A model generated the notes under the pieces. It saw only the letters and a list, made by a program, of their open reading frames with translations. It did no database searches and was not told where the DNA came from. Below are positions 1 through 33,669 of a stretch of 33,669 bases of DNA, one piece after another; within the stretch, counting starts at the first letter, position 1, and the number at the start of each line of letters is the position of its first letter. Source of the stretch: a virus; IMG/VR virus record IMGVR_UViG_3300042445_001385, positions 1 to 33,669 of that record. One strand, given 5' to 3'. Made by a program: the position numbers and the translations under genes.

Positions 1-1
1 A

Positions 2-1411
2 GTTAGTTTCAATGAAGTAGCAAAGGCTGGTCAAAATATGGTATTGAACTATAAAGATAGTATCAAATCAGAAATGAGTTTATCAGCAATGCTTGGTAAG
101 AATGTAAACTTATCGGAAGTTAGAGCTAAGTTTATGTCGGGTGACCAAGAAGGAGCAATGAAATCATTGAAAGCTCAGGGATTGAATCCGAAAGATATGA
201 ATATGTTCCAACAACAAGCATTATCAGAAGCTTTGGGTGGAATGGATTTAAACTCTATACAAAAGATAACGGAGAATACGGGTAAAAGTGGTGGTGATTT
301 AAAGGAAGGTAAAGCAGGAGGTTCTAATGCACAATATTTAGCAGCTAAAACAGCGGCAGAGGCTAGTTTAGCAGCAACAAATGCAATGATATCTGCACAA
401 GCGGAATTACAAAGTATAAAATTAAGTACTGCTGAACAACAACAACTACAAGAAGCTCTTGGTAAGAACGTTAATAAACTTGCAACTGAAACTAATAATA
501 AAGCTCAATTGGAAGCATTGAAAAATGCAGAAACGGGTCTTACAGCCGCTATAATTGGGTTAACAGTTGCAATTGGTGTACAAATGTTACCTGGTTTACT
601 TAAATTTGGTAAAGGATTGATATCACCCGGAGCAAAAGTAGCAGAAAAGGTGGTAGCAAAAACTGCAGGAAAAACAGTAGCAAAAACGGCAGCAACTACA
701 ACAGGCAAAACAGTAGCAACTACCGCAGGAAAAACGGCAGCAACTACGGCAGGAAAAACAGTAGCAGGAGTTGCCGGAAAAGCTGGAGCACAGGTTGCAG
801 AAAAAGTTGGAGCAAAGGGTATAGCTAAGGTAGGTGCAAAAGCATTAGGTAAATCTTTGTTGAAAAAAATACCAGTAATTGGATTATTAGCTGGAGTTGG
901 GTTTGGGTTATCTAGATTGGCGAAAGGTGATTACGCTGGAGCCGCTATGGAATTAGCTTCCGGCGCAGCTGGTACTATTCCAGGAATTGGAACGGCAGCA
1001 TCAATAGGAATCGATACTGCATTAGCCGCTAAGGATATGGGAGCATTTGATAAAGCACCCACAGCAGCTGCCGCAGGAGCAAAACCTGCCGTTGTTTCCA
1101 AAGAACAACAAGCTAAACCAATTGAAACCGGAACGAAGCCAACTGTTGAAGCAGTTAATACTATGGGGCAGAAACAAATTGATGCACAAAAAATGGCGGC
1201 AGATAAAGCAAAAGTAACATTAACTGAAACTCAATACGGAGCTAAATTACAACAAGAAATAGTTGCACTATTGGGTATAAATGCTCAATTTTTAGGACAG
1301 ATTAGTGAAAATACAGCAAAAGATGCCAGTATTAATATAAATGGAAAGGCATTACAATCATCTTTACTAAATCAAGCTCGTAGACTTTACGGAGTAGCTA
1401 GAACTGCATAA
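2..1411 (+). CDS. Tape-measure-like structural protein, 5' truncated by window edge
   Basis: The reading frame is open from base 2 to the stop at 1411. The first ATG, at 38, is internal-looking and has no spacer before it, so the gene very probably starts outside the window. The visible part (about 470 residues) is rich in Ala, Gly, Lys and Gln. It has a helical, Gln-rich N-terminal half and a hydrophobic segment at about residues 170-195 (counted from the ATG at 38). A low-complexity block of 8-residue Ala/Thr/Gly/Lys repeats follows at about 205-260. A second hydrophobic Gly/Ala stretch lies at about 280-335. This composition and the position just before baseplate genes fit a tail tape-measure or tail-lumen protein, but no family motif was recognised. 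It could also be another virion protein with membrane-active segments. Confidence 0.5.
   Translation, partial: VSFNEVAKAGQNMVLNYKDSIKSEMSLSAMLGKNVNLSEVRAKFMSGDQEGAMKSLKAQGLNPKDMNMFQQQALSEALGGMDLNSIQKITENTGKSGGDLKEGKAGGSNAQYLAAKTAAEASLAATNAMISAQAELQSIKLSTAEQQQLQEALGKNVNKLATETNNKAQLEALKNAETGLTAAIIGLTVAIGVQMLPGLLKFGKGLISPGAKVAEKVVAKTAGKTVAKTAATTTGKTVATTAGKTAATTAGKTVAGVAGKAGAQVAEKVGAKGIAKVGAKALGKSLLKKIPVIGLLAGVGFGLSRLAKGDYAGAAMELASGAAGTIPGIGTAASIGIDTALAAKDMGAFDKAPTAAAAGAKPAVVSKEQQAKPIETGTKPTVEAVNTMGQKQIDAQKMAADKAKVTLTETQYGAKLQQEIVALLGINAQFLGQISENTAKDASININGKALQSSLLNQARRLYGVARTA
655..785 (+). repeat. Degenerate 24-bp in-frame tandem repeat
   Basis: About five copies of a 24-nt unit encode variants of an 8-residue unit (Ala-Thr-Thr-Ala-Gly-Lys-Thr-Val/Ala) inside the tape-measure-like gene. 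The copies differ at third positions and by some substitutions, so the array is old or under protein-level selection rather than a recent slippage product. Confidence 0.6.
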
Positions 1412-1460
1412 TGTTTTATAAATTTACAATATAGATATTTATAGTAAATAGTAACTATAA

Positions 1461-2777
1461 ATGGCAACACTCTTAGACCTTTTTAAATCACAAAAGAAAA
1501 ACCTTTACGGAAAATCTGAAAATATCAGAATAGAAAGTAGGGGATTAATCAATCCACCACGAGCTGCTGCATTACTTACTTCTTCGCCAAATGCGTTGGG
1601 TGATTTAATTGGTAATCAAATAGGTGGAGCATTAGGAGGTTCTGCTAATAGACCATCGGATACTATATTTAGAGGAAATTCTTTTCTATCAAAACCAATA
1701 TCATTATTCAGAACTCAAAGTGGCTTAAAAAGAGCCATTGAAGCAGATACCGCATATTATGTAAAGAAATCCCCAGCTCCAGCATCACTTATTGCATCAT
1801 TTAAGCAAGGTGGTTCTTCAATTGGTGGAATGGCTGCCAATTTGGCAATTAAAGCAATTACAAAAGGTGGTTTAAAAAAATTAGCAAGTGATTTAAAAGA
1901 TTATTCAACTGATGAGCAATTTGGACCTAAATTTGGCGCAAAGGATGCAAGTGGTAAACCAACTGTTTTAATTGAAGATAAAAAGTTCTCTACACATTAT
2001 AAAGATAAAAGTGGAAAACTACAAAAAAGAGATATGGTAGGGAAAGGAACTCCTTGGGAGATTGGTCAGACCAAATTATTAGAAGCCATATCAATTACAA
2101 ATGAGGAAATAGCTAAAGCAGAATATGCAAACCACGTAATAGTTACATTTGAAACAATACCGGCTGAAGGCAAATCATCAATAAAAGTTCCGTTTATAGG
2201 CGCAATCAATGGTATATCCGAAGATGTAAGCCCATCGTGGAATTCTTTTAAATATGTAGGTTCACCATTTAATATATATAGATATAGTGGCGTAGAGCGT
2301 AGTTTAAAATTTAACTTAAAATTATATTATACTACTCTTAAAGAACGAGATGCTATGATTGTAAAAATCAATTATTTAAAATCATTAGCTTTTCCTGATA
2401 AAGATATTAAAACTATAACATCTGGTGGTAACACCTCTCAATATGCAATGGCTCCAAATTTAGTTAGAGTATCAATCGGTTCGTTGTATAAAGAAATACC
2501 GGGATATATAGAAAGTTTAGGATTTCAAATAGATGATAATACAACCTGGGCAAACTTTGATGCATTTAATGAGGATAAAAATCAATTTATGTACCCATCT
2601 ATGGTGGATGTATCGATAGGTTTAAAAATAATAGAAGACCACAAAATAGAATCTGGAGAAGGAGATACTAAGGTATATAGATATGATTTTAATGGACAAC
2701 TACAATCAAAAGATAGAGAGGATATAAAGCAAGTACTAAAATTATTAACGGAGATGGGGTTTCTTCCTAAAAAATAA
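1461..2777 (+). CDS. Baseplate/tail-tube cap-like protein (gp48/gp54-type candidate)
   Basis: This 438-residue protein has an unremarkable Ser/Gly-rich first third. From about residue 225 it has a pattern shared by phage tube-cap and tube-adaptor proteins: a small Gly-Ile region, then a Ser-x-x-Trp element, a Tyr-Val-Gly turn, an Ile-Tyr-Arg-Tyr-Ser-Gly-Val-Glu-Arg motif, beta strands, a Lys-Ile-Asn-x-Leu helix, a Pro-x-Leu-Val-Arg-Val-x-Ile-Gly strand and a Pro-Gly-Tyr-Ile loop. That resembles the T4 gp48/gp54 junction proteins that connect baseplate and tail tube. It is followed 7 nt later by the gp53-like wedge gene, which supports a baseplate role. The identification rests on pattern and synteny; whether it matches gp48 or gp54 cannot be decided by eye. 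Confidence 0.5.
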   Translation: MATLLDLFKSQKKNLYGKSENIRIESRGLINPPRAAALLTSSPNALGDLIGNQIGGALGGSANRPSDTIFRGNSFLSKPISLFRTQSGLKRAIEADTAYYVKKSPAPASLIASFKQGGSSIGGMAANLAIKAITKGGLKKLASDLKDYSTDEQFGPKFGAKDASGKPTVLIEDKKFSTHYKDKSGKLQKRDMVGKGTPWEIGQTKLLEAISITNEEIAKAEYANHVIVTFETIPAEGKSSIKVPFIGAINGISEDVSPSWNSFKYVGSPFNIYRYSGVERSLKFNLKLYYTTLKERDAMIVKINYLKSLAFPDKDIKTITSGGNTSQYAMAPNLVRVSIGSLYKEIPGYIESLGFQIDDNTTWANFDAFNEDKNQFMYPSMVDVSIGLKIIEDHKIESGEGDTKVYRYDFNGQLQSKDREDIKQVLKLLTEMGFLPKK

Positions 2778-2784
2778 ATAAATA

Positions 2785-3087
2785 ATGGCAAACAGATATA
2801 CATATTCGACAATAAAAACTGATTCTGAAAGTAAAAAACAATATTTTGCAAGTGTTATATACCCAAAAATAAAAGCAAATGATGATGATTTGTATGTTAT
2901 ATCAGAAGTAACTGATAGATTAGATTTATTGGCTAATAAATATTATGGCGATAGAAGTCTATGGTGGATTATAGCTGTAGCAAATAATATTAACGATGCA
3001 TCTTTCTATGTAACCGAAGGATTGCAGCTTAGAATTCCATCAAATATATCCAGAATATTAAATGATTTAGAAAAAATAAATAAATAA
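2785..3087 (+). CDS. gp53-like baseplate wedge protein with LysM-like fold
   Basis: This 100-residue protein has the typical short baseplate LysM-like layout: an N-terminal segment, then Asp-Arg-Leu-Asp-Leu-Leu-Ala-Asn-Lys-Tyr-Tyr-Gly-Asp (about residues 46-58), Leu-Trp-Trp-Ile-Ile-Ala-x-Ala-Asn (about 62-70) and a C-terminal Gly-x-x-Leu-Arg-Ile-Pro strand. In T4, gp53 is a wedge subunit that helps join wedges around the hub. T4 gp53 is longer, so this is a minimal version. It starts 7 nt after the tube-cap candidate and ends 7 nt before the hub-like gene, consistent with one baseplate operon. Confidence 0.7.
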   Translation: MANRYTYSTIKTDSESKKQYFASVIYPKIKANDDDLYVISEVTDRLDLLANKYYGDRSLWWIIAVANNINDASFYVTEGLQLRIPSNISRILNDLEKINK

Positions 3088-3094
3088 ATAAGTT

Positions 3095-5335
3095 ATGGGA
3101 TTTCCATTTATAGCTCCGTTAAAACCTTGGATAAAGACTAAATTAGAAAATAGAGAAAAATTCTCTTATGAAAATTTTAGATTATCTCCATTTGTAATAT
3201 TATCTTCAGGAGCAGTCGTTACTAATAATACTACCAATATAAAAGATGTTATAAAAAATGGTAGTTATGATGATGCAGCATTCAGAGGATGCATAATTTC
3301 AAATCAAAGTGAATTTACAAAACTATATCAAACTTCTAATACTATATTAGGATATGATTTAACAGGAAAAGCTATTACAATTGGAGGCGAATCAGATAGA
3401 AAAATATCAACACCAATAATACAATCAGTTGAAATTGATACCGATGGTGGAAATAACACATTAAAAAGTGCTAAAGTAAAAATTAAATGTTTTTCTTTAA
3501 AGCAATTAGAAATGTTTGACCTTTTCTTTCTTAGACCATCTATGAATGTAATTTTAGAATATGGATGGAATACTGATATTGTTGGCAAAACAAAGATAGA
3601 CTCCGTTCTATTTTCAAAAAAGAACTATAAAGATTATACAACAGCATTTGTTGAATTATTCGATGATGCCAAAGTTTCTAAAAGTAAATATTTAGAAAAT
3701 TTAAAAACTACTGATGGTAATTATGATTATATGGCTGGTAAAGTTACCGGCTTTAATTATTCTCCTGTCGAAGATGGTTCATATGATGTTGATTTGGATA
3801 TATCAGCGGGTAATGAATTACAACTATGGATGCCAATGAAGCAATCAAACGATGAATCATCTGTAGCAAAAAAGAGCCCGAAGCCGGAATTAGCATACGC
3901 TACTTGGCTAAGAAAATTATCAGCTGAATTTAGATTACCAGCTATAATAGATTTACCTGAAGCTAAATGGAAAAATGAATTCTTTAATTGGGATATGCTA
4001 AATGCAAAAGAAAAAGATAAAGTTGCATCATATGAGCCGTATATTTCATTTAGATTAATACTGAAATTATTTCAAACTTCAGAAATTTTTAAAGTAAATA
4101 CTAATAAAATAGAAATAAATTATTTTGAAGATATTGCAAAAACGAAGGAATTAATACCAATGAATTCGGATAAATATATGATATCATCTTCCGAAGATAT
4201 TATAATACCAAATAAATTACCTAAATTTAAATTTTCAACTGATGCAGATAAGAAGAATGTATTAATAATAGATGAAAAGGCTACACCGGAAGAATGTACA
4301 ATAAATGGTAAATCATTCAATTTACCAGAAAAAACTGCAAAGATATATAATTTAAAAGGAGAAACAGAACTTCCAGATGATACAAAACTATATGGAAATT
4401 TATTAAATGTATTTTTTAACTATAATACAATACTAAGCATATATGGTCAATCTTCTACACAAGCTGATTTTATAAATGGAGTATTAGACCTTATAAATAA
4501 TAATACATATGGTAAATGTAAATTAGAATTGATGGCGCTATCCGATGAAGGAACTGTTGGTAGTAGGATGCTGCAAATAATGGATTATAAATTATTTCCA
4601 AAGCCGGATACGGATATAAAAAACCAAAGCCCATATAGATTTAAAATTGGCCCGGCTGGTGGTACTGTTAAAGAATTTAATTTTACAATGGAATTGAGTA
4701 CATTAGCACAGGCTCAAGCATTATATCAATCTCAATTAAATTTGACTAATATAATGGATAATGGTAAATTAGCAACAACAGGTTCTAATGCACAATTAAA
4801 CGATGAAGCTTATAATCTATTTGATTTATCGTATGCTAAGAATGCAGATGGTTGGTTTTCTGTAAATGAAATTGAAAAGCAAATTGTACAAAAAGCAGTA
4901 TTAAAAGATAGTAACACTGTTAAGAATCCGCCACCAACAGGAACTGAAGATGCAAAGCCGAAAAATGATGCTAATAAAGAAATAAAAAACTTAGAAGAAG
5001 TTATAAAATCAAAATCGGTAAAATTTAAAATTAAAAAAAATGGTAAAGATACTATAAAAACTTATATATTTTTAGATGAAGGACTTATTAAAAGTAAAAT
5101 AGGAAAAGATGAAAGTGGTTCTGCCTTAACATTTTTAGAAATATCATTATCAATAGATGGTATGGCTGGATTAAGTTGTGGTGAATATTTTCAAATTGAT
5201 GGTATACCTGAAATATATAATAAGAATGGTATATTTCAAATCACTAATGTAAAGCAAGGTATAGACGAGAGTGGTTGGAAAACTACGATAGAAGCTGGAT
5301 ATAGGGTTAACGTTGCAGCAGTTATACCAAAATAA
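3095..5335 (+). CDS. Baseplate hub-like structural protein (gp27/late-control-D-like candidate)
   Basis: This 746-residue, beta-rich protein follows the gp53-like gene. Early on it has a Ser-Val-Glu-Ile-Asp strand and a Pro-Ser-Met-Asn-Val-Ile-Leu-Glu-Tyr-Gly-Trp motif (about residues 148-159), as seen in hub domains that describe torque-like ring strands. Near the C-terminus (about 690-740) it has the hub signature: Gly-Met-Ala-Gly-Leu, a Phe-x-Ile-Asp-Gly-Ile-Pro turn, Tyr-x-x-x-Gly-x-Phe-x-Ile-Thr-x-Val, then Trp-x-Thr-x-Ile-Glu-Ala. Such proteins form the central trimeric hub of contractile tails. A Lys/Glu-rich linker at about 615-660 separates the C-terminal domain. The ATG at 3095 lies in an AAGTTATG context also seen at other starts here. 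It could instead be another large baseplate protein. Confidence 0.55.
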   Translation: MGFPFIAPLKPWIKTKLENREKFSYENFRLSPFVILSSGAVVTNNTTNIKDVIKNGSYDDAAFRGCIISNQSEFTKLYQTSNTILGYDLTGKAITIGGESDRKISTPIIQSVEIDTDGGNNTLKSAKVKIKCFSLKQLEMFDLFFLRPSMNVILEYGWNTDIVGKTKIDSVLFSKKNYKDYTTAFVELFDDAKVSKSKYLENLKTTDGNYDYMAGKVTGFNYSPVEDGSYDVDLDISAGNELQLWMPMKQSNDESSVAKKSPKPELAYATWLRKLSAEFRLPAIIDLPEAKWKNEFFNWDMLNAKEKDKVASYEPYISFRLILKLFQTSEIFKVNTNKIEINYFEDIAKTKELIPMNSDKYMISSSEDIIIPNKLPKFKFSTDADKKNVLIIDEKATPEECTINGKSFNLPEKTAKIYNLKGETELPDDTKLYGNLLNVFFNYNTILSIYGQSSTQADFINGVLDLINNNTYGKCKLELMALSDEGTVGSRMLQIMDYKLFPKPDTDIKNQSPYRFKIGPAGGTVKEFNFTMELSTLAQAQALYQSQLNLTNIMDNGKLATTGSNAQLNDEAYNLFDLSYAKNADGWFSVNEIEKQIVQKAVLKDSNTVKNPPPTGTEDAKPKNDANKEIKNLEEVIKSKSVKFKIKKNGKDTIKTYIFLDEGLIKSKIGKDESGSALTFLEISLSIDGMAGLSCGEYFQIDGIPEIYNKNGIFQITNVKQGIDESGWKTTIEAGYRVNVAAVIPK

Positions 5336-5344
5336 TAAATTAAT

Positions 5345-5719
5345 ATGTATAACGACTTAATACGAGATAAGGAAATATTCTCATTAAAAATACCGCAAAC
5401 AATTGTACCCATACCATCAAATAATGATTATGCGGAAGCTTATATAGTTAGATATTTTATACAAAGAGCAAATGACAATAGTGGGTTTGTTTATGAGATT
5501 TCATCAACAGAGTATGAAAATTATTTTGAAAATCCATATTGGATATCAGCAACTATGAGATGGAGAATCGCCGGCCCATTGGATGTTGTATATGATACCA
5601 ATGGTAAACTGATTGATAAAGGAGTAATTGCATCAAATAAATCATCTTTATCTATAATTTCTTTGAAAATCAAAAATATTTCCTTATATTTACCGAATAT
5701 AAAGCAGTTTTATAAATAA
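5345..5719 (+). CDS. Small protein of unknown function, probably baseplate-associated
   Basis: This 124-residue protein starts 9 nt after the hub-like gene. I recognise no family. It has an aromatic-rich centre (about residues 55-80, with Tyr-Trp-Ile-Ser-Ala-Thr-Met-Arg-Trp-Arg-Ile-Ala-Gly-Pro) and predicted beta strands, no signal peptide and no cysteines. Spacing and strand place it in the tail operon, so a minor baseplate or tail component is the simplest reading. Its 3' end abuts the -33 box of the next promoter. Confidence 0.55.
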   Translation: MYNDLIRDKEIFSLKIPQTIVPIPSNNDYAEAYIVRYFIQRANDNSGFVYEISSTEYENYFENPYWISATMRWRIAGPLDVVYDTNGKLIDKGVIASNKSSLSIISLKIKNISLYLPNIKQFYK

Positions 5720-5723
5720 AGCA

Positions 5724-5755
5724 TTTGGAAATTAAATAAAAAATTTGTATATTTG
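5724..5755 (+). promoter_or_regulatory. Bacteroidota-type promoter, PolA-like gene (leaderless)
   Basis: TTTGG starts at 5724 and TATATTTG occupies 5748-5755, with exactly 20 nt between TTTG and the -7 box. The ATG at 5762 begins 6 nt after the -7 box, so transcription should start at or almost at the start codon. Confidence 0.75.
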
Positions 5756-5761
5756 TAGGGT

Positions 5762-7027
5762 ATGAATTTAATCGAAACAAATAACGCCCTATTAGCATTT
5801 TACAAATCCAATCCAAAGATAGATTTGATGGTGCCCGTATGGAGTTCTCCAAAGGCACACGAATATGATACATCCATATCATTTGCGTACCTTAGAACAA
5901 AGGATTCCGATTACATTATAAATTTCAATCACATCGATGCCGGACAATGTAGACAAGCAGCATTAAGTATGTTTGTGAATGAAAACACATTGGTTTATGG
6001 TAATCGATACATAGGTAGTAAAGGGCTCGATTATGAGTGGGTTTATTTTGAAGAGTATGGTAAGTCGTTCATATTCAATGAGTTCGCTGACGGGGTTTAT
6101 AAGGGGTACAGAAGCGACTTTAAATATCTAAACGATTGTGTACCTATGATGAGATGGTACGAGCTCTTAAAAACGATTCCATTAATTTCAGAAATTAAAC
6201 CTTGGTATAGAAAATATTCAGATTCTATTAAAATATTAGGGAGGCTGGAGGGGGCTGGGGTGAAAGTCGAAGAAGAAAAATTTATTGATAGATTTCATTT
6301 CAACAAAGAGTATCTGCCCAATGGGTTTGCGTACACAAAATACAATCCATATACGGTAACGGGTAGACCGAGTAATAGACATCTCAATGTGAATTGGGCT
6401 GCTATGAACAAATCCGATGGATGTAGAAGTAATATAGTGAGTAGATTTAAGGGGGGTACTTTGATTCAATTCGATTACGAGTCCTATCACATCCGTATCA
6501 TTGGTAAGATGGTTGGGTATGTATTTCCGGAGGGAGAAACTGCGCACGAACATTTAGCAAAATATTATGGGGTTACGACCGAAGAATCCAAAGCCTTATC
6601 ATTCCGATATCTTTATGGGGGATTAGATGAGTTTGCCAAAACCATTCCGTTCTTTCAAAAGGTGGATGAATATGTTCAATCGGTTTACCAAAAGTTCGTA
6701 ATTTCGGGAAAATTAACGACACCTCTATATAAGAGGGAAATTCCATTCCAACGAATCGAAGCCGCCAACGAACAAAAGGTGTTTAACTATTTACTTCAGG
6801 CGTTGGAAACTGAAATCAATTATACTAAAATTGATGAGGTACTGAAGTGGTGTGATGGGAGAAGGTCAAAAATGATTTTATATACCTACGATGCGTTCTT
6901 AATTGATGTACATCCACAGGATAGAGATAGCCTTTTGGGGGAGTTAACAAACACTTTGGAAAGAGGTGGATTTCCCGTCAAAACATATGAAGGAAGTAAT
7001 TACGACAATTTGGTTGTAATACAATAA
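5762..7027 (+). CDS. Short family A DNA polymerase-like protein (divergent)
   Basis: This 421-residue protein shows family A polymerase motifs in order. Thr-Gly-Arg is at 200-202. Motif A is Asp-Tyr-Glu-Ser-Tyr-His-Ile-Arg at 238-245, with the catalytic Asp at 238. The O-helix is Lys-Ala-Leu-Ser-Phe-Arg-Tyr-Leu-Tyr-Gly at 277-286. An Asn-x3-Gln pair at 342/346 matches the Klenow Asn845/Gln849 pair, and motif C has Asp377. Both metal-binding Asp residues are kept. Changes from Klenow include His at the steric-gate Glu710 position (residue 243), Thr at the Arg754 position, Tyr for His881 and Ala for Glu883. The first about 150 residues resemble a 3'-5' exonuclease fold but I see no Asp-x-Glu active site. 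The gene sits between baseplate and large unknown genes, and it has more G-runs than its neighbours. Polymerase activity is likely but unproven. Confidence 0.7.
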   Translation: MNLIETNNALLAFYKSNPKIDLMVPVWSSPKAHEYDTSISFAYLRTKDSDYIINFNHIDAGQCRQAALSMFVNENTLVYGNRYIGSKGLDYEWVYFEEYGKSFIFNEFADGVYKGYRSDFKYLNDCVPMMRWYELLKTIPLISEIKPWYRKYSDSIKILGRLEGAGVKVEEEKFIDRFHFNKEYLPNGFAYTKYNPYTVTGRPSNRHLNVNWAAMNKSDGCRSNIVSRFKGGTLIQFDYESYHIRIIGKMVGYVFPEGETAHEHLAKYYGVTTEESKALSFRYLYGGLDEFAKTIPFFQKVDEYVQSVYQKFVISGKLTTPLYKREIPFQRIEAANEQKVFNYLLQALETEINYTKIDEVLKWCDGRRSKMILYTYDAFLIDVHPQDRDSLLGELTNTLERGGFPVKTYEGSNYDNLVVIQ

Positions 7028-7040
7028 AACTTTATATTTA
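7009..7040 (+). promoter_or_regulatory. Bacteroidota-type promoter, 818-aa protein
   Basis: TTTGG starts at 7009, inside the 3' end of the PolA-like gene, and TATATTTA is at 7033-7040 with the 20-nt gap. The predicted transcript start near 7047 leaves about 30 nt of leader before the ATG at 7077. Confidence 0.65.
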
Positions 7041-7076
7041 TATCCGATACTTATATAATAGAAATTAATACAAATT

Positions 7077-7316
7077 ATGAAATTAGTAAACCTAATCCCA
7101 TTAAAGGAGATAGATTTTAAAAATCAGGACCAATTTGATGCATATAGTAAAGAGCATGAATTAAGACCTTCTACTAAAGTTACAATCGCAGGTAAAGTTA
7201 CAACCGCTGGACAAGCAGCTAAGGAATCAGAACCTACTAAGGGTTCTTCAGTATTTGGTAAAGATAGTGGGGGTTCAGTATTCAATAAAGCAGGTGGAGC
7301 ATCTGCTAAATCAGAT
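7077..7316 (+). repeat. Direct repeat copy 1 (N-terminal module)
   Basis: This is the first copy of a 240-bp direct repeat inside the 818-codon gene. The partner copy is 1,215 bp downstream in the same frame. The first 35 nt are almost identical between copies. Confidence 0.85.
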
Positions 7317-9533
7317 AAAGTAGCCTCTAAACCCGATAGTATGGCAACTGTTAATTCAATTGCAGCTAAGACAGGATTAAGAGCACAAGCGGTAGCAGGT
7401 TGGGCAGATGAAAATGGTGTAAACCTTTCAAAAGTATCTGCTGATATTGATTCTAAAAAATTGAAACCTATGGATATGATGACCGCAGTTAGTGGTAATC
7501 CTGGTAACAAATACGCTAAAGATATAATTTCAAAATATTCACAAAGTGGTGAAACTTCAACCCCAAAAGGTAATATGGGAGTTGATAAAGTTGTTTATAA
7601 TACAAGAACTAAAACAGTTGGTATTGTACGAATGGCAGATGAAAAAGGTGAAACTAAAACTGATGCAGATGGTAATGTAAATACATCTGAATTAGAACCA
7701 TACAACCCAACAAAGTATCCACATCAAAAAGATGCACAGGTTGCACCATCTACACAAAAAGAAGTAGATAAGAGAGGATTATGGAATCCATTCGCACAAG
7801 ATGAACCTACTTCTAAATCAAAAGAAGCTAGAAAAGGTAATCCATCGGTAAATAAAGAAGCTAAGAAAAACGCAGAAACCTTTGGTATTACTCCACAAAA
7901 ATTGGGTAATGATGGATATAAAAAAGCAATGTATCAGGCAGCAGTTGAAGCTCTAACTGATTCAAACTTCCATGATGAGGCTAGAGAATTGATTTCAAAG
8001 ATTGAAGGAAAGCCTGAATGGGCTAAGAGGGTAGATTATCCAAAGATGGATGACCCTAAGTACAAAGAGAAAATGGCAGATATTAGAACTAATGGAGTAG
8101 ATAGTTCAGAATATTGGGGTGGAGAAGATGGTACGCATGAATTTGCTAGAAAAGTATCAGCATCTTCAGGATGGGATGGAGTTGAAGCAGCAGATGGTAT
8201 TGCATTCACATTAAGAATGAATGGATTTCATAAGCAAGCAGATATGATTCAATCCGTATTTGATGATAAACCATATATGAAAGAAAATAATATGAAATTA
8301 GTAAACCTAATTCCATTAAAGGAAATCGATTTTACAAATCAGGACCAATTTGATGATTATCAAAAGAAACATAGTTTAAGACCCGATACAAAGGTTACAA
8401 TAGCAGGTAAGCCACAAACTGTTGCACAGGCTTCTAAAAATTCTGAACCCGTAAAAGGAAGTTCAGTATTTGGTAAAGATAGTGGAGGTTCAGTATTCGC
8501 TAAAGCAGGCGGAGCATCTGCTAAATCCGATGGAGGTTCAAATGAAAAAGCCGATACTATAATTAAAGGATTGAAGCCCGCCAAATATGGTGGTAAACAT
8601 CCAGACTCTATGGAAATGGGTGGTTCTTTGTATAGAATTAATAGAAAAGGTGAAGCTGTTCGTGATAGAGAAGTTAGATTAAAGGATATTACTCCTGAAG
8701 ATATTACATCTACCGAAAAATTATTTGGTGTAGATTTGAGTAAAGGTATAGAAAATGGACTTGATTACGAAACCAACGATTTAATTATTCAAACTAAAAG
8801 ACTCCAACAATTTGATAAAGGTGGTGAGTTTGAAGATAAAAAGTTTTACGATTCACTTTTAAGTAATATAAAATCAGGGGTAGCAAAAGGTTACATGAAA
8901 AAGATTGCTGCAGCTGAAAAGGGAAAAGTATCAGCTATTAAATACCCTACCAAATCGGATGACCCATCATATTGGAAAGATGATAAAAAAAGTGATAGTC
9001 GTGGATATAGCCCATATAGAGATGATGATGAAGATGATAGTTGGGGAGAAGGCCCACAATTGACATCTGATAGATTAGGTAAAGTAGAAAGTGCATTAGA
9101 AACCGATTTGAAATTGAGTGCAAATGGATTTGAAACTACACGTGAGAGTGGCGGAGGAATGGGTGGATGGGAAGGACCTATGACAATCGTTTCCAACGAT
9201 GCTGACCAAGATAACGATGATTATATTAGTTTATCAGTAGGAAGTCCTGAAAATGATGGTACGTTTTCAATTGTATTTGCAAACGCAAATGGTGAACCAT
9301 ATTTTGAACCGGATTATGATGCATTAAGTGGTGATAAAACTTTAACACCACAACAGGCATTTAAAGTTACAAAAGCTTTAATGCAAATGCCTGAAGTTCA
9401 AAAGGTACTTAAAGGTGAAATGAGTAGAGATGAATTTCAACCAATATATGATAAACTGAAATCTAAATTTTCAAAAGGTTCTACTATTAAAGAGAATCAT
9501 ATAAAATTGAAATCTCTAATAAAAAGAAAATAA
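7077..9533 (+). CDS. Large protein with duplicated N-terminal module, function unknown
   Basis: The 818-residue product is two related halves. Residues 1-80 and 406-485 align without gaps with 66 of 80 identical, both starting Met-Lys-Leu-Val-Asn-Leu-Ile-Pro-Leu-Lys-Glu-Ile-Asp. Each module goes on through Asp-Gln-Phe-Asp, a Thr-Lys-Val-Thr-Ile-Ala-Gly-Lys strand and a Ser/Gly/Lys linker. After each copy the sequences diverge. The first half is Lys/Asp-rich with a helical end. The second has an acidic stretch and a compact domain at about 640-800. The opening resembles short N-terminal tags on T4-type head-internal proteins, and Leu-Lys-Glu fits a T4 prohead-protease-type Leu-x-Glu site, so an internal or packaged virion protein is possible. 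No enzyme motif was seen. The inner Met at 8292 may be a second start. Confidence 0.6.
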   Translation: MKLVNLIPLKEIDFKNQDQFDAYSKEHELRPSTKVTIAGKVTTAGQAAKESEPTKGSSVFGKDSGGSVFNKAGGASAKSDKVASKPDSMATVNSIAAKTGLRAQAVAGWADENGVNLSKVSADIDSKKLKPMDMMTAVSGNPGNKYAKDIISKYSQSGETSTPKGNMGVDKVVYNTRTKTVGIVRMADEKGETKTDADGNVNTSELEPYNPTKYPHQKDAQVAPSTQKEVDKRGLWNPFAQDEPTSKSKEARKGNPSVNKEAKKNAETFGITPQKLGNDGYKKAMYQAAVEALTDSNFHDEARELISKIEGKPEWAKRVDYPKMDDPKYKEKMADIRTNGVDSSEYWGGEDGTHEFARKVSASSGWDGVEAADGIAFTLRMNGFHKQADMIQSVFDDKPYMKENNMKLVNLIPLKEIDFTNQDQFDDYQKKHSLRPDTKVTIAGKPQTVAQASKNSEPVKGSSVFGKDSGGSVFAKAGGASAKSDGGSNEKADTIIKGLKPAKYGGKHPDSMEMGGSLYRINRKGEAVRDREVRLKDITPEDITSTEKLFGVDLSKGIENGLDYETNDLIIQTKRLQQFDKGGEFEDKKFYDSLLSNIKSGVAKGYMKKIAAAEKGKVSAIKYPTKSDDPSYWKDDKKSDSRGYSPYRDDDEDDSWGEGPQLTSDRLGKVESALETDLKLSANGFETTRESGGGMGGWEGPMTIVSNDADQDNDDYISLSVGSPENDGTFSIVFANANGEPYFEPDYDALSGDKTLTPQQAFKVTKALMQMPEVQKVLKGEMSRDEFQPIYDKLKSKFSKGSTIKENHIKLKSLIKRK
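8292..8531 (+). repeat. Direct repeat copy 2, with possible internal translation start
   Basis: This second copy starts at an in-frame ATG (8292) in an A-rich context like that of real gene starts here. It suggests that two once-separate tandem genes fused by loss of the intervening stop. The internal ATG could still produce a protein of about 413 residues. Confidence 0.8.
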
Positions 9534-9542
9534 CAATAAAAG

Positions 9543-11684
9543 ATGACTCCAAATTTCGAAGAAATATTATTGGAATTAAGTTACAGAATTCCAACAGGAA
9601 TAGTTGATTTAACCAACGAAGAGCACTTAGATGAATTAGTTATCATCTTAGAAGAAAATCGTATATACAATTCTCAAGCAATTATAGCCCTAAGAGAAAA
9701 AGTAAAGGTTAAACCAAAACCAATCGAAACCGGCGAAACATTGGTAGTTAATAAGGCTAGTGGCGCAGTATATGCGGTTAAAAGATATAATTCAAATACA
9801 CAAACTAAAGCCAGTGCTGCTGATATTAGAAAAGCAAAAGCTAATGGTAAATTTGGAAAAGCAGAAAAAGATAAAGGAGTGGTATCTAAAGTAAAAAAAC
9901 CGCCAACTGTAAAAGGTCAAAAGTTAAGTGCTAGTGATTATAAATTAGATGCCGAAGATGATGTAAAACCAACTACATCTGATTTAAATCTAAAACCCGA
10001 TGATGTTGCAAAAAAAACAGCAGCATTAGCGCAAGTTATTAACAAAGATTTTTCGCTAGAATTAAAAAAGAGTTTAGGAGAAAAAGGAATTAAAACATTA
10101 CTTTCAGGGTTTGAGAAAATGATATCAGGCCAAAAAGTTAGTGCACAAGAAAAAGAATTATTACAAAATTTTGTAGCATTCAAAGATAAATCTGGCGAAG
10201 CTACATTATATATAGCGAATAAAACTCCTGGAAATTTTAAAACACATAAAAAAGTAGAATTTCCCGCCTCAAAGCGAGAACAATTAAAGCAACTTAGTCA
10301 GTCGTTTGGATTACAATCAACTAAGGCACAGGAAGGGGCTATGGGTAAAAAACAAGCCGTTGCAAATAAAGTTACACCGGCACGTAGAAATATTGTAATC
10401 GAAGAATCAAAGGATGGTTCTATAACAATAGATGGAGTTAAACACGCACCGATAAATCCAATACCAAAAGTACAAGAGTTGGCATCTCTTTTAAGGAAGA
10501 ATGGGGTAGAAAATCCCGGAATTGAAGCTAAAGCTACAGTTGCATCATTAAAACGATATAATAAGCAATTGGAAATGATGAAATCTGCCGGAAAATTTGA
10601 AATTGTTGATTTTGGTGATACATCAACGCCAAATGGTAGACAATCTACATTTGATAATGTAAAAAACCTATACACAAAAAGATTTGAACAATTATTTAAA
10701 GAAAGTGGCGGAGTAACGAAGGAGCAAAAGATGATTATGGATAGATTCAAATCTATACAATTTAATCAGAATGGTAGTAATCCAAATTTTGAAAAAGAAT
10801 TAGATGATTTATTGAGTGCAATGACTTTAAATAAAGATTTTAGAACAGCTGTTCCTGATTTATTAGAGGTAATTGTATTTTCAAAAATGATTGGTAGAGG
10901 GTATCAAGCGTTCTTACCTTCTTCTGAAACATTTAAAGTATCGGATGTAATAGCATTTAAAGAACCAAATTTTAAACTTCCTAAATCAGGAAATATTGCA
11001 CAAGCGGTTGCAAATAATTTTAAAATGATTAAAACATCATTAGTATTAGTGGGTGGTTCAAGTGTTAAATTTGCAGAAGGCGGCGCAGGACAAAGTGATT
11101 CTAAAGCAGAGCAAACCGAATATAAACATCCTGAAACTAAAGTTGCATTGAAGAATTTACTATCAGTACATCAATTTGTATATGGTAGAAGTAAAGATAC
11201 CAAATATCCACCATCAGCAGATGATGTGGCAAAAAAAGAAAAGCAAATAATGTTTAATATAAATTGGGCTTTAAAAAATAACATAATTACAGAAGATGAA
11301 TATAATCGTATTATGGCTCAGGCTGATAAGCAATCTGAAGCCGTTTTTCAAACAGCAATGAGAAATGGTGTTGGTCCATTAAGTGATAAAGAAAAAAGGG
11401 AATATAAAAACTTATTAAGATTACATACATTAGCCGGTGCAAGTATAGAACAAATTAATAATAATGATACTGATTTCAATTATTTTTCAAACGAAAGAAG
11501 TACAGTTAATGAAAGAACGGGAGCAGTTACAAATGAAGAATTAGATGGTATTGTTAAAAAATGTTGTATGAAATGGTCATATAATCCTGGATTTAAATTT
11601 AGTTCATTTGGTGGTAAAACGTGGATGACTCCTGGCAACGTAAATCCATCCCACATTGTATCATGTGATAAAAAAAGAAGATAA
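9543..11684 (+). CDS. Large protein of unknown function with phage N-terminal tag-like domain
   Basis: This 713-residue protein is not assigned to a family. Its first about 50 residues (Glu-Ile-Leu-Leu-Glu-Leu-Ser-Tyr-Arg, then Gly-Ile-Val-Asp-Leu-Thr-Asn-Glu-Glu-His-Leu) resemble a short helical domain I associate with the N-termini of large phage proteins. A beta-like segment (Gly-Glu-Thr-Leu-Val-Val-Asn-Lys) and a long Lys-rich linker follow to about 160. Mostly helical domains follow to the end. The C-terminus holds a Cys-Cys pair and a Trp/Phe/Gly-rich finish. The gene follows the duplicated-module gene by 9 nt, so the two probably act together, perhaps as virion-internal or tail proteins. 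No catalytic motif was found. Confidence 0.55.
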   Translation: MTPNFEEILLELSYRIPTGIVDLTNEEHLDELVIILEENRIYNSQAIIALREKVKVKPKPIETGETLVVNKASGAVYAVKRYNSNTQTKASAADIRKAKANGKFGKAEKDKGVVSKVKKPPTVKGQKLSASDYKLDAEDDVKPTTSDLNLKPDDVAKKTAALAQVINKDFSLELKKSLGEKGIKTLLSGFEKMISGQKVSAQEKELLQNFVAFKDKSGEATLYIANKTPGNFKTHKKVEFPASKREQLKQLSQSFGLQSTKAQEGAMGKKQAVANKVTPARRNIVIEESKDGSITIDGVKHAPINPIPKVQELASLLRKNGVENPGIEAKATVASLKRYNKQLEMMKSAGKFEIVDFGDTSTPNGRQSTFDNVKNLYTKRFEQLFKESGGVTKEQKMIMDRFKSIQFNQNGSNPNFEKELDDLLSAMTLNKDFRTAVPDLLEVIVFSKMIGRGYQAFLPSSETFKVSDVIAFKEPNFKLPKSGNIAQAVANNFKMIKTSLVLVGGSSVKFAEGGAGQSDSKAEQTEYKHPETKVALKNLLSVHQFVYGRSKDTKYPPSADDVAKKEKQIMFNINWALKNNIITEDEYNRIMAQADKQSEAVFQTAMRNGVGPLSDKEKREYKNLLRLHTLAGASIEQINNNDTDFNYFSNERSTVNERTGAVTNEELDGIVKKCCMKWSYNPGFKFSSFGGKTWMTPGNVNPSHIVSCDKKRR

Positions 11685-11687
11685 AAA

Positions 11688-12104
11688 ATGAATACACAAC
11701 TATTATGTTTATTTACATATAGACCAGAATTAGATATATCCTTACAATTTGTAATACAAAACTATGTCTTAATAAATCCAAATATCTTTATATTAGAAAA
11801 TAAAGTAAAGGAAGATGATTTATTTATCACATTCAATGTAGAGAAAGGTTCATCGCCAATAGATTCTCAATGGAAAACTATTTTAGTTCATAGAAAGAAG
11901 CAATCAAATACAATATATACAATTAACGCCTTAAACGAAGTTATTAAATCTAAAACAGGCGGACAATTAGATAACTCATATCAATTAGATTGGGAAGATT
12001 ATAGAAATTCTATAATTACTACATCAAACTACGGCTACAAAAAAATCCCCACAAAAGTTTACAAAAGTTTAAATCTATCTGATTTAAATAATAATACTTT
12101 TTGA
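11688..12104 (+). CDS. Small protein of unknown function
   Basis: This 138-residue protein starts 3 nt after the previous stop, so it is likely translated from the same message. The first about 90 residues look like alternating strands and helices (Leu-Leu-Cys-Leu-Phe-Thr-Tyr, then Ile-Phe-Ile-Leu-Glu-Asn). The C-terminal part has Trp-x-Asp-Tyr and Lys/Tyr-rich segments. I recognise no family. It is the last gene before the replication block, whose first promoter begins right at its stop codon. Confidence 0.5.
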   Translation: MNTQLLCLFTYRPELDISLQFVIQNYVLINPNIFILENKVKEDDLFITFNVEKGSSPIDSQWKTILVHRKKQSNTIYTINALNEVIKSKTGGQLDNSYQLDWEDYRNSIITTSNYGYKKIPTKVYKSLNLSDLNNNTF

Positions 12105-12136
12105 TTTGGAAATTCCGAATTAATTTATTATATTTG
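12105..12136 (+). promoter_or_regulatory. Bacteroidota-type promoter, replication block
   Basis: TTTGG starts at 12105 and TATATTTG is at 12129-12136 with a 20-nt gap. The leader to the ATG at 12177 is about 35 nt. Confidence 0.75.
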
Positions 12137-12176
12137 TTCTAACATAAAAAAATAGAAACAATATAATAAATAAAGT

Positions 12177-12530
12177 ATGACAGAAATTCACGAAGAAACA
12201 GCAAGAGAACATTGCGAAAGAATTTACCCCGAAATGATGGCTGAGTTTAAAAAGATTCAAGCCGAAATGTATGAAACATTTTGTAAGAAGCAAAGAAACT
12301 ATGGACCTGGTAATATTTCCGTAGGAACTGCACTACAAACCAAAGATGATGTAAAATTATCGTTGACAGGATTATGGTTCAGAATTAATGATAAGGTTCA
12401 GAGATTGAAGCAATTGATAGTATTGGGGCAGCCAGATGAGGTGGGTGAATCAGTACAAGATACATATGAAGATTTATCGGTATATGGTATAATTGCTCAA
12501 CTGGTAAGTAGAGGAAAATGGGCAAAATAA
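12177..12530 (+). CDS. MazG-like / Nmad1 (DUF1599)-like all-alpha protein
   Basis: This 117-residue all-helical protein has Cys-Lys-Lys-Gln-Arg-Asn-Tyr-Gly-Pro-Gly-Asn (about 35-46), Gly-Leu-Trp-Phe-Arg-Ile-Asn-Asp-Lys-x-Gln-Arg-Leu-Lys-Gln (about 65-79), then Asp-Thr-Tyr-Glu-Asp-Leu-Ser-Val-Tyr-Gly-Ile-Ile-Ala-Gln-Leu (about 94-108). This is the pattern of the DUF1599 / 'nucleotide modification associated domain 1' group related to MazG-type pyrophosphatases. In those, acidic residues in the helices bind Mg and an NTP. The group is often linked to phage nucleotide metabolism or base modification. Here that would fit the modification island further downstream. Substrate and activity are not determined by the sequence. 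Confidence 0.6.
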   Translation: MTEIHEETAREHCERIYPEMMAEFKKIQAEMYETFCKKQRNYGPGNISVGTALQTKDDVKLSLTGLWFRINDKVQRLKQLIVLGQPDEVGESVQDTYEDLSVYGIIAQLVSRGKWAK

Positions 12531-12544
12531 ATAATTCAAAAATA

Positions 12545-12576
12545 TTAGGAAAATTCAAAAAATAGTTGTATATTTG
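12545..12576 (+). promoter_or_regulatory. Bacteroidota-type promoter upstream of SSB gene
   Basis: A perfect -7 box, TATATTTG, is at 12569-12576. The -33 box at the 20-nt spacing is TTAGG (12545) instead of TTTGG. The leader before the gp32-like gene would be about 90 nt. Confidence 0.6.
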
Positions 12577-12610
12577 ATACAACAAAAGATAAAAAGGTTA
12601 TATTTAGATA

Positions 12611-12633
12611 TAGGTAATATCGATATACACCTA
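12611..12633 (+). promoter_or_regulatory. Weak hairpin in SSB gene leader
   Basis: TAGGT (12611-12615) can pair with ACCTA (12629-12633) across a loop containing the palindrome ATATCGATAT. T4 gp32 represses its own translation through a structured leader. This site may play that part, but the stem is short and the idea is speculative. Confidence 0.25.
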
Positions 12634-12672
12634 AACTTTAAAAACAATTATTAACTTTAAAACAAAAGAAAA

Positions 12673-13521
12673 ATGGACATTTCATTAGCCTTGAAACGAT
12701 TTAATTCGTTACAAAACACTTCCAAAAAATCAGATTCACTTTGGAAGCCAACACCGGGAAAACATCAAATCAGATTAGTTCCCTACAAATTCAATAAGGA
12801 CATCCCTTTCATTGAATTATTCTTTCACTACAACATTAACAACAAAACTTATCTATCTCCAATTTCGTTTGGTAGACCTGACCCTATTGTTGAGTTTGCA
12901 GAAAAACTTAAACGTACAGGCGATACCGATGATTGGAAAGCAGGTAAGAAAATGGAGCCAAAATTAAGAACATTCGCACCTGTAATCGTAAGAGGTAAGG
13001 AAAGTGAAGGTGTTAAATTTTGGGGATTCGGTAAGACCGTTTATCAGGACATCTTAGGTTACATCGCTGACCCGGATTACGGAGATATCACAGACCCATT
13101 AAATGGTAGAGATATCGTATTGGAAATCGTTGCAGCTGAAGAATCAGGTACATCGTATCCAACTACTACAATTCGTGTTAAACCGGCTCAAACAAAGGTA
13201 GCTGATACACCGGATGCAATTCAAAATGTTTTAGATAACCAAAAGGATATTACCGAAGTATATTCGGAATTATCTTACGCTGAATTAAAAGGTGTATTAG
13301 AAAATTGGTTAAACCCATCAGCAGCAATATCTACTGATAGTGTAGTTGAAGAATTAGAAGCTCCTAAACAAGCTCCTAAAGTAACTGCACAACCATCGGC
13401 AGATTTGGGTGGAACATCTGATATTAGTGGAGATTTACCTTGGGAAACCGAAGAAGCTCCAAAAGCAGCAGCACCAAAAGACGATGTAGCATCGGCATTC
13501 GATGATTTATTCAACAACTAA
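12673..13521 (+). CDS. gp32-like single-stranded DNA-binding protein, no zinc site
   Basis: This 282-residue protein has the gp32 layout. An N-terminal helical, basic segment is followed by an Arg-Leu-Val-Pro-Tyr strand and an aromatic/basic OB-fold-like core (about 30-170, with Lys-Phe-Trp-Gly-Phe-Gly-Lys-Thr-Val-Tyr). A flexible Ala/Pro/Glu linker leads to an acidic tail ending Phe-Asp-Asp-Leu-Phe. It coats ssDNA during replication and recruits partners through the acidic tail. The T4 protein binds zinc through His and Cys residues; this one has no cysteine at all. Where homologues have a Cys-Pro-x-Cys-like turn it has Asp-Pro-Ile-Val (70-73). It is followed 14 nt later by uvsX, its usual recombination partner. 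Confidence 0.75.
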   Translation: MDISLALKRFNSLQNTSKKSDSLWKPTPGKHQIRLVPYKFNKDIPFIELFFHYNINNKTYLSPISFGRPDPIVEFAEKLKRTGDTDDWKAGKKMEPKLRTFAPVIVRGKESEGVKFWGFGKTVYQDILGYIADPDYGDITDPLNGRDIVLEIVAAEESGTSYPTTTIRVKPAQTKVADTPDAIQNVLDNQKDITEVYSELSYAELKGVLENWLNPSAAISTDSVVEELEAPKQAPKVTAQPSADLGGTSDISGDLPWETEEAPKAAAPKDDVASAFDDLFNN

Positions 13522-13535
13522 TTAAAAAAGTTACA

Positions 13536-14642
13536 ATGGCCAAAAGAGAAGAAGACTTAGCGAGCATACTCGCTGACACTCTCAACAAACAAAATAAGGA
13601 TGGTAAGATTGCCTATTTCTTAGATGACGATAGTACGGATGCACCTACTAACGTTAAAGATTGGTTATCTACCGGAAATGCAATGTTAGATGTTGCGATT
13701 TCAAATCGTCCTTATGGTGGTTTACCGGTTGGTCGTATTAGTGAGATTACGGGTTTAGAGCAGAGTGGAAAATCTCTGCTCTCCGCCCATCTCTTAGCAG
13801 AAACCCAAAAGAAGGGTGGTGTTGCAGTACTAATAGATACGGAAACCGCAGTAAGTAGAGAATTTTTAGAAGCAATCGGAGTAGATATCTCAAAACTACT
13901 TTACGTTTCAGTTGATACTGTTGAAGGTATTTTCGAAGCGTGTGAAACGATTATTGAGAAAGTAAGAACGGGTGATAAAGATAGATTAGTTACAATCGTA
14001 GTCGATTCGGTAGCAGCGGCATCTTCAAAGAAAGAGATGGAAGCTGATTATGATAAAGATGGGTACGCAACTGATAAAGCTATTATCATTTCCAAAGCAA
14101 TGAGAAAGATTACCAATATGATTGGTAGACAATCAATCGCTTTAGTATTCACAAATCAGTTAAGACAGAAGATGAACGCAATGTTTGGTGACCCTTGGAC
14201 AACATCAGGTGGTAAAGCATTGGCATTCCATAGTTCAGTTAGATTGAGATTGAAGAGTATGGGGCAATTGAAAGTTGGTGATAGAATCGTTGGTATCAAA
14301 GTTCGTACGCAAGTTATTAAAAATAGAATGGGGCCACCATTAAGGTGTGCAGATTTTGATATCTTCTTTGATAGAGGTATCGATAACTACGGAGGTTGGT
14401 TAGCAGTTATGAAAGATGCTAAAATCTTAAAGCAAGCAGGAGCTTGGTATGAATATATTGATATTGATACAGGCGAAATTAGTAAATTCCAATCTAAAGA
14501 CTTCACTAAGATGTTAGAGAACGAAGAACTAAAAGACCAAATCTATCGTAGGATTTGTGAGGCAACCATTTTACAATACAAAACAAATTCGGCAACGGAT
14601 GAAGTTGAATCAACAACGGACGGAGCAAATGAGTCAGATTAA
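13536..14642 (+). CDS. uvsX: UvsX-type RecA-family recombinase
   Basis: This 368-residue protein has the RecA-core motifs. Walker A is Gly-Leu-Glu-Gln-Ser-Gly-Lys-Ser at 73-80, with a catalytic-Glu strand Asp-Thr-Glu at 101-103. Walker B is Val-Thr-Ile-Val-Val-Asp at 152-157. A DNA-binding loop region around 205-235 has Thr-Asn-Gln-Leu-Arg followed by Ser-Gly-Gly-Lys-Ala. UvsX forms filaments on ssDNA for strand exchange and recombination-dependent replication. Its size is close to T4 UvsX. It lies just after the gp32-like gene and overlaps the start of the next gene by 14 nt, which suggests coupled translation. The C-terminal tail is acidic. Confidence 0.9.
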   Translation: MAKREEDLASILADTLNKQNKDGKIAYFLDDDSTDAPTNVKDWLSTGNAMLDVAISNRPYGGLPVGRISEITGLEQSGKSLLSAHLLAETQKKGGVAVLIDTETAVSREFLEAIGVDISKLLYVSVDTVEGIFEACETIIEKVRTGDKDRLVTIVVDSVAAASSKKEMEADYDKDGYATDKAIIISKAMRKITNMIGRQSIALVFTNQLRQKMNAMFGDPWTTSGGKALAFHSSVRLRLKSMGQLKVGDRIVGIKVRTQVIKNRMGPPLRCADFDIFFDRGIDNYGGWLAVMKDAKILKQAGAWYEYIDIDTGEISKFQSKDFTKMLENEELKDQIYRRICEATILQYKTNSATDEVESTTDGANESD

Positions 14643-15687
14643 TAAGAAGTATTTAGATATACTAAAACAAATAGATGAAGAACATAAAGGATTTGGAGAT
14701 TTACAACGTAATTCCAAAACCTTAGTTATTGATGGTCTTAATACCTTCATTCGTTCTTGGTCAACCGCTCCGAATCTTAATGATAACGGAGACCACATTG
14801 GAGGAATAGTCGGTACTTTAAAAAGTATCGGCTACGCCATCCGACTAATTAACCCTACAAGAGTAGTCGTAGTATTCGATGGTAAAGGGGGTTCAAACAG
14901 CAGAAAAGAAATATACGCAGGATACAAATCCGAAAGAGGCAAGAATAAAATCAAAATGAGATTGAATCGCGCCGCTTCAGTTGAAATGAATCCTGAAGAA
15001 GAAAGTGCATCTATGAAACGTCAAATGACGGGATTAGGAGAACTTCTATCTGCTCTACCCGTAACCATTATGATTTACGATGGAATCGAAGCTGATGATG
15101 TAATGGCTTATATAGCTACTACATTAAAGAAAGAAAATGAGAAAGTAGTAATAATGAGTTCGGATAAAGATTTTCTTCAATTAGTGAATAAAGATGTTAG
15201 TGCATATTCACCATCTAAGAAGAAGATTTATACAATCGATGAAGTAAAAGAAGAATACGGATTTCATCCACATAACTTTATTAATTTCAGAATGATTGAT
15301 GGCGATAAATCCGATAATGTAGAAGGTATCACAGGTTTAGGTGCAAAAACGATTATCAAAGCATTTCCAATACTAACTGAAGAAAATGTGCATACTACCG
15401 AATCTATGTTGGAGTATATTGAAACTCTACCAAAGAAAATAAAAGCACACGAATTATTTCAAAACAATTTGGAAATCTTAAAAAGAAATCGTAAATTGAT
15501 GCAGTTATCCGAACCAGACTTTAGTGGAACGCTTCGTTTAAAAATAATGGATAGGTTCAATGAATCAACTCCAAAGTTTGATAAGCATTCATTTCTAAAG
15601 TTAGGAATAAAGAATCGTATGTTAGATGCGTTTCCAAATGTAAACGATTGGTTACAATCAACATTTTCACATATTAGTAAATTTTAA
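14629..15687 (+). CDS. 5'-3' exonuclease / RNase H (FEN family)
   Basis: I chose the ATG at 14629, which overlaps the uvsX stop by 14 nt, over a further-upstream in-frame ATG at 14557 that lies deep inside uvsX. The 352-residue product has the metal-binding acidic residues of the FEN/T4 RNase H family: Asp35 (Leu-Val-Ile-Asp-Gly-Leu-Asn), Asp84 (Phe-Asp-Gly), Glu154/Asp156/Asp157 (Ile-Glu-Ala-Asp-Asp), Asp179/Asp181 (Ser-Ser-Asp-Lys-Asp) and Asp226/Asp229. A helix-hairpin-helix-like Gly-Ile-Thr-Gly-Leu-Gly-Ala-Lys-Thr follows at 233-241. Such enzymes remove RNA primers and 5' flaps on the lagging strand. The position next to uvsX and gp41 fits. Confidence 0.85.
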   Translation: MSQINKKYLDILKQIDEEHKGFGDLQRNSKTLVIDGLNTFIRSWSTAPNLNDNGDHIGGIVGTLKSIGYAIRLINPTRVVVVFDGKGGSNSRKEIYAGYKSERGKNKIKMRLNRAASVEMNPEEESASMKRQMTGLGELLSALPVTIMIYDGIEADDVMAYIATTLKKENEKVVIMSSDKDFLQLVNKDVSAYSPSKKKIYTIDEVKEEYGFHPHNFINFRMIDGDKSDNVEGITGLGAKTIIKAFPILTEENVHTTESMLEYIETLPKKIKAHELFQNNLEILKRNRKLMQLSEPDFSGTLRLKIMDRFNESTPKFDKHSFLKLGIKNRMLDAFPNVNDWLQSTFSHISKF

Positions 15688-15697
15688 AAAATAAGTT

Positions 15698-16003
15698 ATG
15701 GCAGACAAAGTAGCACAACCAATTGGAGATAGAGTTCTCCTAAAAGAATTAGAACAACAAAGTGATAGAACTGCAGGTGGTATCATCATTCCAGATAGTG
15801 CAAAATTGGAAGATGTTAAGCGTGCAGAGGTTATCAAAGTAGGACCTGGCATTTACACACAAAGTGGAACATTGATTCCAATGAGTGTAACGGAAGGCGA
15901 TGAAGTGATTTTACCACCATACCATCAGGGACAAGAGGTAAAAATCAATGGAGAAAAATATACCTTATTAAGAGAATCAGAAATCTTAATGGTATTAAAA
16001 TAA
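15698..16003 (+). CDS. groES: GroES-like co-chaperonin
   Basis: This 101-residue protein matches GroES along its length. It has Pro-Ile-Gly-Asp-Arg-Val-Leu-Leu (8-15), a mobile-loop region ending in Gly-Gly-Ile-Ile-Ile-Pro (about 27-32), Val-Ile-Lys-Val-Gly-Pro-Gly, then Gly-Asp-Glu-Val-Ile-Leu and a final Glu-Ser-Glu-Ile-Leu strand. It would cap the host GroEL for folding of phage proteins, the role T4 gives to gp31. Unlike gp31, it keeps clear GroES sequence, so it was probably taken from a bacterium. An insertion around residues 50-60 (Tyr-Thr-Gln-Ser-Gly-Thr) is typical of phage and some Bacteroidota versions. The start has an AAGTTATG context. Confidence 0.88.
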   Translation: MADKVAQPIGDRVLLKELEQQSDRTAGGIIIPDSAKLEDVKRAEVIKVGPGIYTQSGTLIPMSVTEGDEVILPPYHQGQEVKINGEKYTLLRESEILMVLK

Positions 16004-16031
16004 TTTTTAAACTAAAACATGGACAAACCGT

Positions 16032-16274
16032 ATGAAGTGTATTAAAGTAGTAAGAGAAACAAAAGACAATAAAATTGGTACAATTCGTAGAGTAGCAGAC
16101 TCAGAAGCGGATACCAAAGTAAGTAGTAAAGTATGGGCGTTCTGCCCAAAATCAGAGTGGAAGTTAGCAACTCGAAAACCAAAGAGTGTGCAAGTTAGTG
16201 ACCAAGTTACCGACCAAGTAGAGGAATTATCAATCGAAGAGAAAAAATTAGCAAGAAAGAAAACTAAGAAATAA
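16032..16274 (+). CDS. Small basic protein of unknown function
   Basis: This 80-residue protein has an N-terminal half resembling a small phage domain: Thr-Ile-Arg-Arg-Val-x-Asp-x-Glu-Ala, then Trp-Ala-Phe-Cys-Pro-Lys-Ser-Glu-Trp-Lys (about 35-45). The Lys-rich C-terminal tail (Lys-Lys-Leu-Ala-Arg-Lys-Lys-Thr-Lys-Lys) could bind nucleic acid. Its stop overlaps the helicase start (TAATG), so the two are translationally coupled. It may be a helicase accessory factor, but this is only a guess from position. Confidence 0.6.
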   Translation: MKCIKVVRETKDNKIGTIRRVADSEADTKVSSKVWAFCPKSEWKLATRKPKSVQVSDQVTDQVEELSIEEKKLARKKTKK

Positions 16275-17632
16275 TGGAAGCAATAGATACACTAGTCAAA
16301 TATGGCCAATCGTATCAATCTAAAGTTGTTGCTTCTCTTATATCAGATGTAAAGTTCTTAGAACAGGTAACTGAAATAACCAAACCAGCTTTTTTTGAAT
16401 CACAAGCCAACCAATGGATTATCGAAGAAGTACAACGCTACTTCGATGAATACCGAACAGTTCCCACAATGGAAGTGTTTAAAATCAAAGTAGGGGTTGT
16501 TGATGATAAAGCATTAAAGCAAACTGTAATTGAACAATTAAAAAATGTTTATTTACAAATAGGTTCGGAAGATTTACCATATGTTAAAAAAGAATATCTT
16601 ACATTTGCTAAGAATCAAAAAGTAAAAGATGCCCTTCTAAAATCGGTAGATTTACTCAAAGCAGGTAACTACGATAAGATTATAGATACAATGATGGCAG
16701 CATCCAAAGTTGGTGTAGAAAACGACTTAGGGATGGATTACATCGATAATTTTGAACTGATTATGGAAGATGTTAAACGTTTTTCAGTATCAACGGGATG
16801 GGATGTAATTGATGAATTAACGGATGGTGGATTAGGACCAGGCGAATTAGGAGTTGTAATGGCTCCATCTGGTATTGGTAAAAGTTGGTTCTTATCTAAA
16901 ATAGCATGTTCAGCAGTTCAGCAGGGTATGAATGTTTTACATTATACTTTGGAATTATCCGAAAGTTATGTGGGACAGAGATACACAACAATTCTTACAG
17001 GTATCCAAACATCCGAACACAAAGAACGTAAAGATGAGATTATTCGTAAGATTAAGAATACGCCAGGTAGAGTTCGTATTAAATACTATCCTCCGCAATT
17101 TGCATCTGCCAAAACACTTTCGGCTCATATTGAAAAATTAAGAGCTAGTGGATTTAATCCAAATCTAATCATTATAGATTACGCTGATTTATTAAAAAGT
17201 GGTAATAGTAATAGAGATGGATTGTATGCAGAATTAGGTGGTATCTATGAAGAGTTGAGAGGATTAAGTGGTGAACAACAAATTCCTATTTGGACAGCAA
17301 CTCAAACTAATAGAGCAGCTATTGACCACGAAATTATCGGAGCTGATTCAGTTGGTGATTCATATAAGAAAGTTCAAACTGCCGATTTCATTATGAGTGT
17401 TAGTAGAAAAACAAAGGATAAGTTATCAAACACAGGCCGTATTCACATCGTTAAGAATCGATTTGGACCTGATGGAATGACATTTCCGGCAAAGATTGAT
17501 ACTTTCCATGGGGTAATGGATATATTTGCAGCCAACTCCGCTGATGGTGTAATCGCTACAAAAGATTCTAAAAATGGAGAGAATTTAGAAAAGAAATTAT
17601 TACACAAAAAGTATGTAGAGAATATGGGATAA
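16274..17632 (+). CDS. Replicative DNA helicase, DnaB/gp41 type
   Basis: This 452-residue protein has a helical N-terminal domain (about 1-150) followed by a RecA-type motor. Walker A is Ala-Pro-Ser-Gly-Ile-Gly-Lys-Ser at 197-204. The catalytic-Glu region is Thr-Leu-Glu-Leu-Ser at 225-229, and Walker B is Leu-Ile-Ile-Ile-Asp-Tyr-Ala-Asp at 298-305. A later Gln-Thr-Asn-Arg sensor and a Lys-Asn-Arg-Phe-Gly-Pro arginine-finger-like segment follow. This is the T4 gp41/DnaB family that unwinds DNA 5'-3' on the lagging strand. No primase domain is fused to it and none was recognised elsewhere in the window. Length fits gp41. Confidence 0.88.
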   Translation: MEAIDTLVKYGQSYQSKVVASLISDVKFLEQVTEITKPAFFESQANQWIIEEVQRYFDEYRTVPTMEVFKIKVGVVDDKALKQTVIEQLKNVYLQIGSEDLPYVKKEYLTFAKNQKVKDALLKSVDLLKAGNYDKIIDTMMAASKVGVENDLGMDYIDNFELIMEDVKRFSVSTGWDVIDELTDGGLGPGELGVVMAPSGIGKSWFLSKIACSAVQQGMNVLHYTLELSESYVGQRYTTILTGIQTSEHKERKDEIIRKIKNTPGRVRIKYYPPQFASAKTLSAHIEKLRASGFNPNLIIIDYADLLKSGNSNRDGLYAELGGIYEELRGLSGEQQIPIWTATQTNRAAIDHEIIGADSVGDSYKKVQTADFIMSVSRKTKDKLSNTGRIHIVKNRFGPDGMTFPAKIDTFHGVMDIFAANSADGVIATKDSKNGENLEKKLLHKKYVENMG

Positions 17633-17649
17633 CTGACAAAAAGTCATAT

Positions 17650-17678
17650 AAAATTTTCTAAAGAAAAGGGAAAATTTT
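17650..17678 (+). terminator. 9-bp perfect inverted repeat after helicase gene
   Basis: AAAATTTTC (17650-17658) and GAAAATTTT (17670-17678) form a perfect inverted repeat with an 11-nt loop in the gap between the helicase and nrdB. The stem is nearly all A/T, so it is a weak terminator at best; it could also be a protein-binding site. No convincing promoter of the consensus type was found in this gap. Confidence 0.35.
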
Positions 17679-17729
17679 AATTACTGATGAATAGTTATAT
17701 CTACAACTCTAATAAAAAATTTATATAGA

Positions 17730-18743
17730 ATGAGCAAATTATTTACTGATAGAATCCCCTACAAACCATTTGAATATCCAGAATATTATAATGAAGGGTG
17801 GTTATTGCAAATGCAGGCTTTTTGGTTACATACTGAAATCCCAATGCAAGGGGATGTGAAGGATTGGAATGAAAATTTAACAGAAGAAGAAAAACATTTA
17901 GTAGGTAATATTCTTTTAGGATTTGCTCAAACTGAATGTGCCGTATCGGACTATTGGACTGGCATGGTTACAAAATGGTTTCCAAAGCATGAGATTAGAC
18001 AGATGGCAATGGCATTTGGTTCACAGGAAACAATCCATTCAGTTGCATACTCATACTTAAATGAAACATTAGGATTAGATGACTTCGCAGGCTTTATGCA
18101 TGATGAGGTTATGAAAGAAAGATTTGAATTACTAACAAACACAACAGCAGATTGGACTCCAAAAGATTTACAAACAAACCATCAGGCTAGAGTTGAGGTT
18201 GCTCGTTCACTCGCTATCTTTTCGGCATTTGCAGAAGGTGTAGCATTATATTCTTCATTCGCAGTTCTATATAGTTTCCAAATGAGAAATCTATTGAAAG
18301 GTATAGGACAACAAATGAAGTGGAGTGTAAGAGATGAATCACTACATTCAAAAATGGGTTGTCAATTATTCAGACATATGTGTAGTGAATTTCCTGAATT
18401 GTTAGAAGAAGCTAAAGCTGATATCTACAAAGCAGCATTAATCATTAGAGATTTAGAACATAAGTTCATTGATAAAATTTTCGAACAGGGTGATTTGGAT
18501 AATCTTAAAGCAGATGACTTAAAAGAATTCATTACAAAAAGAGTTAATGAAAAGTTAGGAGAATTGGGTTACAATCCAATACCAGGAGGAGATGACTACT
18601 TTGAGTTTAACGAAAAGAAAGCATCTGAATTAGATTGGTTTTATCATCTTACGGGGGGAGTTACACACACCGATTTCTTTGCAATGAGACCTACTGATTA
18701 TAGTAAGGCAGGTGAAGGTGAAAATTGGGATGATATATTTTAA
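17730..18743 (+). CDS. nrdB: Class I ribonucleotide reductase, small subunit (NrdB)
   Basis: The 337-residue product has the metal-site residues of class I R2 proteins: Glu69, Glu100 and His103 (Glu-Thr-Ile-His), Glu169, Glu203 and His206 (Asp-Glu-Ser-Leu-His). Tyr107 lies seven residues after Glu100, matching the E. coli radical Tyr122. The first ligand, Asp84 in E. coli, aligns by spacing (31 residues before Glu100) with Glu69, so Asp is replaced by Glu. It makes the radical that NrdA uses to reduce ribonucleotides for phage DNA synthesis. The C-terminal Glu-Asn-Trp-Asp-Asp-Ile-Phe tail should dock to NrdA, whose gene follows 9 nt later. Confidence 0.92.
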   Translation: MSKLFTDRIPYKPFEYPEYYNEGWLLQMQAFWLHTEIPMQGDVKDWNENLTEEEKHLVGNILLGFAQTECAVSDYWTGMVTKWFPKHEIRQMAMAFGSQETIHSVAYSYLNETLGLDDFAGFMHDEVMKERFELLTNTTADWTPKDLQTNHQARVEVARSLAIFSAFAEGVALYSSFAVLYSFQMRNLLKGIGQQMKWSVRDESLHSKMGCQLFRHMCSEFPELLEEAKADIYKAALIIRDLEHKFIDKIFEQGDLDNLKADDLKEFITKRVNEKLGELGYNPIPGGDDYFEFNEKKASELDWFYHLTGGVTHTDFFAMRPTDYSKAGEGENWDDIF

Positions 18744-18752
18744 AAAAAGTTT

Positions 18753-20534
18753 ATGAAAAATTACGGAGAAGAAAATGGTTGGGAAATTGATGTTGATTTC
18801 CCTTATTGGGGAAACAATGAGATATATGTAAAAACTATATCTAAAACATATTTACAGGCCGGAGAAAAGCCTAAAGATGCATATTGGAGAGTAGCTACGG
18901 CAGTTGCCAAAAGATTGGAGAAACCACAATTGGCAACGAAATTCTTTGACTATATGTGGAAGGGTTGGCTATGTTTAGCAACGCCTGTTTTGGCAAACAC
19001 CGGTACTGATAGAGGTTTACCTATATCTTGCTTCGGTATCGATGTGGGTGATAGTATATTTGAAATTGGTTCTAAAAACTTAGAATTAATGCTATTAGCA
19101 AAGCATGGTGGGGGTGTGGGTATCGGAATCAATATGATTCGACCTGCAGGTACTAAAATCACAGGAAATGGTACATCTGATGGGGTAGTGCCTTTTTGTA
19201 AAATCTACGATTCAACTATTCTTGCAACAAATCAGGGAAGTGTTCGTAGAGGAGCAGCATCGGTGAACATTAAGATTGAACATAAAGATATTGAAGATTT
19301 CTTAGAGATTAGAGAACCTAAAGGGGATGTCAATCGTCAATCACTTAACTTACATCAATGTGTTGTAATTAGTGATAGGTTTATGAAAAAGTTAGAAGAA
19401 GGAGATAGTGATGCTCGTAGAAAGTGGGGTAAGTTACTTCAGAAGCGTAAAGCAACTGGTGAACCTTACATTATGTACAAAGGAAATGTGAACAAAGCAA
19501 ATCCTGAAATGTATAAGAAGAACGGATTGAAAGTACATATGACTAACATTTGTTCTGAAATCGTTTTACATACCGATGAGCAACATTCATTTGTTTGCTG
19601 TTTGAGTTCTTTGAACTTAGCAAAATACGATGAGTGGAAAGATACTGATTTGGTATATACGGCTACTATCTTTTTGGATGGTGTATTAGAAGAGTTCATT
19701 CAGAGAGCAAAGAATATGAAAGGATTTGAGAATTCAGTTCGTTCAGCAGAAAGAGGTAGAGCATTAGGATTGGGTGTATTAGGATGGCACACATACTTAC
19801 AACAAAAAGGATTACCATTCGAAGGATTGCAAGCACAATTTGAAACCCGTAAGATTTTCTCTCAATTAAAGATTGAATCTGAAAGAGCAAGTAGAGATTT
19901 GGCAAATGAATATGGTGAACCACTATGGTGTAAAGAAAGTGGATTCCGTAATACTCACCTAAGAGCAGTAGCACCTACGGTATCAAACTCTAAGTTAAGT
20001 GGTAACGTAAGTAGTGGTATTGAACCTTGGGCGGCTAACGTATTTACCGAACAAACATCAAAAGGAACTTTCATCAGAAAGAATCCTGAATTGGAAAGAG
20101 TACTTCGTAAGATGGGTAAAAATACCAAAGAAGTATGGGATAAGATTTTAGCAGATGGTGGTTCAGTACAAGACTTGGACTTTTTAGATGAATGGTGTTT
20201 TTCAGGTGATAAATTAGTTGAATGTAAGGAAGTATCAATAGATGAAAGGGCACATAGATGTAGTTCAGTTAAGGATGTATTCAAAACATTTAAGGAAATT
20301 AACCAATTAGATTTAGTAAGACAAGCTGGTATAAGACAACAATATATAGACCAAGCGGTTTCCCTAAATTTGGCATTTCCCGCAACCGCTGACCCTAAAT
20401 GGATTAATCAAGTTCACTTAGAAGCTTGGAAGCAAGGAGTTAAAACATTATATTATATGAGAACCGAATCAGTTTTACGAGGTGATATAGCTGCAAAAGC
20501 TATGGACCCGGAGTGTATAAGCTGTGAAGGATAA
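18753..20534 (+). CDS. nrdA: Class I ribonucleotide reductase, large subunit (NrdA), no ATP-cone
   Basis: This 593-residue catalytic subunit has Cys93 (Ile-Ser-Cys-Phe), the Asn265-x-Cys267-x-Glu269 active-site triad, Cys282 as the partner redox cysteine, the Tyr567-Tyr568 radical relay and a C-terminal Cys588-x-x-Cys591 pair. It begins directly at the catalytic barrel, so the N-terminal ATP-cone allosteric domain is absent. This would leave the enzyme without classical dATP shut-off, as in some phage enzymes. Compared with the family layout there is an extra cysteine-containing segment at about 481-505, between Phe-Leu-Asp-Glu and Val-Phe-Lys-Thr-Phe. It is paired with NrdB and lies upstream of thioredoxin, a likely reductant. 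Confidence 0.92.
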   Translation: MKNYGEENGWEIDVDFPYWGNNEIYVKTISKTYLQAGEKPKDAYWRVATAVAKRLEKPQLATKFFDYMWKGWLCLATPVLANTGTDRGLPISCFGIDVGDSIFEIGSKNLELMLLAKHGGGVGIGINMIRPAGTKITGNGTSDGVVPFCKIYDSTILATNQGSVRRGAASVNIKIEHKDIEDFLEIREPKGDVNRQSLNLHQCVVISDRFMKKLEEGDSDARRKWGKLLQKRKATGEPYIMYKGNVNKANPEMYKKNGLKVHMTNICSEIVLHTDEQHSFVCCLSSLNLAKYDEWKDTDLVYTATIFLDGVLEEFIQRAKNMKGFENSVRSAERGRALGLGVLGWHTYLQQKGLPFEGLQAQFETRKIFSQLKIESERASRDLANEYGEPLWCKESGFRNTHLRAVAPTVSNSKLSGNVSSGIEPWAANVFTEQTSKGTFIRKNPELERVLRKMGKNTKEVWDKILADGGSVQDLDFLDEWCFSGDKLVECKEVSIDERAHRCSSVKDVFKTFKEINQLDLVRQAGIRQQYIDQAVSLNLAFPATADPKWINQVHLEAWKQGVKTLYYMRTESVLRGDIAAKAMDPECISCEG

Positions 20535-20549
20535 CTAATTAAAAATGAT

Positions 20550-21275
20550 ATGGCTGAAAATCAATCAACAAAACACAAAGAATTGACAGATAAAATTAGA
20601 GAAGAAAAAACCGAAAATCCAAAAGGCCCTATTAAATTCCAATTACAATTAAATGAGGAACAAAAGGTAGCTAAGGAAAAGATTTTAAGTAACGCTATAA
20701 CAATTCTAAGTGGTAAAGCCGGTAGTGGTAAAACACTATTAGCTTGCCAGGTTGCATTGGATATGTTATTTAAAAAGACGGTAAACAAAATCATCATAAC
20801 TCGCCCAACGGTAAGTAAAGAAGAAATTGGATTTTTGCCGGGTGATTTGAGAGAGAAAATGGAGCCTTGGATGCAACCAATCTATTCGAATTTTTATCAA
20901 TTATATAACAAAGAAAAGATTGATAAGATTTTAGAAAGTGGGCAAGTAGAAATTGTACCTCTTGCATTTATGAGAGGTAGAACATTTTTAGATGCATTCA
21001 TTATAGTAGATGAAGCTCAAAACTGCACAAACGACCAAATGGAAATGATTACATCTCGTTTGGGATTACGAAGTAAAATGGTTGTGTGTGGCGATACACA
21101 GCAAGTAGATTTAAAATATAGAGGAGATAGTGGATTTAAATTCTTATTATCAGCTGCAAAGAAGATTAAGGATATGGATTCACAAACATTATTAACAAAT
21201 CATAGACATCCGGTTGTAGACGCATTGTTGGATGCATATGATGAATTTAAAAACAAAACAAATGGTAACAGTTAA
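20550..21275 (+). CDS. phoH: PhoH-family ATPase
   Basis: The 241-residue protein carries a PhoH-type P-loop domain. Walker A is Gly-Lys-Ala-Gly-Ser-Gly-Lys-Thr at 55-62. Ile-Thr-Arg-Pro-Thr-Val and Gly-Phe-Leu-Pro-Gly-Asp-Leu follow at about 83-99, then Walker B Ile-Ile-Val-Asp-Glu-Ala-Gln-Asn at 151-158 and a Cys-Gly-Asp-Thr-x-Gln sensor at about 179-184. PhoH proteins are common in marine phages; they are ATPases related to helicases and linked to RNA metabolism, and their phage role is unsettled. It covers only the ATPase domain. Its last 14 nt overlap the thioredoxin start. Confidence 0.9.
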   Translation: MAENQSTKHKELTDKIREEKTENPKGPIKFQLQLNEEQKVAKEKILSNAITILSGKAGSGKTLLACQVALDMLFKKTVNKIIITRPTVSKEEIGFLPGDLREKMEPWMQPIYSNFYQLYNKEKIDKILESGQVEIVPLAFMRGRTFLDAFIIVDEAQNCTNDQMEMITSRLGLRSKMVVCGDTQQVDLKYRGDSGFKFLLSAAKKIKDMDSQTLLTNHRHPVVDALLDAYDEFKNKTNGNS

Positions 21276-21525
21276 GAAATTTAGTGCAGTATGGTGTGGG
21301 CCGTGTAGAGCATTGGCTCCGGTAATGAATGAAGTAAAAACACAATTTTCGAATGTTAAATTTGAAGATTATGATGTAGATGAAGCTTATGATGAAGCAA
21401 CTAAGTATGGCGTTCGTTCAGTTCCAACGGTAATCATTGAAAGAGATGGTGAAGAAGTTGAAAGATTTACAGGAGTATCATCTAAAATGGCATATATTAA
21501 CGCTATAAACGAAAATTTAAAGTAA
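21262..21525 (+). CDS. Thioredoxin
   Basis: I use the ATG at 21262, giving 87 residues that begin directly at the first strand (Met-Val-Thr-Val-Lys-Lys-Phe). An in-frame ATG at 21232 would add ten residues encoded inside phoH with no family match. The active site is Trp-Cys12-Gly-Pro-Cys15, and the cis-proline loop is Ser-Val-Pro-Thr (about 59-62). It is short for a thioredoxin, lacking the first helix, as in many phage versions. It may reduce the phage NrdA after each turnover; in T7, thioredoxin has a different role as polymerase processivity factor. The 14-nt overlap suggests translation coupled to phoH. Confidence 0.88.
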   Translation: MVTVKKFSAVWCGPCRALAPVMNEVKTQFSNVKFEDYDVDEAYDEATKYGVRSVPTVIIERDGEEVERFTGVSSKMAYINAINENLK

Positions 21526-21529
21526 AATA

Positions 21530-21561
21530 TTTGTGATTCTCAAAAAAAAGTGTTATATTAG
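21530..21561 (+). promoter_or_regulatory. Bacteroidota-type promoter, accessory island (leaderless)
   Basis: TTTG is at 21530-21533 and TATATTAG at 21554-21561, with a 20-nt gap. The ATG at 21566 follows 4 nt after the -7 box, so the message is predicted to be leaderless. It lies between thioredoxin and the island that includes the Mom-like genes. Confidence 0.65.
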
Positions 21562-21565
21562 ACGT

Positions 21566-21766
21566 ATGTTAAGAGGAGAAGCGCATCCAATGCACAAATT
21601 AACTGAAGAGCAGATACTGCAAATCAGAGAACTATATAGAGTAGGTCATAGAAATATTAATGTTATTGCTAGAAACTACCGAGTATCTTCTGCTAACATT
21701 AAAAAAATAGTTACAAACCAAACGTGGACACATATGATTAAGTGGCCATATGAAAAGCAACAATAG
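21566..21766 (+). CDS. Small helix-turn-helix DNA-binding protein
   Basis: I start this 66-residue protein at 21566 because the promoter's -7 box ends 4 nt upstream and the longer in-frame start at 21533 would lie upstream of the -7 box. The sequence Gly-Glu-Ala-His-Pro then Lys-Leu-Thr-Glu-Glu-Gln-Ile-Leu-Gln-Ile-Arg, Ile-Ala-Arg-Asn-Tyr-Arg-Val-Ser and Asn-Gln-Thr-Trp-Thr-His matches the helix-turn-helix segment usually fused to phage HNH homing endonucleases. Here the nuclease part is missing. It may bind DNA as a regulator of the genes behind it, or be a relic of a lost endonuclease. Confidence 0.65.
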   Translation: MLRGEAHPMHKLTEEQILQIRELYRVGHRNINVIARNYRVSSANIKKIVTNQTWTHMIKWPYEKQQ

Positions 21767-21769
21767 GTT

Positions 21770-21928
21770 ATGAGTGCAGAAGAACAAATCGAAGAGATTC
21801 TATTGGAAGCCAATTCATATGGATTGTGGAAAGAAGTATTGGATGCGGCTAAAAAACTTATGGAGGAAAATCCTAAGAGAGATAGAGTATCTGCCTTTGA
21901 AGAAGCATTCAATGATTGGGTAAAATAG
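21770..21928 (+). CDS. 52-residue acidic helical protein, unknown
   Basis: A small open frame runs from ATG 21770 to TAG 21928, 3 nt after the HTH gene and 4 nt before the first Mom-like gene. It has the AGGTTATG start context. The 52 residues are acidic and helical (Glu-Glu-Gln-Ile-Glu-Glu-Ile-Leu-Leu-Glu-Ala, then Trp-Lys-Glu-Val-Leu-Asp-Ala-Ala, ending Phe-Asn-Asp-Trp-Val-Lys). Spacing on both sides argues that it is translated. No family was recognised; a small partner or inhibitor of the neighbouring enzymes is possible. Confidence 0.6.
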   Translation: MSAEEQIEEILLEANSYGLWKEVLDAAKKLMEENPKRDRVSAFEEAFNDWVK

Positions 21929-21932
21929 TTAC

Positions 21933-22688
21933 ATGAAAGTAGAAGGAAAAGATTATTGTGATATATCGAAACTTTCAATTAGATTAGTAAGTAAAGATAT
22001 AGCAAAAGACATTATCGTTAATAACCATTATAGTGGAATATGGACGAAAGTATCTTATGCTATTGGTTTATTTTATATATCAAACGATGAGCACAAATTT
22101 TTTGGTGGTGTAAACGAACAACTTATTGGAGTTGCCTGCTATGGTGACCCGATTGGTAGACATTCCGGCGCATCCATATCTGAAACATTAGATAGAACGG
22201 AAGTTTTAGAACTTACCCGTTTATTTGTATTTGATGGGTATGGTAGTAATATTGAGAGTTGGTTTGTCGGACAAACTTTCAATTGGTTAAGAGAAAATGC
22301 ACCACATATCAAAGCATTAGTATCATATTCAGACCCAAAAGTTGGACATTTAGGAACTGTATATCAAGCAACAAATTGGGTATATCAGGGAAATAGAATC
22401 AGACCAAATGATAGTTGGAGTTTTAAATGGAAGGAAGATGAGGAGTGGCATCATAGTAGAACATCCTTTGTAAGATATGGTACGAATGACCCAAAGATAA
22501 TTCAAACAATGGTATCAGTGCCATTTTGGATTAAAAAAGAACCACGCAAACATAGGTACGTTTATATACTATCACATGGTAAAGAAAAAAAGAAATTATT
22601 TAAATCATTAAAATACCCATCTCTACCATATCCAAAATTAAACGTGGAATTTGTGGAAGAGATACTCAAATTAGAGCCAATAAAATAA
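21933..22688 (+). CDS. Mom-like DNA-modification enzyme (GNAT-type), copy 1
   Basis: The 251-residue protein matches the phage Mu Mom-like family, GNAT-fold enzymes; Mu Mom converts adenine in DNA to a carbamoylmethyl form that blocks restriction. Visible motifs are Asn31-His-Tyr-Ser-Gly35, a Leu-Ile-Gly-Val strand with Tyr-Gly-Asp-Pro (70-73), Val-Leu-Glu-Leu-Thr-Arg-Leu (91-97), Ser-Tyr-Ser-Asp-Pro (131-135), Gly-His-Leu-Gly-Thr and Tyr-Gln-Ala-Thr-Asn-Trp-Val-Tyr-Gln-Gly (144-153). A His-His-Ser-Arg-Thr motif and a basic C-terminal extension follow. The gene is 4 nt upstream of a clear paralogue. Substrate base and added group cannot be read from the sequence; the family call is firm, the chemistry is not. 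Confidence 0.75.
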   Translation: MKVEGKDYCDISKLSIRLVSKDIAKDIIVNNHYSGIWTKVSYAIGLFYISNDEHKFFGGVNEQLIGVACYGDPIGRHSGASISETLDRTEVLELTRLFVFDGYGSNIESWFVGQTFNWLRENAPHIKALVSYSDPKVGHLGTVYQATNWVYQGNRIRPNDSWSFKWKEDEEWHHSRTSFVRYGTNDPKIIQTMVSVPFWIKKEPRKHRYVYILSHGKEKKKLFKSLKYPSLPYPKLNVEFVEEILKLEPIK

Positions 22689-22692
22689 AGTT

Positions 22693-23496
22693 ATGAAAGA
22701 AGAAGGCAAAAATTATTGCGATACATCCAAAGTGTATATTGCACCAATCACCAAAGATGTAGCAAAAGATATTATCGTAAAGAAACACTACACACACGCT
22801 TGGACAGCTTGTAGATACGCTTTGGGTATTTTCTATAAAATGGATGAATCCAATGCATTAGGTGAAGATAATAAATTAATTGGATGTTTGGTTTACGGAT
22901 TTCCGGTTGGAGCAAGAGCAGCAACTTCTATTTCTGATTTACTTACAAAAGATAACGTATTAGAATTAACTCGTCTTTATTGTGATGATGGGTATGGCTC
23001 TAACATCGAATCATACGCAATGGGACAATCATTCAAATGGTTTAGAGAAAACGATAAGGCTATTAAAGCACTTATTTCTTATGCAGATAATGGACAAGAA
23101 CATTTGGGTGGAATATATCAAGCAACAAATTGGATTTATCAGGGGTTAAATACTGATATTGCACTAATGCCAAATTATGGTATATCTTTATCAAATGACC
23201 CATTCAAATGGATTCATAGTAGGACTGTGTTTACAAAGTGGGGTAGTGGTAATTTAGAACATCTTCGTAGAGAAATTGGTAAGGATGGATATAAGCAATT
23301 TTGGAGAAGAGAAGAGCCACCAAAGCATAGATATCTTCAAATCGTTACAGCTGATAAGAAAGAAAAGAAAGCAATTATGAAAACTTTCAAACACGAAATC
23401 AGACCTTATCCAAAAGACACACGAGCGTTCAATAAAGATATTCAGGTGTGGGAAACAATTGCACCCGAATCAGAAATAGATGCCAAATTTTGGTAA
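22693..23496 (+). CDS. Mom-like DNA-modification enzyme (GNAT-type), copy 2
   Basis: This 267-residue paralogue of the preceding gene shares the same order of motifs: Lys31-His-Tyr-Thr, Val-Tyr-Gly-Phe-Pro (67-71), Val-Leu-Glu-Leu-Thr-Arg-Leu (89-95), Tyr-Gly-Ser-Asn-Ile-Glu-Ser (101-107), Ser-Tyr-Ala-Asp (129-132), and Tyr-Gln-Ala-Thr-Asn-Trp-Ile-Tyr-Gln-Gly (142-151). It differs at the first motif (Lys-His-Tyr-Thr-His against Asn-His-Tyr-Ser-Gly) and in the loop after the Trp motif, where it is longer. That suggests a different DNA target or added group rather than simple redundancy. It ends inside the next promoter: the -33 box overlaps its last codons. Confidence 0.75.
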   Translation: MKEEGKNYCDTSKVYIAPITKDVAKDIIVKKHYTHAWTACRYALGIFYKMDESNALGEDNKLIGCLVYGFPVGARAATSISDLLTKDNVLELTRLYCDDGYGSNIESYAMGQSFKWFRENDKAIKALISYADNGQEHLGGIYQATNWIYQGLNTDIALMPNYGISLSNDPFKWIHSRTVFTKWGSGNLEHLRREIGKDGYKQFWRREEPPKHRYLQIVTADKKEKKAIMKTFKHEIRPYPKDTRAFNKDIQVWETIAPESEIDAKFW

Positions 23497-23520
23497 TTTA
23501 AAATTAATTAGTTATATTTG
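23489..23520 (+). promoter_or_regulatory. Bacteroidota-type promoter, DUF4338-like gene (leaderless)
   Basis: TTTGG starts at 23489 within the 3' end of the second Mom-like gene, and TATATTTG is at 23513-23520. The gap is 20 nt. The ATG at 23525 is 4 nt downstream, so the message should lack a leader. Confidence 0.75.
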
Positions 23521-23524
23521 TAAT

Positions 23525-24751
23525 ATGAAATTTTGGAACACAGGCGAAGAAACAAACACAACCACATTTGATTATGATGTGATGAAAAGAAAGTTCATTG
23601 AAAATTTGGACTATCTTAAAGAAATGTCAGTAGAAGAACAAACTCTATATAAGAAGTGGATTGAGTGGAATGCTGATAGAGTTACGCATATGAAACGATT
23701 ACCTGCGTTACAATCATATTATGATTCATTGTGGAAGCCAGCTGATATCAACAATAAGGAATTAACTATTTCAGAAATTGAAGCATTAGACCCTTATGTA
23801 GAAATCGTGGAAGATGACCCGAAGGAATCAACTCGTTGGACTGAAATTCGTAAACTAATCCACACAATGGAGTTTTCTGCTAATCCTGGCAGAAACGTAA
23901 AGATATATGTTAAAGATAGAACAAGTGGAAAGATATTAGGACAGATTTGTTTAGGTTCTGATATTACTTCATTGGGAGTTAGAGATGAATATATAGGATG
24001 GACTAAAGAAGATAAGTTTGAGAAAGGTAAATTAAATTGTACATCTATTGCTACAACCATCGTATCAACTCAACCATTTGGTTATAACTTCTTAGGTGGT
24101 AAGTTAATAGCAGCATTATCAACTGCACCCGAAGTTAGAGCATATTGGAAAACCAAATATGATAACCCATTAGTTGGGGTAGGTACAACATCTTTATATG
24201 GCATTCATTCACAATATAATGGTATTCCTCATTTCAAAACATTGGGGGAATCCAAAGGTAAGATTTCTACAAAGCCAGATGATTCAGTTTACAATCCTTG
24301 GCATCAATGGATTAAAGAAAATCGTTCCGAATGGTATAAGACACATATTATGGATGAAAGAGAGCGTAATGGTGCTAATATGGGGTACGAAAAGAACGGA
24401 CCTGTAAGTGGAATTAAACAAAAGATTATTCAGGCAATTTTCAAAGAATTGGGAATCAAAGGAAACGCTTATGACCACGGATTCCAAAGAGGTGTGTATT
24501 TTGCACCAATATACCAAAATGGTAATGAATTCTTAAAATCGAACATCGAAGAAAAGGATTTAATCATTAATGAAAAGTTTGCTAAAGGAAACGAATATAC
24601 TACAAAATGGTGGAAGGATAAAGCCATCAAACGATATACAAAACTATACGATGAGGGTAGAATCAAACCCGAAGTATTATTCTATGTTGATTCCATTGGT
24701 ATGACATGGGAGCAAATGAAAGAAGCCTATTTAAAAGAGGTTGGTAGATAA
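23525..24751 (+). CDS. DUF4338 (Druantia DruA)-like protein
   Basis: The start at 23525 is set by the promoter; an upstream in-frame ATG at 23480 would overlap the -33 and -7 boxes. The 408-residue protein has a helical N-terminal part, then a domain with Phe-Ser-Ala-Asn-Pro-Gly-Arg-Asn-Val (117-125), Gly-Lys-Ile-Leu-Gly, Val-Arg-Asp-Glu-Tyr-Ile-Gly-Trp (152-159), Gln-Pro-Phe-Gly-Tyr-Asn (183-188), a Gly-Gly-Lys-Leu helix and Thr-Thr-Ser-Leu-Tyr-Gly (221-226). I read this as DUF4338, the domain of DruA in the Druantia anti-phage system. The Arg-Asp-x-x-Ile-Gly-Trp motif and the order of elements are also reminiscent of GNAT-like folds such as Mom. Its role in a phage is unknown; neighbours suggest DNA modification. 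Confidence 0.55.
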   Translation: MKFWNTGEETNTTTFDYDVMKRKFIENLDYLKEMSVEEQTLYKKWIEWNADRVTHMKRLPALQSYYDSLWKPADINNKELTISEIEALDPYVEIVEDDPKESTRWTEIRKLIHTMEFSANPGRNVKIYVKDRTSGKILGQICLGSDITSLGVRDEYIGWTKEDKFEKGKLNCTSIATTIVSTQPFGYNFLGGKLIAALSTAPEVRAYWKTKYDNPLVGVGTTSLYGIHSQYNGIPHFKTLGESKGKISTKPDDSVYNPWHQWIKENRSEWYKTHIMDERERNGANMGYEKNGPVSGIKQKIIQAIFKELGIKGNAYDHGFQRGVYFAPIYQNGNEFLKSNIEEKDLIINEKFAKGNEYTTKWWKDKAIKRYTKLYDEGRIKPEVLFYVDSIGMTWEQMKEAYLKEVGR

Positions 24752-24776
24752 CTCATTGATTATCAACCTGTTATAT

Positions 24777-24814
24777 AAAATATCCCTAATTATTTGGTAG
24801 TTTGGGATATTTTT
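24777..24814 (+). terminator. Rho-independent-like terminator overlapping next promoter
   Basis: AAAATATCCC (24777-24786) and GGGATATTTT (24804-24813) form a perfect 10-bp stem with an A-run before and T-run after, as in a bidirectional terminator. The 17-nt loop holds the TTTGG -33 box of the next promoter. Confidence 0.65.
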
Positions 24815-24824
24815 CGTATCTTTA
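24793..24824 (+). promoter_or_regulatory. Bacteroidota-type promoter, DUF262-HNH gene
   Basis: TTTGG starts at 24793 and TATCTTTA is at 24817-24824, gap 20 nt, preceded by TTCG as at two other promoters here. The leader is about 75 nt before the ATG at 24908. Confidence 0.65.
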
Positions 24825-24830
24825 CATAGT

Positions 24831-24907
24831 AAACAATTTATAAGTGTTGCTAAATGTTGGGTTACTATTACTCAATTGACCAACGCTTTAACATTAAAAC
24901 ATAAAAT
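24831..24907 (+). promoter_or_regulatory. Structured leader of DUF262-HNH gene
   Basis: The leader can fold: GTTGG (24856-24860) pairs with CCAAC (24880-24884), and AATGTT (about 24853-24858) can pair with AACATT (about 24891-24896) as an outer or competing stem. Such a leader is unusual here because other promoters sit close to their genes. Function is unknown. Confidence 0.35.
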
Positions 24908-26389
24908 ATGTATTTAAACTGCGAAAACGCCGAAAAGCAATTCGGACAAACACAAGACCCAATATCACACAATGGTGATATTTCAGTTCAATTTTTAAAA
25001 GATGCACATGGTGTATCATTAGAAACAGGTGCTAGAGAGTACCAAAGAGAGAAAGTTGCAAGGTTAGATTGGAAGCAAGCAATTATTCTTACAATTCTTT
25101 CAAAGAGCTACGCTCGTATTCCACAAATTCACATTAGAGTAATACCAACCGAAGGTGGTGGGTTTAGATTTGAAATCGTTGATGGACAACAACGTGTTAG
25201 TGCTCCATTGGATTTCATTGATGGTAAATTTAAATTACCAATAGATGATGCATATATTATAGATGGTATGGATTGTCGTGGTTGTGATATTAAAACAATT
25301 AAAAGTAAATTTCCAAAACTTTATTCTAAAATAATGGAATATCGTATATCTTGTTTATGGTATGAAAATTTGGAAGATGATATGATTTCAGATTTGTTTG
25401 TAAACATATTGAATAATGTGAATGATATGAAAGAGCAGGAAATACGAAACGCTGTTCGTGGTTTATTATCATCTTATATTCGTGATACTGCAAGGTTTGA
25501 GGAAATGCATGATTTATTTGAAAGACAAACTATTATCACCGATAAGAGAGGTAATAAGACTAAAGATGTACTTAAACATTTTTCACCATCATTTGCTTTA
25601 AAAGGTAGAATGGAAGTTGATGAATGGTTTTCCGAAATTATATTTTTGAAAAAGCACGGATTTGAAAATGGCGTAACACCCGCCGCACTTACAAAGTGGG
25701 TTAAGGATATACAAAGAGGTAGTGGCGATTTTACGAAAAAAGTTTTATTCAATAAGTTTAAGAAAGAAATGGATGAGTTATTGGATTTTTCTTATAAAGT
25801 AATTACATCGGTTGAAAAAATACACAAAGATAAGCTAACACCTTGGTTATCTATGATACTTGTACTTTACGCAGATTCATTGAGAAATCAATCATATGCG
25901 GTTGATGTAAAAAAATATACAAAGAAGTTCTTTGAAGTATATAGAAAATGGAGTAATACGAATGATAAATTGTATATGAATGAAACGATGTTAAATGGTA
26001 ATCAAATGCAACCATTTAATGAGTTATTCGGTGGTAAAAACAAAAATGCAATTGGCACAATTTGTTGGGTTCTTAATAAAGAAAAAGATGCTGATAAAAC
26101 CCAATTTGGCGATGTTGACTCATTCGGTTTGTTAGCATTAGACCCCAAAGAAACATTTAGTGAAGCTCAAATCCTACAAAAATGGGAAGAGCAAGATGGT
26201 AAATGCTTTTATACAGGTGAAGAACTTGAAAGAAATGAATTAGCAGGAGACCACCACATTCCTAGAAGTTGGGGAATTGCTAAGGGTGGTGTTACCGAAT
26301 ATAATAATTTGCGTGTAACTTCAAAATCTTTAAATTTGAAGAAAGGCGCTAGGCATGGTGATGAGTTTTTATCCGAATTAAAAAAATAA
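24908..26389 (+). CDS. DUF262-HNH nuclease (GmrSD-like layout)
   Basis: This 493-residue protein joins two domains. The N-terminal DUF262 domain has Arg-Glu-Tyr-Gln-Arg-Glu (43-48), a helix with Ile-Leu-Ser-Lys (63-66) and the signature Asp92-Gly-Gln-Gln-Arg96. These belong to a ParB/Srx-type NTP-binding fold found in type IV restriction enzymes such as GmrSD. The C-terminal HNH domain has Cys433-Phe-Tyr-Thr-Gly, Asp448-His-His-Ile-Pro-Arg-Ser and Asn467, the metal and catalytic residues of HNH nucleases. A helical linker joins them. GmrSD cuts modified phage DNA; a phage version could act on host or rival DNA, or be held back by the phage's own modification. It has its own promoter and leader, so it can be expressed apart from the genes upstream. 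Confidence 0.7.
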   Translation: MYLNCENAEKQFGQTQDPISHNGDISVQFLKDAHGVSLETGAREYQREKVARLDWKQAIILTILSKSYARIPQIHIRVIPTEGGGFRFEIVDGQQRVSAPLDFIDGKFKLPIDDAYIIDGMDCRGCDIKTIKSKFPKLYSKIMEYRISCLWYENLEDDMISDLFVNILNNVNDMKEQEIRNAVRGLLSSYIRDTARFEEMHDLFERQTIITDKRGNKTKDVLKHFSPSFALKGRMEVDEWFSEIIFLKKHGFENGVTPAALTKWVKDIQRGSGDFTKKVLFNKFKKEMDELLDFSYKVITSVEKIHKDKLTPWLSMILVLYADSLRNQSYAVDVKKYTKKFFEVYRKWSNTNDKLYMNETMLNGNQMQPFNELFGGKNKNAIGTICWVLNKEKDADKTQFGDVDSFGLLALDPKETFSEAQILQKWEEQDGKCFYTGEELERNELAGDHHIPRSWGIAKGGVTEYNNLRVTSKSLNLKKGARHGDEFLSELKK

Positions 26390-26392
26390 TAG

Positions 26393-27505
26393 ATGAATTT
26401 TTGGGAAAGTATAGATTATAATAAAGCAAGGAAAGTGTTGGTGATACCTAATATCACCAACTCTTCCAATATTGAAAAGGATTCTTTTGTGGATGTTATA
26501 TACAATCATATAAAATCATTGGAATCGCATGGAGAATTCTTTTGGAATATTATATTACCACAACCCGTTAAGAAATTAAATCTAATAAATGTAAAGCAAC
26601 ACATACTTCAATTTTCAGGCGATATGATTAAAATGAGAACATATCCACCCGATATGAATCGTTTGTTGGAAACATTAGAATATGATGTAATATATTCTCA
26701 TTTGCCCGATTGGCCGCAAGTTGGTAGATATAAGAACGATTTCAAAACCAATGTAATTGGATATTGTCATTGGTGGGAAATGAAATCTTGCAATGCAGAA
26801 GATAGAAAAAACAAATGGAGATGGATGCCGATTGAATTATTGGGGGTATCTCAAATGGAAACTTGCTTCTTAAATACGCAAGAACAAAAAGATAGAGTTT
26901 TAGAAGAAGCAAAATTATGGTTCAATGATTTGTTTATTCAAAAATTAAGTAGTATATTAGTAGTATGGAATTTAGGAATAGATGTTACAAAAATCATCGA
27001 ATCGCCTAAACCAAAAGAAAAGGTTATTGTATTCAATCATAGGGCAGCTGCATATAAAGGATATCCATCGTTTATTAAGTTGATGGAAGAGTATAGAGGA
27101 CGTAGACAAGATTTCAAAGTTTGGGTGCCTCAATTGGATGGTAAGCCTGAATTTGGTTGGATTGATAATACCAAAGTAGCTAAGCATGATTATTATAAAA
27201 AGTTACAATCTTGCTCCGTTGGAATTCAAATGAGGCAGACTAATTATGGTTGGAGTGTAGCGGCTACCGATTGTATGATGAATGGAACTCCTATGATATT
27301 TCAGGAATCAGATTGTTACAAAGAGATAGACCCAAATGGGTTGTTCTTTAAATATAAAAAGGATTTGTTTGATATGTTAGATAAAATATTAGATGATGAA
27401 AATCATAGATTACAATTATCTAATAAAGCAATTGAGAGAGCAAAGGCGCTATCTGAAAACGATAGTAGGATGATTAAAATATTAAACGAAAAACTAAGAG
27501 GATAA
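26393..27505 (+). CDS. GT-B glycosyltransferase (GT4-like)
   Basis: This 370-residue protein has a two-Rossmann (GT-B) layout. The C-terminal half carries Val-Ile-Val-Phe-Asn-His-Arg-Ala-Ala-Ala-Tyr-Lys-Gly-Tyr (about 211-224), a strand Phe-Lys-Val-Trp-Val-Pro, and Cys-Ser-Val-Gly-Ile-Gln-Met-Arg followed by Gly-Trp-Ser-Val-Ala-Ala-Thr-Asp-Cys-Met-Met-Asn-Gly-Thr-Pro. That is where GT4 enzymes bind the nucleotide sugar. It starts 3 nt after the DUF262-HNH gene, and its stop overlaps the gp43 start. In T4-like phages GT-B enzymes glucosylate DNA, so a base-modifying role is plausible. Protein or surface-glycan modification cannot be excluded. Confidence 0.6.
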   Translation: MNFWESIDYNKARKVLVIPNITNSSNIEKDSFVDVIYNHIKSLESHGEFFWNIILPQPVKKLNLINVKQHILQFSGDMIKMRTYPPDMNRLLETLEYDVIYSHLPDWPQVGRYKNDFKTNVIGYCHWWEMKSCNAEDRKNKWRWMPIELLGVSQMETCFLNTQEQKDRVLEEAKLWFNDLFIQKLSSILVVWNLGIDVTKIIESPKPKEKVIVFNHRAAAYKGYPSFIKLMEEYRGRRQDFKVWVPQLDGKPEFGWIDNTKVAKHDYYKKLQSCSVGIQMRQTNYGWSVAATDCMMNGTPMIFQESDCYKEIDPNGLFFKYKKDLFDMLDKILDDENHRLQLSNKAIERAKALSENDSRMIKILNEKLRG

Positions 27506-30066
27506 TGTATCAAAATATTTATTACGAAAGGCAAAAGAATTTAATTCATCTATGGGATGATAAAAGTGGATATCAAACATTCCCATATCGAAAGTATGCG
27601 TACAAACGAGATACACATGGTGAGTATCTTTCTATGTATGGTGATAAACTAAGCAAAGTTGGTAAGTGGGAAAAAGAAGATGCCGAAGATTTATTTGAAT
27701 CGGATGTTCCCGAAACAACGAGAGTTTTGGTAGATATATACGAAAATGATTTACCATCGAAAGGACATAGAGTTCTCACATTTGATATTGAGGTAGAGAT
27801 GATATCAGGTCTACCAAACACAAAAGATGCAAAGAATGAAATTACGGCAATTGCTGCACATGATGGAGCAACAAAGCTGTATGATGTATTCGTATTAGAT
27901 AAAGAACGTAAGGTTAAGAATAAAGCCAAAAACTTTAATAAAGATGGTAGAGAAGTTACTCTTCATATATTCGATAATGAAAGAAATCTATTACAGGCAT
28001 TCCTTAATTATTACGAAGAAGTAAACCCAACAATTCTAACGGGTTGGAATATTGACTTCTTTGATATTCCCTATTTGTATAACCGATTAAAGAATGTATG
28101 TGGCGAAGGACATGCTAAACGATTATCACCGATAGGACAGGCATTTTGGTCACCATATAGAGAAAAGTTTAGTTTTGGTGGTGTATCTATTTTGGATTAT
28201 ATCAATCTATATAAAACATACACATATTCATTAGAAGCATCTTATACCTTAAATTATATTGCTACAAAAGAATTGGGTAGAGGTAAGATTGAGTACGAAG
28301 GAAGTTTAGATGATTTATTCGAAAACGATTTGGAAAAGTTTATTGAGTACAACATTGTCGATGTGGACTTAGTTGTATCGATGGATGATAAACTTCAATT
28401 TATTGAATTATGTAGAGCCGTTTGTCACGCCGGATATGTACCATATGAAGATTACATTTATTCATCAAAGTGGTTAGAAGGAGCTTGTTTAGGATATCTT
28501 AAAAAGAAAGGATTGGTAGCAACCAATAAACCACGAGATAGGAAAGAAAGAATGCAGGCTCTTAGAGATAACAACCAAGAGAAGTTTATTGGAGCATATG
28601 TAAAAGAACCTATTGTTGGTAAGTATGATTGGATTTATGATTTGGATTTAACATCCCTATACCCATCAATTATTATGACCCTAAATATCAGTCCCGAAAC
28701 CAAAGTTGGTAAGATTGAAAATTGGGATGCAGAGGCTAATATTAAAGGATTAGATACGACATATAAGTTAGTGGGTAAGGATGGCGATGAGTACTCATAT
28801 ACGACTCAGGAACTGAAGGAAGTTATCAAAGATAGTAATTTAGGTGTTGCGGCAAATGGGGTTCTATATACACAGGATAAGAAGGGTCTTATCGCTGATA
28901 TTTTAAATGATTGGTTTGAAAAGCGTGTTGAGTTTAGAAAATTAGAAAAACAATATGGTGAAGCGGGTGATACGGAGAAATATGACTTTTATGCTAAAAG
29001 GCAGCTTGTTCAGAAGATTCTTCTTAATTCTATGTATGGTGTTCTTGGCCTTCCTGCCTTTCGGTTTTACGATATTGATAATGCAGAGGCAGTTACGGTT
29101 ACGGGTCAAACTGTTATTAAGAAAACGGCGGAGATGGCAAATAGAAAATATTGGAAAGAATTAGGAACAACCGATGACTACAATGTCTATATTGATACGG
29201 ATTCAATCTATATGATGGCAGAGCCTTTGGTAAAACATAGATACCCAGATTATAAGACATTCGATGAGAAGAGAATGGCAGTTGAAGTGGATAACATCGC
29301 AACTGAAACACAAACATTCTTAAATTCATTCTATGATATGTTGGCTGAAAGATTCTTCTTTATTCCAAAAGAGAAACATCGTTTTGAGATTAAGAAAGAA
29401 TATATCAGTAAAGCAGGATTTTGGGTAGCAAAGAAGAGATACGCTCAATGGATGGTATTAAAAAATGGTATTCCATGCGATAAGTTAGATGTTAAAGGAT
29501 TGGATGTAGTTCGTTCATCTTTCCCCAAAGCATTTCAGGACCAAATGAGTGGTATGTTGAAAGATATCCTTATGGGTAAAGATAATGAGTATGTTGATAC
29601 AAAGTTATTAGCATTTAAAGCTAGTATGATTAATTTGCCGGTTAATAAGATAGCAAAGGGTGGAGCAATTAAAGAGTTAAGTAAATATGATAATGGTACT
29701 TGGAGAAAAGATAGTGGGTTATCAATTGCATCTTTTGAAAAAGGAACACCTGCGCACGTTAAAGCTGGAATTACTTATAATCGATTATTAAAGTTCTTTA
29801 ATGCACCATATAAGCACGAACCAATTAGAGATGGTGATAAAGTAAAATGGGTATATCTTAAAAATAATCCGTTGGGGTTGGAGACTGTGGCGTTTAAGGA
29901 TTATAATGACCCGAAGGAAATTATGGATTTCGTAGAACAATACATTGATAGAGATAAATTATATGTATCGGATATGGAAAATAAGGTAGATGATTTCTAT
30001 ACCGCACTTAAATGGCAGAAAGCTTCAACTGAAGCCCTAACTGCGAAAAAGTTTTTCTCATTTTAA
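27505..30066 (+). CDS. 43: DNA polymerase, family B (gp43)
   Basis: This 853-residue replicase has a 3'-5' exonuclease and a polymerase. Exo I is Phe-Asp94-Ile-Glu96. Exo II is Gly-Trp-Asn-Ile-Asp-Phe-Phe-Asp (about 178-185). Exo III is Tyr-Asn-Ile-Val-Asp (about 284-288). Polymerase motif A is Asp-Leu-Thr-Ser-Leu-Tyr-Pro-Ser (about 380-390), motif B Lys-x3-Asn-Ser-Met-Tyr-Gly, motif C Tyr-Ile-Asp-Thr-Asp-Ser (about 561-567), and Lys-Lys-Arg-Tyr follows. All catalytic acids are present, so it should be active with proofreading. The C-terminus ends Lys-Lys-Phe-Phe-Ser-Phe, like the clamp-binding tail of T4 gp43. It is coupled to the glycosyltransferase upstream (TAATG) and followed by its clamp. 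Confidence 0.95.
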   Translation: MYQNIYYERQKNLIHLWDDKSGYQTFPYRKYAYKRDTHGEYLSMYGDKLSKVGKWEKEDAEDLFESDVPETTRVLVDIYENDLPSKGHRVLTFDIEVEMISGLPNTKDAKNEITAIAAHDGATKLYDVFVLDKERKVKNKAKNFNKDGREVTLHIFDNERNLLQAFLNYYEEVNPTILTGWNIDFFDIPYLYNRLKNVCGEGHAKRLSPIGQAFWSPYREKFSFGGVSILDYINLYKTYTYSLEASYTLNYIATKELGRGKIEYEGSLDDLFENDLEKFIEYNIVDVDLVVSMDDKLQFIELCRAVCHAGYVPYEDYIYSSKWLEGACLGYLKKKGLVATNKPRDRKERMQALRDNNQEKFIGAYVKEPIVGKYDWIYDLDLTSLYPSIIMTLNISPETKVGKIENWDAEANIKGLDTTYKLVGKDGDEYSYTTQELKEVIKDSNLGVAANGVLYTQDKKGLIADILNDWFEKRVEFRKLEKQYGEAGDTEKYDFYAKRQLVQKILLNSMYGVLGLPAFRFYDIDNAEAVTVTGQTVIKKTAEMANRKYWKELGTTDDYNVYIDTDSIYMMAEPLVKHRYPDYKTFDEKRMAVEVDNIATETQTFLNSFYDMLAERFFFIPKEKHRFEIKKEYISKAGFWVAKKRYAQWMVLKNGIPCDKLDVKGLDVVRSSFPKAFQDQMSGMLKDILMGKDNEYVDTKLLAFKASMINLPVNKIAKGGAIKELSKYDNGTWRKDSGLSIASFEKGTPAHVKAGITYNRLLKFFNAPYKHEPIRDGDKVKWVYLKNNPLGLETVAFKDYNDPKEIMDFVEQYIDRDKLYVSDMENKVDDFYTALKWQKASTEALTAKKFFSF

Positions 30067-30098
30067 TTTGGAACATTCGAAATATTTTCGTATATTTA
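30067..30098 (+). promoter_or_regulatory. Bacteroidota-type promoter, clamp operon
   Basis: TTTGG starts at 30067, right after the gp43 stop, and TATATTTA is at 30091-30098 with a 20-nt gap. A small hairpin (CGAAA-TAT-TTTCG, 30078-30090) lies in the spacer. The leader to ATG 30136 is about 30 nt. Confidence 0.7.
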
Positions 30099-30135
30099 CA
30101 CAATAACAATAAAAATAAAATTTAAAAATTAGATT

Positions 30136-30849
30136 ATGAACAAACAAAATTTACAAAGATTCATCCAAAAGTATTCACTAGGTGGAGTTATCGAATCAGT
30201 AGCATGGAATGCAGAAGGAAACAAACTATCTGTACGTTTCATTTCAGATGATAAGACTATGTTGGGTGAAGTGGATTTTAATGGTTTTACATCAAAACCA
30301 TTCAATGTTGGTATTTACACTACATCATTGTTAAAAAATTTATTAGGCATTTTAGATAATGATTTATCTTTAAATGTTGATATGGTTGGCGATAGAGCAA
30401 CTGTATTAAAGTTAAATTCAGAAGAAACTGAAACTTCGTATCAATTGGCTGATTTGGGTGTAATTCCTGTTGTGCCAGATTTGAAAGTATTGCCTGAATT
30501 TGGTATCGCAATTGAAATGGCATCTACTATGATTGATAAGTTTATCAAAGCAAAAGGTGCATTGAGTGATATCGATACATTTACTGTATTTACTGAAAAT
30601 GGTGATTTGAAAATGGCAATCGGTTATTCAACCATTTCCACAAATAGAGTAACATTCACTTGCCAAAAAGGATATGCCGGTGAAGTTAAACCAATTTCTT
30701 TCTCCGCTAAGTATCTTAAAGAAATCTTAACGGCTAACAAAGAAGCAACATCCGCTAAACTTAACGTATCAGCCGATGGATTGGCGCACGTTGAATTCAT
30801 TATCGATGATTTCGTATGTAAATATTATTTAGTAGAAATTTCAAATTAA
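30136..30849 (+). CDS. 45: Sliding clamp (gp45)
   Basis: This 237-residue protein matches T4 gp45 in length and pattern. An N-terminal helix (Gln-Arg-Phe-Ile-Gln-Lys-Tyr) precedes strands with Gly-Glu-Val-Asp-Phe and Phe-Asn-Val-Gly-Ile-Tyr. Leu-Lys-Asn-Leu-Leu-Gly-Ile-Leu and Leu-Asn-Val-Asp-Met-Val-Gly-Asp follow. The second half repeats the PCNA-type fold, with Ala-Lys-Tyr-Leu-Lys-Glu-Ile-Leu and a terminal Tyr-Tyr-Leu-Val-Glu. The trimeric ring holds gp43 on DNA. It has its own promoter directly behind gp43, so clamp can be made in excess of polymerase. Confidence 0.85.
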   Translation: MNKQNLQRFIQKYSLGGVIESVAWNAEGNKLSVRFISDDKTMLGEVDFNGFTSKPFNVGIYTTSLLKNLLGILDNDLSLNVDMVGDRATVLKLNSEETETSYQLADLGVIPVVPDLKVLPEFGIAIEMASTMIDKFIKAKGALSDIDTFTVFTENGDLKMAIGYSTISTNRVTFTCQKGYAGEVKPISFSAKYLKEILTANKEATSAKLNVSADGLAHVEFIIDDFVCKYYLVEISN

Positions 30850-30854
30850 TAAAA

Positions 30855-31163
30855 ATGGCAGAACAATTAGATTTATTTCCAGAAGAGAAATTACAACAAC
30901 AAGATGCGGGTAGCATTGGAGTATCCGAAGTAACCCCAATCTTAGATGCGGAATGGTGTTTTCAATTTTTTAACAATGAGCCGGTGGTATTTGCATTCTC
31001 AAACGAAGGCGAAATCGCTTCACCATTACAAATGAAAATTGAACCAACCGAAGGACAAGGACTAAATTTCCAACAAAACGGAATGACCTTTAGACTTTTC
31101 CCAAGACCAATTTCCGAAGAAACAAAATTAGAAAGAAAAAAAGAAAATGAAAGTAAAGATTAA
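30855..31163 (+). CDS. Small protein with N-terminal QLDLF clamp-binding-like motif
   Basis: This 102-residue protein begins Met-Ala-Glu-Gln-Leu-Asp-Leu-Phe-Pro-Glu-Glu-Lys. Gln-Leu-Asp-Leu-Phe fits the bacterial beta-clamp-binding consensus (Gln-Leu-Ser/Asp-Leu-Phe). It lies 5 nt after the phage clamp gene, overlaps the dUTPase start by 17 nt, and has a Glu/Lys-rich C-terminus. The body is unknown but has an aromatic strand pair (Trp-Cys-Phe-Gln-Phe-Phe-Asn-Asn). A role at the replication fork, through the phage clamp or the host beta clamp, is plausible; the motif is short and could be chance. Confidence 0.6.
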   Translation: MAEQLDLFPEEKLQQQDAGSIGVSEVTPILDAEWCFQFFNNEPVVFAFSNEGEIASPLQMKIEPTEGQGLNFQQNGMTFRLFPRPISEETKLERKKENESKD

Positions 31164-31572
31164 AAAATTACATTCCGATGCCACTATCCCCACCTATGCA
31201 AAAAGTGGGGATGCTGGTATGGATTTAGTAGCAACTAAAATTATATCCAATACAACATTTGATGTTACATATGGAACTGATATTGCATTAGAAATTCCCG
31301 AAGGATTTGTAGGATTAGTATTTCCTCGTTCATCAATTAGGAAGTATGAGTTAATATTATCAAATTCAGTTGGTGTAATTGATAGTGGATATAGAGGTGA
31401 AATCCAAGCTACATTTAAAAAAGAAAACGGATTGGATTCACTTGCATATAAAGTGGGTGATAGGATTTGTCAAATTATGATTATCCCACATCCAACAATT
31501 GAATTTGAAGAAGTAAATGAATTAAATAACACCGATAGAGGCCAAGGCGGATTCGGTTCAACAGGAAAATAA
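31147..31572 (+). CDS. dut: dUTPase
   Basis: The 141-residue protein has all five trimeric dUTPase motifs: Asp22-Ala-Gly-Met-Asp-Leu, Pro60-Arg-Ser-Ser, Asn73-Ser-Val-Gly-Val-Ile-Asp-Ser-Gly-Tyr-Arg-Gly-Glu, Gly104-Asp-Arg-Ile-Cys-Gln-Ile, and Arg131-Gly-Gln-Gly-Gly-Phe-Gly-Ser-Thr-Gly. It cleaves dUTP to dUMP and pyrophosphate, keeping uracil out of phage DNA and feeding dTMP synthesis. It starts within the 3' end of the small clamp-linked gene. Placing dut between clamp and clamp-loader genes differs from T4, where dUTPase (gp56) is elsewhere and of another fold. Confidence 0.93.
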   Translation: MKVKIKKLHSDATIPTYAKSGDAGMDLVATKIISNTTFDVTYGTDIALEIPEGFVGLVFPRSSIRKYELILSNSVGVIDSGYRGEIQATFKKENGLDSLAYKVGDRICQIMIIPHPTIEFEEVNELNNTDRGQGGFGSTGK

Positions 31573-31578
31573 TACAAT

Positions 31579-32526
31579 ATGAGCTTTTTCGCAAACGATA
31601 TTAATAAAAGAGAGCATAGTTTATGGGTAGAAAAATATCGCCCACAAACTTTAGCTGATTACGTTGGTAATGAAACCATCAAAGAAACAATCCAACAATA
31701 TTTGGATAACAACGATATCCCTCACTTACTACTTTATGGTAAAGCGGGTACGGGTAAAACCACATTAGCAAAGTTAATCGTAAACACAATCAAATGTGAC
31801 TTTATGATTATCAACGCATCGGATGAAAATAATGTTGATACCGTTCGTAACAAAGTAAAAGGATTTGCATCATCAGTAGGATTCTCCGGATTCAAAGTAA
31901 TCATCTTAGATGAGTTTGATTATATGACTCCAAACGCACAGGCAATTCTTCGTAACTTAATGGAAACATTCAGTAAGCATTGTAGATTCATTTTAACGTG
32001 TAACTACATTGAGAAGATTATTGACCCGATTCAAAGTAGATGTCAATCATTTGCAATCACACCTCCAACTAAAAAGGATGTAGCAATTCAGGTTAGTAAG
32101 ATTTTGGATGCAGAAAAGATTACATATGATATTAAGAATGTAGCTGATATAGTTAGTTCATATTATCCAGATATTCGTAGAATCCTAAATACTTGCCAAC
32201 TACAATCGGCTAAAGGTGAATTGAAAGTAGACCATGCAATTATGGTTGAATCTAATTTTCAAACTAAACTGATTGAACTTCTTAAATCATCCAATGATAA
32301 AAGAAACTTATTCATAAACATTAGACAAGCAGTAGCAGATAATCGTTTAAATGATTATTCAGAAATGTATTCTATGTTATATGATAAGGTTGATGATTAC
32401 GCAGCTGGAAATACAGCAAATGTAATACTTACTATTGCAGATGGATTATCTAAAGATGCTTTAGTAGTAGATAAAGAGATAGTGTTTATGAGCACAATTA
32501 TTCAAATTTTAAATATTATAAAATGA
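31579..32526 (+). CDS. 44: Clamp loader large subunit (gp44)
   Basis: This 315-residue AAA+ ATPase has the opening Trp-Val-Glu-Lys-Tyr-Arg-Pro, Walker A Gly54-Lys-Ala-Gly-Thr-Gly-Lys60-Thr, Walker B Val-Ile-Ile-Leu-Asp111-Glu112 and the Ser153-Arg-Cys motif that carries the arginine finger. These are the marks of RFC-like clamp loaders, so it opens gp45 and loads it at primer ends. Its stop overlaps the next ATG (ATGA), and gp62, its partner, follows one gene later. Confidence 0.93.
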   Translation: MSFFANDINKREHSLWVEKYRPQTLADYVGNETIKETIQQYLDNNDIPHLLLYGKAGTGKTTLAKLIVNTIKCDFMIINASDENNVDTVRNKVKGFASSVGFSGFKVIILDEFDYMTPNAQAILRNLMETFSKHCRFILTCNYIEKIIDPIQSRCQSFAITPPTKKDVAIQVSKILDAEKITYDIKNVADIVSSYYPDIRRILNTCQLQSAKGELKVDHAIMVESNFQTKLIELLKSSNDKRNLFINIRQAVADNRLNDYSEMYSMLYDKVDDYAAGNTANVILTIADGLSKDALVVDKEIVFMSTIIQILNIIK

Positions 32527-32762
32527 TAAACGAACAATTTCAACAACCGCAAATTGATTTAAAAGATACACGAGATGTACCATGTGAATGTGGTAATTTA
32601 ATCTTTATGCCGGGTTATAGATTCCGTAAGGCTTCTAAGTTATTAACCGGTGGTGATAAAGATACTGTTATGCCATTCGAAGTATTCTTATGTACAAATT
32701 GTGGTAAACCATTACAAGAGTTCTTACCAGAAGAATTACAAATTTCAAAAGAAGAAAAATAA
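32523..32762 (+). CDS. Small zinc-ribbon-like protein
   Basis: The 79-residue protein has two cysteine pairs, Cys21-x-Cys23 and Cys57-x-x-Cys60, with hydrophobic strands between them, as in a compact zinc ribbon. It lies between gp44 (4-nt overlap) and gp62 (1-nt overlap) and so is probably made together with the clamp loader. No named family was recognised. It could bind nucleic acid or a replisome partner; in T4 this interval holds no such gene. Confidence 0.65.
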   Translation: MINEQFQQPQIDLKDTRDVPCECGNLIFMPGYRFRKASKLLTGGDKDTVMPFEVFLCTNCGKPLQEFLPEELQISKEEK

Positions 32763-33214
32763 TGGCAGTTAAAAAGTTATTTGACCATCTTAATGCAATT
32801 ACGGCGGAGCAAGACCCAAACTATTTCGATAAGTTATCGGAAGAGGATTTAAAATCGTGGAGTAACTTTATGATTAATCGATTCCTTTCTATGAAGCCGG
32901 AATGGGTTGAACTCATTGCATCATTATTACCGTTAACCCAAACTCTTCAACCAAAGGAGATGTACAAATTGTATATTGGTGTTTTACCAAAAGGTAAGCA
33001 ATATTTAAAATATACTAAAGGTAAATCCGAAGATAAGTATGAGGAGTTTTTAGTTGAATTGGTTAAGAAAGATTATTCGGTGCCAGAATCACAGGCATTA
33101 GAATATATAGATATCCTCTACTCGACTAGAGAAGGTAGAGAGAATATCAAATACATTTGTGAAATGTATGGCGTAGAAAAAAAACAAATTACGAAACTTA
33201 AATTAAAGATATAA
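32762..33214 (+). CDS. 62: Clamp loader small subunit-like (gp62)
   Basis: This 150-residue helical protein matches gp62 in size and pattern: Phe-Asp-His-Leu-Asn-Ala-Ile-Thr near the start, then Ser-Glu-Glu-Asp-Leu-Lys-x-Trp, Phe-Met-Ile-Asn-Arg-Phe-Leu-Ser-Met (about 36-44) and a Tyr-Lys-Leu-Tyr-x-x-Val-Leu-Pro-Lys segment (about 68-77). T4 gp62 is the single accessory subunit of the gp44/62 loader. It starts at the TAATG of the zinc-ribbon gene. Sequence divergence is large, so part of the call comes from gene order. Confidence 0.75.
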   Translation: MAVKKLFDHLNAITAEQDPNYFDKLSEEDLKSWSNFMINRFLSMKPEWVELIASLLPLTQTLQPKEMYKLYIGVLPKGKQYLKYTKGKSEDKYEEFLVELVKKDYSVPESQALEYIDILYSTREGRENIKYICEMYGVEKKQITKLKLKI

Positions 33215-33217
33215 TTC

Positions 33218-33249
33218 TTTGGTTTATTGAAATAAAATTCGTATATTTG
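33218..33249 (+). promoter_or_regulatory. Bacteroidota-type promoter, PD-(D/E)XK gene (leaderless)
   Basis: TTTGG starts at 33218 and TATATTTG is at 33242-33249, gap 20 nt, with TTCG just before the -7 box. The ATG at 33254 begins 4 nt after it. Confidence 0.75.
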
Positions 33250-33253
33250 TTAT

Positions 33254-33669
33254 ATGGCTAGAGTATCATTTTCACAATATAGTATGTGGAGTAATTGTCC
33301 ACAACAATATAAACTATCTTATATAGATGGTTTATCCACATCGAAATCCAATATACATTCTGTATTTGGTTCAGCAATGCACGAAACATTGCAAGAGTAT
33401 TTAAGTAGATGCCTTCGTATCTCCAAATCACAAGCTGATAAGGGAATGGATACGAAGGCTTTTCTTAAAGAAAAGATGAGAGAATTTTTTATCAAAGAAT
33501 CCGATGAAGGTAAAGAACCAATTTGCTCAAAAGAAGAGCTAGTTGAATTCTTAGAAGATGGATATCTAATTTTAGATTACTTTCAGAAATCAAAAAACTT
33601 CAATAACTTCTTTTCTTTACAAGATGATGAATTAGTTGCTATTGAGCAAGTTATTAATACTAAGATAGG
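33254..33669 (+). CDS. PD-(D/E)XK nuclease, Cas4/RecB-like, cut by window edge
   Basis: The frame opens at 33254 just behind a promoter and runs off the right edge after 138 codons. The beginning, Ser-Phe-Ser-Gln-Tyr-Ser-Met-Trp-Ser-Asn-Cys-Pro-Gln-Gln-Tyr-Lys-Leu, then Phe-Gly-Ser-Ala-Met-His-Glu-Thr-Leu-Gln (about 38-47), is the usual N-terminal part of PDDEXK_1 / Cas4-RecB-type exonucleases. The His and Glu of the second motif start the active site. The catalytic Asp and Glu-x-Lys lie beyond the window, so activity cannot be judged. The role may be in recombination or DNA end processing alongside the neighbouring replication genes. Confidence 0.75.
   Translation, partial: MARVSFSQYSMWSNCPQQYKLSYIDGLSTSKSNIHSVFGSAMHETLQEYLSRCLRISKSQADKGMDTKAFLKEKMREFFIKESDEGKEPICSKEELVEFLEDGYLILDYFQKSKNFNNFFSLQDDELVAIEQVINTKI

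Follow-up and report, generated by a model that had tools for sequence, protein, structure and literature searches.

A divPolA1-type divergent family A DNA polymerase gene upstream of the replication and recombination genes of a T4-related phage

The locus and its gene neighborhood

The window is the whole 33,669-nucleotide stretch of IMG/VR virus record IMGVR_UViG_3300042445_001385. Near its left end it carries a gene that homology assigns to the published divPolA1 group of polymerases, and replication and recombination genes are encoded to the right of it. The features of the neighborhood, with the evidence in brackets, are:

5724 to 5755, + strand: TTTGG-N-TATATTTG promoter of Bacteroidetes type, with 6 nt between its end and the divPolA1 ATG (sequence pattern)
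5762 to 7027, + strand: divPolA1 gene, divergent family A DNA polymerase, 421 aa (Pfam, profile, model, alignment)
11688 to 12104, + strand: uncharacterized conserved protein of about 138 aa, lying between divPolA1 and gp32 (homologues at the same relative position)
12673 to 13521, + strand: gp32-like ssDNA-binding protein (Pfam gp32, 1.5e-14)
13536 to 14642, + strand: UvsX/RecA-like recombinase (Pfam RecA, 4.6e-60)
14557 to 15687, + strand: 5'-3' exonuclease of the Pol I 5'-nuclease/T4 RNase H superfamily, a separate protein (Pfam 5_3_exonuc_N, 6.8e-33)
16274 to 17632, + strand: gp41/DnaB-like replicative helicase (Pfam DnaB_C, 5.5e-19)
27505 to 30066, + strand: gp43-like family B replicative polymerase with exonuclease (Pfam DNA_pol_B, 2.2e-35; DNA_pol_B_exo1, 3.1e-25)
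31579 to 32526, + strand: gp44-like clamp-loader ATPase (Pfam AAA, 2.9e-19; DNA_pol3_delta2, 6.3e-13)
32762 to 33214, + strand: gp62-like clamp-loader small subunit (Pfam Phage_clamp_A, 5.2e-10)

The polymerase ORF has an ATG start with a TAG in frame just upstream, and there is no competing frame of note. Of 89 relatives from the clade of the window, 63 have the strict form of the promoter in this position, and most of the others shown have degenerate forms. If the start site is as in Bacteroidetes, so short a distance between promoter and ATG should give an mRNA with hardly any leader. Promoter-like sites of the same pattern at 23489-23520 and 33218-33249 also have an ATG about 5-6 nt past their ends, which likewise predicts near-leaderless mRNAs, and a fourth at 12105-12136 lies about 40 nt ahead of the gp32 unit. 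The true start of the 5'-3' exonuclease is probably downstream of 14557.

The position of the gene is a shared one. It lies between baseplate-type or other structural genes and the gp32-uvsX-exonuclease-gp41 set in the window, in Flavobacterium phage immuto, in Microcystis phage Mel-JY01 and in the record L160, and replication genes are also found downstream of it in L001, L003 and L160. Where gp32-anchored loci reach about 8 kb or more upstream, divPolA1 is upstream of gp32 in 22 of 22, loci that are not all independent; the counts of co-occurrence likewise share ancestry. An apparent loss of the gene in L404 was rejected, the gene being located further upstream on the contig. In four records (L399, L402, L405, L413) divPolA1 is 34-40% identical to that of the window and gp32 is 67-70% identical, a gap due either to fast divergence or to in-place replacement by another divPolA1 lineage. 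Nearly all of the gp32-anchored loci have a homologue of the 11688-12104 protein, and similar ORFs are present in L160 and L161; the protein has no Pfam match and is a possible divPolA1 partner.

Several other genes of the window deserve mention. Two adjacent Mom-family genes at 21933-22688 and 22693-23496 (Pfam Mom, 2.6e-44 and 2e-42) form a tandem pair, judging from which the phage probably modifies its adenines. They are followed by a DruA-like gene at 23480-24751 (PF14236, 8.7e-22), which probably begins at 23525 instead, about 5 nt past a promoter of the divPolA1 type. The large protein at 7077-9533 has an internal duplication, with MKLVNLIPLKEIDF...NQDQFD at the N-terminus and again near aa 405. 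The protein at 24908-26389 matches GmrSD_N weakly (0.00015, under the cut-off) and looks HNH-like at its C-terminus; the gene next to it, at 26393-27505, looks like a glycosyltransferase. Phage immuto (L336, MW353176.1) has at 18607-36971 the genes QueC, QueD, QueE, FolE and QueF together with DpdA, as annotated, which constitute a 7-deazaguanine DNA modification pathway.

Family assignment and predicted fold

Taken alone, the protein matches Pfam DNA_pol_A weakly (3.9e-05, 23.2 bits), under the gathering cut-off of 34.3 that some divPolA1 relatives exceed. PHROG 2573 "DNA polymerase" scores 0.001, and a PDB sequence search with the single protein gives no match, so that a profile is needed. 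A 17-member divPolA1 profile retrieves DNA polymerase I entries with Klenow at the top (4e-06), the sole exception being the last, a weak and unrelated match. With a 33-member profile, hhalign aligns the family to five ordinary phage PolAs at 98.4% probability (6.6e-15), with TGR, motif A, the O helix, the Q region and motif C all in register.

The AlphaFold2 model, built from a 33-sequence alignment, has a mean pLDDT of 93.4 and a pTM of 0.89. Foldseek finds as the best solved match the Klenow fragment-DNA complex 1kln (E = 9.2e-18, probability 1.00, 15% identity), with a TM score of 0.71 by query length and an alignment that spans the whole Klenow fragment. Pol nu, Pol theta, Taq and Bst rank after Klenow, and phage PolAs are matched in the viral library. 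Because the single-sequence Pfam score falls under the gathering cut-off, it is the profile and structure searches that settle the family A membership. On these alignments and this model we consider it confirmed that the ORF is real and its product a family A polymerase-like protein under strong conservation, one having palm motifs A and C with the metal-binding Asp residues, the O helix and Gln849 equivalent, and the Klenow fold, and having neither the Glu steric gate nor Arg754, which are usual in family A but not required. The preliminary description had proposed a second, divergent family A polymerase beside gp43, and this holds: the palm is present, the matches lead to Klenow, and gp43 has family B domains.

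Two regions of the protein are reduced:

5762 to 6169, + strand: degenerate N-terminal 3'-5' exonuclease-like domain, aa 1-136 (alignments, Foldseek alignment)
6170 to 6346, + strand: thumb remnant, aa 137-195 (HMM alignment; model helix 149-164)

Neither DxE nor other exonuclease carboxylates are at the expected places in the alignment of aa 1-136, in line with the earlier observation that no active site is visible in the exonuclease-like N-terminus. About 87 Klenow thumb residues are absent, query 174-187 spanning Klenow chain 227-327 in the HMM alignment, and the first thumb helix is retained as helix 149-164 of the model. The palm and fingers are complete in sequence and model, with the fingers about 20 residues shorter than in Klenow judging by the motif spacing of K277-N342 versus K758-N845. 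Eight comparisons with close relatives give dN/dS values of 0.06-0.20 for the whole gene, a sign of strong purifying selection, and the palm and the dead exonuclease domain have comparably low values; pairs with dS near or above 1 are less reliable. Low dN/dS in the dead domain suggests that it still has a job, perhaps a structural one.

The family was named divPolA1 from 14 genomes including that of immuto (Yutin et al. 2024, Virol J 21:200, PMC11348598). The accessible text of that paper agrees with our reading of the palm as conserved, the thumb as truncated and the exonuclease as inactive. It reports that these genomes also encode a regular polymerase of family A, B or C and that the genes downstream of divPolA1 are conserved replication genes, and it concludes that divPolA1 most likely retains polymerase activity; the same text does not discuss a His steric gate, the YD(A/S) motif C, the loss of Arg754 or a 5'-3' exonuclease partner. 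A literature search for the name divPolA1 found solely this paper and its preprint. We judged membership against the protein of Flavobacterium phage vB_FspM_immuto. The window protein matches the first-gene protein of immuto_3-5A by tblastn at 2e-30, with 29% identity over a matched part of 289 residues, and the joint alignment places the two together. With this homology, the truncated thumb, dead exonuclease and palm, the regular polymerase beside it and the replication genes downstream, the window protein is by sequence a divPolA1 member, and so a new member of a known family.

IMG/VR holds hundreds of divPolA1 relatives in several clades, and the window belongs to a clade other than that of immuto, a large one of phages with Bacteroidetes-type promoters. 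Named phages with the gene are Microcystis phage Mel-JY01, the 484-kb LR756508 and Flavobacterium phage immuto; two more relatives are on MAG contigs labelled Winogradskyella and Rickettsiaceae, which are phage-like in look. A pattern-based IMG/VR search with the LR756508 protein returned no relatives. To the published family we add the IMG/VR relatives, the invariant His for Glu710, the Tyr-Asp-Ala/Ser motif C, the dN/dS values, the gp32 synteny, the co-occurrence with a 5'-3' exonuclease and a primase, and the pairing with either gp43 or a full-size PolA.

Active site motifs across the family

Conservation was counted over 203 distinct full-length homologues, in clades that are about 25-30% identical to one another. 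The motifs are:

6359 to 6376, + strand: TxRPSN motif, aa 200-205, equivalent to Klenow T666-G667-R668 (T200, R202, P203, N205 in 203/203)
6473 to 6496, + strand: motif A, DYESYHIR, aa 238-245, with D238 equivalent to Klenow D705 (D238, H243 in 203/203)
6590 to 6619, + strand: O helix/motif B, aa 277-286, with K277, F281, Y285 and G286 (203 homologues)
6776 to 6820, + strand: KxxNYxxQxxETxxN, aa 339-353, with N342 and Q346 equivalent to Klenow N845 and Q849 (203 homologues)
6881 to 6895, + strand: motif C, YTYDA, aa 374-378, with D377 equivalent to Klenow D882, Tyr for His881 and Ala for Glu883 (203 homologues)

Besides the TxRPSN residues T200, R202, P203 and N205, all 203 homologues have N211, D238, H243, K277, F281, Y285 and G286, and in the C-terminal half K339, Q346, E349, T350, N353, Y374, Y376, D377 and A378; N342 is kept in 201. 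Conservation of the catalytic residues and of H243 to this extent is not chance. Some of the invariants, K339, E349, T350, N353, N211 and R222, are specific to the family and would not be expected from Klenow. Much of what the preliminary description had read from one sequence thus extends to the family. Both catalytic Asp residues, D238 and D377, are retained in every homologue, so that their loss in relatives is not seen, and the O-helix Lys and Tyr and the Asn-x3-Gln pair are K277, Y285, N342 and Q346 in the alignment. Its Tyr-Asp-Ala motif C stands for the window (Y376-D377-A378) and for the 203, and gives way to YDS, Ser for Ala, in two distant members (L399, L413). Its Thr at the Arg754 position stands for the window only, as T273; the family varies there among Y, T, I, L, V and A and mostly has Tyr.

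The change at the steric gate is the more distinctive one. H243 is at the Glu710 position (D+5), as had been noted, and the position is His in 203 of 203 homologues and in four further lineages that keep the TxRPSN, D..(Y)H and K...F...YG motifs. Regular phage PolAs used for comparison have Glu at the gate wherever the motif could be found, and have E, S or Q as the third residue of motif C, which makes the motif C change less remarkable than the gate change. The distribution of His is most simply explained by a single ancestral Glu to His replacement, and its constancy over so many lineages argues that the change is functional rather than drift. We read the alignment to mean that His for Glu is a real remodelling of the active site, giving a remodelled gate and not a plainly open one, and that His243 probably still contacts the sugar region.

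Candidate roles and comparison with known systems

What else the phages encode was surveyed in 18 larger divPolA1 records, some of them incomplete contigs. A gp43 or DNA_pol_B is present in 10, and a full-size PolA with no PolB in 5, all immuto-type; three contigs of 137-176 kb, possibly incomplete, have neither. PolC was rejected as the missing replicase of contigs without gp43, occurring solely in LR756508, and divPolA1 was rejected as the sole polymerase of immuto-type phages without gp43, a full-size PolA being present there. A 5'-3' exonuclease is found in 18 of 18 and a separate DnaG-type primase homologue in 14. No PF01068 match to a phage ATP-dependent ligase was found in the 18, so that the ligase of any Okazaki kit would be the host's or of another type. 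The gp43 gene is in several pieces at 259363-267281 of LR756508.1 and in two ORFs at 53165-56522 of record G014, which may reflect introns, inteins or a split polymerase. That divPolA1 is constant while the main replicase differs, family A versus family B, points to a task separate from main replication, in a whole group of large phages that keeps two polymerases for good, the small one constant and the main one varying.

From the motifs and the model we think it fairly probable that divPolA1 works in the replication-recombination module as an accessory DNA polymerase, catalytically active but of low processivity and unable to proofread. It would be a minimal family A polymerase, extra to the replicative polymerase of large T4-related phages, and would add nucleotides without proofreading and in short DNA patches. 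The low processivity is expected, from what is known of Pol I, with most of the duplex-gripping thumb gone. Lack of proofreading raises the error rate and thumb loss lowers the grip on DNA, which makes short-patch synthesis likelier than genome copying. Loss of Arg754 and the changed partners in motifs A and C mean that the activity could be low or altered.

The specific job is a more tentative matter, with two that seem likeliest. Since a Pol I-type 5' nuclease is a separate gene of this module, the two proteins may be the halves of a split Pol I, together carrying out gap filling or primer replacement; we hold this as a plausible candidate that falls somewhat short of even chances. Alternatively, the accessory polymerase may do repair synthesis during UvsX-dependent recombination. 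Synteny and exonuclease co-occurrence do not count as independent support, all the loci having one module in common, and it speaks against the accessory-polymerase reading as a whole that divPolA1 diverges faster than its neighbors. T4 needs no more than RNase H and gp43 to mature its Okazaki fragments, which leaves no obvious call there for a second polymerase. If the split is true, these phages carry their own Okazaki or gap-repair set and do not use the host's.

Among other explanations, a translesion polymerase is unlikely, though the best placed of them. As a loose, error-prone enzyme without thumb and exonuclease, it would extend past lesions that stop gp43. The absent proofreading, the shortened thumb and the place of this second polymerase near UvsX would fit, as would a fold close to those of human Pol nu and human Pol theta, two family A enzymes known for translesion synthesis. 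However, any family A enzyme would match those two somewhat, a protein shorter than Klenow leaves no room for insertions like theirs, and the damage-related neighbors are recombination genes only.

Relaxed sugar selection is less likely again. The replaced Glu gate would then let the enzyme use rNTPs, for RNA primer synthesis, RNA patching or RNA-primed starts, and the lineage would have had its sugar selection rebuilt around His to take ribonucleotides or mixed substrates in a dedicated replication or recombination step. The constancy of His, set against the Glu of ordinary phage PolAs, is what speaks for it. The aromatic assistant of the gate is Phe762 and the gate itself Glu710/Glu480 in a 2026 preprint on T7 PolA (PMC13228545), and the Phe762 equivalent, F281, is invariant in divPolA1. 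His is also bulky, and in families B, X and Y an aromatic residue serves as the steric gate, so that sugar discrimination may persist and the substitution alone does not prove its loss. Family A RNA polymerases such as T7 RNAP have Gly at the gate position. The DnaG-type primase in 14 of the 18 large relatives makes it unlikely that priming is a dedicated role of divPolA1, and these relatives, the window being too short to tell, also speak against divPolA1 as sole priming enzyme in place of a DnaG/gp61-type one. The modified dNTPs suggested in the preliminary description are not called for either: Mom-like modification, as in the window, and preQ/DpdA modification, as in immuto, are kinds that act on finished DNA, which leaves no reason to expect unusual dNTPs. 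The invariant His gate poses a cheaply testable question on sugar choice in family A.

Just as improbable is a protein with little or no catalysis, in which the polymerase fold would serve to bind primer ends or some other replication protein. The lost Arg754, changed motif C, missing thumb and family-specific invariants might argue for it, but invariance of both catalytic Asp residues, the TxR Arg, the O-helix Lys and the Gln across very diverged sequences is not expected after loss of catalysis.

An accessory polymerase, as we prefer to read divPolA1, can be set beside three known systems. The divPolA2 proteins of barbaviruses (Vibrio phage 1.063.O AUR84708; PMC11348598) are also divergent extra PolAs without an exonuclease and with a second polymerase present, but they have Glu in motif A (DFKAFE), FDE in motif C, an unrelated N-terminal domain and a variable gene context. 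Membership of the window protein in divPolA2 was rejected, hhalign giving 0.15% against AUR84708 and the motifs being different. With the Klenow fragment of E. coli Pol I, divPolA1 shares the fold, the motif order, the catalytic Asp residues, the position of the exonuclease-like domain, and the equivalents of Lys758, Phe762, Tyr766 and Asn845/Gln849. Unlike Klenow, the window protein is about 180 residues shorter, with a dead exonuclease and the thumb deletion, and has Glu710 changed to His, His881 to Tyr and Glu883 to Ala, in addition to the loss of Arg754.

The third system is immuto, whose divPolA1 is homologous over most of its length and has the palm, the truncated thumb, the dead exonuclease, a regular polymerase beside it and replication genes downstream. 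It is from another clade, and where the regular polymerase of the window is gp43, that of immuto is probably a full-size PolA. This 777-aa protein, immuto35A_71, is of family A and shares its genome with divPolA1, and with a strong PF00476 match (about 1e-58), a replicase-like character and Glu at the gate in the alignment it is probably the regular polymerase of immuto-type phages.
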